From Parapedobacter tibetensis (GTDB lineage: Bacteria > Bacteroidota > Bacteroidia > Sphingobacteriales > Sphingobacteriaceae), in NCBI RefSeq assembly GCF_024704835.1, contig NZ_JAMXBE010000006.1, forward strand, positions 186,514 to 250,513: a DNA stretch of 64,000 nucleotides, in the 5' to 3' direction. This document shows, in pieces, positions 1 to 64,000 of the stretch (position 1 is its first letter; each line of letters starts with the position of its first letter). A program made the translations under genes and the position numbers. Under the pieces are notes generated by a model, which did no database searches, had not been told where the DNA came from, and saw only the letters and a list, made by a program, of their open reading frames with translations.

Positions 1-68
1 CATTGCCTATCAACGAGCTAATCCTCAATCCCACCCTAAGGCAGAATGAAGGTTGGCCAACACGATGA
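1..68 (+). CDS. SusD/RagB family lipoprotein, C-terminal 21 codons only
   Basis: The frame starting at base 3 reads LPINELILNPTLRQNEGWP and stops at TGA 66-68. The pattern P-I-N-E-x-x-L-N-P-x-L-x-Q-N-x-G-W is the typical C-terminus of SusD/RagB nutrient-binding lipoproteins, which cap a SusC TonB-dependent transporter at the outer membrane. The rest of the gene, and presumably susC, lies to the left of the window. Only 16 bases separate its stop from the next start, so it is probably cotranscribed with the YdcF-like, murQ and ceramidase-like genes. The motif is short, but position, strand and spacing support it. Confidence 0.72.
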   Translation, partial: LPINELILNPTLRQNEGWPTR

Positions 69-84
69 CAACTAGACAAAGAGA

Positions 85-1350
85 ATGAAGATATTGGATA
101 AAAAGAGTTGGCTATGGGAAGGAGTAATCGGCGTTGGTCTGTTGGTAGCTTCCTGTGGCCATCTTGATAAACCCAAGGGAGCTGATGCCGCATCGGGTGG
201 CAGCACCAAGGATTCGGTGCTGCAACGTAAGATATTCCCGCTATTGACAGTGATGGAAGCCGATACGGTTTTCTGCAAGCAGATAAAGACCGATAGTATA
301 TTGATCGTGCTGGCCGATGGATACCGTAGCCGCATCACCACTGCAGATACTTGTCAAGATGCCGGATGTTATGCCCATGCCTTGCTGTGTACACCTGGAG
401 AAATCGCGCAGGCCGGCGAACGTCTTAAAACCCTTATCCACCGACATACTGCATTGTGGACCACCGCCTTGAAAACTTCCGGACATTATGCTGTCCATGC
501 CGGAGCGAATGATACATCCTTCGTGCGGCAGGCATGGGACGAAGTGGCAACGGGTATAAATCGTATTTTCTCCGTTTATATCGCAGGCGAACCACCGCAT
601 TACGCGATTATTGATTCCATCAGCTTTTCCACTGCCGACCTGAACTTCGTTCGACAAATACAACATGGATTGGATTCCTTATTGGCAAACGAAGGGCAAT
701 CCCCCTGCTTCTTCCGGCTGGCCGCACATGCGGCACTGATGACGCTGCGCATCAATGGTAGGGATGAAGCGGCCCGCTACGAGCCACTCACAGCTGGCCG
801 CAATGAGGAAGCTGTCGCGGCCATCAACCATACGCGCTGGGCCGATTATCCCTACAATGTGCTGGTGGTTCCGGGATATGGTCCCGAGGCTCCCGGTATC
901 CCATTGGATAGCAGGGCAGCAAGGAGGTGCCAACTGGCGGCGGAGTTGTACAAATCCGGTAAAGCACCTTTTATCATTGTGTCCGGCGGACACACTTACC
1001 CCCATTGCACACCCTATTGCGAAGCTGTGGAAATGAAAAAATACTTGATAAACCAGTTCGATGTGCCTGTAGCGGCTATCATCATCGAGCCCCATGCGCG
1101 ACACACCACAACCAACCTACGGAATGCCGGTCGGCTTATCTATCGACTGGGCATGCCGCATGACAAACCTGCATTGGTAGTGACCGACCGCAACCAAACC
1201 GCCATGATCATGGATATGGAACAACGCTGCATCCGGGAGTTGGGCTATGTGCCATACCGTGATCTCCATAACCTAAACGAAAACCAAACCGAGTTTTTTC
1301 CGGTTGAAATGGTGTCTCAAGTTAATACCTTGGACCCGCTTGATCCATAA
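85..1350 (+). CDS. YdcF/SanA-like (DUF218) lipoprotein
   Basis: 421 aa. The N-terminus is a lipoprotein signal ending in LLVASC (Cys24), so the protein is probably anchored in an envelope membrane. The first half (about 25-250) matches no family I can name. The second half (about 256-400) has the DUF218/YdcF pattern: a hydrophobic strand followed by PGYG, SRAARRCQLAAELYKSG, the strand and glycines of FIIVSGG, and ARHTTTNLRNA before the last strands. DUF218 proteins such as SanA and ElyC act in cell-envelope or peptidoglycan metabolism, mostly by unproven chemistry. It lies between a SusD tail and murQ (39-base gap), which fits work on murein-derived substrate. Confidence 0.82.
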   Translation: MKILDKKSWLWEGVIGVGLLVASCGHLDKPKGADAASGGSTKDSVLQRKIFPLLTVMEADTVFCKQIKTDSILIVLADGYRSRITTADTCQDAGCYAHALLCTPGEIAQAGERLKTLIHRHTALWTTALKTSGHYAVHAGANDTSFVRQAWDEVATGINRIFSVYIAGEPPHYAIIDSISFSTADLNFVRQIQHGLDSLLANEGQSPCFFRLAAHAALMTLRINGRDEAARYEPLTAGRNEEAVAAINHTRWADYPYNVLVVPGYGPEAPGIPLDSRAARRCQLAAELYKSGKAPFIIVSGGHTYPHCTPYCEAVEMKKYLINQFDVPVAAIIIEPHARHTTTNLRNAGRLIYRLGMPHDKPALVVTDRNQTAMIMDMEQRCIRELGYVPYRDLHNLNENQTEFFPVEMVSQVNTLDPLDP

Positions 1351-1389
1351 CCAGACTATATGCTTAACCATAATTAAATACGTAACAAA

Positions 1390-2217
1390 ATGAATAATAA
1401 CAAGATCACAGAACAACCATCGAGGTACAGATACTTGGAGAAGATGACGGTTGAAGAAATTACCCGATACATCAATGAGGAGGACGGCATCGTGTCCGGA
1501 GCGGTGAAAAAAGCGCTGCCCCAACTCAATGCATTGATTAAAAAAGCCGTAAGCCAACTGCAATCAGGAGGGCGACTGTTCTATGTAGGAGCTGGCAGCG
1601 GTGGGCGACTGGCCGTACTCGATGTGATTGAGCTACCCACCACCTACGGTGTGAGGTGTGGCCTGTTCAACGTCATCCTGGCCGGAGGAGTGGATCGATT
1701 AATAGACGCCCTTGAGGAGAAGGAAGACGATACCCAAGAAGGACCGCAGCAATTGAAGGCCAACGCAGTGGGACCGGGTGATATTGTGGTGGGCATATCG
1801 GCAAGCGGCACTACGCCTTTTGTATTGGCATCACTCGAATACTGCCGTAACCATCATATCCCTACGGCATGCATTGTGAGCAATCCGGGTGCTGAAATCG
1901 CCAAATACGCGGACTATCCCGTGGAGGTCATCACCGGGCCGGAGTTCGTTTCGGGCAGTACGCGGATGAAGTGCGGCACAGCCCAGAAGATGATTTTTGA
2001 CATCATCAGCACTACAACGATGATACAGTTGGGACATGTGGAAGACAATAGGATGGTAAACGTAGCGTTGATTAATGAAAAAATCACCGACCGGGCTGTC
2101 AAGATGCTGATGGAGAAAGGAGACATCAAGGATTATGAGAAAGCTAAAGCTATCCTGTTGCGGTTTGGCAGCGTCAAGGCTGCTCTCGAGGAGCAATCAA
2201 ACAATAATGTTCAATAA
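1390..2217 (+). CDS. murQ: N-acetylmuramic acid 6-phosphate etherase MurQ
   Basis: 275 aa, slightly shorter than E. coli MurQ (298). MurQ splits the lactyl ether of MurNAc-6-phosphate, giving GlcNAc-6-phosphate and D-lactate, in cytoplasmic cell-wall recycling. The SIS fold is clear: YVGAGSGGRLAVLD at 66-79, ELPTTYG with the expected acid/base Glu81, the second phosphate-binding loop GISASGTTPF at 135-144, and the signature GPEFVSGSTRMKCGTAQK at 183-200. It is the third gene of a tight + strand run after the SusD tail and YdcF-like lipoprotein. Its 3' end meets or overlaps the next gene, so translation may be coupled. No MurNAc kinase or transporter gene is visible inside the window. Confidence 0.95.
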   Translation: MNNNKITEQPSRYRYLEKMTVEEITRYINEEDGIVSGAVKKALPQLNALIKKAVSQLQSGGRLFYVGAGSGGRLAVLDVIELPTTYGVRCGLFNVILAGGVDRLIDALEEKEDDTQEGPQQLKANAVGPGDIVVGISASGTTPFVLASLEYCRNHHIPTACIVSNPGAEIAKYADYPVEVITGPEFVSGSTRMKCGTAQKMIFDIISTTTMIQLGHVEDNRMVNVALINEKITDRAVKMLMEKGDIKDYEKAKAILLRFGSVKAALEEQSNNNVQ

Positions 2218-2227
2218 ATCCAACCGA

Positions 2228-4162
2228 ATGAACAAACAGGAGCTTTTAGTGATGGTGATGCTGTATTTCATGCTGGCGTCACCCGTATTCGCCCAATATG
2301 AATACCGAGTAGGCAGTGGCCAGGCAAGCATCGAGCCAGACGATCGCTATTTTTCGCTGACCTTGGCAGGCTATGGCGTGCCACCGGAGGGGCGGTTTAC
2401 CTTGGAGTGGACGGAAATACGCCCCTTGGGAACAGTTGCCGACGCGGCGATGTCTGCCGCCGGTACGCTGTATTACCTAGAAAAGGGCGGACTGTGGACC
2501 TTGGACCCGTCCGCAGCCCAAGCTATCCCGAAGGAGTTGCTGCCTGAAGCGGACGTTAGGCTACTGGCGGTTGATCACAAGCGGTTATACGGCATAAACC
2601 AAGCTAATGAATTGCTGGAGATGAATCCATTGAGCAGGCGTCCGAGATGGCATACGATCGCGGCGTTGGATAAGCAGGCGGTAGCATTTGCCGCGACCGA
2701 TGACGGTTTTGTATTGGTAGATGCCAAGGGGATTTGTTGGCTGTCCAAGGGAAGGTCCAACGTATTGTCTTGGACTGCCCTTATCGCCGAACCGCTACCG
2801 TTAGCGGATATCGCATGGCGGGAGGGTACCTTATATGGTTTGACCCCAGAAAATGAGTTGCTCCGGCTTCGCCAGGATGACACATGGGTACGGATAGCAC
2901 TGCGGAACGGCTTGACGTACCAGCAGGATATCCGGCAAATCATTGCCGCTGACGATGGCTTTCATGGAATCGATGCCGATGGTACATGGTTGGATGCAGG
3001 GCACAACAGCACCAAACAACTAAGTGCCGGGGCGGTGTCTATCGCGTCGATGGGAAAGCGGGTAATCATCGTCGGGATCGATGTCTGCGGTTTCAATGCA
3101 GATTTTGCCACAAATATCAAAAAAGCCGTATACGAGCAGTATGGCGTACCACCGACGGCGGTGTTGATCAATGCTTCCCATACCCATTTCGCCCCAGTAA
3201 CGCAAAGTTGGCCTACTTGGGCACCGCATTGCCAGAAACCGGATAGCAGTTACCTCTACAGTGTAGTCAAAAGCGGCATCTTGGACGCCATCTCCCAGGC
3301 AATGAGAAGCGAACAACCCGCCGATTTGTATTTCGGACGCACAGTGGCTGATATTGGCCGCAATCGGAATCTGAAAGGTGATAACCTTCCTTATGACAAT
3401 GCCTTGGATGTGGTGAAGATCGCCTATCGGAAGCAGGATAGCCTAAGTGTAGTCTTTTTAGCAGGATGCCACCCTGTATTTACCAATGCGGGCCAAGAAG
3501 GTATCACCATCAGTCCTAATTATCCCGGAGTAGCCCGCGAGGCCTTGGTGCGCCATTCAAAGATCAAACAGGCACTATTCCTTCAAGGGTGTGCCGGAGA
3601 TATTAATCCGAAGGATGATGACCACACGGTGACTGCGCAGAAAGTCGTCTCCGCCGTCCATGAAGCTCTGGAAGGGAGTATGCAGCACATCACGGGATCC
3701 ATCAATAATTATTTGGATACCATCAACTTCGATAGCCGGCCTTGGCCAGTGGAACGTATCAAACAATTCCGGAAGGAAAATGAAGATAGAGAGGGGAATG
3801 TAGTGGCCGAAAAAAATGTCCGTTGGGCCGACTTGATGCTCGGCTACCATAAGACAGGCACCATGCCGACCCAGATGCCTGTGTATGTCCAAACCATTAA
3901 CATCGGCAATTGGAAACTGGTAGGCCTATCACGTGAGGCAACCACGGAATATAGCCTCGGCATCAAAAAGCTTTGGCCTGAAAAGCTGGTGAGCGTGGCC
4001 GCGTACAGCAATGATGTCGCTAGCTACCTGCCTACCCAACTGCATATCCAAGCCGGCGTATACGAGGGTAAGGATTCGTTTTTCTGGTATGGACAGCCCA
4101 ATATCTTTCCGGAAGATGTGTATGAGACCATTATAAATCGCATTAAAGCCAACAACCGCTAA
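2228..4162 (+). CDS. Secreted neutral/alkaline ceramidase-like hydrolase with an inserted propeller-like region
   Basis: 644 aa from ATG 2228, chosen because it gives a clean signal peptide (MNKQELL...ASPVFAQ). ATG 2207 would overlap murQ by 11 bases; an in-frame start further inside murQ (2135) is unlikely. The ceramidase N-terminal strand VGSGQASIEP and LAGYG (27-50) is followed by about 220 residues of short W/Y/G-rich repeats (about 55-275). The ceramidase core then resumes with RVIIVGIDVCGF (278-289), the metal-ligand motif SHTHFAP (317-323), GCHPVF and QGCAGDINP. Family members hydrolyse the N-acyl bond of ceramides with zinc. Substrate is unknown here; an N-acyl amino-sugar or lipid product is possible given murQ next door. 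Confidence 0.8.
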   Translation: MNKQELLVMVMLYFMLASPVFAQYEYRVGSGQASIEPDDRYFSLTLAGYGVPPEGRFTLEWTEIRPLGTVADAAMSAAGTLYYLEKGGLWTLDPSAAQAIPKELLPEADVRLLAVDHKRLYGINQANELLEMNPLSRRPRWHTIAALDKQAVAFAATDDGFVLVDAKGICWLSKGRSNVLSWTALIAEPLPLADIAWREGTLYGLTPENELLRLRQDDTWVRIALRNGLTYQQDIRQIIAADDGFHGIDADGTWLDAGHNSTKQLSAGAVSIASMGKRVIIVGIDVCGFNADFATNIKKAVYEQYGVPPTAVLINASHTHFAPVTQSWPTWAPHCQKPDSSYLYSVVKSGILDAISQAMRSEQPADLYFGRTVADIGRNRNLKGDNLPYDNALDVVKIAYRKQDSLSVVFLAGCHPVFTNAGQEGITISPNYPGVAREALVRHSKIKQALFLQGCAGDINPKDDDHTVTAQKVVSAVHEALEGSMQHITGSINNYLDTINFDSRPWPVERIKQFRKENEDREGNVVAEKNVRWADLMLGYHKTGTMPTQMPVYVQTINIGNWKLVGLSREATTEYSLGIKKLWPEKLVSVAAYSNDVASYLPTQLHIQAGVYEGKDSFFWYGQPNIFPEDVYETIINRIKANNR

Positions 4163-4176
4163 TTTCCAATGATGGC

Positions 4177-4231
4177 CCAATTCAAGGTACCTGTTCATTG
4201 GATGGTATGCGACACGCGGGTACCGAATTGG
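4177..4231. repeat. Inverted repeat upstream of the HerA-like ATPase gene
   Basis: CCAATTCAAGGTACC (4177-4191) and GGGTACCGAATTGG (4218-4231) are inverted copies with one small bulge, about 97 bases before the next start codon. There is no T-run, so it is not an obvious terminator; it could be an operator or simple secondary structure. The remainder of the 165-base gap shows no gene. Confidence 0.35.
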
Positions 4232-4327
4232 ACTTCAACATAGATGTTGACACAAAAATAATATCCACCATTTGCATTTCCCCGAAGAAGTATGTAGCTT
4301 TCACCCGTCGTTTTTGTTGCATACTAT

Positions 4328-5869
4328 ATGGAAAATCAGTCCAAGTTTGTAGAGAAAATATCTACCTCATACAGCCCTAAGGGTGCTTTTATTTTCCTTG
4401 GAGCAGGTCTTCTCGATGGAGAAGTAGTCGCTGCAGCTAAAGTAAACCTAGCCCTTAAGATGATGAACCGCCATGGATTGATTGCCGGTGCTACAGGTAC
4501 CGGAAAGACCCGTACCTTGCAACTCATCGCCGAACAATTGTCAGACGCGGGAGTACCGGTATTCATGCTCGATGTAAAGGGTGACCTATCGGGATTGCAC
4601 CAGGCTGGGGAAATTAACCCTGCTTTGGTGGAAAGGGGAGAGGCACTGGAATGGCCCTTTGAGCCATCTGGATTCCCCGTGGAATTATATTCTTTATCCG
4701 GCAAGGTGGGCAATCCCATGCGGCTTACCGTTGAAGATTTTGGTCCCGTGCTACTAGGTCGTGTCCTCGAATTGAATGATACCCAAACAGGGGTGTTGAC
4801 TGTATTATTCAAATATGCCGAGGACCAGCAATTACCATTGGTGGATTTTGCGGATTTGAAAAAGCTGCTATCATATTTGACCGAGGGACCGGGCGCGGTA
4901 GAAATAAAAGATAGCTATGGCCGAATCAGTAGCAGTACATCAGGAACCATACTGCGCAAGCTGGTAGCGCTGGAACAGCAAGGCGTGTCAGCTATCTTCG
5001 GTGAAAAGGAATTTGATATCAACGATCTTTTTGAGCGGATGGACGGAAAAGGGGTGATTAGCCTGCTCAATATTTCGGATATCCAAGACCAGCCAGTCCT
5101 ATTTTCCACGTTCTTACTGAGCTTATTGGCACAGTTATTTAAAAATTTGCCCGAAGTGGGTGATTTGGATAAACCCAAGCTGGTATTTTTCTTTGAAGAG
5201 GCACATTTGTTATTCAAGGATGCTTCAAAAGCCTTCTTGACACAAGTCGAACAAATTGTACGTCTCATTCGTTCCAAAGGTGTGGGGGTGTTTTTCTGTA
5301 CACAGGCACCCTCGGATATCCCCGAGAGCGTATTAGGGCAGCTGGGCAATAGGGTACAGCATGCGTTGCGTGCCTTTACACCTAATGACGCCGAGGCACT
5401 GCGTAAGACGGTACGCACCTATCCGCATTCGGAGTTCTATGAAATAGATCGTGCGCTCACCTCCCTAGGTATAGGACAGGCGCTTATTACGGTACTCAAT
5501 GATAAAGGGATACCCACGGAAGTGGTGGCCACGCACCTTATTCCGCCCCGGGCGGTGATGGGTCCAGTGGATGCGCAAACCTACAACCAATTGGTCAATG
5601 CGTCACCTTTTTATGCCAAGTACCACCAGGCCATAGATAGGAAAAGTGCATCTGAGATTTTGGAAGAGCGATTACAGGCACATGCTGTGAAATCCGGACA
5701 GGAAGAAGCCGAACGACAACGTGCAAAGACTACCAGTCGGAAAAGCACCCGACAAACACCGATAGAGGCTGCCACAAAAGCTGCCTCCACGACTTTGGCC
5801 CGAGAAGGGGTAAAGCTAATGAGCAAAATAGCCAACGGGATATTGGCCGCCATGCTGCGTAGAAAATAA
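4328..5869 (+). CDS. HerA/YjgR-type P-loop ATPase (DUF853)
   Basis: 513 aa. Walker A GATGTGKT lies at 54-61, followed by VPVFMLDVKGDLSGLHQAG, which is characteristic of the DUF853/YjgR branch of HerA-FtsK ATPases. Walker B is in LVFFFEEAHLLF (about 285-295), and the sensor region GVGVFFCTQAPSDIPESVLGQLGNRVQHALRAFTP follows. The C-terminus is Lys/Arg- and Ala-rich, as in relatives. The cellular role of YjgR proteins is not established; relatedness to DNA-pumping HerA suggests a nucleic-acid or motor function in the cytoplasm. It stands alone on the + strand; ATG 4328 keeps the usual N-terminus. Confidence 0.88.
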   Translation: MENQSKFVEKISTSYSPKGAFIFLGAGLLDGEVVAAAKVNLALKMMNRHGLIAGATGTGKTRTLQLIAEQLSDAGVPVFMLDVKGDLSGLHQAGEINPALVERGEALEWPFEPSGFPVELYSLSGKVGNPMRLTVEDFGPVLLGRVLELNDTQTGVLTVLFKYAEDQQLPLVDFADLKKLLSYLTEGPGAVEIKDSYGRISSSTSGTILRKLVALEQQGVSAIFGEKEFDINDLFERMDGKGVISLLNISDIQDQPVLFSTFLLSLLAQLFKNLPEVGDLDKPKLVFFFEEAHLLFKDASKAFLTQVEQIVRLIRSKGVGVFFCTQAPSDIPESVLGQLGNRVQHALRAFTPNDAEALRKTVRTYPHSEFYEIDRALTSLGIGQALITVLNDKGIPTEVVATHLIPPRAVMGPVDAQTYNQLVNASPFYAKYHQAIDRKSASEILEERLQAHAVKSGQEEAERQRAKTTSRKSTRQTPIEAATKAASTTLAREGVKLMSKIANGILAAMLRRK

Positions 5870-5946
5870 TAGCAAATTTATCAAAGTTTGGCTATATCCC
5901 AGTAGCACACGTAATTCTTTAACTTCAAATAAATACATCTTCAGAA

Positions 5947-6858
5947 ATGAGTAAACCCACTTTATTGATTCTTGCGGCCGGGATGGCCAGCCGTTATGGA
6001 AGTATGAAACAAATCGATCCCTTTGGACCCAATGGTGAAACCATCATTGATTATTCCATTTATGATGCAATACGGGCCGGATTCGGCAAGGTAAGCTTTA
6101 TCATCCGCGAAGAGTTTGCAGACAAGTTCAAGGTTATTTTTGAGCCAAAATTGGCAGGAAAGATTGCCACTGATTACGTCTTTCAAAGCTATGACCTTTC
6201 TCCATTTGGTATCGATCAGCAGATTGAGCGATCAAAGCCTTGGGGAACTGCCCATGCGGTATTGTCGGCCCGCAACCAAGTTAATGAACCGTTCTGCGTA
6301 ATCAATGCCGACGATTTTTATGGCTATGAAGCGTTTGAAAAAATGGCTAAATTCCTTACCGAAGAGGTCACCGATAATAAATTTTCCTTGATGGGATACC
6401 AAATTGACAAAACACTCTCAGAATACGGCTCCGTATCGCGCGGCGTGTGCAAGGTAAATGATGAAGGAAACATGACTGAAATCAATGAGCGCACGAAGGT
6501 TTACTTCAAGGATGTGGATGGTGATAAGCGCATTTTCTTTGAAGAGGACGGTGGGGAGGTAGAATTGCCCAGCAGTAGCCGCGTATCCATGAATTTTTGG
6601 GGCTTCACGCCGGCGATTTTTGCAGCAAGTGAAGAACTGTTCAAAAAGTTTGTCCCTGCCAATGCCGATAATCCGAAATCCGAATTTCTGATTCCATCGG
6701 TTGCCGATGTGCTTATCAAACAAGGAGACGCTGTATTCAAGGTTATTCCTACGTCACAAAAGTGGTTTGGGGTGACCTATCCGGAAGACAAGCCTTTGGT
6801 GCAGGCAAATATTGCCCAATTGGTGAAGAACGGTGTGTATCCCGAGCAGTTGTTTTAG
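5947..6858 (+). CDS. Nucleotidyltransferase family protein (sugar-phosphate NTP transferase fold)
   Basis: 303 aa. The N-terminus LLILAAGMASRYGSMKQIDPFGPNGE is the NTP-binding loop of nucleotide-sugar pyrophosphorylases (usual pattern LAAGxGxRxxPxTxxxPK), in a variant where GSMKQ replaces the standard tail. INADDFYGYEAF supplies the metal-binding aspartates, and SMNFWGF follows in the middle. It resembles the stand-alone Bacteroidota proteins annotated only as nucleotidyltransferase; the sugar substrate cannot be told from the sequence. It is followed by a strong bidirectional terminator and faces dnaK. ATG 5947 fits the N-terminal motif. Confidence 0.85.
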   Translation: MSKPTLLILAAGMASRYGSMKQIDPFGPNGETIIDYSIYDAIRAGFGKVSFIIREEFADKFKVIFEPKLAGKIATDYVFQSYDLSPFGIDQQIERSKPWGTAHAVLSARNQVNEPFCVINADDFYGYEAFEKMAKFLTEEVTDNKFSLMGYQIDKTLSEYGSVSRGVCKVNDEGNMTEINERTKVYFKDVDGDKRIFFEEDGGEVELPSSSRVSMNFWGFTPAIFAASEELFKKFVPANADNPKSEFLIPSVADVLIKQGDAVFKVIPTSQKWFGVTYPEDKPLVQANIAQLVKNGVYPEQLF

Positions 6859-6998
6859 GGAAGTCCGGAGTCGGAAGTCCGAAAGGCGAGCGTCTATAAA
6901 GACATGCTTTAAGCTAATAAAAAAACCTCGGAGAATCCCCCGAGGTTTTTTTATTTACGGTCTTCAGTCTTCCTGCTTCCGACTTTCGGACTCAACCC
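6859..6998. repeat. Iterated AGTCCGAA/AGTCGGAA words flanking a terminator
   Basis: Bases 6862-6884 carry the words agtccgg, agtcgga, agtccgaaag. Bases 6975-6993 carry the same words inverted (cttccgac, tttcggact). Together they form an imperfect outer stem around the terminator at 6919-6951. This is a low-complexity intergenic repeat between convergent genes. Confidence 0.5.
6919..6951. terminator. Bidirectional rho-independent terminator
   Basis: AAAAAACCTCGG and CCGAGGTTTTTTT form a 12-bp stem around a short loop, with an A-run on one side and a T-run on the other. It can therefore stop transcription of the + strand nucleotidyltransferase gene and of the - strand dnaK. Confidence 0.88.
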
Positions 6999-8918
6999 CT
7001 ATTTCTTATCCTCGTCTTTCACTTCTTCAAATTCCACATCCGTCACATCATCAGCTGAATCGCTGGCCGCTTGATCAGCAGCTCCTTCAGCTTGTCCACT
7101 TGCAGATGCTTCTTGCGAAGCCTTATACATATCTTCTGAAGCAGCATTCCAAGCATTTTGCAATTCGGCCTGAGCGGCATCGATGGCTACGAAGTCTTTG
7201 GCGGCATACGCGTCTTTCAACTTCTTCAAGCCGTCCTCGATGGGCGCTTTCTTCTCTTCACCGATTTTGTCGCCATATTCCTTCAGCTGTTTTTCGGTAG
7301 AGAAAATCAAGGCATCGGCTGCATTCAGCTTGTCCACTTCTTCTTTAGCTTTCTTGTCCGATTCGGCATTGGCTTCCGCTTCCTGCTTCATTTTTTGGAT
7401 TTCATCATCCGTCAAGCCAGAGGAAGCTTCGATGCGAATCTTCTGTTCCTTGCCAGTAGCTTTGTCTTTGGCGGATACATGCAGGATACCATTGGCATCA
7501 ATATCGAAAGTCACTTCGATTTGGGGTACACCACGTGGTGCAGGTGGAATGCCATCAAGGTGGAAACGTCCGATTGTACGGTTTTGGCCCGCCATTGGGC
7601 GTTCACCTTGCAAAATGTGGATTTCCACCGAAGGCTGGTTATCCGAAGCAGTGGAGAACACCTCCGATTTCTTGGACGGGATGGTCGTATTGGCTTCGAT
7701 GAGCTTGGTCATTACACTGCCCATCGTTTCGATACCCAAGGAAAGAGGGGTGACGTCCAAAAGCAATACATCCTTTACCTCACCGGTAAGTACACCACCT
7801 TGTATCGCAGCACCCAAGGCTACCACCTCATCGGGGTTTACACCCTTTGAAGGTTCCTTGCCGAAGAATTTCTTCACGGCTTCCTGGATGGCAGGGATAC
7901 GGGTAGAACCACCCACCAAAATGATTTCATCGATATCTGATGCTGTATAGCCAGCATTTTTCAACGCCGATTTACAGGGTTCAATTGTCCGCTTAATCAA
8001 GCTGTCTGCCAATTGCTCAAATTTGGCACGACTCAGCGTACGCACCAAATGCTTAGGGCCGGTTTGGTCCGCCGTGATATACGGCAGGTTAACTTCGGTT
8101 GATGATGAACTGGAGAGTTCGATTTTGGCTTTTTCGGCCGCTTCTTTCAAACGTTGCAACGCCATTGGATCCTGGCTTAAGTCAAAGCCGTTGTTTTCGT
8201 TTTTAAACTCATCGTTCAGCCAATCAATGATGACTTGGTCAAAATCGTCACCACCCAAGTGTGTATCACCATCGGTAGATTTCACTTCAAACACACCATC
8301 GCCCAATTCCAGCACGGACACGTCATGTGTACCACCCCCGCAATCGAACACGGCGATTTTCATGTCTTTACTGGCCTTGTCCAATCCGTAAGCCAATGCA
8401 GCGGCGGTAGGTTCGTTGATGATGCGTTTTACGTTCAACCCTGCCACTTCACCAGCTTCCTTCGTTGCTTGGCGTTGCGCGTCATTGAAGTAAGCAGGCA
8501 CCGTGATAACGGCTTCTGTCACCTCATGGCCAAGGAAGTCCTCGGCGGTCTTTTTCATTTTCTGCAAGATCATCGCGGAAATTTCCTGCGGCGTATACTT
8601 GCGATCATCTATCTCCACCCGTGGCGTATTGTTGTCGCCTTTTACAATGGTGTAAGGTACGCGTTTTGCCTCTTTTGATGCTTCATCATATGTGCTACCC
8701 ATAAACCGCTTAATGGAGGATATGGTTTTTTGGGGGTTGGTGATGGCTTGGCGCTTTGCGGGGTCACCCACTTTGCGTTCACCATTCTCCACAAAAGCTA
8801 CAATCGAAGGAGTAGTTCGTTTCCCCTCGTTGTTGGTAATGACTACCGGCTCGTTCCCCTCCATTACGGCTACGCAAGAGTTGGTAGTTCCTAAGTCGAT
8901 TCCAATAATTTTTGACAT
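6999..8918 (-). CDS. dnaK: Chaperone protein DnaK (Hsp70)
   Basis: 639 aa from ATG 8918, where the conserved [21 protein letters not shown] begins; the frame stays open 47 codons further upstream but that extension is not DnaK-like. The ATPase domain has the phosphate loops [26 protein letters not shown] and [13 protein letters not shown]. The substrate-binding domain starts near the linker [17 protein letters not shown]. The C-terminus ends in [13 protein letters not shown], the usual acidic tail. DnaK folds nascent and stress-damaged proteins with DnaJ and GrpE, neither of which is adjacent. A palindrome at 9053-9067 lies about 135 bases upstream and may be a stress operator. Confidence 0.98.
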
Positions 8919-9052
8919 ATCTAAATTCCCTTTTCTACGTTGTGAAAAATTAACCTGTTCATATAAGGGATTATCAAGCCTTGTGCCAATCCTCTTTTTG
9001 GAGCCAATTATGGCTAGATATGGGAAAACAGGGCAAGGGCGATGACGACGCC

Positions 9053-9067
9053 ATGACAATGTGTCAT
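9053..9067. promoter_or_regulatory. Palindrome upstream of dnaK, possible stress operator
   Basis: ATGACA-ATG-TGTCAT is a perfect 6+6 palindrome with a 3-base centre, flanked by a T-run, in the 307-base gap between dnaK (start 8918) and the aminotransferase gene (end 9226). It is not a CIRCE element. I found no exact TANNTTTG element for dnaK in this gap, so a special regulator or sigma factor is possible. The rest of the gap shows no gene. Confidence 0.4.
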
Positions 9068-9225
9068 TTTTTTAACGCGCTCTTGCCACGATATACATAA
9101 TCAATGCGTAGTGGTCACCCACAGAACTGTGATGATATTGCCAATAAGTGGTTTTAGTGTAAAACCGGATCTCAGCGACACTAAATGTTTGTTGCTATTG
9201 CTTACCTGGATTAAGGCTGAATCAC

Positions 9226-10293
9226 TCAAACAATGAAATTCCAGCCAAACTCATCGGCAATCCTTCCATATCGCAAGTCATTGAGATATTGGAGCACTTT
9301 GTTCGAAAACTCCCGTTTAGCAGGGTCGGGCAGGGTGTAAAGCTGGCCCTTGTAGCCGATTTCGGAAATGGGGGTGAGCGTGGCGGCAGTTCCGGCAGCA
9401 AAAGCTTCGGTGACACTACCGTCTTTTATGCCATCAACCAATTCCTTTACCGATACCTTGCGTTCTTCCGCTTGGTAACCCCAATGGCGGGCTATTTCAA
9501 TGATGCTCCGGCGTGTCACACCATGGAGGATGGTATCAGCCGACGGAGTGATGATGGTATCGCCTACCCTGAATAGTAAGTTGGCCGTACCTGCCTCCTC
9601 CACATAGGTATGTTCCTTGGCATCCGTCCATATTAACTGGTCGAAGCCTTCTTGCTGAGCCAGTTTCGTGGGATGCAGTGACAAAGCGTAATTACCGGCG
9701 TTTTTTGAGAAACCAACACCACCGTCGGCAGCGCGGGTAAAATGGGTTTCCACTTTCACCCGCAAGGGCTTGTTGTAATAACTGCCCACCGGTCCGGTAA
9801 TGATGATGAACTTATAAGAATTGGAAGGATGTACGCCCAAAGCAGCTTCCGTAGCAAACATAAAGGGCCGTATATACAGGGAAGCTCCTGGTGTGGCGGG
9901 CACCCAACTGTGGTCCAAGCCAATCAATTTTCGCAGTCCGTCGATGAAAATTTCCTGAGGTACTTCTGGCATTTCCAAACGTGCAGCTGATTTATTGAAT
10001 CGTTCGTGGTTCTTGTCAGGTCGGAAGATGCTAACTGTGCCATCCACGAATTTGTAGGCCTTGATTCCTTCGAAAATGGCTTGGCCATAGTGAAGGGCCG
10101 ACATGGATGGGCTAATTGAAATATCACCATATGGCACAATACGCACATCTTCCCATTGCCCATTGGCATATTCGGCCACCAACATATGGTCGGAAAGGAT
10201 TTGCCCAAATTTCAGGTTGTTGAAATCTACCTGTGAGAGCCTCGATTGTTGCGTATGCTCCACTTGGATTTGTAATGTTGCTGCCTCACTCAT
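9226..10293 (-). CDS. ilvE: Branched-chain amino acid aminotransferase (class IV, PLP)
   Basis: 355 aa, the length of the longer BCAT type common in Bacteroidota and eukaryotes. It interconverts Leu, Ile and Val with their 2-oxo acids using PLP. Signature segments are GQAIFEGIKAYK (about 70-81), RPFMFATEAALGV, and GVGFSKNAGNYALS with the Schiff-base Lys197. Further ones are EEAGTANLLFRVG, ILHGVTRRSIIEIA and VTEAFAAGTAATLTPI. It stands alone on the - strand; ATG 10293 gives the common N-terminus. No other ilv or leu gene is nearby. Confidence 0.93.
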   Translation of the reverse strand: MSEAATLQIQVEHTQQSRLSQVDFNNLKFGQILSDHMLVAEYANGQWEDVRIVPYGDISISPSMSALHYGQAIFEGIKAYKFVDGTVSIFRPDKNHERFNKSAARLEMPEVPQEIFIDGLRKLIGLDHSWVPATPGASLYIRPFMFATEAALGVHPSNSYKFIIITGPVGSYYNKPLRVKVETHFTRAADGGVGFSKNAGNYALSLHPTKLAQQEGFDQLIWTDAKEHTYVEEAGTANLLFRVGDTIITPSADTILHGVTRRSIIEIARHWGYQAEERKVSVKELVDGIKDGSVTEAFAAGTAATLTPISEIGYKGQLYTLPDPAKREFSNKVLQYLNDLRYGRIADEFGWNFIV

Positions 10294-10552
10294 TGCTGTA
10301 ATGTTCTTAGGTGTGCAAGTTAGGAAAAAAGAATAAATGTTTTATAAAAACAGTAACAAATCACGTGCGATTCCCACGTTTTTTGGCAGATGACACTTCC
10401 CGGCAACATGAATCATATGGATAGCATCCAGATGGGTTTCGAAAGCCTTCCTAAATTTATAAAAAGCTAAACCAATTTCTATGGTATTTGTTGGAATTTA
10501 AAACGTATTGATACAGATATCTATATGAAACCATATTTTATCTATTTTTACA

Positions 10553-10560
10553 TAAGTTTG
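10553..10560 (+). promoter_or_regulatory. -7 element TAAGTTTG before the desaturase remnant
   Basis: This is an exact match to the Bacteroidota -7 consensus TANNTTTG, 15 bases before ATG 10576. No clear -33 TTG is seen. The rest of the 275-base gap 10294-10575 is AT-rich and empty of genes. Confidence 0.5.
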
Positions 10561-10575
10561 ATTAAATAGTTGCTC

Positions 10576-11188
10576 ATGGAAGTGGGAAAACTCGATATTG
10601 TCCACTTTGCGCCAAAAGGAAAAAATAGCTTTTATGATGCAGTTGTGTCTAAGGTAAAGACGTACTTCGAATCGAATAATATTTCGCCTTATGCCAATAC
10701 GGCGATGTGGATAAAGACCTTTGTGATGCTCATGTTGTACTTTGTGCCTTATATCATGATCGTTACTGGGGTTGCAGGCAATAACGGCTGGCTGTTCTTG
10801 GGCTTTTGGTTATTGATGGGGTTGGGCATGAGTGGTATAGGTACCGCTGTGATGCATGATGCCAATCATGGCACCTATTCTTCCAATAAGAAGGTTAACG
10901 ATTTCATTGGTTACATCCTGGAGATTGTGGGCGATTCACGAATTAGGTAATACCACCAACTTCGCACCTAATAACCGTGTCCTATCCTGGTTTATTGGCG
11001 GGCTGAATTATCAAATCGAACATCACTTATTCACCCGCATCTGCCATGTGCATTATCCGAAGATTGCTCCCATAGTAAAAGCCACAACAGCTGAATTTGG
11101 ACTGCCTTACCATGAACAGCCCACTTTTTTGAAAGCACTGCAGGAGCATGCCAAGATGCTCAAAAAACTGGGTAGGGAAGATTTTTAA
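10576..11188 (+). pseudogene. Fatty acid desaturase broken by an internal deletion
   Basis: The first piece (10576-10950) reads as the N-terminus of a linoleoyl-CoA/acyl-lipid desaturase: two membrane segments and histidine box 1, HDANHG, then NDFIGYILEIVG, after which it hits a stop. From about 10936 another frame continues with the C-terminus: HELGNTTNFAPN, histidine box 3 in NYQIEHHLF, CHVHYPKIAPIVKATTAEFGLPYHEQPTF, ending at 11188. Intact relatives are about 360 aa; here about 200 codons are remaining and the middle, including histidine box 2 (HNxxHH), is missing. The deletion is near 10930-10938 and shifts the frame. No active enzyme can result. Confidence 0.85.
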
Positions 11189-11264
11189 CAGGATCAACGA
11201 AGTTTTGTCGCAAATGCCCCTCCATATTGGCGCATCATACCAATATGAATCAGCGGCATTGTGG

Positions 11265-11272
11265 TACCTTTG
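11265..11272 (+). promoter_or_regulatory. -7 element TACCTTTG before the SRPBCC gene
   Basis: Exact TANNTTTG match, 62 bases before ATG 11335, which allows a short 5' UTR. No clear -33 TTG. Confidence 0.5.
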
Positions 11273-11334
11273 TAACGTAGATTTGTTAATCCGGTTTAAT
11301 CGCCGGACAATGTTAACCGTTAAATGATTTCGCA

Positions 11335-11790
11335 ATGGAAAAGATGCAATTCAAAAAGGACATCAATGCTCCGGTAGCCAAGGTATACGACACGATGCTC
11401 GGCCAAGAAACGTTCAAACAATGGACAGCGGTATTCAATCCTTCATCTGAATCTGATATGGAGGGAAGTTGGGACAAAGGCTCGAAGATTCTTTTTGTGG
11501 GAACCAACGACGAGGGCAAAAGAGAAGGTATGGTGGGACGGATTAAGGAAAATATCCTTCACCGATTTGTTTCCATCGAATATACTGGTATCATCGATGG
11601 GGACAAAGAAATAACAGAAGGACCGGCTGCCGAAGGCTGGGCAGGCACCTTTGAAAATTACACGTTTGAAGAGCATGATGGAGCCACCACGGTAACCGTT
11701 GATATAGATGTCAACGACGAAATGTTTGAATACTTCAAGGTGACCTATCCGAAAGCCCTGGATAAACTGAAAGGAATCTGCGAAGTATAA
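11335..11790 (+). CDS. SRPBCC (AHSA1-like) domain protein
   Basis: 151 aa with no signal peptide. FKKDINAPVAKVYDTMLGQETFKQWTAVFNPSS at the N-terminus and the regular strand pattern through GWAGTFENYTFEEHDGATTVTVDIDV, ending in a C-terminal helix (YPKALDKLKGI), are typical of the SRPBCC/START-like ligand-pocket fold of the AHSA1 branch. Such proteins bind hydrophobic ligands or, in AHA1, Hsp90; the ligand here is unknown. It is a single gene after the broken desaturase. Confidence 0.85.
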   Translation: MEKMQFKKDINAPVAKVYDTMLGQETFKQWTAVFNPSSESDMEGSWDKGSKILFVGTNDEGKREGMVGRIKENILHRFVSIEYTGIIDGDKEITEGPAAEGWAGTFENYTFEEHDGATTVTVDIDVNDEMFEYFKVTYPKALDKLKGICEV

Positions 11791-11830
11791 AGTTTTTATC
11801 CCTTAATAAAAAAAAATGCTGTGCATTTCA

Positions 11831-11838
11831 TACTTTTG
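11831..11838 (+). promoter_or_regulatory. -7 element TACTTTTG immediately before the Cys-motif gene
   Basis: Exact TANNTTTG match with only five bases between it and ATG 11844, so transcription should start at or beside the start codon, predicting a leaderless mRNA. Confidence 0.5.
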
Positions 11839-11843
11839 CAGGG

Positions 11844-12218
11844 ATGTACAGAAACGCCATCACCTTTCTTTTCCTTATCTTGATCCTATATAGCTCCACT
11901 TCGGCGGTATGGATAAACATGGCGTTTCTCCTGAACCGGGGTTATGTGGCAGAAAACCTCTGTAGGGAACGCCAGATGTTGGACAACGCCTGTCAGGGGC
12001 AATGCGTATTGATGAAGAAGTTAAAAGAAACTCAGGAAAAGGATACGGAGCAATCAAAAATAAAAGTTCAAGAGTTGCAATTGGTTTTTACGCAAATCAC
12101 ATGGTCATGTGACCTTGAAGCAATTGCTGTTGCGCCGGACTCCAACCCGGTTCCCCGTGACCAGGCACCATACGCCTATAATTTCACCTTTTCGCTGTTC
12201 CGACCACCCATTTCCTGA
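11844..12218 (+). CDS. Small membrane-anchored protein with a C-x9-C-x3-C motif
   Basis: 124 aa. One hydrophobic segment (about 6-24), then a short outer part with NRGYVAENLC (Cys40), DNAC (Cys50), QGQC (Cys54) and a Lys/Glu-rich helix starting at VLMKKLKE. Small Bacteroidota proteins with this pattern (LC...xCxGxC...KKL) often sit beside metal, especially copper-related, genes; I infer a role in metal binding on the periplasmic side. The rest of the protein is poorly conserved in look. It precedes a TonB receptor by 140 bases and shares its strand. Function is not proven. Confidence 0.65.
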   Translation: MYRNAITFLFLILILYSSTSAVWINMAFLLNRGYVAENLCRERQMLDNACQGQCVLMKKLKETQEKDTEQSKIKVQELQLVFTQITWSCDLEAIAVAPDSNPVPRDQAPYAYNFTFSLFRPPIS

Positions 12219-12358
12219 CATTACCGGCAGTTCCGCTTCCATGCGGACATCACATTGCCGGATATGAATCCATTTTTTACCGATCGAATCATTAAGCATT
12301 GCCTGTATTGGATATTCCAATGCTTGTAATCGTATGTTATGTATTGCCATTACTTATC

Positions 12359-14650
12359 ATGATAACTAAAGAAATTGCTAGTATAATATTGATATATGTA
12401 TCCTTTTGCCCCGCATTGTTCGGACAGGTAACGGGGCGGATCATCGACCTGTACACCGGAAACCCCGTCGGAAACGCGACGATTGCCATCGGAGATTCCC
12501 TGCATACCCTGTCAGATGGGTCGGGTTATTTCGACTTGCCCTCAACTCCGGTACAAGGAACCCTGTCCATCACAAGCCTAGGCTACCAAGTCACGACCAC
12601 CCGTTTCACCGCCGGCCAGTTCCTGCAAGTGCGGCTGAAAACCTCGGGAATCACACTCAGCGAAGTGATGATAACCGGGTACCAGACCGGGCGCAAACTT
12701 ATTGAAAATGCTGGAGGCATTTCGGTGCTGGGTGCGGAAGAACTGCATCGGCAACCGGCCATTGACCTAATGCCCGCCATCAATACCGTGCCGGGCGTGA
12801 AGATGGAAGCCTATAACTACGGGAACTACCGCCTATCCATAAGGGGTAGCTTACTCCGGTCGCCATGGAGCGTGCGCAACGTGAAAATGTACTGGAATGA
12901 TATCCCCATGACCACCGCAGGTGGCGGAAATCCAATCAGCCTGATGGATGTTTCCAGTCTCGGTAGCTTGGAGATACTGAAAGGTCCTGCGGGCAGCATG
13001 TACGGAGCGGGAACGGGAGGCGTGTTGCTGTTCCGCAGCAAAACAGCTCCTTTCAATCAGAAAAGTGTAGGTGCTTCATTCACGGCGGGCTCCTATGGGC
13101 TTTACCGCACCACCCTGTCAGCCAATATGTCGACGGAGAATGCTAGTTTAGTAGCCAATTACATCAACCAACACAGCGATGGTTACCGTCTACAGCAACG
13201 GTTCGGCCAGCAAGCCATCAACCTGATGGGCACATTCTCACCAAATGCCAGGCAGTCCATCTCCTTTTTCGTGTTGCACAACAAAAACGATATCCAGCTT
13301 CCTGGCGGCCTGACCGAAGAAGAGGCCAGGGAAAATCCAAGGCAGGCGGCCACTGAGTTCAACACATTGCACAACACGTCGATTAATAGCACCAATACCA
13401 ACGTGGGGATTTCCCATCGTTATACTTGGAGTGGTCGATTCGATAATACCACCTCCGTTTCCACCAACTACCGATACGTGGACCATCCATTCGGCAGCGG
13501 CCCGTCGTACAACGGCTACATGCGAGAGAACGGTTTCGGATATGGGGCACGAACGCAATTCAATTACCGAGCGTCTGTAGGCAGTACCGAAGGTCGTTTT
13601 TCAATCGGTACGGAAGCACAGCGGTCGTTCGTAAGCCCCAAGTACTATGAGAACCTGGAAGGCGGGGAGCCGGGTAAGCTGTACAATGACAACGAGGTGG
13701 TCGCCATAGGCTATTCCGTTTTTGCCCAAGCGGAATTTGATATCACCAACCGAATCCTTTTCACGTTGGGAGCAAGCCTGAACGGGCTTACTTACGAGGT
13801 CACCGACCTCTATCGGGAAGACGGGAGCAATTCGTCCGGCAAACGGAAGTTTGAGCCGGTGTTTTCCCCGCGTGTCGCTGCGGTATACCGGATCAACGAT
13901 GCCATAGGGGCACATGCCAGCATTAGCTATGGTTTCGCCCAGCCCGACAATTCAGAAATATTCAATCCGGGGGGCATAGTCAATGATATCCGACCGGAGA
14001 AAGGGGTCAACTATGAAGCTGGTATACGGGGTAGCATAGCGCAAGGAAGGTTTGGCTTCGATGTAACGGCATACAACCTGCAACTGACCGATGAGATCGT
14101 ATCAAAACGGGACGAAAGCTGGCAGACAATCTACAGCAATGCCGGGGCTACGTCGCACCGGGGTGTGGAGGCGTCTGTTTATTACGACTGGCAATTATCA
14201 CCGAATGCTGTACTATCCGGGATCAAGCCATGGGCAAATGTTACCTACAACGACTTCGTGTTCAGGGAATACCTATCGGGAGGTACGATGGATGTGGCAG
14301 GCAACGATATCCCGGGTGTGTCCCCCTTCGTGGTTGCTGGGGGGATTGATGTCCTTGGGCCTGCCGGGCTGTACCTTTCGGCAGTGACGAATTACTATAG
14401 CCGGATATTCCTGAACGACCAAAACACCGACATGATGGATGGATACATGTTGCTAGGCGGAAAATTGGGCTACCGGACCCGGCTCCTCATGCACTGGCAG
14501 GTAGACCTGCATGCTGGCGTGGAAAATGCGACCAACACACTGTATTCCTCGCTGCCGAACTTAAATGCCAGCGGCGATGCGCCACGCTACTATAATGTGT
14601 CTCCGGCGCGATCTTTACGGGGAGGATTGTCCCTGCAGTATATCTTTTAA
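12359..14650 (+). CDS. TonB-dependent receptor, FecA-like with CarboxypepD_reg-like domain
   Basis: 763 aa from ATG 12359, which gives a signal peptide ending in PALFGQ; the frame is open 20 codons further upstream. After the signal comes a carboxypeptidase-regulatory-like beta domain (VTGRIIDLYTGNPVGNATI...). The plug domain follows (ENAGGISVLGAEELHR, LSIRGSLLRSPWSVRNVKMYWNDIPMTT, LEILKGPAGSMYGAGTGGVLLF). The 22-strand barrel ends in GGLSLQYIF with the C-terminal aromatic residue needed for outer-membrane insertion. It imports a substrate powered by TonB. The neighbours (Cys-motif membrane protein before, CxCC propeller lipoprotein after, 14-base gap) suggest a metal or metal complex rather than a sugar. 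Confidence 0.9.
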   Translation: MITKEIASIILIYVSFCPALFGQVTGRIIDLYTGNPVGNATIAIGDSLHTLSDGSGYFDLPSTPVQGTLSITSLGYQVTTTRFTAGQFLQVRLKTSGITLSEVMITGYQTGRKLIENAGGISVLGAEELHRQPAIDLMPAINTVPGVKMEAYNYGNYRLSIRGSLLRSPWSVRNVKMYWNDIPMTTAGGGNPISLMDVSSLGSLEILKGPAGSMYGAGTGGVLLFRSKTAPFNQKSVGASFTAGSYGLYRTTLSANMSTENASLVANYINQHSDGYRLQQRFGQQAINLMGTFSPNARQSISFFVLHNKNDIQLPGGLTEEEARENPRQAATEFNTLHNTSINSTNTNVGISHRYTWSGRFDNTTSVSTNYRYVDHPFGSGPSYNGYMRENGFGYGARTQFNYRASVGSTEGRFSIGTEAQRSFVSPKYYENLEGGEPGKLYNDNEVVAIGYSVFAQAEFDITNRILFTLGASLNGLTYEVTDLYREDGSNSSGKRKFEPVFSPRVAAVYRINDAIGAHASISYGFAQPDNSEIFNPGGIVNDIRPEKGVNYEAGIRGSIAQGRFGFDVTAYNLQLTDEIVSKRDESWQTIYSNAGATSHRGVEASVYYDWQLSPNAVLSGIKPWANVTYNDFVFREYLSGGTMDVAGNDIPGVSPFVVAGGIDVLGPAGLYLSAVTNYYSRIFLNDQNTDMMDGYMLLGGKLGYRTRLLMHWQVDLHAGVENATNTLYSSLPNLNASGDAPRYYNVSPARSLRGGLSLQYIF

Positions 14651-14664
14651 CATAAAGCTTGATC

Positions 14665-15921
14665 ATGAAATATATGGCTAATAAACAATCACAACTGAAA
14701 TGGATGGTTCTCCTACTGCTTGCCTTGGGCGCCTGTGGAGTTAACGATCGAGGAACGGATAATATCCTACGATTATCCGATGAAGGGAAAGTTGCCAAGA
14801 CGGTTTACCTGACTCATGATGAAAAGGGGATTCCGGTAGCCGCATGGACGGAAGCCGACAGTGCCGGAGGAGCTTCCCGCCTTTATTTTGCGCGTTGGGA
14901 TGCGCTAAAGAAGGCATTTGGGAATAAGCTGTCCATCCCGGCGAGCCCGTCAATCGTGGCTCATGCTGAAGGCATGCCCAAGATTGCTTTTACGGAAGAA
15001 GGAAAACTCTATGCTGTGTATGCGGCGCGTATCAGCGGGCGAAACAATCCCTATGCGGGCCGTATAGAGTACCTGATTTCGGGAGATGGAGGGCAAAGCT
15101 GGAGCGGACCGGCGATCGTGCACCGCGACAGCAGTCAGGAGGCCGGCCATGATTTCTTCGATGTCGTGGCGCTACCTGGCGAACGAATAGGTGTAAGTTG
15201 GCTGGATAAGTCACATCAAAAGGGTGGTAGACCGGTGCATTTCGCGCTCACCGATAGTACGGGAAGGTTCACCTACGAAACCGTAGTGGACGATTATGCA
15301 TGCGAATGTTGCCGTACGGCGCTCTATGTGGCCGATGGGAAAATCGCGCTGCTATACCGGGATATAAAAGATACACCGACGGGCACCGTACGCGATATCC
15401 ACTACAGCCTCTCCATGGATGGGGGTAAATCCTTCAAGAACGGATGGGTATATAGTAAGGATGAATGGCGCGTGGACGGTTGCCCGCATAACGGTCCGGA
15501 CATTGTTGTGGACGGAGAATCTCTGTTTGCCACCTGGTTCACGGCCGGGAAAAACAAGGGGTTATATTACGGCGAACTGGATATCAGCTCAGGTCAGCTT
15601 GATAGGACGCTGCTTGATGCTGACGGCCGCTTTGCCCAACTAGCCTTGTTGCCGGACGGCAGACGGGCAGTGGTTTACAACGCACAGCGGGAAGCGGGGG
15701 GGCGTGTCAGGTGGTCCGTCTTCGCGCAAACCTTCCCAAATGGAGAGGTAATCTCCATTTCTCCGCCCGACAAGTCTACCGGTGCGCCAGTGGTCATCGG
15801 ATTGAAGGATAGCAGCGTCATCGTGGCGTGGATTTCACAAAACGAACCATTTGCCCAAGTGCAGTATAAGGTGATGGATTTTGATATGCTTTTAGGAAAA
15901 GAGACTAATGCACTTTTTTAA
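14665..15921 (+). CDS. Sialidase-fold (BNR propeller) lipoprotein with CxCC and GCPH motifs
   Basis: 418 aa from ATG 14665 (a TTG lies two codons upstream). Lipobox LLALGAC, Cys24. The body has propeller blades with Asp-box-like repeats (SGDGGQSWSGP, SMDGGKSFKNG) as in exo-alpha-sialidases. The catalytic residues of sialidases are not evident. Instead there are cysteine motifs at blade ends: ACECC (Cys213, 215, 216) and VDGCPHNGPD (Cys273, His275), good candidates for metal binding. It sits 14 bases after the TonB receptor stop, in the same operon. I infer a surface or periplasmic partner of that receptor; annotation as a sialidase would probably mislead. Confidence 0.75.
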   Translation: MKYMANKQSQLKWMVLLLLALGACGVNDRGTDNILRLSDEGKVAKTVYLTHDEKGIPVAAWTEADSAGGASRLYFARWDALKKAFGNKLSIPASPSIVAHAEGMPKIAFTEEGKLYAVYAARISGRNNPYAGRIEYLISGDGGQSWSGPAIVHRDSSQEAGHDFFDVVALPGERIGVSWLDKSHQKGGRPVHFALTDSTGRFTYETVVDDYACECCRTALYVADGKIALLYRDIKDTPTGTVRDIHYSLSMDGGKSFKNGWVYSKDEWRVDGCPHNGPDIVVDGESLFATWFTAGKNKGLYYGELDISSGQLDRTLLDADGRFAQLALLPDGRRAVVYNAQREAGGRVRWSVFAQTFPNGEVISISPPDKSTGAPVVIGLKDSSVIVAWISQNEPFAQVQYKVMDFDMLLGKETNALF

Positions 15922-16085
15922 TCGTGTGACTTTTCCTGAGGGTGGCGGCATATTTCCGTTTATATTCCGAAGGGTTCATCCCGAAAAGCTTCGAAAACTG
16001 CTCCCTGAAATACTTGATGTCATTAAATCCGGCCGCGAAAGCGGCTTCACATATATTGTGATTTGTGCTGATTAAACACATGATA
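15905..16085 (-). pseudogene. AraC-type HTH remnant (C-terminal end only)
   Basis: The - strand frame reads ARIMCLISTNHNICEAAFAAGF then NDIKYFREQFSKLFGMNPSEYKR, which is the last helix-turn-helix of an AraC/XylS regulator or hybrid two-component system. The sensor region and the first HTH are absent: the frame loses similarity near 16085, where an unrelated + strand remnant begins. Its end overlaps the previous gene by 17 bases, convergently. Confidence 0.7.
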
Positions 16086-16108
16086 CGGGCATAAGGCCAC
16101 TGGATGAT

Positions 16109-16405
16109 AGCAACCTGCACTCCATTGCATGCCTTTATGAATTACTGCAGGCCACAAACCATATAGTGAATCCGGCTGGGGAATGGAACAATGCCCGTAT
16201 TGTTGCACAGGGAATTTATGTTGAACATTGGCTGAACGGGATAAAGGTTTTGGAATACGAACGTGGGGGAAAACAGTTTCGTGAAGCAGTGGCTAAGAGC
16301 AAATTCAAAAATTATCCGAATTTTGGGGAAGCACTGAAAGGCCATATCCTGTTGCAGGATCATGCCGACTTGACCGCTTTCAGGAATATTAAATCAGGGA
16401 ATTGA
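16109..16405 (+). pseudogene. DUF1080 (3-keto-disaccharide hydrolase) C-terminal remnant
   Basis: The frame reads NLHSIACLYELL, then PAGEWNNARIV, VEHWLNGIKVLEYE, FKNYPNFGEALKGHILLQDH and FRNIK, the classic end of DUF1080/LamG-like secreted glycoside hydrolases. About two thirds of the gene and its signal peptide are missing upstream. It abuts the AraC remnant, so a deletion probably joined two unrelated genes near 16085-16110. No start codon suits it; GTG 16166 is only an accidental start. Confidence 0.72.
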
Positions 16406-16519
16406 GTTGTAATTAAATAATGATTCGCGATACGATGAAGAGAATAGTAGTCTGCTTTTTTTTGCTTTTTTCCTGCGCCGCCCAAGAACAGACGTATATT
16501 TTATGGTTGGATACCGGTT

Positions 16520-16786
16520 TTGGTTTTGTTGGTTTCACTGAACGCGTGTATGACCGTATCCTATGTCGGCGATCGTTTTCAACCGACCGAGCAGGTCGAT
16601 GTGTATTATGCGGCAAAAGACGTGAAGCGCAACTACAGGGTGATCGGACACGTCTCCGAATTGGTCGGTGGATTTGGCGGCGAAGAACGTGTCAAAATGG
16701 AGATTATAAAGAAATGTAAAGAAGTAGGCGCCGATGCTGTGAAACTGCTGATTCTTTCGAGAATCCAAGTTTCATTAAAAACTTAA
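16520..16786 (+). CDS. Small putative lipoprotein, start and integrity doubtful
   Basis: 88 aa. LVLLVSLNAC gives a lipobox, followed by MTVSYVGDRFQPTEQVDVYY, VGGFGGEERVKMEIIKKCKEVGADAV, a pattern seen in small Bacteroidota lipoproteins. The frame has no ATG before the signal: TTG 16520 would start it but leaves no charged n-region. A separate frame beginning at ATG 16435 starts a plausible signal (MKRIVVCFFLLFS), so a frameshift or decay is possible. It lies among gene remnants. Function unknown. Confidence 0.45.
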   Translation: MVLLVSLNACMTVSYVGDRFQPTEQVDVYYAAKDVKRNYRVIGHVSELVGGFGGEERVKMEIIKKCKEVGADAVKLLILSRIQVSLKT

Positions 16787-16817
16787 CCACTCATCAGGTT
16801 TGATGTACACGGCTTGT

Positions 16818-16903
16818 ACGGGAGTCCTTAGCGCTCGGATTAACTGAAAAAGAGGCCATTTCCGTTTTAGAATATCTGCGACAAGAAGGCATATAATTAC
16901 ATT
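16818..16903 (+). pseudogene. Short remnant, unrecognised helical C-terminus
   Basis: An in-frame stretch reads LVRESLALGLTEKEAISVL then EYLRQEGI and a stop, with a stop just upstream and no start. It looks like a coding end left by deletion, but I cannot name the family. Confidence 0.25.
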
Positions 16904-16920
16904 ATTCATCTTATTGAAAG

Positions 16921-16958
16921 GGACATGATCAGGGTTATTTTTCCGTTCATGTCCTTTT
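16921..16958 (+). terminator. Weak terminator-like hairpin
   Basis: GGACATGA (16921-16928) pairs with TCATGTCC (16947-16954), followed by TTTTAT. The loop is 18 bases long, so the call is weak. Confidence 0.3.
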
Positions 16959-16959
16959 A

Positions 16960-17173
16960 TCAGACTTCCGATATTTCTTTAAACCGCTTTACTTCTTCCG
17001 CAAAATCCGGCACAATATTACTTAGCTTGGCAATGAAACGTTATCTTCCAAGCGTTTTCGAATAGTTCAGGCAGCTTTTAGATATCAATCCTGTTTTTGT
17101 ATAAAAGCTTTAATTCCGTCACCAAGTTCGGTCTTGGCTTCGGATCCATCCCCATACTCCGCAGGCTCCTCCA
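16960..17173 (-). pseudogene. Decayed - strand reading frame, family not recognised
   Basis: Reading leftwards from 17173, one frame gives MDPKPRPNLVTELKLLYKNR, a stop, then KLPELFENAWK, and after a frame change SNIVPDFAEEVKRFKEISE and a stop. The segments look like one helical protein with a nonsense mutation and a frameshift. I do not recognise it. The rest of the gap 16787-17320 holds only the neighbouring short remnant, a weak hairpin and a promoter for the sigma factor. Confidence 0.3.
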
Positions 17174-17289
17174 TCGTCACCCACCCCCACTTTGCAACGT
17201 TGGCTCAAACAATACGTAAGTGGGTGATTCGTGTTTTATTTTAATAATACCTTAACAAAAATATAACCTTTAACCAATCTCCTTATGGC

Positions 17290-17297
17290 TAAGTTTG
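17290..17297 (+). promoter_or_regulatory. -7 element TAAGTTTG before the ECF sigma gene
   Basis: Exact TANNTTTG match, 23 bases before ATG 17321. The -33 region has no clear TTG. It could drive basal expression of the sigma/anti-sigma pair. Confidence 0.5.
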
Positions 17298-17320
17298 CTG
17301 TGTTTTTGTGTGCAACATAA

Positions 17321-17929
17321 ATGGCTGAACGAAAAATAGATGGAGATATTCAACAGTGGTTGGCCGGCGACGAGTTGGCCTTCAAAAAGATATTGGATTA
17401 TTATTACCGTCGTCTTTTGGCTTCTTCACTGAAATCTGTTTCCAACCGGGAGGATGCTGAGGAACTGGTTATGAATGCGCTGTTAAAAATATGGCAACAC
17501 AAACATCGCCTTTCCGAAGTGCAGCAATTCGATGATTACCTGTTCGGCATTCTGCGTCGAGAAACGGCCGCGCTCTCCCGCAAGCAAGTATTGGAAACGG
17601 AGAATATTGACGACCTCTCCTTAAGCGAACTTGGCAGCACAGATCATCCGGAATTTACTATTAAGGATATCCAATCTCTTTATCGGACGGCCCTTGACAA
17701 GCTCACCCCTAAACAAAGGGAGGTGTTCCTGTCCATCCGCGAGCAGGACATGAGCCGGAAAGAAATAGCAGAAAAAAACGGCATGTCCATCCATACCGTC
17801 AATAACCATATGAATGCTGCCTTGAAAGTCCTTAGACAGGAAATGAAGGAATACCCCGATGCCTTGATCGGCATATTGCTGGCCACATCGGTAACGAATA
17901 TTAACCTAATATTACCCAACCTCGCCTAA
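17321..17929 (+). CDS. ECF-type RNA polymerase sigma factor
   Basis: 202 aa. Region 2 appears as FKKILDYYYRRLLASSLKSV...EDAEELVMNALLKIWQHK, and region 4 as LDKLTPKQREVFLSIREQDMSRKEIAEKNGMSIHTVNNHMNAALKVL with its helix-turn-helix. Sigma factors of this Bacteroidota group are held by a FecR-type anti-sigma factor and released by a signal from a TonB receptor. Both partners follow directly (18034 and 19382), so it is likely the switch for the whole 17.3-33.0 kb block. Confidence 0.93.
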   Translation: MAERKIDGDIQQWLAGDELAFKKILDYYYRRLLASSLKSVSNREDAEELVMNALLKIWQHKHRLSEVQQFDDYLFGILRRETAALSRKQVLETENIDDLSLSELGSTDHPEFTIKDIQSLYRTALDKLTPKQREVFLSIREQDMSRKEIAEKNGMSIHTVNNHMNAALKVLRQEMKEYPDALIGILLATSVTNINLILPNLA

Positions 17930-18033
17930 TATTAACAAATCATGAAATCTTATTTTTCATCTGATTAGAAATCACGTTTCCAACATTCTTTATTATAGGG
18001 GCATGATGTAGCCACCTTTAAAAAAAGAAAAAA

Positions 18034-19248
18034 ATGGAGCGACCATCGAGAAACACACTGATCAGGTATTTTCGGGGACAATGCCAACCGCATGAGATCA
18101 AATTGGTGAGATTGTATCTGGCAATGGATATAGACAGGGAATTCGTGGGATCCTGTCTAAAAGAAGCATGGCTCACCGATCAGAAGGATAACGAATCAGA
18201 GATAGACGATGCCGATGTGGAAGATTTCAGCGAACGGTTTTTTGCGAGACAACGCGCATTTAAACAACTGCCTCCATTGAATCACCAATCCGAGACCCAT
18301 AGATTTCGATTTCCGGCCTGGATGAAAGCAGCGGCTGCTGTGATACTGATCGGATCTGCTATACTGGTGACTTACAACACCAAAATAAGGACTTCTGACA
18401 CGCGGGTTGCGCAGCGGGAAAATGAGGTGCTTCCCGGTAGTGACAAAGCCCTGTTGACGTTGGCAGACGGATCAACCATTTCATTATCGGAAGCCGAGAA
18501 TGGAAAAATTGTTGATCAAGCGGGACTTCATGTGGAAAAAACCGCGGAAGGTGAAATTGTGTACCGAGCGGATAATGAGGTAGTCACTGCTGCCGATGCC
18601 CACAATAGTGTGGTCACCCCCAACGGTGGACAATACCGGGTCACCCTTCCCGATGGATCGAAGGCTTGGCTGAATGCGGCATCTTCACTCACTTATCCAA
18701 TCCATTTTTCGGATGAAGAACGCCGTGTGAAAATGTCTGGAGAGATTTTCTTTGAAATCGCCAAGGTGAAGAAATCCAACGAACAGGGAAACGTACCCTT
18801 TTTCGTCGAGACCGATAAACAGGAAATCCAGGTATTGGGCACACAATTCAATGTCAATGCCTATGCTGACGAGCTTTATAGCTATACGACGTTAGTGGAA
18901 GGAAGTGTAAGGGTTACGTCTGCCGTAAATGGCAAATCGGTCATGCTGAGGCCCGGTCAACAGGCCAATCTATCCGATGACTTGCAAGTTATTGCCGCAG
19001 ATATGGAACAACAATTGGCATGGAGAAACGGTGATTTTGTGTTCAAAGAGGAGCAATTATCCAGTGTATTGCGGAAAGTATCCCGTTGGTATGACGTTGA
19101 GGTCGAGTGCCCCGCAGCACTTGGGGAAGTTCGGCTCACAGGAATGATTTCCCGCCATCAGCCATTATCAGCTGTAGTTAAAAGCGTCTCTTCTATAGGT
19201 ACGGTAAAAATGACATTGCAAGGAAGGAGGGTTGTAGTGGAACAATAG
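18034..19248 (+). CDS. FecR-family anti-sigma factor with DUF4974
   Basis: 404 aa. A cytoplasmic sigma-binding part (1-95) precedes a single membrane segment (about 97-114, MKAAAAVILIGSAILVTY). The periplasmic FecR domain follows (NGGQYRVTLPDGSKAWLNAASSLTYP, VKMSGEIFFEIAK, VLGTQFNVNAY, VEGSVRV). The C-terminal DUF4974 region includes DFVFKEEQLSSVLRKVSRWYDVEVEC. It should relay a periplasmic contact with the STN domain of the next gene product to the sigma factor encoded before it. Confidence 0.93.
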   Translation: MERPSRNTLIRYFRGQCQPHEIKLVRLYLAMDIDREFVGSCLKEAWLTDQKDNESEIDDADVEDFSERFFARQRAFKQLPPLNHQSETHRFRFPAWMKAAAAVILIGSAILVTYNTKIRTSDTRVAQRENEVLPGSDKALLTLADGSTISLSEAENGKIVDQAGLHVEKTAEGEIVYRADNEVVTAADAHNSVVTPNGGQYRVTLPDGSKAWLNAASSLTYPIHFSDEERRVKMSGEIFFEIAKVKKSNEQGNVPFFVETDKQEIQVLGTQFNVNAYADELYSYTTLVEGSVRVTSAVNGKSVMLRPGQQANLSDDLQVIAADMEQQLAWRNGDFVFKEEQLSSVLRKVSRWYDVEVECPAALGEVRLTGMISRHQPLSAVVKSVSSIGTVKMTLQGRRVVVEQ

Positions 19249-19381
19249 ATACGGTAACCGAAAACAATTTAATGGTTTAAATAAAGAAGCGGAGGTGCTA
19301 CCAACACCTGCCGCCAAATAGTTAAGTCTTGAAAAAATGTGGGAACAAATTTTACAAAAACGATAACTACAAAACAAAAGT

Positions 19382-22300
19382 ATGGATTTTTATCAAATCA
19401 TGCGTGTTATGAAAATCACCATGGTGTTATTGACCTGTTTTTTGGTACAGGTCAGTGCTGCAACCTACGCTCAACGACTGAATATAAGTAAGCAGGAAAG
19501 TAGTATACCCGATATCTTAAAAGAGATCAGGCGACAAGCTGACTACGATTTTTTATACGATGCCCATATCTTCAACGGGACATCGAAAATCAAAATCGAT
19601 ATCAAAGATGCTAGTATCGAACAGGTATTAGCAGCATGCTTTGTGAATCTGCCGTACCAATATACAATCAACAACAAGATCGTAATCATTAAGAAAACTC
19701 CGGCCAGACAATCCCAAGCAAGCAATATGAATAGCGCTCAACAACAGCTTCTGGTCAGTGGCCGGGTGATTGATGCTGACAGCAAGACCACCCTGCCCGG
19801 TGTTTCCATCCGTATCAAGGGCACCAATACAGGAGCCACCACCGACGGTAACGGCAACTTCGCCATGCCCATACCGGAAGCCGGGGCTACGTTGGTTTTT
19901 ACCTGCCTCGGCTATGACACCAAGGAAGTACATGTCAGTGCCGCCGAAAGAAACATCACGGTGACGCTGAATTATTCCTCCACAGCCCTGGGGGAAGTAA
20001 CCATACAGGCACGTCGGAAGACCGACACGGAAATTGCCGTTTTGGATGAACGCCGCAAGGCATCCATCGTGCAGGATGCCATCTCGGCCCAGCAGATCGA
20101 ACGGACGGGAAGCATCACGACGTCGCAAGCATTGCAACGCGTGACAGGTGTAACCGTTACAGAGGATAAGTATGTTGCCGTGCGAGGCCTGGGCGACCGT
20201 TCGGTAATCGGACAATTAAACGGAATAAGATTGGCCTCTTCCAATCCCGACCGCAGCAGTGTCCCGTTGGATCTGATCCCAGCAACATTATTGGACAACA
20301 TTACCGTTTTCAAGACAATTACCCCCGATCTTCCTGCCGACGCTTCGGGCGGTATCATAGAACTCAAGACACGATCCATACCTGACAAACGCGTGCTGGC
20401 CATTACGGCCCAGCAGGGAACCAATTCCAATATAGGCCTCGGCGGAGAGGTAAACAGCTTTTTCAATAGCGATATGGGCTTTTTTGCGCAGAACATCAAT
20501 AAAAAAGACTTAAGCTCGGAGTTTATTAGTTTGGGAGGACAATACCCGGGGGGGCTTGCACAAATGCAACGTGTTATCGCCGGCGCTAATAACAGCACGG
20601 AACAGCTGGCCGAGGTAAACCGTATCAACGGCATCATGCGCAGCTTTGATCCAGTGTTGAACACGACCTATCGGAAGGCGCCGCTGGATGGGATTTATGG
20701 TATCTCCTTCGGCGATGCATACACATTGGCGAACGGCGACAAAATCGGTGTCATAGCCAGCGGCAGTTATTATAGCCGGTCCACTGATATAGCGGGTGGT
20801 GCAGTAAATCAATACAGCATCTTTCAAGGTGTCACCACGGGTAGTACCTACATCCAGCAGTCCCGGAGCATTCCCGGCTATATCACGCCGAACCGGACCG
20901 CTCTTGGCCGATACGTTTCCCATCAGGAAAATACGGGAACCCAGGTGCTGAATTACGGTCTGCTCGCCGGGATCAGTTATCGATTCAGCAGACAGCACGA
21001 GATCAGCATGCAGTACATTGGGAGCCGTGGAGGTGAAACTCAGGCAACCAGTTTAATGGGACAATACGAGTATACGGCGGGATTTGACGGACCGATTTAC
21101 AACACGACGTATTCACTGAAACAAACCCATCGCATATTCAACACGCTCAATCTCCAGGGCGAACACCAGTTGGGAGCAGGGGAGTATGCTCCAAGATTAA
21201 GTTATAATCTGGCGTCTTCCAGATCCAGCCATAACGACCCCGACTTCCGCTCGGTCAACCTGGCGGAATACCGGCCCGGAAATGGCGGCTTTTTTTTGGT
21301 GCCCAATCAAAATCCCATCGAATACATCGGGACGGACGAGCATTACAGCCTGGTTTCGGGTTACGTAAGGGGTTATGGCCCGTTTGGATTGATACAGGCA
21401 GATCCCAACGGCAGACGATTCAGGAATTTGGAGGAACTGAATTATAACTACAAGGCAGACCTTGCGATCCCTTTTAAGATTTTCAACCGGCAGGTGTTTA
21501 AGATGGGGGTCAACTATCTTTACCGTGAACGTGATTTTTCCGAGTATGTGCTATCGCTCCCCGGGTCCAATTTCGGGTCGGATAGACAGCTTCCGCTTTA
21601 TCTTTCAAAAGGCAATGTGAATCAACTGGTCAGCCAAAGCAACATCGGAATACGACTGGAAGATCCGCTGTCGGGAGAGGGCGCTCCACTGGTCAACGGT
21701 TTTCTTTACAACAGCCTGAAGTCGCCCAACAATTACATCGGATTCAATGAGACGAATGCCTTTTACGGCATGCTCGACCTGAAGCTAACCGATCAGGTAC
21801 GTCTGGCGGGAGGCGTGAGGTTCGAGAACACGGACATACAGAGCAAGGTGGATACAGTTGGCGTATACATCGATCCCGCTATCGCCGAAGGGATCACCCC
21901 GGTTTATGTGAACCCTGTCACCGGGTATAAGACCGCTTACAGGCCGTTCTATTCGGCAAATTTGACCTATAGCCCGAACAACAGGATGAATTTCAGGTTT
22001 GCATTCAATACCTCATTGGCCCGTCCGGAATTACGCGAGATGACCAATGTTTTCGAGTTTGACCCGTTCCTGCAGGCCCTGGTGGTCGGCAATCCGGAGC
22101 TGACCAATCAACGCGCCAGGGCGTTTGACTTCCGCTGGGAATGGTTTATCAATCCGGGAGAAGTGGTCGCCGTGTCGGTATTCGAGAAGCAGATATACGA
22201 TCAACTGGAAAGGGCTTTTATCCTGAATACAGCTGGTACGAGCGCCACATTCCCTGAATTTCCGACCATTGCGTTCCAGAACAACCCCAATACGGGACAG

Positions 22301-22828
22301 GTATGGGGGATAGAACTGGAACTGGTAAAAGATTTGGGACTGCTGTTTGACCCGCTCAAATACTTTTTCATCGGTAGTAACATCACGTTGGTACAAAGCG
22401 ATGTGGTCAAATCCAGGGAACGCCTGGAGGCGGCACGAATCATCGACCGGCAATCACCGAAGAATTCCCCCCTTTTCGAGCAAGCCCCCTATTCCATTAA
22501 CGCTTTTCTCAATTATACCCACTCTGGCCGCGGTACCGACTTGACGGTTAATTTCAATGTGGTGGGCGAGCGGCTCATACAGGTAAGCATGGATGGTACG
22601 CCGGATATCTACAGCAATCCCGCCCCCGTACTTGACGTTGTGTTCGGGCAGCGGATCACATCAAGACTATCCCTGAAGGGATACGTGAAGAACCTGCTCA
22701 ATCCAAGATTTGAAGAGAGTTACAACAATGCCGGCACCGGAGGTACATTCTATGGACAACGTTACCTACGAAGGAGTTTCCGGCGTGGCACGGAATACAT
22801 GCTGGGGCTTACTTTCACTATTGATTAA
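19382..22828 (+). CDS. TonB-dependent receptor with STN signalling domain
   Basis: 1148 aa. Signal peptide (ATYAQ), then an STN (secretin/TonB short N-terminal) domain, DILKEIRRQADYDFLYDA to ASIEQVLAACFVNLPYQYTI. A CarboxypepD_reg-like domain follows (VSGRVIDADSKTTLPGVSIR), then a plug with VTGVTVTEDKYVAVRGLGDR and DASGGIIELKT, and a large barrel ending in YMLGLTFTID. The STN domain contacts FecR in the periplasm, making this the sensor as well as a transporter. The substrate is unknown; no SusD partner follows, unlike typical polysaccharide loci. Codons 7-10 offer alternative starts (MRVMKIT). Confidence 0.92.
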   Translation: MDFYQIMRVMKITMVLLTCFLVQVSAATYAQRLNISKQESSIPDILKEIRRQADYDFLYDAHIFNGTSKIKIDIKDASIEQVLAACFVNLPYQYTINNKIVIIKKTPARQSQASNMNSAQQQLLVSGRVIDADSKTTLPGVSIRIKGTNTGATTDGNGNFAMPIPEAGATLVFTCLGYDTKEVHVSAAERNITVTLNYSSTALGEVTIQARRKTDTEIAVLDERRKASIVQDAISAQQIERTGSITTSQALQRVTGVTVTEDKYVAVRGLGDRSVIGQLNGIRLASSNPDRSSVPLDLIPATLLDNITVFKTITPDLPADASGGIIELKTRSIPDKRVLAITAQQGTNSNIGLGGEVNSFFNSDMGFFAQNINKKDLSSEFISLGGQYPGGLAQMQRVIAGANNSTEQLAEVNRINGIMRSFDPVLNTTYRKAPLDGIYGISFGDAYTLANGDKIGVIASGSYYSRSTDIAGGAVNQYSIFQGVTTGSTYIQQSRSIPGYITPNRTALGRYVSHQENTGTQVLNYGLLAGISYRFSRQHEISMQYIGSRGGETQATSLMGQYEYTAGFDGPIYNTTYSLKQTHRIFNTLNLQGEHQLGAGEYAPRLSYNLASSRSSHNDPDFRSVNLAEYRPGNGGFFLVPNQNPIEYIGTDEHYSLVSGYVRGYGPFGLIQADPNGRRFRNLEELNYNYKADLAIPFKIFNRQVFKMGVNYLYRERDFSEYVLSLPGSNFGSDRQLPLYLSKGNVNQLVSQSNIGIRLEDPLSGEGAPLVNGFLYNSLKSPNNYIGFNETNAFYGMLDLKLTDQVRLAGGVRFENTDIQSKVDTVGVYIDPAIAEGITPVYVNPVTGYKTAYRPFYSANLTYSPNNRMNFRFAFNTSLARPELREMTNVFEFDPFLQALVVGNPELTNQRARAFDFRWEWFINPGEVVAVSVFEKQIYDQLERAFILNTAGTSATFPEFPTIAFQNNPNTGQVWGIELELVKDLGLLFDPLKYFFIGSNITLVQSDVVKSRERLEAARIIDRQSPKNSPLFEQAPYSINAFLNYTHSGRGTDLTVNFNVVGERLIQVSMDGTPDIYSNPAPVLDVVFGQRITSRLSLKGYVKNLLNPRFEESYNNAGTGGTFYGQRYLRRSFRRGTEYMLGLTFTID

Positions 22829-22852
22829 TAAGATACAAATAACGATTACCCA

Positions 22853-24511
22853 ATGAGATTTATACGCCTATTTCTAATGATATGGATCGGAGCATTGCTG
22901 TCATCCTGTGCGAAAGACAAAATAGAGCAGCACAGGTTGGTGGCGTATGACGACATCGAACCGTCTACCGCCCGGCTCGTTTTGGTCAGTGGTCTGGATA
23001 TTTTTGTAAACGGCCAACGGCTTACCAATATGGGAGAAACCTCTCCGGCCACGGGTGGACGGGCTCCCATCCCTACGAAGTACTTTCCGGAAACCGGTAC
23101 GCCCGGCATGACCTACTTTATTCCCCAGGAATTTATGGGCAGTGAAGGAAAAGCAGATATCAGTGTCGGTTTGTGGCCTTCTGCCGATATCCAGATCGAA
23201 GACGATTACAAAGAGCCCTGGGACTACTACTTCAATCAAAACCGCCTATTGGCGAATGAAACACAGTTAACCCAGGTGCCCCGGCCCGTCGTCACGCCTT
23301 CCTCGCCGGAAAAGATATTGATCCGGCTGATCAACCTATCGGCATTGGATGGGATAAACAGCGATGAGGGGGAAACATTGAGTCTGGCTTATGCAGATGG
23401 AAGTTTGGTCAGTACGACCACTTCCGGCATCGTGAAAGGAGCATGGTCTGACTACGTGGAAATACCTTATGGAACCTATGAATTCCGTGTCTTGGTGGAC
23501 GGCAGCGACCGGCAATGCCCGGCTGTCCCACCGATTGGGGTTATCGTGGAAAGTACGGATGACGCCACCATACAGGGCACCCGCCGGTACTTTACGCAGC
23601 GTCGGGTGTTTCAGCCCGGCGGCGTGTATACAGTCGCCGTGACTGGGAACTTTAGAGGTTTTGAAGCAAATATGACCGGTGTCCCACTGAATGCTTTTTC
23701 TGTGGTCACTGACCGGTCCCCGTCGACAAACCGTACGTATGCGAAGGTACAATTCGTAAATGCCATTCTGGGGAAAGCGTTAAAGGCGGCGATAAACGGA
23801 TCGGACATAGAAACCGGGTTGATGTCTTTTGGTGATGCCAGTGCATATCATATCATCTCGACCGGTCAGCAAACGATTAAGGCCAGCGATGAAGCGGGGA
23901 ATCCATTGATTCAGCACGAATTGTCCGTGCGGGGAGGTGACAATCTCACCCTTTGGCTGTATGTTACACCTGCCGGACTTCCGGCAATCCATGCGGTTCA
24001 GAATAACATGAGCGGGCTGGTGAATCTGTCCGACAATCCCGACGGGGCAAGCGGGATGACGTCCATATACGATCCACTCCATTTTACGGACATGAACATC
24101 CAGACACGTTTTTTGAATTTTTGTCCGGATATCGACTACGTCACCTTTACCGGACGCAACGGGCAATCGTTAGGTAGGCCGATAGAACGGTCGGGCGGCG
24201 GCATAGGCTATTCAGATGCCGCCAGCAATCTTCAGCCGGGCGTTCCACCGGACGTGGATCGGGTGCCCTATCCATATATCAACATCACGCCGGAGGAGAT
24301 CCAGGTTTACCGATCCGGCCCCGGAACAGTGCCGGGAAATCGATTGTTCGAAGTACAGTCCATTACGGCGCAGCAATTTATCAACATGCCGGCACCGCAT
24401 TATCCCAATGGGTGGCCAATGGGGGAGGCCGGCGTATATACAGTGGCACTTATCGGACGATATACAACTGACCAAAAGCCGAGCATGGTCGTCATCAAAC
24501 ATAATCAGTAA
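22853..24511 (+). CDS. DUF4397-like lipoprotein
   Basis: 552 aa. Lipobox GALLSSC followed by AKDK. Several beta-rich repeats with the look of DUF4397 domains: ARLVLVSGLDIFVNGQRLTN near the N-terminus and AKVQFVNAILGKALKAAING...FGDASAYHIISTGQQTIKASD in the middle (about 302-350). DUF4397 domains are Ig-like surface modules of unknown function. It starts 24 bases after the STN receptor gene, so it is in the same operon and takes the place a SusD gene usually holds. The domain call rests on pattern only. Confidence 0.7.
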   Translation: MRFIRLFLMIWIGALLSSCAKDKIEQHRLVAYDDIEPSTARLVLVSGLDIFVNGQRLTNMGETSPATGGRAPIPTKYFPETGTPGMTYFIPQEFMGSEGKADISVGLWPSADIQIEDDYKEPWDYYFNQNRLLANETQLTQVPRPVVTPSSPEKILIRLINLSALDGINSDEGETLSLAYADGSLVSTTTSGIVKGAWSDYVEIPYGTYEFRVLVDGSDRQCPAVPPIGVIVESTDDATIQGTRRYFTQRRVFQPGGVYTVAVTGNFRGFEANMTGVPLNAFSVVTDRSPSTNRTYAKVQFVNAILGKALKAAINGSDIETGLMSFGDASAYHIISTGQQTIKASDEAGNPLIQHELSVRGGDNLTLWLYVTPAGLPAIHAVQNNMSGLVNLSDNPDGASGMTSIYDPLHFTDMNIQTRFLNFCPDIDYVTFTGRNGQSLGRPIERSGGGIGYSDAASNLQPGVPPDVDRVPYPYINITPEEIQVYRSGPGTVPGNRLFEVQSITAQQFINMPAPHYPNGWPMGEAGVYTVALIGRYTTDQKPSMVVIKHNQ

Positions 24512-24517
24512 GCCATC

Positions 24518-25813
24518 ATGATACAGAAAAGAAACCGATACAAAAAATACGGATCTGCATTCCGCCTTGTGGCATTGGGCTGCGTACTGCTCTGCATGGG
24601 AGCTTGCCGCAAATCCGAGTACAACCTGGTGCCGGAGGCGGCTTATCTGCGCGTATTTAACACCTTGAATTACCGGATAGATCTTTCAACGAAAGGGAAG
24701 CCCGTCCCGTTTCTGACCATGATCATTGATCCCGAATACGGTGTGGAAGGCCATATAATTGGAGGAAAGGTAATTGGAGATTTCCTGGATGTCAGGACAA
24801 GATATGCACCGCCGACGGCGGACGCAGCTTCCTCCTCATACATAAACCGGGAGTTTCCGGGCAACCTCAAAATCCCGGTCGCTCCGGTCATCAACGGTTT
24901 CGATCTTTCGGGTTGGGCACAAGTGCCGTCCGGCACACACCGCTTTGTATTCTATACCCGTCCTTTTACTGACGTACCATTTTTTGAATTGCCGGCTACC
25001 ATACGGGAAGAACAAACCGTCATCGCGGATAGCACATTCAATTTGTCAGAAGGCGAAGTATATACGCTGAACCTGTTGGAAAAAGAGGTAAGCAGTGAAG
25101 GACTTTCCACCTTGCTCTACCTTAGGCAGGAGCGTTTCCACAAAATGGCCTTTGCCGATTCACTCCTATATGTCAATTTTTATAACCTAAGTGCAGCAGG
25201 CTATGTCGATGCGCACCCAGAGCCTTCGAGCATGATCACAAACTACGATCAGGCAACAGGAACAGCAATCAAGGATCAGGTCAATATTTATTATTCGCTA
25301 TACCGGGACGACATACCTTATCCCTTTACGTTGATAAACAACCGGCGACCGCGGATCGGCGTTACCCCCGTGCCGGGCCATCAGCTTATTCCCTTGCAAC
25401 AATTGACCCGCTCCCACGAACCCGTTGTTTCGCCGTACAACACGATCCCGCTTTTTCTTCCCGATGATACCACGGGTAATATCCTCGCCAGGCATTGGGT
25501 CCGTCTCGATATCGTCCCTCCCGGTGGAGGTGGAGGAGGGTTAATTGGTGCATCCGATCCAAGCCATAGACTGTTCGCGCCGGCAAACGGAACCATTGTA
25601 TCATTGACGAACCTCAGTGATGAAGGGCGTACGCAGTTATATACAGGGGGGCGTGGAAACGCACCGGGTTTCCTTTTACCAAGCCTGATCCGTGAGGCCG
25701 TGTCCGGTCCGTACCGGCAACGGTCGTTTGCCACGGTCAGCACCATAGAGTTTATCAACAAGCAGGTGTATATGACATCCGTGATGAAAACATACGATCC
25801 GCCCATCAAATGA
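24518..25813 (+). CDS. Uncharacterised lipoprotein, possibly DUF4397-related
   Basis: 431 aa. Lipobox LLCMGAC followed by RKSE. Beta-rich throughout, with AYLRVFNTLNYRIDLSTKGKP at the start reminiscent of a DUF4397 first strand, and a Gly-rich stretch PPGGGGGG near residue 335. It has no catalytic motif I recognise. Six bases separate it from the preceding gene, so it is translationally close and probably part of the same surface complex. Confidence 0.6.
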   Translation: MIQKRNRYKKYGSAFRLVALGCVLLCMGACRKSEYNLVPEAAYLRVFNTLNYRIDLSTKGKPVPFLTMIIDPEYGVEGHIIGGKVIGDFLDVRTRYAPPTADAASSSYINREFPGNLKIPVAPVINGFDLSGWAQVPSGTHRFVFYTRPFTDVPFFELPATIREEQTVIADSTFNLSEGEVYTLNLLEKEVSSEGLSTLLYLRQERFHKMAFADSLLYVNFYNLSAAGYVDAHPEPSSMITNYDQATGTAIKDQVNIYYSLYRDDIPYPFTLINNRRPRIGVTPVPGHQLIPLQQLTRSHEPVVSPYNTIPLFLPDDTTGNILARHWVRLDIVPPGGGGGGLIGASDPSHRLFAPANGTIVSLTNLSDEGRTQLYTGGRGNAPGFLLPSLIREAVSGPYRQRSFATVSTIEFINKQVYMTSVMKTYDPPIK

Positions 25814-25833
25814 TGCACATTCAAGAATAGATC

Positions 25834-27021
25834 ATGAGAACAACTGTATTATATTTAGTCCTGATAGCCGCATGCAGTGGTCTTATCCGCTGCAGCAAGC
25901 CTGATATGACCGTCTTCCCGCCACCGGGTACAACAGAAGTAAACAACATTTCGGATTACCTGAACAACCAATTGTCCCTATCGCTCTTTGCCGAGGCCGC
26001 ACAGCTTGCCGGATTATCTGAGGACTTAGCTACAGCGGAATATACCGTGTTTGCCGTCAATGATGAAGCATTCCATCGAATAGGGATAACCACAGCGGCC
26101 GATCTGCAACGTTGGCCGACGGACAGTTTGGAAACATTTGTGCAGCAGCATATGATTCAGGGCCGGCTACTTTACGGGGATATACCGCGATCGCTCGATA
26201 CCGAGTATTCGACGGTAAACGGGGAAACGTTGCTCATATCGTATCATTCGGAAGAACTGACCACCGTCAATGGCGTCCGGATGATCGAAAATCCGAGGGC
26301 ATCCAACGATCCCCGCACCTTTGGCACCCCCCTGCAAAACGGAATGGTCTATCCCATCCAGACCCCTATCAAGACAACGACGGGTACAGTGCAGGATTTC
26401 CTGGCATCCAGGCCGGAATTATCGCTGTTTGTTGCCGGGCTCAAAAAGTTCGGCCAGTGGGACCGGCTGGCCACGGAACAGCAGATTACCGTATTAGCAC
26501 CGCCTGATTCCGTGTTCCTCCGTTACGGCATAGATGCCGATCGTATAGTGGATATGGATGCGCAAGCGTTTCAGTCCCTGCTGATGGATGCCTACATCGT
26601 AAATTTCAACCGGATATTTACAAACGACGTGCAAACCCAAATAAATGAGATAGACTACCCGAACACAAGCTCTGCCAATATGCTTTTCCTACGGACCAGT
26701 GATCCGGAGACAGGTTTGGCCGTGGTCAACGAATACCAGTCATACACCGGAACATTCCTTTTCAAGCCGGGAATCAATGAACCGATGGTGATCGGCCCCG
26801 GCCAGCCACCATTCTGGGCCACACGGATTATCGGTTCAAACAGACTTTCCGTTCCAAATCCATCGGATGTCAATACGGGTTATGTCATCGCCTATCTGGG
26901 CGAAGCAAGATATACCTCGGCTTCCGAATTAACCGGTCGTTACATGAATTTCAATTGCGCGAATGGGGTGGTTCATTACATCGATGGCTTACTGGTCATG
27001 CCGGAGGAGGCCATTAAGTAA
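25834..27021 (+). CDS. Fasciclin (FAS1) domain lipoprotein 1
   Basis: 395 aa. Lipobox-like GLIRC followed by SKPD. Two FAS1-type repeats: LSLFAEAAQLAGL...YTVFAVNDEAFHRIG with QQHMIQGRL, and LSLFVAGLKKFGQWDRL...ITVLAPPDSVFLRYGI, ending with NGVVHYIDGLLVMPE, the standard FAS1 finish. FAS1 domains mediate adhesion or protein and glycan contacts. It follows the previous lipoprotein by 20 bases and is the first of three consecutive FAS1 lipoproteins. Confidence 0.85.
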   Translation: MRTTVLYLVLIAACSGLIRCSKPDMTVFPPPGTTEVNNISDYLNNQLSLSLFAEAAQLAGLSEDLATAEYTVFAVNDEAFHRIGITTAADLQRWPTDSLETFVQQHMIQGRLLYGDIPRSLDTEYSTVNGETLLISYHSEELTTVNGVRMIENPRASNDPRTFGTPLQNGMVYPIQTPIKTTTGTVQDFLASRPELSLFVAGLKKFGQWDRLATEQQITVLAPPDSVFLRYGIDADRIVDMDAQAFQSLLMDAYIVNFNRIFTNDVQTQINEIDYPNTSSANMLFLRTSDPETGLAVVNEYQSYTGTFLFKPGINEPMVIGPGQPPFWATRIIGSNRLSVPNPSDVNTGYVIAYLGEARYTSASELTGRYMNFNCANGVVHYIDGLLVMPEEAIK

Positions 27022-27077
27022 TGAGGACGTTGACGGAAATCAGGCAAATGCCACAGACCCACAAATTATTATATAGA

Positions 27078-28505
27078 ATGAAAACAGAAACAAACCCCGC
27101 AAAACTGATCTGCATCGCGCTGTGGGCAACCATGGCAATAGTTACGTGGTCATGCAGTAAAGTGGAAGAAATACCGGTGGAGTTGCAGCCTCCATTGCCG
27201 TATCAGCATACAGCATTAAAGGAAATAACGGAAATCATAACGCAAGAGGAAGAGATAAGCATTTTCCGGGAAGTCTATTCCAGGTCGGGCGTCAAGGAGT
27301 ATATGGACAGTGTCCGCGCCACAACCGCGGATACCCTTACACCATTTACGCTATTCATTCCCCGCGATGCCGCATGGCAAGCCATGGGCTATAACGTGGA
27401 AAGCATAAGCAACCTTTCTGCCGAAGCATGCCGGGAACTCATCATGTACCTGACCGTACGGGGGCGCTATGTTCCGACGAACACGTCCGATCCGGTTTCG
27501 GGAACAAACACCCTTCGTCCCATCATCCCGGCCAGGCGTTATGAGCTGCAGGATAGCTGGGGATCTATCCAGGTATCCCACCAGCCTTACCTGCTCTACT
27601 TGGCCTGGGGAGGTGGGAACATCTATTTGAACGGAAAAGAAGCCGGTACAGTCGGAAATGATATACATCCTGCTACAGACGGCGCAGTATACCTAATCAA
27701 TACTTTGCCCATCAAGCCGAGGAAAACGGTGTATGAAATACTGCAGGAAGACGAATCATTCAGTTTTTACCTGACTGCCCTGAATATCAGCAACCAGGTG
27801 TATCAGGAATTCCAGGTCGGTATTGACCCGGAAAACCGGAGCGAAGAGTTATTCTGGACGACGCCTGAACCGTTCATTAATGACCTTCCGCAACTTAGTA
27901 GTTTCACTCCCATGTTCGGAACTATAACAACAGGTAATCTGAATATGAATAATATGTACACGGTGTTTGCCCCGGACAACCAGGCATTCATCAGGGCAGG
28001 ATTTCCAGACATTGCTTCGATAGCAGATTATATCCGGTCGTCGTATGTAACCACCACCGGATATATGGAAGATATGAGGAGGAGGCCCCGCTATACCAAC
28101 ATGGATTCGGTACTAAACCACAGCTTTTTCGCGGGAACAACCACCATAAGTCATTTCCCGGTATTTGTTATGTCACGGCAGTCCACAAACGTAAACAATC
28201 AGCTAGTGTTTACCAACGATATGGTGTGGAACTCCGTTTTCCGGAATGAAGGGATACGCCGCTCCGTTTCATTGACATTTTACGATTGGACCTTTTTTGA
28301 TGAAAATCTGTATGATTTCTCGCAATATGTAGAGGAACGCAGCGAACTGAAGCTCCTGTTCCGCCCGGAAGGAAATCGGATCACCATCCAGCGTGGTGAC
28401 GCGCCCGACGGTCGGGCTGCCCACGTTGTCTTGGAACAATCCGATGTAGTCGCCATGAACGGCGTAATACACCGGATAGACAATCTATTGTGGCCAAACC
28501 CTTAA
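27078..28505 (+). CDS. Fasciclin (FAS1) domain lipoprotein 2
   Basis: 475 aa from ATG 27078, which places the lipobox IVTWSC 26 residues from the start; ATG 27021 overlaps the previous stop (TAATG) and follows a good purine-rich site, so it remains possible. FAS1 features: FREVYSRSGVKEYMDSV...FTLFIPRDAAWQAMGY with CRELIMYLTVRGRYV, and a second copy with MYTVFAPDNQAFIRAGF and MNGVIHRIDNLLWP at the end. Both repeats are divergent. It continues the operon without a gap. Confidence 0.8.
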   Translation: MKTETNPAKLICIALWATMAIVTWSCSKVEEIPVELQPPLPYQHTALKEITEIITQEEEISIFREVYSRSGVKEYMDSVRATTADTLTPFTLFIPRDAAWQAMGYNVESISNLSAEACRELIMYLTVRGRYVPTNTSDPVSGTNTLRPIIPARRYELQDSWGSIQVSHQPYLLYLAWGGGNIYLNGKEAGTVGNDIHPATDGAVYLINTLPIKPRKTVYEILQEDESFSFYLTALNISNQVYQEFQVGIDPENRSEELFWTTPEPFINDLPQLSSFTPMFGTITTGNLNMNNMYTVFAPDNQAFIRAGFPDIASIADYIRSSYVTTTGYMEDMRRRPRYTNMDSVLNHSFFAGTTTISHFPVFVMSRQSTNVNNQLVFTNDMVWNSVFRNEGIRRSVSLTFYDWTFFDENLYDFSQYVEERSELKLLFRPEGNRITIQRGDAPDGRAAHVVLEQSDVVAMNGVIHRIDNLLWPNP

Positions 28506-28519
28506 ACCCTAAAATCAGC

Positions 28520-29551
28520 ATGATCATGTTAAGAGCTTATACAAGATACCTCATCAACGTGTTTATCTTCCTGCACATCGCGGTGGTATTCCAGTCCTGT
28601 ACAAAAGAAGATTCACCGGTAGACTCCATTCACAATGCCAGGGGCATTGCAGCAGTGGCAAATAACAATTATTCACTCCAGAATTTCTTTTTGGGATTGC
28701 AGGTCACAAACCATGTCCCGCTGCTTACGGAGGCCGGGCCTTTTACCGTATTTGCACCGGCTAATGAGGCATTTAATAGTTTAGGAGCCGAAGCCCGGAA
28801 CGCAATACGCAGCAACGCCACGTTAGTCGGACAGATCGTTCCCTACCACATCTATCCCGGAGTGCTAAAGCTGAACGACCTTGGTGAGGAACGCAACCAG
28901 GTTTTTACGATGCAAAACAATATGACGGCCTATATCAGTCACATGCAAAATGACAGGGAGTCGTTGTTTACCATCAATGGAATACCTGTTCAGCCAAAAG
29001 GTTTCGAGGCAAGCAACGGATTGGTCTACACCACGCAGGCACTTTTACAGCCTACCCAACAGCTCAGTTTGGCGGAACTTATTTCCAACGATGCTTCGTT
29101 CACTTTTTTCAGCGTTGCCGTACGGCACAGCGGTCTTGCAGACCTATTGGAAGGATCGGACGAGCTGACCGTTTTTGCGCCGTTGAACAGCGCGTTTGTG
29201 GCCATGGGAATCTTTACCACGGATGAAATCGAAAGCATGTCACCAGATGAGCTGAAGCAGCTTGTTTTACCCCATATTACCGAAGGCCGGCAATACCTGT
29301 ACGATTACATTATGATGGCCGATGTGGCGAGCCAACTATATACGGAAACCATGTTGGACAGAAAAGAGGCATCGATTCAGCTTTTACCGAACTACAGCTG
29401 GATCAGCGAAACGGGGTTTCGGGGGATCAGTATCAGTAAACCAGATAATTCAGGAGGATTGAACACCTCGGAAATCCTGATTGAAAGCCATATCGGACGT
29501 ACGGCAAACAATGGCGTACTTCACGGGATCAGTACAGTCTTGAGACCTTGA
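28520..29551 (+). CDS. Fasciclin (FAS1) domain lipoprotein 3
   Basis: 343 aa from ATG 28520 (28526 also possible). Lipobox VVFQSC followed by TKEDS, an acidic pattern after Cys like surface-export signals of Bacteroidota lipoproteins. It has the two clearest FAS1 repeats of the three: GPFTVFAPANEAFNSLG with VGQIVPYHIYPG, and ELTVFAPLNSAFVAMGI with LVLPHITEG, closing with NNGVLHGISTVL. It is the last lipoprotein before the second TonB receptor. Confidence 0.87.
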   Translation: MIMLRAYTRYLINVFIFLHIAVVFQSCTKEDSPVDSIHNARGIAAVANNNYSLQNFFLGLQVTNHVPLLTEAGPFTVFAPANEAFNSLGAEARNAIRSNATLVGQIVPYHIYPGVLKLNDLGEERNQVFTMQNNMTAYISHMQNDRESLFTINGIPVQPKGFEASNGLVYTTQALLQPTQQLSLAELISNDASFTFFSVAVRHSGLADLLEGSDELTVFAPLNSAFVAMGIFTTDEIESMSPDELKQLVLPHITEGRQYLYDYIMMADVASQLYTETMLDRKEASIQLLPNYSWISETGFRGISISKPDNSGGLNTSEILIESHIGRTANNGVLHGISTVLRP

Positions 29552-29759
29552 TGTTCAAATCCTATCTGACAAAAAACCGATCCTTTAAACGATAATATTT
29601 AAAAAGTTGATGAAACCCACATGATTTAACGAAACACAAAAGAGAATGAAAAACACCTCTTTTTCAATCATGTATGGTTCCATGAGGCCTTTTAAAAACA
29701 AAACGCGTAGCGTTCATGAGTACAAATGAAAACAAACAATAACGAATAATTATTTTCGA
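29552..29759. other. Gap between the FAS1 genes and the second TonB receptor
   Basis: 208 AT-rich bases without a recognised gene. A 27-codon open stretch (29646-29729) has no family match. No terminator is visible, so read-through into the receptor gene at 29760 is plausible, but a separate promoter cannot be excluded. Confidence 0.5.
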
Positions 29760-32700
29760 ATGAAAAGCTTAACTATATTGAATTGGTTACGGATGATGCT
29801 ACTAATGGGCTGTATTATGCTATTAGTCATCCCGACCGCGACCTATTCCCAGGAAACCTCCGGCTCCCTGACCGGCCGGGTGACCGATGCCCGGGGCGAA
29901 CCCTTGGCGGGGGCATCGGTTACAGCCATCCATGTGCCGTCCGGCACCCGCTACGGGCTGTCAACCGATGCTGGTGGTCGTTATACCTTGAACAATCTCC
30001 GCATCGGTGGCCCCTATACGGTGACCGCTTCCATGGTGGGCATGCAGGATAATATCCGACCGGATATACAGGTGCGTCTGGGCGGCGCGCAGCGACTCGA
30101 CTTCGTGTTGGGCGACGATGCGCAGGCATTGGACGAGGTCGTGGTGACCGGACGTCCGCAAGGCCAGCGTGCCGATATCTACGGTGTAGGAAAGAACATC
30201 AATGCGGAACAGGTGCGCAATATGCCGACGGTCAGCCGTTCGGTCACGGACGTCACACGGCTCACTCCGCAGGGCAGCCGCGACAACAGCTTCGGTGGTA
30301 CCAGCTTCCGCTACAACAACGTGACCATCGATGGTGCGATCAACAATGACGCGATCGGCTTCTCGCCCTCCTTGGGCGGGCAAACCGGTACATCCGGCAT
30401 GGCAGGAAGTTCCACCCGCACCAACCCCATATCCATCGACGCCATACAGGATATGCAGGTGTACCTGGCCCCCTACGATGTGAAGATCGGTAACTTCACG
30501 GGCGGATCGGTCAATGCCGTGACACGCAGCGGTACAAACAAGGTCGAAGGTTCCGTCTATGGTTTCGGTCGCAACGCCGCCATAACGGACAAAGACCGGG
30601 TGGGGACACTCGGCAAAATGCACAGCGACTTCTACGACTACCAGACAGGCTTCCGTATCGGGTTCCCGATCATCAAGGATAAGCTGTTTTTCTTTAGCAA
30701 CGAAGAGATCACCCGCCGACAGGATCCAACACAATTGCTGGTCGGTACGGTGGAGACATCCCATATCCTAAGTGAAGCGGATGCCTCTTCGATAGCCAGT
30801 ACCGTACAGAGCCGCTACGGCGACATCTTCGATGCCGGAACGGCGGGATTGTACACCAACTGGTCGAAATCGGTCAAATTCTTCAACCGGCTGGACTGGA
30901 ACATCAATGACCGCCATCAATTGGCCATTAGGAACAATACGATCCGTAGTTCTGCCACACACATGGATCGTGACCAGCAGGACTTCCGCTTTTCCAGCAT
31001 GGCTTTCGAACAGACCAATAACCAGAGCTCCACGGTAGCCGAACTGAAAAGTCGGTTCAGCAATTCGCTTTCGGGCAACGCCGTAATTGGTTACACGGTG
31101 GTGAACGACAGCCGCGACCCGCTTTCGGATCCCACACTGCCGCAGGTGCAGGTACAGGGGCGCACGCCCGGCACGACCATCTACTTGGGTACCGACCGCG
31201 AGGCCAGCATCTTCGATATGAAGCAAAAAACATGGGAAGTGACTGCCAACCTGAACTGGAATACCGGCAGACACAAACTCCTGTTTGGAACACACAACGA
31301 GCTGTACAGCATTCGCTATGGTTTTGTGAATGGATGGAACGGCCGGGTGGACTACAACAGCATCGAGGATTTTATCAGTAATAACCCTTACCGTGTACGG
31401 GGTAGCTATAATTATATCAATAATACAAGGGATTACATTCTGGACAACCCGGAAGCGGACTTTAACGTGAACATGTACAGCCTGTATGTGCAGGACGAGA
31501 TCAGTATCAGCGACAGGTTCCGCGTCACCCCAGGACTGCGTGCCGATCTGACCCACCTGCCGGAGATGCCTACGCTGAGCGATAAGGTGCGGGACATCTG
31601 GGCCGATCCGAACTTCGGGACGACTTACAACTACACACCCATCAGCCATATCTCCAACGATTTTATGAACCGTGTCCAGCTCTCCCCAAGAGTGGGTTTC
31701 CGCTGGGAGGCGACCGAAGACCGCAGTCTGGTTGTCCGCGGTGGAGCAGGCCTTTTCACCGGCCGAATCCCCTTTGCATGGCTGGCCTATGCTTATTACA
31801 ATACGGGCGACAGCTACGGGGCGTTCGATCAGCGCGCCGACCGGAAGCCTTTCACTCCGGGGTCGGACGCCATCAAACCCAGCCCGAACGGACTGGGGGA
31901 CTTCATCCAGCAGAACGGGGCGGTGACGGGCGACCGGAACAGCGGGCAGACGCAGGTGGACCTGGTGGACAACGGCTTTACGCCGCCTCAGGTGTTCCGT
32001 GGTAGCCTGGGCATCGATTACGAGGCTCAAAACGACTGGAAGTTCAGTCTGGAGGTGATGTACACCAAGAATGTCAGTGATGTGCTATTCCAGCAATTGA
32101 ACACCAAAGATAACCCGCTATGGTACGGATACGATACGGATAGGCAGCAACCTGTATACAGCGGCACGGTGGACAGCCGGTTCTCGAACGTGTATCTACT
32201 CAGCAACACCAGCGAGGGCTACCGCTACAGCCTGACGGGAACTATAAGCAAGCAGTGGAAAAGCCTCAACGCTACCGCCAGCTACACCTTTGGCGAATCC
32301 AAGGACATGAGCAACGGTATACGCAACTCGATGGAGAGCAACTGGCAGCTGAACCAGTCGCTGGTACCGAACAATCCGACGCTGGCCTACAGCAACTTCG
32401 ATATCCGTCACCGGATTGTCTCGAGCATCAGCTATGGCCACGACTGGAAAAGTGCGGGGAGAACGAATATCAACCTGTTCTTCTCGGCACAGTCCGGCTC
32501 GCCGTTCACCTACGGAATCGTGAACAACAGCACACAGGGGCTTCCGCAACAGGTGTCATTGGTCTATATTCCGACGCAAAGCGAGGCGATCAACTACTTC
32601 AAGGATATTTCAAGGGGGCAGACCGCACAGCAGCAAGCACAAGCCTTCAATGCGTTCATCGATGGAAGCGAATACCTGTCATCCAGACGTGGGGAGTTTA

Positions 32701-33035
32701 CCGAGCGCAACACGGGGCGCACACCCTGGAACGTGCAGGCCGATCTGCGCATTGCGCACGATCTGCCGGTGAATAAATCGGGCCACTTCCTGACCATTTC
32801 GGCAGACGTGGTGAATCTGACTAATCTGCTGTACAAGGAATGGGGTGTGCAGTACTTCTCGCCCAATACGTTCAATTCGACGAGCAGCGTGGGTCTGACG
32901 CCGACGCTGTTTCCACCACAGCAGAACGCGGGAAACTGGCCAGTATTCACGTTCGCCGATCCGGGCAAGCCGTATAGTATTGATTACTTCAACTCCAGGG
33001 CACAGGTGCAACTGGGGCTGAGGTATACATTCTGA
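29760..33035 (+). CDS. Oar-like TonB-dependent receptor (no STN domain)
   Basis: 1091 aa. Signal peptide ending in TATYSQ, a CarboxypepD_reg-like domain (SGSLTGRVTDARGEPLAGASVTAIH...GRYTLNNLRIGGPYTVTASMVG) and the motif LDEVVVTG. The plug has FRYNNVTIDGAINNDAIGFSPS and SIDAIQDMQVYLAPYDVKIGNFTGGSVNAVTRSGTN, typical of Oar/OmpA-like receptors. Its long barrel ends in VQLGLRYTF. Oar in Myxococcus is a TonB-dependent transporter linked to protein export. Having no STN domain, it is not the sigma-factor sensor. A hairpin terminator at 33083 closes the block. Confidence 0.9.
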   Translation: MKSLTILNWLRMMLLMGCIMLLVIPTATYSQETSGSLTGRVTDARGEPLAGASVTAIHVPSGTRYGLSTDAGGRYTLNNLRIGGPYTVTASMVGMQDNIRPDIQVRLGGAQRLDFVLGDDAQALDEVVVTGRPQGQRADIYGVGKNINAEQVRNMPTVSRSVTDVTRLTPQGSRDNSFGGTSFRYNNVTIDGAINNDAIGFSPSLGGQTGTSGMAGSSTRTNPISIDAIQDMQVYLAPYDVKIGNFTGGSVNAVTRSGTNKVEGSVYGFGRNAAITDKDRVGTLGKMHSDFYDYQTGFRIGFPIIKDKLFFFSNEEITRRQDPTQLLVGTVETSHILSEADASSIASTVQSRYGDIFDAGTAGLYTNWSKSVKFFNRLDWNINDRHQLAIRNNTIRSSATHMDRDQQDFRFSSMAFEQTNNQSSTVAELKSRFSNSLSGNAVIGYTVVNDSRDPLSDPTLPQVQVQGRTPGTTIYLGTDREASIFDMKQKTWEVTANLNWNTGRHKLLFGTHNELYSIRYGFVNGWNGRVDYNSIEDFISNNPYRVRGSYNYINNTRDYILDNPEADFNVNMYSLYVQDEISISDRFRVTPGLRADLTHLPEMPTLSDKVRDIWADPNFGTTYNYTPISHISNDFMNRVQLSPRVGFRWEATEDRSLVVRGGAGLFTGRIPFAWLAYAYYNTGDSYGAFDQRADRKPFTPGSDAIKPSPNGLGDFIQQNGAVTGDRNSGQTQVDLVDNGFTPPQVFRGSLGIDYEAQNDWKFSLEVMYTKNVSDVLFQQLNTKDNPLWYGYDTDRQQPVYSGTVDSRFSNVYLLSNTSEGYRYSLTGTISKQWKSLNATASYTFGESKDMSNGIRNSMESNWQLNQSLVPNNPTLAYSNFDIRHRIVSSISYGHDWKSAGRTNINLFFSAQSGSPFTYGIVNNSTQGLPQQVSLVYIPTQSEAINYFKDISRGQTAQQQAQAFNAFIDGSEYLSSRRGEFTERNTGRTPWNVQADLRIAHDLPVNKSGHFLTISADVVNLTNLLYKEWGVQYFSPNTFNSTSSVGLTPTLFPPQQNAGNWPVFTFADPGKPYSIDYFNSRAQVQLGLRYTF

Positions 33036-33082
33036 TAAATCAAAGGTATCCCCTCTGTATTCAGCAGCACATGAAGGGGAAT

Positions 33083-33122
33083 AAATACTCAGGACCGGAG
33101 CAGCAGCCGGTCCGAGTATTTA
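33083..33122 (+). terminator. Hairpin terminator closing the FAS1/TonB-receptor block
   Basis: AAATACTC-A-GGACCGG (33083-33098) pairs with CCGGTCC-GAGTATTT (33107-33121), a 15-bp stem with one bulge, 48 bases after the receptor stop. The following T-run is short. Confidence 0.65.
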
Positions 33123-33217
33123 AATCAGGTAAATAGGAAAGGAATAATTGGATAAAGTCTTTGCAAGGGATCGGGAATATTGGAAAAGCATGGAGGGCCT
33201 GTACGATGGAAAATGCA

Positions 33218-33433
33218 TCAGAAGTAATTGAACAGGGATATGGAAAGGATCTCCGGCGATGCCCCCACTGCATTACAGCATGGTTGCATGACCGGATACC
33301 GCGTGCGTGGTGGGTGAAGACATTTTTCTTTTTCCTCCCTTTCAAACGGTTTGAACCGCTCTTCGATGTTGGAGGTATAACCGATATAGATTTTATTGTG
33401 CTTTTGAGAAAAGAGGACGTAAACGGTGAACAC
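33218..33433 (-). pseudogene. GIY-YIG nuclease remnant
   Basis: The first 30 residues, VYVLFSQKHNKIYIGYTSNI then EERFK, match the GIY-YIG (UvrC-like) endonuclease start. From there on the frame (71 aa) no longer resembles the family: the conserved Arg helix, Glu and the C-terminal half are missing. Small GIY-YIG proteins of this type, about 80-100 aa, are common single genes in Bacteroidota. The region 33123-33217 shows nothing else. Confidence 0.55.
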
Positions 33434-33453
33434 GGCCGTCGTGGTTTGCGTTA

Positions 33454-33486
33454 TTAAAAAAAGCCGGTCAATCTCTTGACCGGCTT
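33454..33486 (-). terminator. Terminator of the initiator tRNA gene
   Basis: AAGCCGGTCAA (33461-33471) and TTGACCGGCTT (33476-33486) form a perfect 11-bp stem with a 4-base loop. Reading on the - strand it ends in a run of seven T. Confidence 0.9.
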
Positions 33487-33491
33487 ACTAG

Positions 33492-33564
<73 letters not shown>

Positions 33565-33633
33565 ATGTATTTTTCTATATAATTTGCTTTTCTATTACTG
33601 AAAAGCAGATATTTCTCTTTCCGAATTGGACTG

Positions 33634-33664
33634 CAAAGATATAATTTGTTTCTTTGCTAAACAA
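33634..33664 (-). promoter_or_regulatory. Promoter of the initiator tRNA
   Basis: On the - strand TTG (33664-33662), 20 bases, then TATCTTTG (33641-33634): both elements of the Bacteroidota housekeeping promoter at correct spacing. Transcription should begin about 60 bases before the tRNA. Confidence 0.75.
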
Positions 33665-33680
33665 ATAAAAATCAAAAAAT

Positions 33681-34559
33681 ATGCCGCACAAAGCTGGGTT
33701 TGTAAGTATTATCGGTAAGCCTAATGCAGGTAAGTCTACGCTAATGAATGCGTTAGTCGGGGAAAAAATGTCTATCGTGACTTCCAAAGCGCAGACAACC
33801 AGACACCGCATCATTGGTATTGTGAATGAACCAGATTACCAAATCGTGTTTTCCGATACACCGGGTGTCATCAAACCGGCCTATATGTTGCAAAAATCGA
33901 TGATGGGCGTGGTGCAGGGCTCATTGATTGACGCCGACATCATTTTGCTGGTCACGGATATCAATGAAAAATACGATGAAAATGATGTGATTGAGAAATT
34001 GCGAAAAACAGCATCGCCGGTTGCGGTATTGATCAACAAAATAGACAAGTCTACACAAGAGGACGTGGAAAATAAGATTGCTTATTGGCAACAGACTATC
34101 GCCCCCCAAGTCATTTTCGCCATCTCTGCCCTGCACGGCCACAACACACAGGCCGTGATGCAATTTATCCTGGACCACTTGCCCGAACATGATCCCTATT
34201 ACGACAAGGACGTACTTACAGATAAGACCGAACGTTTTTTTGTGTCAGAAATTATCCGCGAAAAAGTCTTTAAGCTATATGAAAAGGAAATTCCATACAG
34301 TACCGAAGTAGTGGTTACCGCATTTAAGGAAGAGGAGAACATCACCCGTATTAGTGTGGAAATTATCGTGGAACGTGATTCGCAAAAAAACATCATTATC
34401 GGTAAAGCGGGCAGCATGATTAAGAAGGTGGGAACCTATTCCCGGCAGGATATCGAAGAATTCCTACAACAAAAGGTTTTCTTGGAACTTTTTGTAAAAG
34501 TGATTCCCGACTGGCGAAAAAAGGAAAATTATCTGAAACGGTTTGGCTATGAGCATTGA
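33681..34559 (+). CDS. era: GTPase Era
   Basis: 292 aa, normal length. Era is an essential GTPase that binds 16S rRNA in 30S assembly. G1 GKPNAGKS at 12-19, the switch QTTRHR, G3 DTPG (about 60), G4 NKID (about 118), and a C-terminal KH domain with IIGKAGSMIKKVG followed by VFLELFVKVIPDWRKKE. It starts at ATG 33681 opposite the divergent tRNA promoter. rpsP and rimM follow on the same strand. Confidence 0.97.
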   Translation: MPHKAGFVSIIGKPNAGKSTLMNALVGEKMSIVTSKAQTTRHRIIGIVNEPDYQIVFSDTPGVIKPAYMLQKSMMGVVQGSLIDADIILLVTDINEKYDENDVIEKLRKTASPVAVLINKIDKSTQEDVENKIAYWQQTIAPQVIFAISALHGHNTQAVMQFILDHLPEHDPYYDKDVLTDKTERFFVSEIIREKVFKLYEKEIPYSTEVVVTAFKEEENITRISVEIIVERDSQKNIIIGKAGSMIKKVGTYSRQDIEEFLQQKVFLELFVKVIPDWRKKENYLKRFGYEH

Positions 34560-34656
34560 AACGAAGATTATATCGTAAAGTCGATGGACTGCTTACTACT
34601 AGCGATTTAGTCAAAAATAAAATTAGAACCCTCTCTTTAATTATTAAATAATTACC

Positions 34657-34664
34657 TATCTTTG
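34657..34664 (+). promoter_or_regulatory. -7 element TATCTTTG before rpsP
   Basis: Exact TANNTTTG match 59 bases before ATG 34724; TTTAA lies at the -33 distance instead of TTG. It would give the ribosomal gene a short leader. Confidence 0.6.
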
Positions 34665-34723
34665 CAGCCCCGCAGCACAAAGCTACCGGGGACTATGTTG
34701 GATACATATATAACTAAAAAAGA

Positions 34724-36286
34724 ATGGCAGTTAAAATCAGATTGCAAAGACACGGTAAGAAAGGTAAACCTTTTTACCACGTAGTAGTAGCCGATGCACG
34801 TGCTCCTCGTGACGGTAAGTTCATTGAACGTATCGGCTCTTATAATCCCAATACCAATCCGGCGACCATCGACTTGAATTTCGATAAAGCGCTTGATTGG
34901 TTGAATAAAGGTGCACAACCTACCGATACCACCAAGGCAATCCTTTCTTACAGAGGGGTGCTATACAAAAAGCATTTATTGGGTGGTGTGGCAAAAGGCG
35001 CTTTTGATGAGGCTACAGCTGATGCTCGTTTTGAGGAATGGCTGAAAGCCAAAGAAGCTAAAATCCAAGGTAAGGTTGATGGATTAACCCAATCCAAAGA
35101 GGAGATCAAAAAGGCTGCATTAGCTGCTGAAGTAAAGAAGAAAGCGGAAATAGCTGCCGCGGTGAAAGCTAAAAACACACCTCCTGCTGATGAGATAGTA
35201 GAAGAAGCCGAAGTGGAAGCGCCTGCTGAAGAAACAGAAGAGGCTCCGGTTGCGGAGGCATCTGTTGAAGAAACGGTAGCCGAAACAACCGCTGAAGCTG
35301 AGACAGCTGTTGAAGAAACAGTAGAAGAGGCTCCGGTTGCGGAGGCATCTGTTGAAGAAACGGTAGCCGAAACAACGACTGAAGCTGAAGCACCTGCTGA
35401 AGAAACAGTAGAAGAAGCTCCGGTTGCGGAGGTGTCTACTGAAGAAACAGTAGCCGAAACAACGACTGAAGCTGAAGCACCTGCTGAAGAAACAGTAGAA
35501 GAGGCTCCGGTTGCGGAGGTGTCTACTGAAGAAACAGTAGCCGAAACAACGACTGAAGCTGAAGCACCTGCTGAAGAAACAGTAGAAGAGGCTCCGGTTG
35601 CGGAGGTGTCTACTGAAGAAACAGTAGCCGAAACAACGACTGAAGCTGAAGCACCTGCTGAAGAAACAGTAGAAGAAGCTCCGGTTGCGGAGGTGTCTAC
35701 TGAAGAAACAGTAGCCGAAACAACGACTGAAGCTGAAGCACCTGCTGAAGAAACAGTAGAAGAGGCTCCGGTTGCGGAGGTGTCTACTGAAGAAACAGTA
35801 GCCGAAACAACGACTGAAGCTGAAGCACCTGCTGAAGAAACAGTAGAAGAAGCTCCGGTTGCGGAGGTGTCTACTGAAGAAACAGTAGCCGAAACAACGA
35901 CTGAAGCTGAAGCACCTGCTGAAGAAACAGTAGAAGAGGCTCCGGTTGCGGAGGTGTCTACTGAAGAAACAGTAGCCGAAACAACGACTGAAGCTGAAGC
36001 ACCTGCTGAAGAAACAGTAGAAGAAGCTCCGGTTGCGGAGGTGTCTACTGAAGAAACAGTAGCCGAAACAACGACTGAAGCTGAAGCACCTGCTGAAGAA
36101 ACAGTAGAAGAGGCTCCGGTTGCGGAGGTGTCTACTGAAGAAACAGTAGCCGAAACAACGACTGAAGCTGAAGCACCTGCTGAAGAAACAGTAGAAGAAG
36201 CTCCGGCTGTAGAGGCGTCTGCCGAAAAAACAGCGGAAGATGCTGACGAAGCGGCCGCTGACGAAGAAACGAAAAAGGAAGACTAA
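34724..36286 (+). CDS. rpsP: 30S ribosomal protein S16 with a giant acidic tandem-repeat tail
   Basis: 520 aa; S16 is normally 80-190 aa. The S16 core is clear at 1-85: [40 protein letters not shown]...[13 protein letters not shown]. Residues about 86-160 are Lys/Ala/Glu-rich, as in other Bacteroidota S16 proteins. From about 174 to 495 comes a 29-residue unit ([20 protein letters not shown] plus APAEETVEE) repeated 11 times, then a divergent end. The tail has almost no basic or aromatic residues and should be disordered and strongly negative, so it cannot sit in the ribosome like the core. It shares the strand with era and rimM. The frame is open throughout. Confidence 0.93.
35243..36199 (+). 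repeat. 87-bp tandem repeat array inside rpsP
   Basis: Eleven consecutive 87-bp units start at 35243, 35330, 35417 and every 87 bases to 36113; a partial twelfth begins at 36200. The first two differ in several codons; the nine from 35417 are nearly identical. The last codon of each unit alternates GAG/GAA from the unit at 35504 to the end, showing that a 174-bp dimer was amplified. All units keep the reading frame. Confidence 0.95.
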
Positions 36287-36310
36287 CATACGTTATTCAT
36301 CCTATAGCAG

Positions 36311-36354
36311 AAAAGCCGTTCCGGAGGGATTCGTCCACTCGGAGCGGTTTTTTT
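36311..36354 (+). terminator. Rho-independent terminator after rpsP
   Basis: AAAAGCCGTTCCGGAG pairs, with one bulge and a G-T pair, with CTCGGAGCGGTTTTTTTT, followed by ATTTTT. It lies 25 bases after the rpsP stop and before rimM, so rimM is partly uncoupled or needs read-through. Confidence 0.75.
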
Positions 36355-36388
36355 TATTTTTGACTTTTTAGGAAACCTGCGATAAAGA

Positions 36389-36910
36389 ATGGATTTAGCG
36401 GAAAGTTTTTATATAGGCTATATCAGCAAAACCCGCGGCCTCAAGGGAGAGGTGCAACTATTTTTTGAATTTGATGATTATAAAGTATTGGAGCTGGATG
36501 TATTGTATCTGGAAATCGACTGCAAGCTCGTGCCCTTTTTTGTAGATAGTTTCAAATTGCATTCCAATAGTACGGCTTACCTGTTTCTGGAAGATGTGGA
36601 CCATGTCGACAAAGCACAGCCACTCGTTCGTAAGAAAGTATACCAGCCTAACAGTAAGAAACCTGAACGCCATCCGGATGATTTCCGCATCACCGATTTA
36701 AAAGGTTATACGGTTTATGACCAGCGATATGGCGAGTTGGGTGAAATCATCGAGGTGCATGAATATCCGCAACAATATGTGGCTGTTGTTCCTTACAAAT
36801 TCAATGAGCTGATGTTCCCACTCAATGATGAATTGATTGTATCGGTTGACAAGGAAAATAAAAAGCTGGAAGTAGACCTGCCGGAAGGTTTGGTGGATGT
36901 ATATTCATGA
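36389..36910 (+). CDS. rimM: 16S rRNA processing protein RimM
   Basis: 173 aa, normal length. N-terminal domain FYIGYISKTRGLKGEVQLFFEFDD, typical of RimM, then the PRC-barrel-like part with LKGYTVYDQRYGELGEIIEVHEYPQQYVAVV and the end LEVDLPEGLVDVYS. RimM binds S19 in 30S maturation. In many bacteria the order is rpsP-rimM-trmD-rplS; here trmD and rplS are absent and a riboswitch plus metF follow. Confidence 0.94.
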   Translation: MDLAESFYIGYISKTRGLKGEVQLFFEFDDYKVLELDVLYLEIDCKLVPFFVDSFKLHSNSTAYLFLEDVDHVDKAQPLVRKKVYQPNSKKPERHPDDFRITDLKGYTVYDQRYGELGEIIEVHEYPQQYVAVVPYKFNELMFPLNDELIVSVDKENKKLEVDLPEGLVDVYS

Positions 36911-36942
36911 TAGGGTGGATTGCACATTGCCAAAAGATGGGC

Positions 36943-36973
36943 TTGTAAATCAACAAACTATTATCGATATTTG
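36943..36973 (+). promoter_or_regulatory. Probable promoter of the metF leader
   Basis: TTG (36943-36945), 20 bases, then GATATTTG (36966-36973), one mismatch from TANNTTTG. It lies directly before the SAM-I aptamer. Confidence 0.4.
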
Positions 36974-36980
36974 GCGGCTG

Positions 36981-37088
36981 CTTATTGAGAAAGGTCGAGG
37001 GATTGGACCCGATGAAGCCTTAGCAACCTGTGCTTACAAGGTGCTACATTCTACCCGATAATTGATTTCGATTGCTGGGAAAGATAAG
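36981..37088 (+). promoter_or_regulatory. SAM-I riboswitch (S box)
   Basis: The conserved core is plain: AAGGTCGAGGGATTGGACCC, GATGAAGCCTTAGCAACC, AAGGTGCTACATTC, with P1 closed by CTTAT (36981) and ATAAG (37084-37088). It binds S-adenosylmethionine and lowers expression of methionine genes. It precedes metF by about 140 bases. Bases 36984-36997 are also almost perfectly complementary to 37104-37118, giving an alternative fold that would exclude P1; this could form the expression platform. Confidence 0.92.
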
Positions 37089-37229
37089 CTGGGGCGGTTT
37101 TCGCGACCTCTTCTCAATCCAAGCATATGGTGTTGTTTTACTTGTAAGGATACGAATGGGCATATATTATTTAGAACGCCACTGGATAGACTTGGCTTCT
37201 GCTAATGATTCCAACATAAGTTTGATAGG

Positions 37230-38186
37230 ATGAAGATTACCGAACATATCAATAATGCAAAAGGGAAAACACTCTTCTCCTTTGAATTGCTCCCCCCCGT
37301 AAAAGGGCAAAGCATCACCAGTATTTACAACACCATTGATGCCTTAATGGAATTCAATCCCCCATTTATCGATGTAACCTACCACCGAGAGGATTATATC
37401 TATAAACAGCATGCCAATGGGTTGCTCGAACGTATTGCCTACCGCAAGCGACCGGGCACCGTAGCCATTTGTGCTGCCATTATGAATAAATATAAAGTGG
37501 ACGCGGTGCCCCATTTGATTTGTGGGGGGTTCACCAAAGAGGAAACCGAAAATGCATTGATCGATCTGCACTTCTTGGGTATCGACAATGTGCTGGTATT
37601 ACGCGGTGATGCCCGAAAGGCCGATAAGGACTTTGTGCCCACCCCCGGTGGCCATGCCTATGCCACTGACTTGCTGCAGCATGTGAAGGAGATGAATAAT
37701 GGCAAATACTTGCATGAAGACATCGAAAATTCTGAAAGGACGGATTTCTGTATTGGCGTGGCAGGGTATCCCGAAAAGCATTTTGAGGCACCCAATTTCC
37801 AAACAGACTTCAACTATCTGAAAAAGAAGGTGGATATGGGCGCTGATTTCATCGTTACCCAAATGTTTTTCGACAATAGTAAATATAAGGCTTTCGTGGA
37901 ACAATGCCGAGCACACGACATCAATATACCGATCATCCCTGGATTGAAACCCATCACTTCGGCGAGGCAACTGATCACCTTGCCCAAGATTTTCCATATC
38001 GATATTCCGCTGGAATTGAGTGAAGCAATAGACGCTTGCAAATCGCCACATGCCGTTAGGGAATTGGGCATCGAATGGATGGTACAACAGTGCAAGGAAC
38101 TCGTCGCCTTTGGCGCGCCGGTATTGCATTTCTATACGATGGGCAACCCCGGGCCAACTAAGCGGATTGTGGAACAGGTGTTTTAA
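37230..38186 (+). CDS. metF: 5,10-methylenetetrahydrofolate reductase
   Basis: 318 aa. MetF reduces methylene-THF to methyl-THF with FAD and NAD(P)H, supplying methyl groups for methionine. The TIM-barrel motifs are present: FSFELLPP with the conserved Glu, FIDVTYHRED, HLICGG, NVLVLRGDA, IGVAGYPEKH, DFIVTQMFFDN and IPIIPGLKPI. It follows a SAM-I riboswitch, so it should be repressed when SAM is high. It is a single gene converging on glnS. Confidence 0.97.
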   Translation: MKITEHINNAKGKTLFSFELLPPVKGQSITSIYNTIDALMEFNPPFIDVTYHREDYIYKQHANGLLERIAYRKRPGTVAICAAIMNKYKVDAVPHLICGGFTKEETENALIDLHFLGIDNVLVLRGDARKADKDFVPTPGGHAYATDLLQHVKEMNNGKYLHEDIENSERTDFCIGVAGYPEKHFEAPNFQTDFNYLKKKVDMGADFIVTQMFFDNSKYKAFVEQCRAHDINIPIIPGLKPITSARQLITLPKIFHIDIPLELSEAIDACKSPHAVRELGIEWMVQQCKELVAFGAPVLHFYTMGNPGPTKRIVEQVF

Positions 38187-38188
38187 AG

Positions 38189-38210
38189 GCTTAGGGCTGA
38201 AGCCCTAAGC
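38189..38210. terminator. Convergent hairpin between metF and glnS
   Basis: GCTTAGGGCT (38189-38198) and AGCCCTAAGC (38201-38210) form a perfect 10-bp stem with a tight GA loop. It lies between two converging stops but lacks a T-run, so it is only a probable terminator. Confidence 0.45.
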
Positions 38211-38222
38211 ATTAAGAACGAA

Positions 38223-39893
38223 TCAACCTTTTTGAATTTCTTTCGCCCAAGTATCGCGTAACGTAACTGTACGGTTGAACACCGGTTTACTGGAGGTCGA
38301 CTTCGTATCGAGCGTGAAATAGCCCTTACGGATAAACTGATATCCTTTGCCCGGTTCGGCATGGAGTAAGTCGGGTTCTACATAGGCATTTTCAATGATT
38401 TCAAGACTGTCTGGATTGATAGATGCCTTGAAATTTTCCATTGCGACAGGATTCTCTACACTGAACAGCCGATCATATAGCCTTACCTCCACCGTTTTTG
38501 CGTGGGAAACACTGACCCAATGGATGGTTCCTTTTACCTTGATGCCACTAGTGTCTTCCCCACTTTTGGATTCGGGTATGTAGCTACAGTGTATTTCGGT
38601 AATGATGCCATTTTCGTCTTTCACTACCTCTTCGCATTTGATGATGTAAGCATGTTTGAGCCGAACCATCAGTCCCGGAGCAAGCCTAAAGAATTTTTTG
38701 GGCGGGTTTTCCATGAAATCTTCCCGCTCAATCCACAATTCCCTGCTGAATGGGATGCTGCGTTCGCCTTCGCCTCCCGCTACTTCCGGATTATTCTCGC
38801 CGATTAATGTCTCTTCTTTACCCTCCGGGTAGTTGGTGATAACCAATTTCACGGGATTGAGCACAGCCATGCGCCGCCATGCGGTTTTATTGAGGTCCTC
38901 GCGGATACAAAATTCAAGCAGGCCCAAATCGATGATGTTTTCCCGCTTGGCTACACCAATGCGCTCACAGAAATTACGGATACTTACCGGGGTATATCCA
39001 CGCCTACGTAACCCGCTAATGGTAGGCATACGGGGATCGTTCCAACCCTCCACATACTTTTCGTTGACCAATTGCAGTAATTTCCGTTTACTCATCACCG
39101 TGTAGTTGAGATTGAGCCGGGCAAACTCGTATTGTTTCGAAGGAAAAATCGCTAACTGTTCGATAAACCAATCATATAACGGCCGATGTGGCACAAATTC
39201 CAGTGTACAAATGGAATGGGTAATATTTTCAATGGAATCGCTCTGTCCATGGGCAAAGTCATACATCGGGTAGATACACCACTTATCGCCCGTGCGGTGG
39301 TGATTAGCATGTTTGATGCGGTAAATCAATGGGTCACGTAGGTGCATGTTGGGACTGGCTAAATCAATCTTGGCCCGCAATACTTTGGCGCCATCCAGAT
39401 ATATGCCACTACGCATTTCTTCAAATAAGAGAAGGTTTTCTTCCACCGTTCGGTCGCGGTATGGAGTAGGCTTGCCCGGTTCCGTTGGGGTGCCTTTGGA
39501 CGCGGCGATTTCTTCCGGTGAACTGTCATCTACATAAGCGACTCCTTTTTCGATGAGCTTCACGGCATATGCATACAGTGTTTCAAAATAGTCAGAGGTG
39601 TATAGCTCTTCAGCCCATTCAAAACCCAACCATTTGATGTCATTTTTGATACTCTCCACATATTCCGTCTCCTCGGTCACAGGGTTGGTGTCGTCGAATC
39701 GTAAATTGGTCTTTCCGTTGTATTTTTTTGCCAGTCCAAAATTAAGCACAATAGACTTCGCATGCCCAATATGTAAATAGCCATTGGGTTCAGGTGGAAA
39801 GCGTGTCAGTACACGGCCATCATGCTTTCCGGAACGTATATCCGCTTCGATGATCTCTTCTATAAAATTGAGTGATTTTTCTTCATTTTCCAT
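38223..39893 (-). CDS. glnS: Glutaminyl-tRNA synthetase
   Basis: 556 aa, normal length. Class I catalytic core with [15 protein letters not shown] (HIGH 41-44), the acceptor-binding region around [21 protein letters not shown], and the KMSKS equivalent in VMSKRKL. The C-terminal anticodon-binding barrels are present ([30 protein letters not shown] and onwards). A GlnRS means that Gln-tRNA can be charged directly in this organism. An exact -7 element TACCTTTG (39905-39898) is only four bases before the start codon, so the mRNA may be leaderless. Confidence 0.97.
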
Positions 39894-39897
39894 AGTG

Positions 39898-39905
39898 CAA
39901 AGGTA
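39898..39905 (-). promoter_or_regulatory. -7 element TACCTTTG beside the glnS start
   Basis: Exact TANNTTTG on the - strand with four bases to ATG 39893; predicts a leaderless or near-leaderless mRNA. Confidence 0.5.
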
Positions 39906-39926
39906 ATTATTAGTTTGATGATTTTA

Positions 39927-40030
39927 GTTGTCAGCTATCGGTTATCAGCAGTTGGTTATCCGCCAATCGTTGTCAACTATGACGTTGTTGGCTTCCCATC
40001 AATTGGTGGATAGCTGATAGCCGAAAACAG
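39927..40030. repeat. Intergenic inverted repeats (TATCAGC/GCTGATA words)
   Basis: Bases 39931-39960 (GTCAGCTATCGGTTATCAGC, AGTTGGTTATCC) and 39995-40028 (TTGGTGGATAGCTGATAGCC) are inverted copies of short words. They make a long imperfect stem in the 218-base gap between glnS and the oxidoreductase-like gene. Confidence 0.45.
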
Positions 40031-40111
40031 TAATTGTTAAAAAAAAGATAAAAATAAACCTTACTGACGCATTTATGTCTAATTTTACGTCTTTAGGCTA
40101 AACTAATCGGT

Positions 40112-41416
40112 ATGGATAAAATATATATACGTTTTTGTTTGTTGGCATTACTTCCCTTGGTCGGCTTTTCCCAAAGCAAACGCCCCCAGGTGTTGGTATA
40201 TGGTAGTGGTGTAGATGCTTATGCTGCCGCAATGCAGTCGTCCATGTCAAACTTGAATACGGTTTGGGTTGTGGACAGTGATAAAATTACGCCTGAACTG
40301 ACATCGGAGGCGATTTCTATAGAATCAAACGTAAACTTGGACGCAGGGATATGGGCCGATTTTTTGGCGAAAGTCTTGAGGCATGATCAACGTAGTGATT
40401 CGATATCGGCCATTGCCAAGCGGAAAATAACCCCACAAATTGCCCAAAATGTGATTGACGATGCGGTTCGGGAAGCAAAAAACCTTACCATTATAAAAGG
40501 AGCGCAAGCGCTCACGGTGAAAAAATCGGGTAAGAATTGGCAAATCCAGTTGACGAATAGGCAGCGTTTCAAGGTGCGCGCCGTGGTAGATGCTTCGGCA
40601 GATGCGGTACTCCATCAGTTGGCTTATGGAAAAACGGACAGTATCAGTACAAGGACATTGCTATCAGCGGATTACTTCCAGTCAGAAGTATATGATCAGT
40701 TGTCTCGCACAGGGGTGGCTGTCGGCGATCTGGGTGGAAAACCATTTACGCTGCCATTGGCGGCATTGGTGCCTGCCGATGACAGCAACTTGTTTCTGAC
40801 CCGTAAAACCCCTGTGGTTCAACCTTTCCTCGACGGTACCGCGGAAACCATTCCCTTACTGATGCATGTAGGGCAGGCCATCGGGGCCGCTGCGGCTTAC
40901 ACCGCTTTTTTCAAAACCACGTCGGACAAACTGGATGCCCGTAATGTGCAAGGCGAATTATTGCAGTATGGAGCAAGGCTGATGCCATTTGGGGATGTAC
41001 CCATCGAAAGTCCACATTTTGCGTCCATCCAACGCATTGGTGCCACCGGCGTATTGCAAACCACGACCAGTATGCCTGGTGGCCATGCAAGGTTTGATCC
41101 CGACAGCCCTGTGGTAGCATGGGAGATACAACCCGTATTAAACCAGCTTTTTTCACGGAGCCAGATATGGTTCGTTGATCATGCGGAGGTAGATACGCTG
41201 ACGCTGGCGAATCTTTTTAGCTACATTAAGTTTGTCGGCCAGCGAGGTGATGAGTTGGAAGGGCAGGTACAAAAGTACTGGAATAAGCGCTTCCATTTCA
41301 CGGACGAATACGATGAGCAAATGATTGTTACGCGTAGACATGTGGCTGTTTTGCTGGATACGTATTGTAAACCCTTTGAAGTGAAGGTGGGGCTGGACGG
41401 CACCATTCAGCGATAA
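40112..41416 (+). CDS. Secreted FAD-dependent oxidoreductase-like protein with a degenerate dinucleotide site
   Basis: 434 aa. Signal peptide (LLPLVGFSQ). The fold follows the FAD-dependent oxidoreductase family of xanthan lyase type: VLVYGSGVDAYAAAMQSS at the start, VRAVVDASADAVLHQLAYG in the middle and a late VGQAIGAAAAYTA. The nucleotide-binding loop normally reads GGTPAGIAAA and here is GSGVDAYAAA, and the acidic end of strand 2 (WVVD) is poorly kept, so cofactor binding is doubtful. The enzyme role is unknown. It stands alone, converging on the Lrp regulator gene. Confidence 0.65.
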   Translation: MDKIYIRFCLLALLPLVGFSQSKRPQVLVYGSGVDAYAAAMQSSMSNLNTVWVVDSDKITPELTSEAISIESNVNLDAGIWADFLAKVLRHDQRSDSISAIAKRKITPQIAQNVIDDAVREAKNLTIIKGAQALTVKKSGKNWQIQLTNRQRFKVRAVVDASADAVLHQLAYGKTDSISTRTLLSADYFQSEVYDQLSRTGVAVGDLGGKPFTLPLAALVPADDSNLFLTRKTPVVQPFLDGTAETIPLLMHVGQAIGAAAAYTAFFKTTSDKLDARNVQGELLQYGARLMPFGDVPIESPHFASIQRIGATGVLQTTTSMPGGHARFDPDSPVVAWEIQPVLNQLFSRSQIWFVDHAEVDTLTLANLFSYIKFVGQRGDELEGQVQKYWNKRFHFTDEYDEQMIVTRRHVAVLLDTYCKPFEVKVGLDGTIQR

Positions 41417-41438
41417 AGAACAGCATTTCAGGGATAGC

Positions 41439-41912
41439 TTAAGTTAGACTAATGGGTCTTTTGATGCTCTCCTCAAGCGAGATGATTGTTTCCGTACGTT
41501 GTATGCCTTTCACGGCTTGAATGTCTTCATTAAGTACTTTGCGTAGATGAGTGGTATCACGGCATATTATTTTGGCAAACATGCTATATGTGCCCGTGCA
41601 ATAGTGCAGCTCCACTACTTCTTTCACCTGTTTTAGCTGTTCTACGGCATTATTGTATTGAGAACCCTTCTCTAAGTAGATCCCAAGGAAGGCGGTGATG
41701 TCAAAACCTACCTTTTGTGGGTTAATTATTAGATTTGAGCCCCTAATTATTCCTATTTCTTCCATCTTTTTCATCCTTACATGTATTGTTCCACCAGAAA
41801 CGATCAATTTTTTTGCTATTTCTGTGTAAGGTATGGACGCATCATTCATTAAAATAGATAAAATTTGTATATCTAAGTTGTCAAGGTCTAAATTTTCATG
41901 CTTTTTTTCCAT
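41439..41912 (-). CDS. Lrp/AsnC family transcriptional regulator
   Basis: 157 aa. N-terminal winged HTH (LDNLDIQILSILMNDASIPYTEIAKKLIVSGGTIHVRMKKMEEIGII) and a C-terminal RAM domain (FDITAFLGIYLEKGSQ...VVELHYCTGTYSMFAKIICRDTTHLRKVL). Such proteins form octamers and respond to amino acids. TAATTTTG (41948-41941), an exact -7 element, lies about 29 bases upstream. The target genes are unknown; the adjacent intergenic small-RNA candidate is a possible one. Confidence 0.92.
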   Translation of the reverse strand: MEKKHENLDLDNLDIQILSILMNDASIPYTEIAKKLIVSGGTIHVRMKKMEEIGIIRGSNLIINPQKVGFDITAFLGIYLEKGSQYNNAVEQLKQVKEVVELHYCTGTYSMFAKIICRDTTHLRKVLNEDIQAVKGIQRTETIISLEESIKRPISLT

Positions 41913-41940
41913 AAAAAATGTTATTATTTGTAATATATCC

Positions 41941-41948
41941 CAAAATTA
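41941..41948 (-). promoter_or_regulatory. -7 element TAATTTTG for the Lrp-type gene
   Basis: Exact TANNTTTG match on the - strand, 28 bases before ATG 41912; no clear -33 TTG at the right distance. Confidence 0.45.
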
Positions 41949-42012
41949 ATTATAAAAAATACAAAAATTGAATTTTTTCAATAAAAAAACTTTAATAAAT
42001 CAATATTTTTAT

Positions 42013-42144
42013 TAGTTTTGTATCAATCAATCAGCAAAAAGTAAAATAAATTGCTGATTATAGTTTTGCCCTCCCTCAATTTAATATAGGTTTATAATTG
42101 GTTAGCGTAGAAGCTCCTCTCCCAAAGGAGCTTCTTCCTTTTAT
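42013..42144 (+). ncRNA. Candidate intergenic small RNA, about 115 nt
   Basis: In the 374-base gap between two divergent genes, TAGTTTTG (42013-42020), an exact -7 element, is followed by two hairpins. AATCAGCAA/TTGCTGATT (42029-42037 and 42051-42059) is the first; AGAAGCTCCT/AGGAGCTTCT (42109-42118 and 42126-42135) is the second, with TTCCTTTTAT after it as a terminator. No open frame of note lies between. The promoter, folded 5' end and terminator together predict a transcript of about 115 nt. No homologue is recognised. Bases 42145-42286 hold only the next promoter. Confidence 0.5.
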
Positions 42145-42274
42145 AGCTATCGGTCCAATATTATTTAGTTTAACAGTTATGTGGGTTGTTTATTAAAAAT
42201 TTATCAAAAATAGACACTAAATTCCGTTTATTTATGAAAATATCTCAATTTTTTATTCAAACAGATCAAAAGCG

Positions 42275-42282
42275 TATCTTTA
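42275..42282 (+). promoter_or_regulatory. -7-like element TATCTTTA beside the start of the kinase-like gene
   Basis: One mismatch from TANNTTTG; four bases separate it from ATG 42287, so the mRNA may be leaderless. Confidence 0.35.
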
Positions 42283-42286
42283 CGTA

Positions 42287-43351
42287 ATGAACAGTCTTTC
42301 TCACCATGTGGAAATGGAGGATGTGAAAATCTCCCGGAAAAAGCCAGTGTACCCGGTCACAACCGCATTGCAGAAATATTTGCGTAGCTACCAGCGGGAT
42401 GTACGTATGCCCATTGGATATGGAGATCTTATCGATTTTCATGAAACGATACCGGTAATAGACAAAAACGGGAAGGATACGCTATGGGAAACACCACTTT
42501 ATTCGCCCCATGCGCAGGAAAACCTTTACAATGGATTGAAGATCCTTTACGCTCAACTTAAGGCCTCGGGAAATATACGCATCGTGGAGCATAAGTATAT
42601 CGACCGTATCGAATATTGTGCTTTCGGAAATACACATCCCTTCAGGATACGTATTGTAAATAGGCTTAACGATGTGTATGATTATTTTTATGTGAAGCAA
42701 GCCGATGCTTCTCGGATATATGGGTTAGAATTGGAGCAAATCATATCACCTAATCAAGTAAACTACTTGGTGGATGGGCAGACGCTTATGGAGGAACACA
42801 TTGTGGGTATCCCCGGTGATGTGTTTGCCAAATCACTGATGCATAATCCAGATTATAATCCCAAGCGGATTGCCAAGGAATTCGTAAAGTTCAATGAGCG
42901 GTGTATCATAACCCTGCTGGGCGATATGCGTGCGTATAACTTTGTAATGCAAATTACCCCTGATTTCGATGACTTCCAATTCCGGATTCGCGGGATAGAT
43001 TTTGACCAGCAATTTTATGAGGGCAACCCCAAAGTATACATGCCCCAATTCTTCAAAGATAACCTGCCCTATGTGCAGCTTTGCATGGAGCATCTTACGG
43101 ATAGGACCGTATTGCAATACCAACAGGAGGAGCGTTCCTCAATCGTGCACCGGGTGCGTAGTGAACGCCACCGAATTGCTGCTTTGCGCGATGTATCCAA
43201 TACAGAAGAACTATCTACGCAGGCCAACGTGAAACAGTTAAGGGAAGGTTATGCCCGCTACTACAAAAACAACCATTACTTAACGTGCCGTACGATGACC
43301 GATATCATCGAGTTGAATGTAAAAAATGTAATCCGACAAGTGAAATCATAG
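42287..43351 (+). CDS. Uncharacterised protein with kinase-like motifs
   Basis: 354 aa, cytoplasmic (no signal peptide or membrane segment). I do not recognise the family, but the order of motifs resembles the protein-kinase-like fold. These are a strand with Lys (YDYFYVKQAD, Lys137), a helix Glu (GLELEQI), an acidic hinge-like EEHIVGIPGD (169-178), a catalytic-loop-like LLGDMRAYNFV (210-220), then RGIDFDQ (236-241) in the place of DFG. The C-terminal part is helical. It stands alone between a small-RNA candidate and ruvC. A metabolic or protein kinase is a reasonable guess, not a demonstrated function. Confidence 0.7.
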   Translation: MNSLSHHVEMEDVKISRKKPVYPVTTALQKYLRSYQRDVRMPIGYGDLIDFHETIPVIDKNGKDTLWETPLYSPHAQENLYNGLKILYAQLKASGNIRIVEHKYIDRIEYCAFGNTHPFRIRIVNRLNDVYDYFYVKQADASRIYGLELEQIISPNQVNYLVDGQTLMEEHIVGIPGDVFAKSLMHNPDYNPKRIAKEFVKFNERCIITLLGDMRAYNFVMQITPDFDDFQFRIRGIDFDQQFYEGNPKVYMPQFFKDNLPYVQLCMEHLTDRTVLQYQQEERSSIVHRVRSERHRIAALRDVSNTEELSTQANVKQLREGYARYYKNNHYLTCRTMTDIIELNVKNVIRQVKS

Positions 43352-43356
43352 GCGAT

Positions 43357-43923
43357 TTACTTCATGCGATTGGCATTGTCACGCGCGAAAGCTTCCCAAC
43401 CCGAGTAGCTTTGTTTTTTGGAAGGCGAGGCATTGTTTTGGAATGCATGGCACACCGCTACGGCCAACCCATCGGTGGCATCCAGAAACTGTGGGGTTTC
43501 ATCGAACTTTAGAAGTGTCTTGAGCATGGCAGCCACTTGTTCCTTGGTCGCATTGCCATTGCCGGTGACCGACTGCTTGATTTTCCGCGGGGCGTATTCA
43601 AAAATGGGAATATCCCTGTTGAGTGCAGCGGCCATGGCCACCCCCTGTGCGCGGCCTAGCTTAAGCATTACCTGTATATTTTTACCGTAAAAAGGGGCTT
43701 CCAAAGCCATGCAATCGGGTTGATGTTGCTCGATAAGTGCACTGGTCTTCTTGAAAATGCTTTGCAATTTGAGACCATGGTCATCCAAATGGCCCAATTT
43801 GATGATACCGAGATTGATGAGGGAGAGCCGATCGCCAACTTCCTTAATGACGCCATACCCCAATACCACCGTTCCGGGGTCGATTCCCAAGATGATGCGC
43901 TCTTTTGCCGTTGGTCTTTGCAT
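43357..43923 (-). CDS. ruvC: Crossover junction endodeoxyribonuclease RuvC
   Basis: 188 aa, normal length. RuvC resolves Holliday junctions with RuvAB. The RNase H-like core shows the acidic residues: ILGIDPGTVVLGYG (Asp15), ALEAPFYGKNIQ, and the late DATDGLAVAVCHAF. KIKQSVTGNGNATKEQVAAML is a family signature. It starts at ATG 43923, with TAATATTG (43935-43928), near the -7 consensus, just upstream. tonB lies upstream on the same strand, separated by a hairpin repeat. Confidence 0.96.
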   Translation of the reverse strand: MQRPTAKERIILGIDPGTVVLGYGVIKEVGDRLSLINLGIIKLGHLDDHGLKLQSIFKKTSALIEQHQPDCMALEAPFYGKNIQVMLKLGRAQGVAMAAALNRDIPIFEYAPRKIKQSVTGNGNATKEQVAAMLKTLLKFDETPQFLDATDGLAVAVCHAFQNNASPSKKQSYSGWEAFARDNANRMK

Positions 43924-43970
43924 CGTGCAATATTACGGCTTTTCGCTGGGATAAACCCCATAGGTTTTTT

Positions 43971-44017
43971 TCCATAATTGATAAACCTAACAGGTTTTGC
44001 GCCCTGTTAGGTTTATA
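43971..44017. repeat. Hairpin repeat, copy 1 (before ruvC, after tonB)
   Basis: TCCATAATTGATAAACCTAA then CAGG, loop TTTTGCGC, and CCTGTTAGGTTTA form a 12-bp stem. The same 24-base left part recurs at 44977, on the other side of tonB. It may also terminate tonB. Confidence 0.7.
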
Positions 44018-44028
44018 CGTGTCGGTTA

Positions 44029-44865
44029 TTAGCCACCGATATTCAATCCTATCGGCAATGTATAGGCCACGCGTACTTCGCGTCCATTCTGAATGCCGGG
44101 GCGCCATTTGGGTGATTCCCTCAAAAGCCTTACCGCTTCCTCACCTGTACCGAATCTGAGATCGCGGATAATTTTGATGTCTGTTAATGAGCCGTCGCGT
44201 TCCACGATAAACTGCAAGATGACCTGGCCTTTCACACCATGCTCGATGGCATTGACGGGATACCGATAATTTTGCTGTACATACCGGGAAAACGCTTCCA
44301 TGCCGCCGGGGAATTCGGGCTCGATTTCCACGCGTATAAATGGGAGGTCGTCCGTTGCGGACGATTCGGTAATGGCGGCATCCCATTTGCCGTTACCTAC
44401 AGGCAGGTCAATATGAATGTCCGCTTCAGGGTTCCCGTCGATGGTTTTGGAACTCGGGTTGGATAGTTTCAGTGCGGCTACCGTCGGAGGTTCCTCCGTT
44501 ACCAAGTCAGCCCTGACTACCACAGGTTGGGGCATCCGTACTTGGCTGGTACGGGGTGCCGGCGGTACCGCCGCGGGTGGGGGAGATACAGGTGTATTAA
44601 TTGGTGGGGGAGGGGTCAATTTAACGATATAACCCTCGTCAAATAGGTTTTTGGGGGCATGAATACCGGTATCCGGAAAAAAGCGCTCCTTGAGCAGCGG
44701 AATTGATAATGAAATAACGAACACGCTGGAGGCAACAAAAAGCGCCAAGTTGGCGGCTTTTGAGGCGTCTTTACGCAATACATAGGCGCCATATTGCTTG
44801 TTGCGCCCCATGAAAATGATATCCAGCCAATCTTGGCTGTAAATATCCTGTTTTGGATAGAACAT
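44029..44865 (-). CDS. tonB: Energy transducer TonB
   Basis: 278 aa from ATG 44865, giving the short cytoplasmic N-terminus MFYPKQDIYSQDWLDIIFMG usual in Bacteroidota; the frame is open 20 codons further. One membrane segment (38-57), a Pro-rich spacer (TPPPPINTPVSPPPAAVPP), and the C-terminal TonB domain: RVEIEPEFPGGMEAFSRYVQQN, YPVNAIEHGVKGQVILQFIVERDGSLTDIKII and WRPGIQNGREVRVAYTLPI. TonB carries energy from ExbBD to the outer-membrane receptors found at 12, 19 and 30 kb. ExbBD is not in the window. Confidence 0.92.
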   Translation of the reverse strand: MFYPKQDIYSQDWLDIIFMGRNKQYGAYVLRKDASKAANLALFVASSVFVISLSIPLLKERFFPDTGIHAPKNLFDEGYIVKLTPPPPINTPVSPPPAAVPPAPRTSQVRMPQPVVVRADLVTEEPPTVAALKLSNPSSKTIDGNPEADIHIDLPVGNGKWDAAITESSATDDLPFIRVEIEPEFPGGMEAFSRYVQQNYRYPVNAIEHGVKGQVILQFIVERDGSLTDIKIIRDLRFGTGEEAVRLLRESPKWRPGIQNGREVRVAYTLPIGLNIGG

Positions 44866-44976
44866 AACGATAATGATTAAAAGTTGAACAAATACTGGAC
44901 AAAAACGGCCGTTATGTCTTTCCAATCAGAAAAAAAGTTTCTCTGTTTATCTTATTGATGCAGTGGGATGGCTGAT

Positions 44977-45020
44977 TCCATAATTGATAAACTTAACAGG
45001 TTTCCAAAACCTGTTAGGTT
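44977..45020. repeat. Hairpin repeat, copy 2 (upstream of tonB)
   Basis: TCCATAATTGATAAACTTAA then CAGGTTT pairs with AAACCTGTTAGGTTT, a 15-bp stem with one mismatch. It matches the repeat at 43971 apart from single bases and lies between the divergent tonB and UPF0104 genes. Confidence 0.7.
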
Positions 45021-45042
45021 TGGGATGTAAAAATTAGTAACA

Positions 45043-46038
45043 TTGCACGAAAAATTATTGGTTTTGACCAACAAGACAAAAAAGATACTGGGCATTGTAT
45101 TGAAGATCACCATCTTGCTGCTGGTGGTCTGGGTATTGTACCACAAGCTCAATAACCACCGGAACCTGATAGAATTTAAAAGATTGATGCACGACCTTGG
45201 CACGGATACCGTGACGATCACGTTATCCGTGATTATGTTTCTGATGTTTGCCAACTGGTTTTTAGAGGCGGTAAAATGGCGGTATCTATGCCGGTACATC
45301 GAGCCAATAAGCCTATGGAAGGCCGTCCAATCCGTATTTTGTGGGTTGACCTGGGCGGTTTTCACACCCAACCGCATAGGCGAATATGGCGGACGCGTGA
45401 TGTTTCTCCGTGCCCGAAAACGCATTTCGGGTGCAGTGGCCATGGGTGTTGGTGCGTTGGCGCAGTTGGTCCTTACAAGTGTGGCGGGATCCCTTAGTAT
45501 CGCATGGTTTGTCAATCGATTCTTCGATATTGGATTTTGGGCTGGGGCGGGATTATGGCTATTGGCAGGGACGTATGCTGGGTTTTTCCTGATGCTGTAT
45601 TTTAATGTAAAATGGATTAATACCTGGGTAAAGTACATCGCGTTTTTACGTAAATTCCATCGGTTTTTTGAAGTATTAACCCGCTATACCCGCAAGGAAT
45701 TGGCGGTGATTTTCCTTAACTCGCTCGCTAGGTTTGTTATATTCACTTCACAGTATTGTATATTGATGCTGATCATCATCCCTGATATCGAATTTCTGCC
45801 TATGCTTCTGATGGTGTTCATCCTTTTTTTCGTGCAAGCAGCTTTGCCCACGCTCGATTTGTTCGATTTTGGTGTCAGGAGTGTTACGGCAAGTTATCTT
45901 TATGAACATATTACCGATCAAGACATTGCAGTGATGGCCATAGCTTCCTGTATTTGGTTTATAAACCTTATATTGCCCGCCATTTTGGGTTCAGTGTTTG
46001 TCTTAAAAATTAATTTCTTTGGCGATACAAATCATTAG
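45043..46038 (+). CDS. Lysylphosphatidylglycerol synthase-type membrane protein (UPF0104)
   Basis: 331 aa with about eight membrane segments. The family pattern is visible: NWFLEAVKWRYLCRYIEPISLWKAVQSVFCGLTWAVFTPNRIGEYGGRVMFLR. No ATG precedes that conserved region; TTG 45043 is used as start (other TTG codons at 45058-45067 are possible). In MprF-type proteins this module flips or transfers lipids; stand-alone versions in Bacteroidota are unassigned. It overlaps the next gene by 20 bases, so the two are cotranslated. Confidence 0.8.
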   Translation: MHEKLLVLTNKTKKILGIVLKITILLLVVWVLYHKLNNHRNLIEFKRLMHDLGTDTVTITLSVIMFLMFANWFLEAVKWRYLCRYIEPISLWKAVQSVFCGLTWAVFTPNRIGEYGGRVMFLRARKRISGAVAMGVGALAQLVLTSVAGSLSIAWFVNRFFDIGFWAGAGLWLLAGTYAGFFLMLYFNVKWINTWVKYIAFLRKFHRFFEVLTRYTRKELAVIFLNSLARFVIFTSQYCILMLIIIPDIEFLPMLLMVFILFFVQAALPTLDLFDFGVRSVTASYLYEHITDQDIAVMAIASCIWFINLILPAILGSVFVLKINFFGDTNH

Positions 46039-47152
46039 TATTTTACTGGCAGTATTCGCGGGAGTGTATATGGTGCTAGTATGCTATATGTGCGCAGGTT
46101 GGTTTGCCTTGCCTTTCTTTTCACCGAAAAAAACACCCAAAACCAAAGTCAGTGTGCTTATTGCAGCCAGAAATGAGGAAGCCAATATCGGCCGTACCCT
46201 TTCGGATATATTGGCGCAAGATTTTCCCAAAGAATTGTTGGAGATCATAGTAGTGGATGATCACTCCACTGATAACACATCGGCAATTGTACAGTCTTTC
46301 GCAGGGCAAGGAGTCAAACTCCTAAAGCTGAATGAATCCGAACCCCTGAACTCGTATAAAAAGAAGGCCATTTCAGAAGCCATTGCCATGGCTACAGGCC
46401 AACTGGTTGTGACCACGGATGCTGATTGTCGCATGGGGCGCCATTGGTTAGCGTCAGTGGTTGGCTATGTAGAGGAAAACGACTCTTTCTTGGTTTCCTC
46501 CCCGGTCGTCTATTCAGAAGAGAAAACCTTTTTTGAGAAATTGCAAACGCTGGAGTTCCTTTACTTGATTGGCCTGGGTGCTGCTGGCATCGGCAATAGA
46601 CGCCCATCCACATGCAACGGAGCCAACTTCGCCTACCTGCGTGATGTGTTCTATGAAATGGGAGGATTCAATGGAATCGACCACTTGGCCTCGGGTGATG
46701 ATGAGTTGTTCTTGCATAAAGTGGCGGCTAAATACCCGGATAAAATTGGTTTTTGCAAGTCGCGAGATGCCATTGTATATACCGATGCAAAAAGCAATTT
46801 GTGTGGATTCATTAGCCAACGTAAACGTTGGGCATCCAAGAGTACACACTATAAGAATAAAGAGATTGTTGCATTAGGGGTAACTATTTGGCTGTTTAAC
46901 TTCTTACTGCTATCATCCGGCATTGCTGCCCTGTTTCTACATACCAAACTATGGTTGGTGTTTACGGTCGCCATTGGATCGAAATTGGTTGTCGAAGTAT
47001 TATTCTTGTATCCGCTCTGCCAGTTTGCCAAACGAATGGGGTTGCTGTGGTACCTGCCGCTGCTTACCTTTCTCCATATTGTTTATATCGTGTATATTGG
47101 AGTGGCCGGCAATATAGGCAAGTACCAATGGAAGGGGCGTAGGGTGAATTGA
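46019..47152 (+). CDS. Family 2 glycosyltransferase, membrane-bound
   Basis: 377 aa. A start membrane segment (IISILLAVFAGVYMVLVCYMCAGWF) is followed by the GT2 domain: VSVLIAARNEEANIGRTLSDILAQ, IIVVDDHSTDNT (metal-binding DD), LVVTTDADCRM, and the late FISQRKRWASK with the QxxRW-type motif. Membrane segments follow at the end. It would transfer a sugar from a nucleotide donor onto a lipid or polysaccharide at the inner membrane. The start is TTG 46019, overlapping the UPF0104 gene. Confidence 0.87.
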   Translation: MAIQIISILLAVFAGVYMVLVCYMCAGWFALPFFSPKKTPKTKVSVLIAARNEEANIGRTLSDILAQDFPKELLEIIVVDDHSTDNTSAIVQSFAGQGVKLLKLNESEPLNSYKKKAISEAIAMATGQLVVTTDADCRMGRHWLASVVGYVEENDSFLVSSPVVYSEEKTFFEKLQTLEFLYLIGLGAAGIGNRRPSTCNGANFAYLRDVFYEMGGFNGIDHLASGDDELFLHKVAAKYPDKIGFCKSRDAIVYTDAKSNLCGFISQRKRWASKSTHYKNKEIVALGVTIWLFNFLLLSSGIAALFLHTKLWLVFTVAIGSKLVVEVLFLYPLCQFAKRMGLLWYLPLLTFLHIVYIVYIGVAGNIGKYQWKGRRVN

Positions 47153-47201
47153 ATGCGGACATATCCGACTGACATAAATAAGGCTGATCGACGCGCTGAT
47201 A

Positions 47202-47957
47202 TTAGCTGTTTGAACCTGTTGCGTCTGTGTTAATCTTTTCCCTGATTCTTGCCTCCACTTGAGCCACTACTTCTTCTCCAGTAAGACCTGCGGGCTCGAT
47301 GGGAGGAAGCACTTCCCACGACATGTGCGTGAATGTATTGAGTGGAAAGAAGCCGTAACGAACCATTTGCCATGAATGGTTGATCGCTATAGGGACAACT
47401 AAAACGTTGGAAACTTTCTTCAACACGGTGGAGATGCCACCTACATTGAAGGGCTTGATTTTTCCAGTTTTCGCACGCGTGCCTTCCGGAAAAATGAATG
47501 CCGACCAGTTTTTGGTTTTCATGTTGTTAGCAAGTTTGAGGATTTCCGCAATGGATTGTTTGGGATCCTTACGATCGATGTTGGCCGCCCCTCCATGCCG
47601 TAGGTTGAATGAGATGCTGGGTATACCCTTTGCCAATTCAATTTTGGAAATGAATTTGGCATGGTGTTTACGAAGAAAAAAAATCAGCGGAGGAATATCA
47701 AACATGCTTTGGTGATTGGCCACGAAGATGATAGGTCGGTCTGTGGGGAGGTGTTGTTTATTTACAAATTTCACCGTGTTGCACAACACGTAATAGCATG
47801 CCAATAAACACCAATTAAGCATATCCACCGATTTTTTATGTGCCCCATATCCCCCAAGTTTTAGGCACAACCATTGTACCGGATGGAACAACACAATAAC
47901 CAACCCAAATAGCAAATAAAAAAGCGGTGAAAGGATGTAGCCTAAGAACTTTCTCAT
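47202..47957 (-). CDS. 1-acyl-sn-glycerol-3-phosphate acyltransferase-like protein
   Basis: 251 aa. The PlsC signature VANHQSMFD (His82, Asp87), then the second motif FIFPEGTRAKTGKIKPFNVGG and the block VVPIAINHSW, are all present. A membrane anchor lies at the N-terminus. Such enzymes acylate lysophosphatidic acid in phospholipid synthesis; a related acceptor (such as lyso-ornithine lipid) cannot be excluded. It is the last of several - strand envelope genes (50.3-47.2 kb). Confidence 0.87.
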   Translation of the reverse strand: MRKFLGYILSPLFYLLFGLVIVLFHPVQWLCLKLGGYGAHKKSVDMLNWCLLACYYVLCNTVKFVNKQHLPTDRPIIFVANHQSMFDIPPLIFFLRKHHAKFISKIELAKGIPSISFNLRHGGAANIDRKDPKQSIAEILKLANNMKTKNWSAFIFPEGTRAKTGKIKPFNVGGISTVLKKVSNVLVVPIAINHSWQMVRYGFFPLNTFTHMSWEVLPPIEPAGLTGEEVVAQVEARIREKINTDATGSNS

Positions 47958-48106
47958 CTAGTGTAATGTACGACAATAATGTGGTTTTCGGTGCAAAGAT
48001 ATTATTTAATGTCTGATTACCCAATAAGGCTTTGAACGGTAGCGCCGATGTGCAAAAACCGGTCAAAGAGAGCCGCTGAGGTATAGAAAGCGCCTTGTGG
48101 TAATTT

Positions 48107-48622
48107 TCAGCGGGCAAGGTTCTCTTGGTCAAAACTTTTGCGTGTATAGGCCCCCGGCCTCGCATGGTCACCTTCGATGAAACTAAAATTGATTACATGA
48201 ATGTTTGGAAGCTCGGTATAAGCATATGTAGCTTCCAATAAATACATTTGCGCTCCTGAAGAACCCATTTGCTGTGTGAGGTATTGGGCACCTGGAATCT
48301 TAACATAAAGGGTGTCATTCGAAACTTTGTCTATTTCCAGTTGGATTTCTGGGTAATTGGTTAACAATGTCTCCGTGAGTGCGTCAACGCTCAATAATGA
48401 ACGGTCAAAATCGGAGTTGGTTTCAGCGGTCAACTGCTCAGATTCGTCGTCGAATACAGCGATATAGGGCAATGAAGGTATAGGAACTTCCACCCCCTCG
48501 GTAGGAATATCAGCTAGTTTTTCATCAGAGGCAGCATCTTTGGATTCATTCCGGCATGACGATACCACAAACATGGCGCATAGCGCTATGGGCAACAGTC
48601 GGGTTATAATTGAAGTTTCCAT
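48107..48622 (-). CDS. Uncharacterised lipoprotein
   Basis: 171 aa from ATG 48622 (METSIITRLL), with a lipobox-like FVVSSC about residue 23; a start eight codons upstream overlaps the SDR gene by four bases (48643-48646), suggesting translational coupling. After the Cys comes a region rich in acidic residues and then a compact end (VSNDTLYVKIPGAQYLTQQMG, HVINFSFIEGDHARPG). I recognise no family; the tail is reminiscent of small GerMN-type domains only weakly. Confidence 0.6.
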   Translation of the reverse strand: METSIITRLLPIALCAMFVVSSCRNESKDAASDEKLADIPTEGVEVPIPSLPYIAVFDDESEQLTAETNSDFDRSLLSVDALTETLLTNYPEIQLEIDKVSNDTLYVKIPGAQYLTQQMGSSGAQMYLLEATYAYTELPNIHVINFSFIEGDHARPGAYTRKSFDQENLAR

Positions 48623-48642
48623 CTTCCTTATCTGTTTTATGA

Positions 48643-49350
48643 TCAAGGCGTGGTAACCGCCACTGGCAGTACCTTCCCATTGAAAAATCGATGGCCGGTG
48701 AGGGCAAAATCGGCAATATACTCACCCATTTCAAATGCGGCCACGGGCGACCTATATTGTGGAAACGCTTTTTCAAGCATTTCTGTTTGCGCCGAACCCA
48801 AAGCTAAGCAATTTATTTTTATTGCCCGGTCTATAAACTCTAACGCCAAACATTCTGTAAGTGTATGCATGGCGGCCTTACTGGCCGAATAAGCCGCCAA
48901 TCCCGGGAATTTCAAACTTCCTTGGAATCCACCCATACTGCCGATGTTGACAATATGACTATCCGGCGGCATCAATGGCAATAGATGCTGGATCATATTC
49001 ACATGGCCCATGAAATTGCTTTGCAGCATTTCAGAAAAATCGGCTTCCGTTGTTTCTTCAAACGGTTTATTGATCAGTAAACCCGCATTGTTAATCAACA
49101 CATCCACCTGTCCAAGCTTTTCAACTACATACGGCAAGAGTACGTTTTCATAGTCACCATAAATAATATCAAACGAAAGAACATGAACAGTAGCTTTTGG
49201 ATTCAATTGCCCGGCGATTTCCTGCAATTTCTGTAGCCCATCCTGTGAACGCGCCAGTGCAACGATCCGGTTTGTGGAAGTATTAGCCAACGCCAGCGCG
49301 GCTTCAAATCCTATGCCGCTGCTTGCTCCTGTAATGACGATATTTGCCAT
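48643..49350 (-). CDS. SDR-family oxidoreductase
   Basis: 235 aa. Classical short-chain dehydrogenase: cofactor loop TGASSGIG at 7-14, NNAG in VDVLINNAGLLI, the Ser site in HIVNIGSMGG, and the catalytic YSASK in LAAYSASKAAMHTL. It uses NAD(P)H on an unknown substrate. It is in the - strand envelope-gene run, with 12 bases to the UPF0104 gene before it. Confidence 0.9.
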   Translation of the reverse strand: MANIVITGASSGIGFEAALALANTSTNRIVALARSQDGLQKLQEIAGQLNPKATVHVLSFDIIYGDYENVLLPYVVEKLGQVDVLINNAGLLINKPFEETTEADFSEMLQSNFMGHVNMIQHLLPLMPPDSHIVNIGSMGGFQGSLKFPGLAAYSASKAAMHTLTECLALEFIDRAIKINCLALGSAQTEMLEKAFPQYRSPVAAFEMGEYIADFALTGHRFFNGKVLPVAVTTP

Positions 49351-49362
49351 GTTTTATCTTTT

Positions 49363-50355
49363 TTAATCGTTTTCTTCACGTTCATCGGTCATGTCCATCT
49401 CCACCTCCTCATTGGTGGGTAGCTTATCTTCACCCAAACCTTGAGGCCGAAAAATGAAGTAGGACCCAAAAACCGCCAATGCGGCCGAGGTGAGGTAAAA
49501 TAATAGGCTGATCAGTACAGCCAACTGTGTATCCATCTGGAAATATTGTGCACCATATACATAGACCATTTCCCGTGCGCCAAGGCCTCCGACCGTGAAG
49601 GGAATCACCGCCACCAACGATGAAAGGAGAAACATAAATAAATAAGGTGAAAATTTTCCTTGAAACCCTAGCGCATACAACAAGAGGATAGCACAGACAA
49701 CTTGCATGGACTGTACACCTAGTGCTTTGAAGTGTGTAATGATAAAGTGCTGGCTATAGGTTGTAAAATACCTGCGAAGGACGATATAATAGGCTATGGA
49801 ACCAAGGGCAACAGCAATGATGGGAATCTCATTAGGAATCTGTAACCGGGGGATAAAGATGACCAACGTGGAAATAATAAGGCTTAACGCCCATAACCCA
49901 CTTAAACGATCGAAAAACACGGCCGATAGAAGTCTGCGCCCCTTGACCTTGAATTTACGACGAAGAAAGTAGATCTTATAGCCATCGCCGCCTACTCCGC
50001 CTGGTAAAAACAAATTATAAAACAAACCCAAAAGATATAATTTGAAATTATACCGTTCAGACAATTTCAATCCCATGCCGCTAAAAAAGCTATTCAACCT
50101 AGAGGATGCAATCATGATAGACGAGCAATAAGCAAAAAAGGCCAGCACAAGAAAAAAGGGATTTGAGCCCATTATTGCTTGTTTTATGAATTGTAAGAAA
50201 CTAAGGGGGACTTCATTGGAATCTACGTCGATATCTTCTATCACCCTAGCGTTGTAATCGGATTCAACCTTGCTGAAAACCCAGTACAGCGCTGCGGCAG
50301 TGATGCAAATCTTAAGAATTGTCTTGGTTATACGCCAAAATTTTTTACGGACCAT
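49363..50355 (-). CDS. Second lysylphosphatidylglycerol synthase-type membrane protein (UPF0104)
   Basis: 330 aa, about eight membrane segments. SERYNFKLYLLGLFYNLFLPGGVGGDGYKIYFLRRK and later VIPFTVGGLGAREMVYVYG are typical UPF0104 motifs. The N-terminal ILKICITAAALYWVFSKVESD is the usual first segment. The end is acidic (NEEVEMDMTDEREEND). It is the second copy of this module within 5 kb; the copies differ clearly in sequence. ATG 50355 is the start. Confidence 0.85.
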   Translation of the reverse strand: MVRKKFWRITKTILKICITAAALYWVFSKVESDYNARVIEDIDVDSNEVPLSFLQFIKQAIMGSNPFFLVLAFFAYCSSIMIASSRLNSFFSGMGLKLSERYNFKLYLLGLFYNLFLPGGVGGDGYKIYFLRRKFKVKGRRLLSAVFFDRLSGLWALSLIISTLVIFIPRLQIPNEIPIIAVALGSIAYYIVLRRYFTTYSQHFIITHFKALGVQSMQVVCAILLLYALGFQGKFSPYLFMFLLSSLVAVIPFTVGGLGAREMVYVYGAQYFQMDTQLAVLISLLFYLTSAALAVFGSYFIFRPQGLGEDKLPTNEEVEMDMTDEREEND

Positions 50356-50444
50356 GAATGTAATTACGAATGTTATCTGGGCAAATACCTATTAATGATG
50401 ACGCTTCAAAGGTATGAAAAAGGAGGTACCAATGGTAATCCGTA

Positions 50445-50780
50445 TCAATCAAAGAGGATAGGGTACAGCCGTACATATACGAGGATAACATACATAACCA
50501 ATAAGGCGGTATTCAAAGACAACATCCAGTTGAGATCGGTTTTTTGGTATTTGTTTCGTAACGTAAGGAAAAGCAAGACAAGGAAACTTAGGAAGAGTAA
50601 TGCCGGGAATACCAAGGCCCATTTATTGGTAATGTAAAGGAATGTTTGTTCCATAGGTTTTACAGTTTCCTTCTCCAGGATGAATGGTGCAAATGCAAAT
50701 AAAAGCAGCAGAATAAACAAACGGATCAATAATTTAACCGTAAATTTACTGATGGTATGGTTTTTGGATGGGAAAGTCAT
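50445..50780 (-). CDS. Uncharacterised small membrane protein
   Basis: 111 aa from ATG 50780 (MTFPSKNHTI); the frame is open 14 codons further upstream into the divergent gene's promoter. Three hydrophobic segments: LLIRLFILLLLFAFAPFIL, WALVFPALLFLSFLVLLFL, and LNTALLVMYVILVYVRLYPI. No family is recognised. It is divergent to the lipocalin-like gene and lies upstream of the UPF0104 gene on the same strand. Confidence 0.6.
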   Translation of the reverse strand: MTFPSKNHTISKFTVKLLIRLFILLLLFAFAPFILEKETVKPMEQTFLYITNKWALVFPALLFLSFLVLLFLTLRNKYQKTDLNWMLSLNTALLVMYVILVYVRLYPILFD

Positions 50781-50839
50781 ATGAAATCTATTATCTTTAC
50801 AGCACAAAAATACAATTCGCAAACTATACTTCTTATATT

Positions 50840-51364
50840 ATGAACAGATCATCATTCCCCCTTATCGCCATACTATCAAGTTTCTTGGTACTGGTATCAT
50901 GCTCATCTCAACAAGGAGCCGTGGAGGGTTCACCTTCTGCAGCAGCCTGGCGAAGCGGCGTGAAAGGCCAATGGATATTGCACTCCGTTGACAAGGAAAA
51001 TTTTCCCTCGGCATATTCTGTCAAAACCGTATTTGAAGAGGCCCCAGCGGAATGTTTTGTAGGCAGTGTTTGGAATCTCCCTAACAACGGAAAAGGAAGC
51101 ATTACCTTTGATGCGGAGGGGACGCTTTGTGCCCCTGGCGCTGTACGTAACATCGTTTGGTCCGTCTACAACCCCGGAAAGGATAATGGTGAACCTCAAT
51201 TCCAGTTTAAAAAGATTTATCCGGGAGATAAGGCAAGCAACGTGACCGCAGGCTATCGGTTGGATTTGTCATATGCCGATGCTGAACAAATGGTACTCCG
51301 TATGCCATTGAATTTAGATGGTAATTCGGGTTATTTGGTGTTTAACTTTGAAAGGCTTCAGTAA
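50840..51364 (+). CDS. Lipocalin-like lipoprotein
   Basis: 174 aa from ATG 50840; upstream codons in frame are not a signal peptide. Lipobox LVLVSC, then KGQWILHSVDKENF, the G-x-W start of a lipocalin-like barrel, SVWNLPNNGKGSITF, and the strands up to SGYLVFNFERL. Bacteroidota lipocalin-family lipoproteins bind hydrophobic ligands or act in stress; the ligand here is unknown. A DUF2911 protein follows, 84 bases away. Confidence 0.75.
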   Translation: MNRSSFPLIAILSSFLVLVSCSSQQGAVEGSPSAAAWRSGVKGQWILHSVDKENFPSAYSVKTVFEEAPAECFVGSVWNLPNNGKGSITFDAEGTLCAPGAVRNIVWSVYNPGKDNGEPQFQFKKIYPGDKASNVTAGYRLDLSYADAEQMVLRMPLNLDGNSGYLVFNFERLQ

Positions 51365-51448
51365 TCGTATCGTAAGCATGTACCAAATAATATGACATTA
51401 ACGAATACAGTAAGATAGATAGATTGTGAACCAAAAATTAATTGACAT

Positions 51449-51970
51449 ATGAAAACGAGCATTTTATCATTCCTCTTTATGGCGGGTTTTTCAATGATGG
51501 TTTTTGCCCAACAAGACAAAAGCCAACGTGCCAGCCCACCGGACAGTACCATCGTGACCACAGACGATGGCGTTATGATTGCCATCCACTACAGCAAACC
51601 CTCTCTGAAGGGCCGCCAATTGGGTGTGGATCTTGCACCAGTTGGCGAGGTATGGCGTACGGGAGCCAATGAGGCCACCACATTTGAAGTGGACAAAGAT
51701 GTATTGGTGCAGGGGCAAGCGTTGCCGGCTGGAAAATACAGCTTATACTCCATCCCTGACGAGCATAGCATGACCATTATCTTCAATAAAATATGGGATC
51801 AATGGGGTACGCGGTATAACGAATCGGAAGATGCATTGCGGGTAATGGCCACTCCATCCGGCAATGGCGAGCCAGTAGAGCAAATGACGATCACTGCCGA
51901 CAATACAGGTACCGTTACACTGCTTTGGGGTGATTGGAAGGTGCCATTTACCGTTAAGGTAGCCGATTGA
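51449..51970 (+). CDS. DUF2911 family secreted protein
   Basis: 173 aa. Signal peptide ending in MVFAQ, then the DUF2911 pattern: IHYSKPSLKGRQLG, LAPVGEVWRTGANEATTFEVDKDVLVQGQALPAGKYSLYSIPDE and TIIFNKIWDQWGTRYN, ending in VTLLWGDWKVPFTVKV. It is a periplasmic or outer-membrane-side beta-sandwich protein without assigned function, widespread in Bacteroidota. Confidence 0.9.
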   Translation: MKTSILSFLFMAGFSMMVFAQQDKSQRASPPDSTIVTTDDGVMIAIHYSKPSLKGRQLGVDLAPVGEVWRTGANEATTFEVDKDVLVQGQALPAGKYSLYSIPDEHSMTIIFNKIWDQWGTRYNESEDALRVMATPSGNGEPVEQMTITADNTGTVTLLWGDWKVPFTVKVAD

Positions 51971-51983
51971 TTTATTCTTAAAA

Positions 51984-52063
51984 ACCTCACCTCATAGGTT
52001 TACCTTCTGAGGTGGCACAGATGCATATATTAGGCCACTGTGCCAGAAAACCTATGGGGTTCC
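51984..52063. repeat. Complex hairpin before rfbA
   Basis: CTCATAGGTTT (51991-52001) pairs with AAACCTATGGGG (52048-52059), and inside it TGGCACAG (52013-52020) pairs with CTGTGCCA (52038-52045). It fills most of the 143-base gap and may terminate the DUF2911 gene. Similar words occur at 43958 (CCCATAGGTTT). Confidence 0.5.
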
Positions 52064-52113
52064 TATTTTGTCAGATGATGATTTTCCTCCACCATTAAAG
52101 AAACAAGAAATAC

Positions 52114-52995
52114 GTGAAAGGTATTATTTTAGCAGGAGGATCAGGTACACGGCTGCATCCATTGACGTTGGCGGTAAGCAAGCAACTTATGCCGGTGTAC
52201 GATAAGCCCATGATCTATTATCCCTTATCCACGCTCATGCTATCGGGCATCCGTGAAGTATTAATTATCTCTACACCACATGATTTGCCGGCTTTCCGAA
52301 AATTGCTGGGAGATGGTTCCCAAGTAGGATGTGCATTTTCGTATGCAGAACAGGCCGTACCCAATGGATTGGCCCAAGCCTTCGTAATAGGAGCCGAATT
52401 TGTGGGGAATGACGATGTGGCGTTGATTCTTGGTGATAACATATTTCACGGAGAAGGCTTGTCGCGTCTGTTACAGCAAAGTGCTGATTTGCAAGCTGAC
52501 GGAGGCGTAGTATTTGCCTACCCCGTGTCGGATCCTGAACGTTATGGCGTGGTCGAATTCAATGAGCAGCGGCAGGTAGTGTCCATTGAAGAAAAACCTA
52601 TACGGCCCAAGTCCAATTATGCAGTGCCGGGATTGTATTTTTATGACAATACGGTGGTTGAAATTGCAAGGGGTATCCAACCGTCTGCTCGGGGTGAATA
52701 TGAGATAACGGATATAAACAAGGTTTACCTTGAGCAAGGACGATTGAAGGTAGGGGTATTCAGCCGTGGCACGGCTTGGTTAGATACCGGTACGTTTACC
52801 TCCCTCATGCAAGCGGGACAATTCGTACAGGTCATCGAAGAGCGCCAGGGGCTGAAAATAGGCTGTATCGAAGAGGTGGCGTACCGCATGGGTTTCATCG
52901 ATGCCGAACAACTCGAAACCATTGCACAACCCTTGTTGAAAAGTGGATATGGGCAATACCTATTAAACTCAGTGTTGAAGAAGCAAAGGCAATAA
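52114..52995 (+). CDS. rfbA: Glucose-1-phosphate thymidylyltransferase
   Basis: 293 aa, normal length; GTG 52114 is the start since GTGAAAGGTATTATTTTAGC encodes the family's first residues. RfbA/RmlA makes dTDP-glucose, the first step to dTDP-rhamnose and other surface sugars. Motifs: [71 protein letters not shown] and [10 protein letters not shown]. No rfbB, C or D is in the window. gmd follows 22 bases later. Confidence 0.96.
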
Positions 52996-53017
52996 TTGCT
53001 TTCAAGGATAATCGTCC

Positions 53018-54172
53018 ATGGCAGGTATAATAACAGCAAAAACCGCATTAATAACAGGTATAACCGGACAGGATGGCGCCTATTTGGCTGAGTTCTTACT
53101 GAAAAAAGGATACCATGTGCATGGTCTGAAAAGGAGGAGCTCCCTATTCAATACCGATCGCATAGACCACCTGTATCAAGATCCCCATGAATCAAACCGC
53201 CACTTTACCCTGCATTACGGCGATCTTACTGATGCTACCAACCTCATCAGGGTTATCCAAGAAACACAACCGGATGAAATTTACAATTTGGCTGCGCAAA
53301 GTCATGTGAAAGTGAGTTTCGATACTCCTGAATATACGGCTAATGCGGATGGTTTGGGTGCGCTCCGTATATTGGAGGCTATCCGTTTGCTCAACCTTGG
53401 AAGCAAATGCCGTTTTTATCAGGCAGCTACGTCCGAGTTGTATGGACTAGTGCAGGAAGTGCCCCAAAGTGAAAGGACACCTTTTTACCCACGAAGCCCT
53501 TATGCTGTGGCCAAATTATATGCGTATTGGATAACCGTTAATTATCGTGAGGCCTATAATTTATATGCCTGCAACGGCATTTTGTTCAACCATGAAAGCC
53601 CGATAAGGGGCGAAACATTTGTAACCCGAAAAATCACCCGGGCAGTAGCTAGAATTGCGTTGGGGTTGCAGGATAGGCTATTTTTGGGTAACTTATCAGC
53701 GCAACGCGATTGGGGGCATGCCAAGGATTATGTGGAGGCCATGTGGTTGATGTTGCAACAGGAGACACCAGAAGACTATGTAGTGGCTACAGGTGTAACG
53801 ACCACTGTGCGTGATTTTGTGAAGATGAGCTTCGCCGAGCTGGGCATCGAGGTGGAATTCAGTGGGAAGGACGAACGTGAAAAAGGTGTGGTCATTGATG
53901 TCGATGAAACGCGGCTTAAGGAACTAAAGATCAATCCTGAACATATAAAATTTGGACAATCCGTGGTTAATGTAGACCCTATTTATTACCGACCAACCGA
54001 GGTGGATTTGTTGGTGGGAGATGCCACCAAGGCGCAGCACCAACTCGGGTGGCGACCTAAATACGACCTAGGAGCGCTGGTGGAAGATATGGTGCATTCA
54101 GACTTGAAGCTAATGCGGAAGGAAGAATACCTCAAACGCGGAGGATTTGATACCTTGAACTACTTTGAGTGA
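53018..54172 (+). CDS. gmd: GDP-mannose 4,6-dehydratase
   Basis: 384 aa, normal length. It converts GDP-mannose to GDP-4-keto-6-deoxymannose, the precursor of GDP-fucose, GDP-rhamnose and perosamine. Features: NAD loop [27 protein letters not shown], the SDR YxxxK in [25 protein letters not shown] and [16 protein letters not shown]. Together with rfbA it supplies nucleotide sugars for surface polysaccharide; fcl, the usual next gene, does not follow. Confidence 0.96.
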
Positions 54173-54275
54173 TGCCATCCATGGCGCGACAACCCCAATC
54201 ACGGTGAACCATGTTGGAACAATTTTTGCATACTTGTACTAGTGAAGTGCAATAGGATTTTGCGGTACATAAATC

Positions 54276-55214
54276 ATGCAAGAAATACATACTATGCAAG
54301 AAACAGGTATTGACCCCAAACCTGACGAGATAAGGAGGGACTCCACTAAGATTTATTTTTTTGTGGTCGCCATAGTGGCATTGCTTGCAACCAATGTGTA
54401 CTTCTATATCAAGTATAAGAATACAGGGGAAAGGGTATATGAGCTGAACAGTGAGAAGGTGAATATGCAGGCCGAAATTGATCGAATTGAAGCAGAATTG
54501 GATCGATTAGGCGAAGGTAACCTAGAACTCAGTTCGTCATTGAAAATGGCGCAGGACAGTGTGCGGGCGAGCATTGCTGGACTAAGGGGACGGCTGGCTC
54601 AACATAACCTCACCAGGGAGCAGCTATCCAATGCTCAACATGAAATCAACCAATTGAAGCTCGATTTATCGAAGTATTCGCGGGAAATGGATAGTTTGCG
54701 GCGCCAAAATGCTAAACTCATATCCGAACGAGATGAGCTGAGACAAGAGATTTCTTCCTCCACCAATCGCTTATCGGAACTCGAAGAACAAAATTCGGAT
54801 TTGGCGGATAAGGTCAAGACGGCATCAGCCCTTAAGGTTTCCAGCATTAGTATAAATAGCGTTCGCGAGCGCAGCAGTGAGAGAGAAAGCGCGGAGACGC
54901 GCGCGCGGAGGGTTGATAAATTCAAAATTGATTTTACCATAGCAGACAATCCATTGGCCGAAACAGGCAGTCAGCATATTTATATACGGGTGATAGACCC
55001 TAACGGGAACTTACGCACCACAGACAATGCATTCTTCGATGTTAATGATAACCAAATCCAATATACATATAAAACGTCGATTGAATTCACCAATGATGGA
55101 GAATCTTACACCATCGAATGGAAAGACCCTAAAGGTTTCCAAAAAGGCACTTATACCATCTTATTATATACAGATGAGGCGGTCATGGGGCAAAGCAGCG
55201 TCGTGCTGAAATGA
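54276..55214 (+). CDS. Uncharacterised membrane-anchored coiled-coil protein
   Basis: 312 aa. A short cytoplasmic N-terminus, one membrane segment (27-46, YFFVVAIVALLATNVYFY), then a long coiled coil (about 50-190) rich in Leu/Glu/Lys/Arg heptads. A C-terminal beta domain (about 205-310) ends in GTYTILLYTDEAVMGQSSVVLK. ERSSERESAETRARR marks the link. I recognise no enzyme motif. It could be an envelope-scaffold protein; conserved in look in Bacteroidota but not assigned. ATG 54276 or 54294. Confidence 0.75.
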   Translation: MQEIHTMQETGIDPKPDEIRRDSTKIYFFVVAIVALLATNVYFYIKYKNTGERVYELNSEKVNMQAEIDRIEAELDRLGEGNLELSSSLKMAQDSVRASIAGLRGRLAQHNLTREQLSNAQHEINQLKLDLSKYSREMDSLRRQNAKLISERDELRQEISSSTNRLSELEEQNSDLADKVKTASALKVSSISINSVRERSSERESAETRARRVDKFKIDFTIADNPLAETGSQHIYIRVIDPNGNLRTTDNAFFDVNDNQIQYTYKTSIEFTNDGESYTIEWKDPKGFQKGTYTILLYTDEAVMGQSSVVLK

Positions 55215-55238
55215 AAATTGATGTTGCCCATTTCTTCC

Positions 55239-58200
55239 TCAATGAGCAGCGGTTTGCAGTTGGTTCACATGCGTCATCGAAGGGATAAGTATATAGAATG
55301 TTGTCCCTTTGCCTACAAAGGTTTCATACCGTATACTACCTCCCATCCCTTCCACCGCTTGTTTCACAAAAGCCAATCCAAGACCCGTACCTGAGCTTTT
55401 AGTGGTAAAATTAGGTTGAAATAATTTCCCCCTTGCATCGAGACTTATACCATGACCGTTGTCCTTGATTGCTATGGATACGTTGTTATCCGTGTCATGG
55501 CCTATGGTAATATCAATTCGGCACTTGCGTTTCGCTATTGTTGCTTCAATTGAATTTTTTATCAGATTGTTGAATGACCTCAGTAACTGATCACGATCCC
55601 CTTGGATTTTAACGGTTGAGCCTTCGCATAAATTGGAGATTTGTATATCCACACCCACGTTGTTGTTGAACACTTCAACGGCTTTATTGACAATATCCAA
55701 TACATCCACTTCTTTTAGCTCGGTGTCTGGCATCTTTGCAAATTCCGAAAATTCCGATGCAATATGCGAAAGGCTTTCGATTTGTTCGATGAATGAGGCA
55801 CTGAACCTCGCAAACCGTTCATCAAATAGGGGGTCCTTTTCTCGCCAAGAGCGCTCCAACTGTTGGATACCAAGTTTTAGCGGAGTCAACGGGTTTTTGA
55901 TTTCATGTGCCACTTGTTTGGCCATTTCACGCCATGCGGATTCCCGTTCCGAGCGCATGATGGTATTGGCACTTTGTTCAAGAGCGGCAATCATGAGGTT
56001 GTATTCCCGGATAAGGCTACCGATCTCATCGTGCCTTTTCCAGAAAATCGGTTCGTTTTGCTTGCCTATGGTGGTTTTGGCAAGGCTCCGTTGAACCAAG
56101 GCCAAAGGTGCTGTGATTTTATTGGCAACGAATACCGCAAATAGGCCTAACACTAAAATAACCAATGCATAAATGTTTATTAAGGTGTTGAGGAGTACAC
56201 CCACGTTTTGATCAAATTCTTGCTGGTAGCTGTAATGAGGCAAACTTAGGAATGCGATCGGCTCATACATTTCGTTTCTGATTGGAGCGAAGGCCGCAAT
56301 ATAATTAAGCCCTCCGATTTGTTCATGCTGGATGAATTCAGAGCGTTGATGATGAGCCATATGCAGCCATGCCTGCGGATGCATATACCGGGAGATAAGC
56401 CTAAGGTCATAAATACGGGGTTGTGTAGAATAAATCAATTGCCCATCCGTACCATATAAGTTGAGGTCTGATGCGATGGATTCCGCTATCGTGTTAAATT
56501 GTTCATCTGTGGATATACCTCGGTTTATGTTGGTTTCCTTGAGCATTCGTGATTCCAATCTCCTGGCAATGTCTACCACATATTTCAATGTTCCATTTTC
56601 TTGCTGTTGTTTGAATTGGCGACTTATACTGAAGAATGTGATGGTGCCGGCTATAATTAAAGTGAATACAACGGCCACCACCATAAATGTCTGTATCCGG
56701 GTACTGTACAAGACTTTGTTCGTGAGGATTAAGAAACTCCACCTGAGATTCCGTAAACTGAAATCATTGCCGTTCAACGTTAAAACAAGCCATCGAGCGG
56801 TATAGGCTAAGATGGCAAAAAGGAGGAATACGAGGAAAATGAAAGATAACGACGCCAATTGCATCCAGTTGCTTTGTTGCGGTTTACTGAGTACAATTAA
56901 TGTTCTACTGTTTGGTCGATACATCATATGTCCGAAACCGCCTTCATAACCGAGATGGTGAAAGTTGCGTTGCTTGGATGGATAAGCTTCATCAGACAAG
57001 GGATATACATAATTGCCAAATTGGCTCACTAAGTTTCCATCCCGGTAAAATGCGTATGCATATTGCGAAATCAGATCGGTTTGTTGCTGGTCAATCCTGC
57101 TATCCGCAAGGATATCTGGATAGGTGGAAAGTTGGCTGAACGACCTGTTCTGTAATTCTATGAGCAGAATGCCCAGTGGCTTGCCTTCTTCCTCAACCGG
57201 AAGCTGGGCGAAATATTCGAAGTTGCCATAGCTGCTGTTGCCACGATAGAAATTTTCGGATACCTTGATAGCTCCGGATATGACTTTATCACGATATTCT
57301 TCACGTTTGATTGCGGAACTGTGACCGATAGGGCTCCAGGTTGTATCGTATTCGTTGGCAACAAATTCATATTTTGATAGGTAACCGCTCAAATAGGTTC
57401 TTTTCAAATGCTCTTCGAGTAATTCGCGATTTTCATCCTTCGATGCCTTGAAGTATTTGATAAGTACGGAATCCTTGACGATTTCCTTTTCCAAATCACG
57501 GAACAGTGCGATAGCGTTGGCATCATCTACGGCTTCTAATTTTGAAATGGCCAACTTTTGTTCCTCCTGTTTTTTATAACGTTGTGATTGGCTATGTTCT
57601 AACGCTGTTATCGCAGCTAGCAATAGTAAGGTGGATATAAAAATAGCTAAATCGAACTGGCCTTTACGCCCAATATACCAAGTACGTAGCCCAATCAGCA
57701 CCGCCAATAAAATGAAGGAAAGGGGGAAATTGCCCAGATAGATATATATTCCCGCTATACAAATAGCAATGAAAATTTCAATAAAAAATAGCCGAAGTAT
57801 ATTCGGTATGAGCTTATTGGCAAGTTCTACCAATAAATCAATAAGTAGGAGAAGGCTCATGATGCTGAGACACAATGCAAATATCCCTAACCAGCTGTAT
57901 ATGTTGAGATTAAGGATATTGGCTACATCAAAATTGATGTCCGAATTACTGATAAGGCCAGCGAAAATTTCTGCAATGGAATGGCCCACCAAATAGATTA
58001 ACAACCCAAATATGAATATGATAACAATGCTTCCGGTCTTTGTATACCCAAAGGCTGGGATTTTCAATCGGTCCTTGAATGCATATACATATCCGATAAA
58101 CCAGGAAAAAGCAATAATATTGAGTAGAAAACCACCCAAATGGGGGAAAGCAAAGCTGGAAGCAAAATTTCGCGGATTGAAGATGCCAGTATAAAAATGG

Positions 58201-58994
58201 GAAGCCAGCCAGCCATAGTGGAGATCCAGGTATCTAATCCCAACCAAGCAACAGGCAAATAACAGCACGGAGGACCATACCCAGCCTCGTTTAGCTACCC
58301 ACATGCAGATAATGTTGAATAGCAGTGTTACTGAAAATCCCGCAAGCATCCACATGGCCAGTTCCAATTTGGAGAAAAAAGTTTCATGCTGCCCATCGCG
58401 CAATTTTACGGAAAACAGGTATTCACCAGTTATACTCCTGATGTTGTAAATAAAGCCGTCATCGTAATCCGCTATTTCTAGGTTGTCTGTCTTGATAAGA
58501 TCCTGTGAAAACGTATTCTGTAAATACACGTTGTTGTTTTGAAAATCGGCTTTAATTGGAATCAAGAATAAGACGGAGAAATTCCCAACGCTTTTTTTTA
58601 TAGATTCATACCACCCATTTCCAGCCTTTATGATACCGACCCCATTGTTTATACCGGCATCTGTCTTAGGAACGAATTTATCCGTTCCCCAAAACACAAG
58701 CTCATTGTTTATGTAGGTAAATGGATAGATGTTATTCTTCTTCGCAAAATAGGCAATGATGTCTTCGGTAAGTTTGACATCGTCCCCGATTGTTTTAAAC
58801 ACATTGAAATGGATCGTATCTTGGAGGAAATTGTTGATGAGCTGCTCTTTTTTATGGAGACTTCGCTGGAGGTTCCGGGCGTCGATAAGCAGCGTTTCTT
58901 CGTCGTTGAATGTGAGATTGATGGTAACAGCCGTACCTACAAAACATAATGTCAACACCAATAACAACAGCCTTATTTTAACGACAGTACTCAC
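55239..58994 (-). CDS. Large NtrY-like sensor histidine kinase
   Basis: 1251 aa from GTG 58994. The frame reads 24 codons further upstream but through the sdhB terminator, so a start there is unlikely. A first membrane segment, a periplasmic sensing loop, a set of about ten membrane segments (280-480), a second large periplasmic part, a further segment and a HAMP-like region (VFVANKITAPLALVQRSLAKTTIG, about 920-985) precede the kinase. The His box is AKQVAHEIKNPLTPLKLG (His about 1030), NtrY-type. The ATPase has NNLIKNSIEAT, DNGHGIS and GTGLGLAFV. No response regulator is adjacent. It converges on the coiled-coil gene. Confidence 0.9.
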   Translation of the reverse strand: MSTVVKIRLLLLVLTLCFVGTAVTINLTFNDEETLLIDARNLQRSLHKKEQLINNFLQDTIHFNVFKTIGDDVKLTEDIIAYFAKKNNIYPFTYINNELVFWGTDKFVPKTDAGINNGVGIIKAGNGWYESIKKSVGNFSVLFLIPIKADFQNNNVYLQNTFSQDLIKTDNLEIADYDDGFIYNIRSITGEYLFSVKLRDGQHETFFSKLELAMWMLAGFSVTLLFNIICMWVAKRGWVWSSVLLFACCLVGIRYLDLHYGWLASHFYTGIFNPRNFASSFAFPHLGGFLLNIIAFSWFIGYVYAFKDRLKIPAFGYTKTGSIVIIFIFGLLIYLVGHSIAEIFAGLISNSDINFDVANILNLNIYSWLGIFALCLSIMSLLLLIDLLVELANKLIPNILRLFFIEIFIAICIAGIYIYLGNFPLSFILLAVLIGLRTWYIGRKGQFDLAIFISTLLLLAAITALEHSQSQRYKKQEEQKLAISKLEAVDDANAIALFRDLEKEIVKDSVLIKYFKASKDENRELLEEHLKRTYLSGYLSKYEFVANEYDTTWSPIGHSSAIKREEYRDKVISGAIKVSENFYRGNSSYGNFEYFAQLPVEEEGKPLGILLIELQNRSFSQLSTYPDILADSRIDQQQTDLISQYAYAFYRDGNLVSQFGNYVYPLSDEAYPSKQRNFHHLGYEGGFGHMMYRPNSRTLIVLSKPQQSNWMQLASLSFIFLVFLLFAILAYTARWLVLTLNGNDFSLRNLRWSFLILTNKVLYSTRIQTFMVVAVVFTLIIAGTITFFSISRQFKQQQENGTLKYVVDIARRLESRMLKETNINRGISTDEQFNTIAESIASDLNLYGTDGQLIYSTQPRIYDLRLISRYMHPQAWLHMAHHQRSEFIQHEQIGGLNYIAAFAPIRNEMYEPIAFLSLPHYSYQQEFDQNVGVLLNTLINIYALVILVLGLFAVFVANKITAPLALVQRSLAKTTIGKQNEPIFWKRHDEIGSLIREYNLMIAALEQSANTIMRSERESAWREMAKQVAHEIKNPLTPLKLGIQQLERSWREKDPLFDERFARFSASFIEQIESLSHIASEFSEFAKMPDTELKEVDVLDIVNKAVEVFNNNVGVDIQISNLCEGSTVKIQGDRDQLLRSFNNLIKNSIEATIAKRKCRIDITIGHDTDNNVSIAIKDNGHGISLDARGKLFQPNFTTKSSGTGLGLAFVKQAVEGMGGSIRYETFVGKGTTFYILIPSMTHVNQLQTAAH

Positions 58995-59023
58995 CTTTTC
59001 AAATGTTAATCCATGTAAAAATA

Positions 59024-59055
59024 GAAAAATCCCCGCAATTAACACCTTGCGGGGA
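59024..59055 (-). terminator. Terminator of the sdhCAB operon
   Basis: TCCCCGCAA (59030-59038) and TTGCGGGGA (59047-59055) form a 9-bp stem; on the - strand it is followed by five T. It lies 66 bases after the sdhB stop and just before the kinase gene start, so the kinase needs read-through or its own promoter. Confidence 0.8.
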
Positions 59056-59120
59056 TAACAAATCAAAACTCCTAGGGTTTTGTTATAGCGTCAGCCTGAC
59101 GCGCAAACCTGAGATCTTTA

Positions 59121-59891
59121 TCAATGTGCTTCTTCTTGCTTGAAGAATTTCGCGGTTAGGTATTCGCGGTTCATGCGTGCAATGTTGGTAAGTTTGATGC
59201 CTACAGGACATTCAGCCTCGCAGGCGCCGGTATTGGTGCAACTACCAAAACCTTCTGCGTCCATCTGTGCAACCATGGCTTGCGCACGGCTATATCGTTC
59301 GGTTTGGCCTTGGGGGAGTAGGGTATATTGTGAGATTTTTGCGGAGACGAACAACATGGCTGACGCATTTTTACAGGCAGCTACGCAGGCGCCACAACCA
59401 ATACAGGTGGCTGATTCGAATGCCTCGTCTGCCACTACTTTGGGGATGGGGATACTGTTGGCGTCGGGCACACCGCCAGTGTTGACATTGACGTATCCCC
59501 CTGCATGTTGGATGCGATCGAATGAGGTTCGGTCTACCGCCAAATCCTTAATAACCGGAAATGCTGCAGCTCTCCAGGGTTCGATGACGATCGTTTGTCC
59601 GTCATGGAAACTCCGCATATGCAGTTGACAGGTTGTGGTACCTTGTTTTGGCCCATGCGCTCTCCCATTGATATGCAAAGAACACATCCCACAGATGCCT
59701 TCACGGCAATCATGGTCAAAGTAGATGGGGTCTTCTCCTTTTCTCACCAAATCTTCATTGACCACATCCAGCATCTCTAAAAATGACATATCCGGTGATA
59801 TATCATTGGCTTGGTAGGTCACGAATTTGCCCCTGGTTTTTTCATTTTTTTGACGCCATACTTTCAGCGTCAGATTCATGTTTCCACTCAT
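59121..59891 (-). CDS. sdhB: Succinate dehydrogenase iron-sulfur subunit
   Basis: 256 aa. Carries electrons from the flavin subunit to the membrane through three clusters: CREGICGMC...C (2Fe-2S), [11 protein letters not shown] (4Fe-4S) and CEAECPVGI (3Fe-4S), all with intact cysteines. It is the last gene of sdhCAB. ATG 59891 starts it, 84 bases after sdhA. Confidence 0.96.
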
Positions 59892-59975
59892 GATGGTTCT
59901 TTTATTTGGGATTTTCGATTTGCATAAATTCGATGATTTGAAAAAAATCTAAAATCTAAAATCTAAAATCATAAA

Positions 59976-61907
59976 TTACTTATAGCTCCGTTGCGTTAAT
60001 TTCACGTTTTCAAACTCCAATGGTTCTTTGTGGAGCATTTCAGGCAGGTTGTCGCCTTTGTATTCCCATGCGGCCACATATCGGAAATTTTCATCATCAC
60101 GCTTGGCCTCACCTTCTTCGGTTTGGCTTTCCACACGGAAGTGCCCGCCGCAAGACTCATTGCGGTTGAGGGCATCATCTACCATTAGTTCCCCCAACTC
60201 CAAAAAATCGGCCACACGGCCAGCTTTTTCGAGCGATAGGTTCATTTCTTCGTTCTCACCCAATACAGTCACGTCATTCCAAAATTCCTTACGAAGTTCC
60301 TGGATGAGTCCTTTGGCTTTTACCAACCCTTCCTCGGAACGCGCCATGCCACAATATTCCCATAGGATGTGGCCCAATTTTTTGTGAATGTCGTCCACCG
60401 TTTTGGTACCCCTCAGCGAAAGCATCTTGCGAACATTTTCTTCCACTTCCTTGCGGGTACGTTCGAAATTTGGATGATTTTTGTCCACCGGATCAAAGCC
60501 TAACCCAGCTAAATAATCACCTACGGTATAAGGAATCACGAAATACCCATCAGCAAGTCCCTGCATCAGCGCGGAGGCGCCCAAGCGGTTGGCACCGTGA
60601 TCAGAGAAATTGCACTCTCCCAAAGCGTACAGCCCAGGAACAGTGGTCATCAGGTTGTAATCAACCCATACTCCCCCCATGGTATAGTGTACGGCTGGAT
60701 AAATGCGCATGGGTTGTTTGTACGGGTTCTCGTCCGTGATTTGGTAATACATGTCAAACAAATTGCCATATTTGGCCCGTACAGTATCTTCGCCCAAGCG
60801 TTTAATGGCATCTTTGAAATCCAGGAACACGGCGATACCGGAAGCCCCTACACCTCGGCCTTCATCCACCACTTCTTTTGCATTGCGGGAAGCTACATCG
60901 CGCGGAACGAGATTGCCAAATGACGGGTACTTACGTTCCAAATAATAGTCGCGGTCCGCTTCCTTGATGTCGGCTATTTTGATCTCGCCTTTGCGAAGTT
61001 TCTGCGCCAGGTCCACGGTTTTGGGTACCCACACCCTCCCGTCGTTACGGAGTGACTCCGACATGAGTGTCAGTTTTGATTGGTGGTCACCGGTTACCGG
61101 AATACATGTCGGGTGGATTTGAGTATAGCAGGGGTTGGCAAATAACGCGCCGCGCTTATGCGCGCGCCATGCAGCGGTAACGTTGCAGCCCATGGCATTG
61201 GTAGATAGGAAAAATACATTGCCATATCCTCCCGTGCATAGGAGCACGGCATGCCCCTCATGGGATTCGATGGCACCTGTGACCATATTGCGGGTAATGA
61301 TGCCGCGGGCATGCCCATCGATGGTCACCACATCCAGCATTTCATGCCGGTTATACATCTTCACTTTCCCTTTATTGATCTGCCGGTTTAAAGCAGAGTA
61401 AGCACCCAAAAGCAACTGCTGTCCGGTTTGCCCACGGGCATAGAATGTACGCGATACTTGGGCGCCGCCAAATGAACGGTTATCCAAGAGCCCCCCATAC
61501 TCACGTGCAAAAGGCACACCTTGAGCCACACACTGGTCAATGATATTGACGGAAACTTCGGCCAAACGATGCACATTGGCTTCGCGTGCACGATAGTCGC
61601 CGCCTTTAATGGTGTCATAAAACAACCGGAATACGCTATCGCCATCATTTTGGTAATTCTTGGCTGCATTGATTCCGCCCTGCGCAGCAATGGAATGCGC
61701 CCGTCGCGGGCTATCTTGGTAACAAAAAGCCTTTACGTTGTAACCCAGTTCTGCCAGTGAGGCTGCCGCCGAGGCCCCAGCCAACCCTGTACCCACTACA
61801 ATAATGGTATATTTCCGTTTGTTAGCCGGATTCACCAATTTGAGGTTAAACTTATGTTTCGACCACTTTTCGGCCAAAGGCCCTTCTGGTACTTTTGAAT
61901 CTAACAT
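59976..61907 (-). CDS. sdhA: Succinate dehydrogenase/fumarate reductase flavoprotein subunit
   Basis: 643 aa, the longer form found in Bacteroidota type B enzymes. FAD loop [21 protein letters not shown], the flavin attachment region [21 protein letters not shown], substrate residues near [12 protein letters not shown] and [16 protein letters not shown]. The long C-terminal region follows. It oxidises succinate in the TCA cycle or works as fumarate reductase in reverse. It lies between sdhC and sdhB. Confidence 0.97.
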
Positions 61908-61962
61908 AATTGCTGTCTATTATATCATTGTGCCCATGTGATAGAAGGGCATCGTGAATAGC

Positions 61963-62736
61963 TTAGTTGAAAAAATAAAAATACACGGGCAGAGCGGCAA
62001 ACCCGATGGGAATGGCTATCGCAAATATCCATATACCTAAAAATCGGATAAAAGGTATATATTTCTTGTGGTCTAAGCCCAAAGACTGAAACGCACTCTT
62101 GAATCCATGGACAAGATGGAAAGATAATGCTACCATGGATATGACGTAAAACGCCACCAAATACCATTCTTTGAATGCAAATGCCACTTGCTTATATAAA
62201 TCTTTTGCCTTGATGACTTCTACCTCATCATCGACATACTTCACATAATCGGTAAATTCACCAGCCACCAACTCGGTCACTTTCGTTTCGTTGGTATTCA
62301 GATCGGTGCGATACTCAACATAAGGTACTTCATCGTTATGGTATTTCCACCAAAAATTACTCATGTGAGTGACGATAAATACCAACAGTACCGTGCCAAG
62401 AATACCCATGTTCCGGGAGCTCCATGCGCTGTTGGCGGAGCCACGGAAAACAGCATATCCTTTTGGCCTCGCCTTCTTATTATGAATAGTTACTACCAAA
62501 GCCCAAACGGCGTGGATAACAATAAATGTGTAAAGCAAGTAGGAAATTACTTTGATGGGGGTGAAATGGGTCATGAAATAGGCATAGTCATTGAAGGCCT
62601 TGCCCTGATCATTGTAAAATAATTGAAGGTTACCAATCAGGTGGATAACCAGGAATGTACACAAAAACAAACCGGTTAAGCTCATGATTACTTTCTTCCC
62701 CAAAGAAGAAGATAACACATGTTTAGATCTACTCAT
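61963..62736 (-). CDS. sdhC: Succinate dehydrogenase cytochrome b subunit (type B)
   Basis: 257 aa with five hydrophobic segments and histidine residues at positions expected for two b hemes (VIHLIGNLQLF, FIVIHAVWALV, THMSNFWWKYH, LVHGFKSAF). A single large membrane subunit marks the B-type complex, which works with menaquinone. It is the first gene of the operon. An exact -7 element TAGATTTG (62771-62764) lies 27 bases upstream, without a well-spaced TTG. Confidence 0.93.
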   Translation of the reverse strand: MSRSKHVLSSSLGKKVIMSLTGLFLCTFLVIHLIGNLQLFYNDQGKAFNDYAYFMTHFTPIKVISYLLYTFIVIHAVWALVVTIHNKKARPKGYAVFRGSANSAWSSRNMGILGTVLLVFIVTHMSNFWWKYHNDEVPYVEYRTDLNTNETKVTELVAGEFTDYVKYVDDEVEVIKAKDLYKQVAFAFKEWYLVAFYVISMVALSFHLVHGFKSAFQSLGLDHKKYIPFIRFLGIWIFAIAIPIGFAALPVYFYFFN

Positions 62737-62763
62737 TCTCCTTGATTATTTAATTTTGGTAAG

Positions 62764-62771
62764 CAAATCTA
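62764..62771 (-). promoter_or_regulatory. -7 element TAGATTTG before sdhC
   Basis: Exact TANNTTTG match on the - strand, 27 bases before ATG 62736. Confidence 0.5.
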
Positions 62772-62848
62772 CCAATAGATTTAATATCGGTGAAAGCAAA
62801 CAAGTAAAATCAGTAATTTAGAACTGTTCTAAGTTTTGAGTGGATTGG

Positions 62849-62881
62849 AAAAAAATGCCATGCCGGAAGTCGGCATGGCAT
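62849..62881 (-). terminator. Terminator of the outer-membrane barrel gene
   Basis: ATGCCATGCCG (62855-62865) and CGGCATGGCAT (62871-62881) form a perfect 11-bp stem with a 5-base loop; on the - strand a T-run follows. It lies 27 bases after the gene stop at 62909. Confidence 0.88.
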
Positions 62882-62908
62882 GGATTGAATACGAAGTTCT
62901 GTAATGTG

Positions 62909-63508
62909 CTAGAATAAGCGGTAACCTATTCCGATAGTCCAAAGATTTACCTTTTGGGGTGCGCTCTCATTTTTGCTCAGCTCGCTTAGTCCATGCTCAT
63001 AACGCAAGTCCGCACGGAAATTGCTGATGTCGAGCCCAAGTCCTCCTGTTACAGCCCAAGCCTGATTTTTGTAATCATTCACGTTTAGTACGTCCTCTGT
63101 GAACGTATCGGCGATACTCTTGTCCACAACAAAAGAAACGACCGGACCGGCAACAATACGCAATCCGGCAGGTCCTAAGCCAATACGCGTGCCCAAAAGC
63201 AGTGGTAAATCTAATGAGGTGAAGCTCACTTTACCTTCTTCATTTTCTTGAATCAATTTGGCTTCCGAACTCTTACCCGTTAGATAAAGTTCAGGCTGGA
63301 AATGGATGCCGGCACCACCAATGCGTGCCCAAACACCTGCTTGGTAACCCGTACGCGTGCTGGCGTCTAACCAACCCCCATCTTCAGACTTCAAATTTGA
63401 GAAATTGAGCCCTGCTTTAACTCCTAACTGAAAGCTTGGCAATAGTTGCGCATTGGCAACAATCACCGTTGCCGATAAGAGGAAAGCAATAATAAAATAC
63501 TTTTTCAT
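62909..63508 (-). CDS. Outer-membrane beta-barrel protein (PorT/OMP_b-brl family)
   Basis: 199 aa from ATG 63508 (MKKYFIIAFLLSATVIVANAQ, a clean signal peptide). FQLGVKAGLNFSNLKSEDGG, then alternating strands through GVWARIGGAGIHFQPELYLTG, PLLLGTRIGLGPAGLRIVAGPVVSFV, GGLGLDISNFRADLRYEHGLSEL, ending in TIGIGYRLF with the C-terminal Phe of outer-membrane barrels. Such small barrels have unknown roles. It is a single gene with its own terminator. Confidence 0.87.
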   Translation of the reverse strand: MKKYFIIAFLLSATVIVANAQLLPSFQLGVKAGLNFSNLKSEDGGWLDASTRTGYQAGVWARIGGAGIHFQPELYLTGKSSEAKLIQENEEGKVSFTSLDLPLLLGTRIGLGPAGLRIVAGPVVSFVVDKSIADTFTEDVLNVNDYKNQAWAVTGGLGLDISNFRADLRYEHGLSELSKNESAPQKVNLWTIGIGYRLF

Positions 63509-63611
63509 GGTGATAATCATTTTAATTTTTACAATGTTAGCAACTGAGGCAAATCAAGTTTGCCATGAGGATATCCGCAAAATTCAAGCCGAAAATGAAA
63601 CCCCGTTAAAC

Positions 63612-63642
63612 TTGCACATAAATCCAAGTTTATCTAAGTTTG
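63612..63642 (+). promoter_or_regulatory. Promoter of the CsbD-like gene
   Basis: TTG (63612-63614), 20 bases, then TAAGTTTG (63635-63642): both housekeeping promoter elements at the right spacing, 16 bases before ATG 63659. Confidence 0.7.
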
Positions 63643-63658
63643 TACGAAATCATACGAT

Positions 63659-63874
63659 ATGGCGGATATCAAAATAAAACCTGGGGAGTGGGACGTGCTG
63701 AAAAGCAAATTTAGACGGAAGTACAACCACTTGACCGATGAAGATTTAATATTTAATGAAGGAAAGGAAGACGAACTTGTCGATAGGCTGGCTACCCTTG
63801 TTCGGCGCAATCGGGATTACATCGTATTCACCTTGAAGAAGGGGCTTGCCGATTTGGAGGGCAATAGGCTATAG
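63659..63874 (+). CDS. CsbD-like small stress protein
   Basis: 71 aa, helical, no signal peptide. [47 protein letters not shown] resembles the CsbD family (helix, LTDDDL motif, second helix), whose members are stress-induced in many bacteria and of unknown biochemical role. csaA follows four bases later. Confidence 0.78.
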
Positions 63875-63878
63875 TGCA

Positions 63879-64000
63879 ATGGAAGAAATATCATGGAATG
63901 ATTTTGAAAAGGTAGCATTGCGGGTGGGTACTGTCATTCAGGTGGCGGATTTTCCAAACGCAAAGAAACCTGCCTACCGAATGCATATTGATTTTGGAGA
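63879..64000 (+). CDS. csaA: CsaA-like tRNA-binding protein, N-terminal part
   Basis: The first 40 codons read [36 protein letters not shown], the start of the tRNA-binding (EMAP/Arc1-like OB) domain of CsaA, a proposed chaperone and tRNA-binding protein. The gene runs off the right edge. It starts four bases after the CsbD-like gene, in the same operon. Confidence 0.88.

Follow-up and report, generated by a model that had tools for sequence, protein, structure and literature searches.

Surface uptake in Bacteroidota is known largely through SusCD systems. The SusCD utilisomes encoded by polysaccharide utilisation loci resemble the operon described here in combining a TonB receptor with several surface lipoproteins under sigma/FecR genes, and some relatives of the operon add a true SusC-SusD pair; in contrast, the invariant receptor of the operon is not of the SusC type, its canonical form has neither SusD nor a recognised glycan-degrading enzyme, and it encodes two different receptors. 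The iron capture system (ICS) known from Capnocytophaga canimorsus and Riemerella anatipestifer shares with variant loci of the operon family the order SusC, SusD and TIGR04549 metallohydrolase, a likeness of family names and gene order, whereas the Parapedobacter operon itself lacks SusC, SusD and the zinc metallohydrolase, and the text consulted on the ICS does not mention DUF4397 or FAS1 lipoproteins. FecIRA-type surface signalling has in common with the operon an ECF sigma factor, a FecR and an STN-bearing receptor, but in the operon this receptor is encoded together with a sizeable group of lipoproteins and another receptor. The Oar protein of Myxococcus xanthus is an exporter of PopC; the Oar-like receptor of the operon is named after it on domain layout only and, unlike Oar, sits within a lipoprotein operon. 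A description of the operon was not found in the open-licence literature, covered mostly at the level of titles and the beginnings of abstracts, and this is a strictly conserved operon of Bacteroidota that has apparently gone undescribed so far.

Gene set and conservation of the operon

The window (the whole stretch of DNA that was analysed, 64,000 nucleotides from Parapedobacter tibetensis) contains nine intact open reading frames on the + strand between positions 17321 and 33035, encoding an ECF sigma factor, a FecR-type protein, a TonB-dependent receptor with an STN domain (TBDT1), two beta-sandwich lipoproteins (L1 and L2), three fasciclin-domain proteins (FASa, FASb and FASc) and an Oar-like TonB-dependent receptor. 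An earlier note on this DNA had described this set on one strand, with short gaps from the STN receptor to the last FAS1 gene, no SusD and a closing hairpin. All the claimed domains were recovered with Pfam, the gaps from TBDT1 to FASc lie between -16 and 24 bases if the starts are taken as listed, and no SusD domain was detected by Pfam in the nine proteins at E up to 1; the hairpin 3' of the last gene (33082..33122, + strand) does fold (-23.8 kcal/mol, z = -5.7), but it has no T-run and is not among the predicted terminators.

The gene order was compared in the best 80 of 129 confirmed loci, ranked by L2 match, which are not independent because several come from one genome. The models used were our own, derived from the window together with related loci (six in most cases, but fewer for sigma, FecR and Oar), and the gene-order count therefore leans towards the same parts; the TIG, SusC and SusD models contain no window protein, and the open reading frames were picked mechanically. 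The set proved far more conserved than the window alone could reveal: the six-gene core TBDT1-L1-L2-FASa-FASb-FASc was unbroken in 78 of the 80 loci, one exception being a degenerate copy and the other lying at a contig end. The full order sigma-FecR-TBDT1-L1-L2-FASa-FASb-FASc-Oar-TIG/NHL lipoprotein was observed in 60/80, and its tenth gene, for the TIG/NHL lipoprotein, was present in 71/80; this gene is absent from the window, and elsewhere in the genome only domain-level matches to it were found. Median gaps among the relatives were 2 to 11.5 bases within the core, 20.5 between FASc and Oar and 17 between Oar and TIG. Against the second of these values (maximum 70, n = 70) the 208-base FASc-Oar gap of the window is unusual, and 117 bases of it are absent from a partial operon copy in a genome of the same genus (G002). 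No flanking family occurred in more than five of the 80 loci, a count of open reading frames of at least 120 residues that excludes those matching the built models (including SusC, SusD, sigma and FecR look-alikes). These counts show that the genes form a single fixed and uninterrupted block, beside which no neighbour recurs widely.

Out of 399 family genomes sampled, the 67 with TBDT1 were also those with L1 and with L2, in agreement with the operon being one unit, and L1 lay directly upstream at 83 of the 86 L2 places. At most three, four and two candidates per genome were scored in three of the presence searches, so that copy numbers are lower bounds; the L1 count (86 places in 67 genomes, three being fragments) left out 40 genomes with weak single-domain DUF4397 matches only (E 7e-10 or weaker). 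L1 and L2 were therefore not scattered away from the receptor gene, whereas other members of the FAS1 family are encoded elsewhere in the Parapedobacter genome.

Median identity was 30-46% for the lipoproteins, 63-68% for the receptors (70% for the Oar-like receptor against its counterparts) and 26% for sigma and FecR, which are much more diverged than the other parts. Inter-locus distances of TBDT1 correlated with those of each lipoprotein (r = 0.84-0.90), as did those of the lipoproteins among themselves (r = 0.89-0.95), correlations that would equally follow from plain common descent. The values were lower for Oar against the lipoproteins (r = 0.71-0.85) and lowest for sigma/FecR against the other parts (r = 0.57-0.78); given this weaker correlation and the strong divergence of sigma/FecR, both this pair of regulators and the second receptor may have been swapped for others.

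Five genomes have loci in which the place of Oar is taken by the series SusC-SusD-zinc metallohydrolase-DUF4302-DUF4302; here the metallohydrolase is of the TIGR04549 type and is the only enzyme seen attached to the operon. Judging by these variant loci, the second receptor is exchangeable. Two mini-versions have TBDT1, L1 and L2 but neither FAS1 genes nor a second receptor, and these latter parts are therefore not indispensable.

Receptors, lipoproteins and regulators

TBDT1 (19382..22828, + strand) carries STN, CarbopepD_reg_2, Plug and barrel domains, with STN narrowly above the Pfam cut-off (29.2 bits vs 28.4). The Oar-like receptor (29760..33035, + strand) matched OMP_b-brl_4 (164.6 bits, cut-off 30) and CarboxypepD_reg (77.2 bits), the combination by which Oar-like receptors are recognised, and STN was not found in it with Pfam. 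Both scored well below the cut-off of 368.25 of the SusC/RagA model TIGR04056 (TBDT1 66.7 bits, Oar-like 57.4 bits), which the SusC of a related variant locus passed with 625.3 bits. The best NCBIfam receptor model for TBDT1 was TIGR01782 (239.6 bits, below the cut-off of 310), a family that includes sugar transporters. Among solved structures at E up to 1e-5, TBDT1 matched only a stretch of 9gbc, corresponding to the carboxypeptidase-like and plug part, and the Oar-like receptor had no relative by sequence. On these model scores TBDT1 is not a SusC, so a SusD is not missing from the operon and none is expected. The proposal in the earlier note that FAS1 and DUF4397-like lipoproteins replace SusD is consequently not supported, and some relatives have a whole SusC-SusD pair at the Oar position, beside the same lipoproteins.

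L1 (22853..24511, + strand) has tandem DUF4397-type beta-sandwich domains and exceeds the cut-off of 30.6 bits for DUF4397 (PF14344) with 42.2 bits, whereas L2 (24518..25813, + strand) remains below it (13.2 bits), although the two models share a two-domain fold. Both models are mostly beta (AlphaFold2 for L1, pLDDT 81.7; L2, pLDDT 80.5), and for each the best fold match was mammalian PepT2, in its ectodomain (L1, Z 13.5; L2, Z 11.6); this match was taken to reflect a shared two-domain beta-sandwich arrangement only, and a PepT-like function was discarded. By sequence, L1 gave 12 weak matches to solved structures (E 0.3 to 0.55) and L2 none at E up to 1. That either protein is a SusD in disguise was also rejected, as Pfam finds no SusD domain in them and beta strands dominate their models; SusD-like folds were absent among the matches listed, which cover mainly one or two domains per model.

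All three FAS1 proteins passed the cut-off of 22 bits for Fasciclin (PF02469): FASa, a probable lipoprotein (25834..27021, + strand; 68.6 bits, two stretches), FASb (27021..28505, + strand; 58.3 bits, three stretches) and FASc (28490..29551, + strand; 105.1 bits, two stretches). An inner ATG is the likelier true start for FASb (near 27078, rather than the listed start) and for FASc (rather than the listed GTG). Lipoboxes were identified in L1 (SCAKDK), FASb (SCSKVEE) and FASc (SCTKED). Among the lipobox-bearing proteins of the operon family, Lys occupied position +3 in 56/59 L1, 64/73 L2, 61/72 FASb, 60/68 FASc and 57/66 TIG proteins, and was mostly followed by an acidic residue. Such a combination of Lys and an acidic residue also occurs in the surface-export signal of Bacteroidota.

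The ECF sigma factor (17321..17929, + strand) matched Sigma70_r4_2 (48.3 bits) and r2 (24.1 bits) in Pfam and scored 117.8 bits with TIGR02985, below the cut-off of 126.4; the FecR-type anti-sigma factor or signal transducer (18034..19248, + strand) exceeded the cut-offs for both FecR (58.6 bits) and FecR_C (54.3 bits). One locus thus holds the FecIRA-type layout of ECF sigma, FecR and STN receptor, and the gene position together with the STN of TBDT1 favours the sigma/FecR control that had been proposed for the operon. In the variant loci, STN was found on whichever receptor comes after FecR, although few proteins were tested. Where FecR precedes TBDT1 (type B), TBDT1 carries STN (one protein, L133, by Pfam) and the SusC do not (3/3), and the sigma gene is convergent, at the far end of the locus; in type C, where SusC is the gene after FecR, STN is present on both SusC, at a sub-threshold score of about 21 bits, and missing from both TBDT1.

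The FecR-TBDT1 gap contains a hairpin (19289..19314, + strand; fold z = -1.9), and hairpins are visible in this gap in many relatives (median z = -1.75, n = 76; 32/76 below -2). Similar hairpins were recognised by eye in 12 of 15 other post-FecR gaps of the same genome, which derive from 30 of its 54 FecR_C matches, 14 of the 30 having been left out, and no Rfam family matched the hairpin of the operon. On these grounds it was treated as generic, and an operon-specific RNA switch was rejected.

Possible role of the encoded machine

The operon probably encodes a single signal-controlled outer-membrane machine for capture and import. L1, L2 and FASa-c, joined in relatives by the TIG/NHL protein, would surround TBDT1 at the cell surface, where they would bind a ligand in short supply and hand it over to this receptor; loading of the STN-carrying receptor would act through FecR on the sigma factor and switch the operon on, while the second, exchangeable receptor (Oar-like, or SusC-SusD with the zinc metallohydrolase) would import or export a partner substance. 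A protein, peptide or metal complex is a likelier ligand than a polysaccharide, because the operon has no Pfam-recognised enzyme and the sole enzyme attached, in the variants, is the TIGR04549-type zinc metallohydrolase. More tentatively, such a machine may form a separate class, in which DUF4397-type and FAS1 lipoproteins serve a non-SusC receptor as SusD and glycan-binding proteins serve SusC, in which an Oar-like receptor can be fitted or, instead, a SusCD-metallohydrolase module of the iron-capture type, and in which STN moves to the FecR-adjacent receptor. One receptor and, in the usual form, five or six lipoproteins have been kept together across Sphingobacteriaceae and Chitinophagaceae without SusD or a recognised enzyme, and the operon supplies a defined set of components with which to study other ways for surface lipoproteins to serve a TonB receptor; since the second receptor is naturally exchanged and STN relocates, domain swaps can test the signalling logic directly.

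A somewhat unlikely alternative is a role in iron or other metal capture, the lipoproteins acquiring iron or metal complexes from proteins or siderophores and passing them on to TBDT1, in the manner of the Capnocytophaga ICS. The SusC-SusD-metallohydrolase cassette joined in the five variant genomes recalls R. anatipestifer B739_0103 to 0101, annotated in that order as SusC/RagA, RagB and a substrate import-associated zinc metallohydrolase, which the authors match to icsC, icsD and icsE and list as increased under iron limitation (3.8, 3.4 and 3.1, presumably log2; PMC5429918). This tie, however, is one of family names and gene order, and in the same paper other SusCD-type loci go down under iron limitation (PMC5429918). 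The arrangement of sigma and FecR with a signalling receptor is that of the ferric-citrate system (PMC11658791). One mini-version, L015, adjoins PepSY_TM and DUF4198 genes, but the PepSY genes come after a 221-base gap and a carotenoid-type gene and may therefore belong to a separate operon, and the four genes tested around the other, L157, fall into the CAT, HAD hydrolase and glyoxalase families, apart from one that matched no family. Nor does a conserved His, Cys or Met cluster stand out in L1 or L2, apart from the lipid Cys, a single C-terminal His in L1 and a single near-invariant Met in L2.

It is unlikely that the operon is a polysaccharide-utilisation-like machine without enzymes of its own, with the lipoproteins as glycan binders. 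The proximity of TBDT1 to TIGR01782 speaks for glycan uptake, as do the FAS1 lipoproteins that adjoin SusD-bearing loci of this genome and the resemblance of one L1 domain to AlgF domains, which belong to the alginate machinery (Z 10.4 over 85 residues). However, no carbohydrate-active enzyme was found among the Pfam matches of the operon, the flanks described above supply no recurrent family, and the canonical loci combine a non-SusC receptor with the lack of SusD.

Regulated adhesion or cell contact, the role proposed in the earlier note, with the receptors as sensors or anchors, is improbable: FAS1 proteins are often adhesins, the lipoproteins diverge faster than the receptors, as expected of exposed contact surfaces, and Foldseek gave weak matches to Bacteroidales fimbrial proteins, but these had probabilities of at most 0.44 among the matches listed, and import is the more economical reading because the most conserved parts are the TonB receptors, which adhesion would not need.

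Conservation of the operon

All nine genes that the earlier note had read as one sigma-controlled surface system were intact in an ORF listing, in the proposed order on the plus strand (window 17321-33035): sigma, FecR, an STN-type TonB receptor (TBDT1), two DUF4397-type lipoproteins (L1 and L2), three fasciclin lipoproteins (FASa, FASb and FASc) and an Oar-like second receptor (Oar), with Pfam and NCBIfam domains that matched this reading. A sequence profile placed L1 above the DUF4397 cut-off and L2 below it. The structure models of both, of fair confidence (mean pLDDT 81.7 and 80.5, respectively), were mostly beta chain, and the PepT2 ectodomain, itself made of two domains, was in each case the best solved match: L1 aligned with it over 174 residues (Z 13.5) and L2 over 183 (Z 11.6), a modeled likeness that is taken as a common fold, with no function implied.

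Scanning the genome collection by means of an L2 profile confirmed 129 relatives, and the 80 best matches were retained (Pedobacter, Chitinophaga, Sphingobacterium, Mucilaginibacter, Filimonas, Parapedobacter, Desertivirga and other genera), and gene order was called with models made from the window and the related loci. Among these best 80 of 129 loci, TBDT1-L1-L2-FASa-FASb-FASc was uninterrupted in 78, the exceptions being a degenerate copy (L068) and a locus ended by a contig edge (L117). The complete order sigma-FecR-TBDT1-L1-L2-FASa-FASb-FASc-Oar-TIG, whose tenth gene encodes a lipoprotein with Pfam TIG matches in five stretches plus an NHL-type part, was found in 60/80; TIG stood ahead of Oar in four further loci and was followed by SusC in two. 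Median gaps in the relatives were 2 to 11.5 bases inside the core and 20.5 before Oar. The most recurrent family among the flanking ORFs examined occurred in at most 5 of the 80 loci, indicating that the block has sharp edges.

Co-occurrence was scored in 399 genomes of the family (L1 near-full-length, TBDT1 at E <= 1e-200). L1, L2 and TBDT1 were each present in 67 genomes, which a script comparison revealed to be the identical 67. Among the L1 matches listed, L1 lay directly upstream on the same strand at 83/86 L2 places; the other three were an extra copy in genome G406, with TBDT1 correctly placed and the number of L1 candidates scored capped, and two degenerate copies. L1 places without L2 (2/86) were both partial matches. 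In a phylum sample of 395 genomes, L2 occurred only in the genome carrying the window and in a single genome from a different family within the class. Scattered lipoprotein genes, which the earlier note held would speak against a single unit, were therefore not seen for L1 and L2 in the 399 family genomes, the test covering these two proteins; FAS1 is a common family.

Among the genomes sampled, the TBDT1-L1-L2 set is restricted to this operon. FAS1 proteins also adjoin SusD-bearing receptor loci in two other contigs (C5 and C2) of the window's genome, in C5 with a further plug-bearing receptor after the FAS1 genes, so that FAS1 proteins serve as TonB-system accessories outside this operon as well. 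The operon is real and conserved, and belongs among the TonB-receptor-plus-lipoprotein systems; literature searches of open-licence PMC papers found no published description of it.

Variant loci and the position of the STN domain

Type B loci (L014/L173, L162/L174 and L171/L175, with L133 and L171 apparently one locus, plus L132, judged by its visible part) had the order FecR-TBDT1-L1-L2-FASa-c-TIG-SusC-SusD-zinc metallohydrolase-DUF4302-DUF4302, with a sigma gene at the far end and convergent in the three genomes read out. Type C loci (L160/L176 and L012/L177) were arranged as sigma-FecR-SusC-SusD-metallohydrolase-DUF4302-DUF4302-TBDT1-L1-L2-FASa-c-TIG, followed in genome G026 by a second TBDT1-to-FASc set. 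Eight of the ten DUF4302 genes were above the Pfam cut-off and two were recognised by a single-sequence model only. The HExxH motif of the metallohydrolase was retained in 5/5 variant genomes, and the one protein tested against TIGR04549 scored 267 bits (cut-off 75). Other variants carried a fourth FAS1 gene (L153-L156) or consisted of sigma-FecR-TBDT1-L1-L2 only (L015 and L157); at L015:12301-15068 a gap of 221 bases separates this mini-version from carotenoid-type, PepSY_TM and DUF4198 genes downstream.

Judged by bit scores, the STN domain sits on the receptor next after FecR. In type B, the one TBDT1 tested (L133) scored 31.1 bits and three SusC were without STN; in type C, both SusC carried it in the expected N-terminal place, although their scores (21.2 and 20.7 bits) fell short of the 28.4-bit cut-off, and both TBDT1 tested were without STN, their alignments beginning at position 123-124.

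Proposed working and ligand

A lipobox survey of the relatives detected Lys at +3, mostly followed by an acidic residue, in the lipoproteins of the operon, a kind of signal reportedly known for surface export from Capnocytophaga work, and lipoproteins carrying it would be expected on the cell surface. The signal was less clear in FASa, where +3 held His (28) as commonly as Lys (24). Divergence was slow in the receptors, with a median pairwise identity of 63% for TBDT1 and 68% for Oar, and faster in the lipoproteins (30-46%); sigma and FecR stood at 26%. We propose a surface complex in which the fast-changing lipoproteins would gather ligand for the conserved receptor, L1 being the best candidate partner on the TBDT1 barrel, as it adjoins TBDT1 with a median gap of 2 bases. 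Ligand loading would then be relayed from STN through FecR to sigma, as in the signalling of the ferric citrate system (PMC11658791).

Pfam recognised no enzyme in the canonical operon, which speaks against a common polysaccharide as ligand, and the sole module observed in place of Oar, that of the variant loci, includes the zinc metallohydrolase, which favours a protein, a peptide or a metal complex. The SusC-SusD-metallohydrolase order of this module points the same way, being shared with the iron capture system of R. anatipestifer, a locus reported to be up under iron limitation (PMC5429918). The link to iron runs indirectly, through family name and gene order, and iron capture by the operon seems unlikely.

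The window copy and its genome

The window operon has no TIG gene, and the rest of its genome (5.98 Mb, 85 contigs) gave domain-level TIG matches only; the gene was also missing in four relatives with the downstream region read (L134, L138, L142 and L147). The FASc-Oar gap of 208 bases is an outlier among the relatives. A partial copy in genome G002, with 87.4% identity across window 24798-29576 and the alignment resuming at 29694, lacks the 117 bases in between, suggesting that the gap was probably enlarged in the window's own lineage and that Oar is part of the operon, although the window's Oar could have a separate promoter. L178 (G002:C42:15000-26091), from this same-genus genome, is a degenerate copy of the window's own cassette with L2 truncated and FASa-c retained, and a different sigma/FecR/receptor set stands ahead of the retained genes.

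Upstream of the sigma gene, window 15960-17000 holds remnants of broken genes, with stops around one stretch that presumably resembles part of a DUF1080-type protein. Elsewhere in the genome, L037:5869-15444 (contig C67) is a FecR-receptor-lipoprotein set with DUF4397, LRR and Big_2 proteins, and the 54 FecR_C matches, some in receptor-length reading frames, represent a large stock of sigma/FecR receptor systems.

A strong hairpin lies 3' of FecR at window 19289-19314, as well as, by eye, in 12/15 other post-FecR gaps read in the same genome (L183, L185, L186, L194, L195, L198, L199, L202 and L205-L208). Many relatives have such a hairpin too, and the stem sequences vary; Rfam matched nothing in the window stretch containing it. 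In Desertivirga, just 5' of the sigma gene, L146:2582-2644 (minus strand) matched the Rfam DUF805 RNA (RF03081). Finally, the ribosomal protein bS16 gene at window 34724-36286 carries a long in-frame acidic tail, in which an 87-base unit recurs 11.7 times with 96% matches, for a product of 520 residues.
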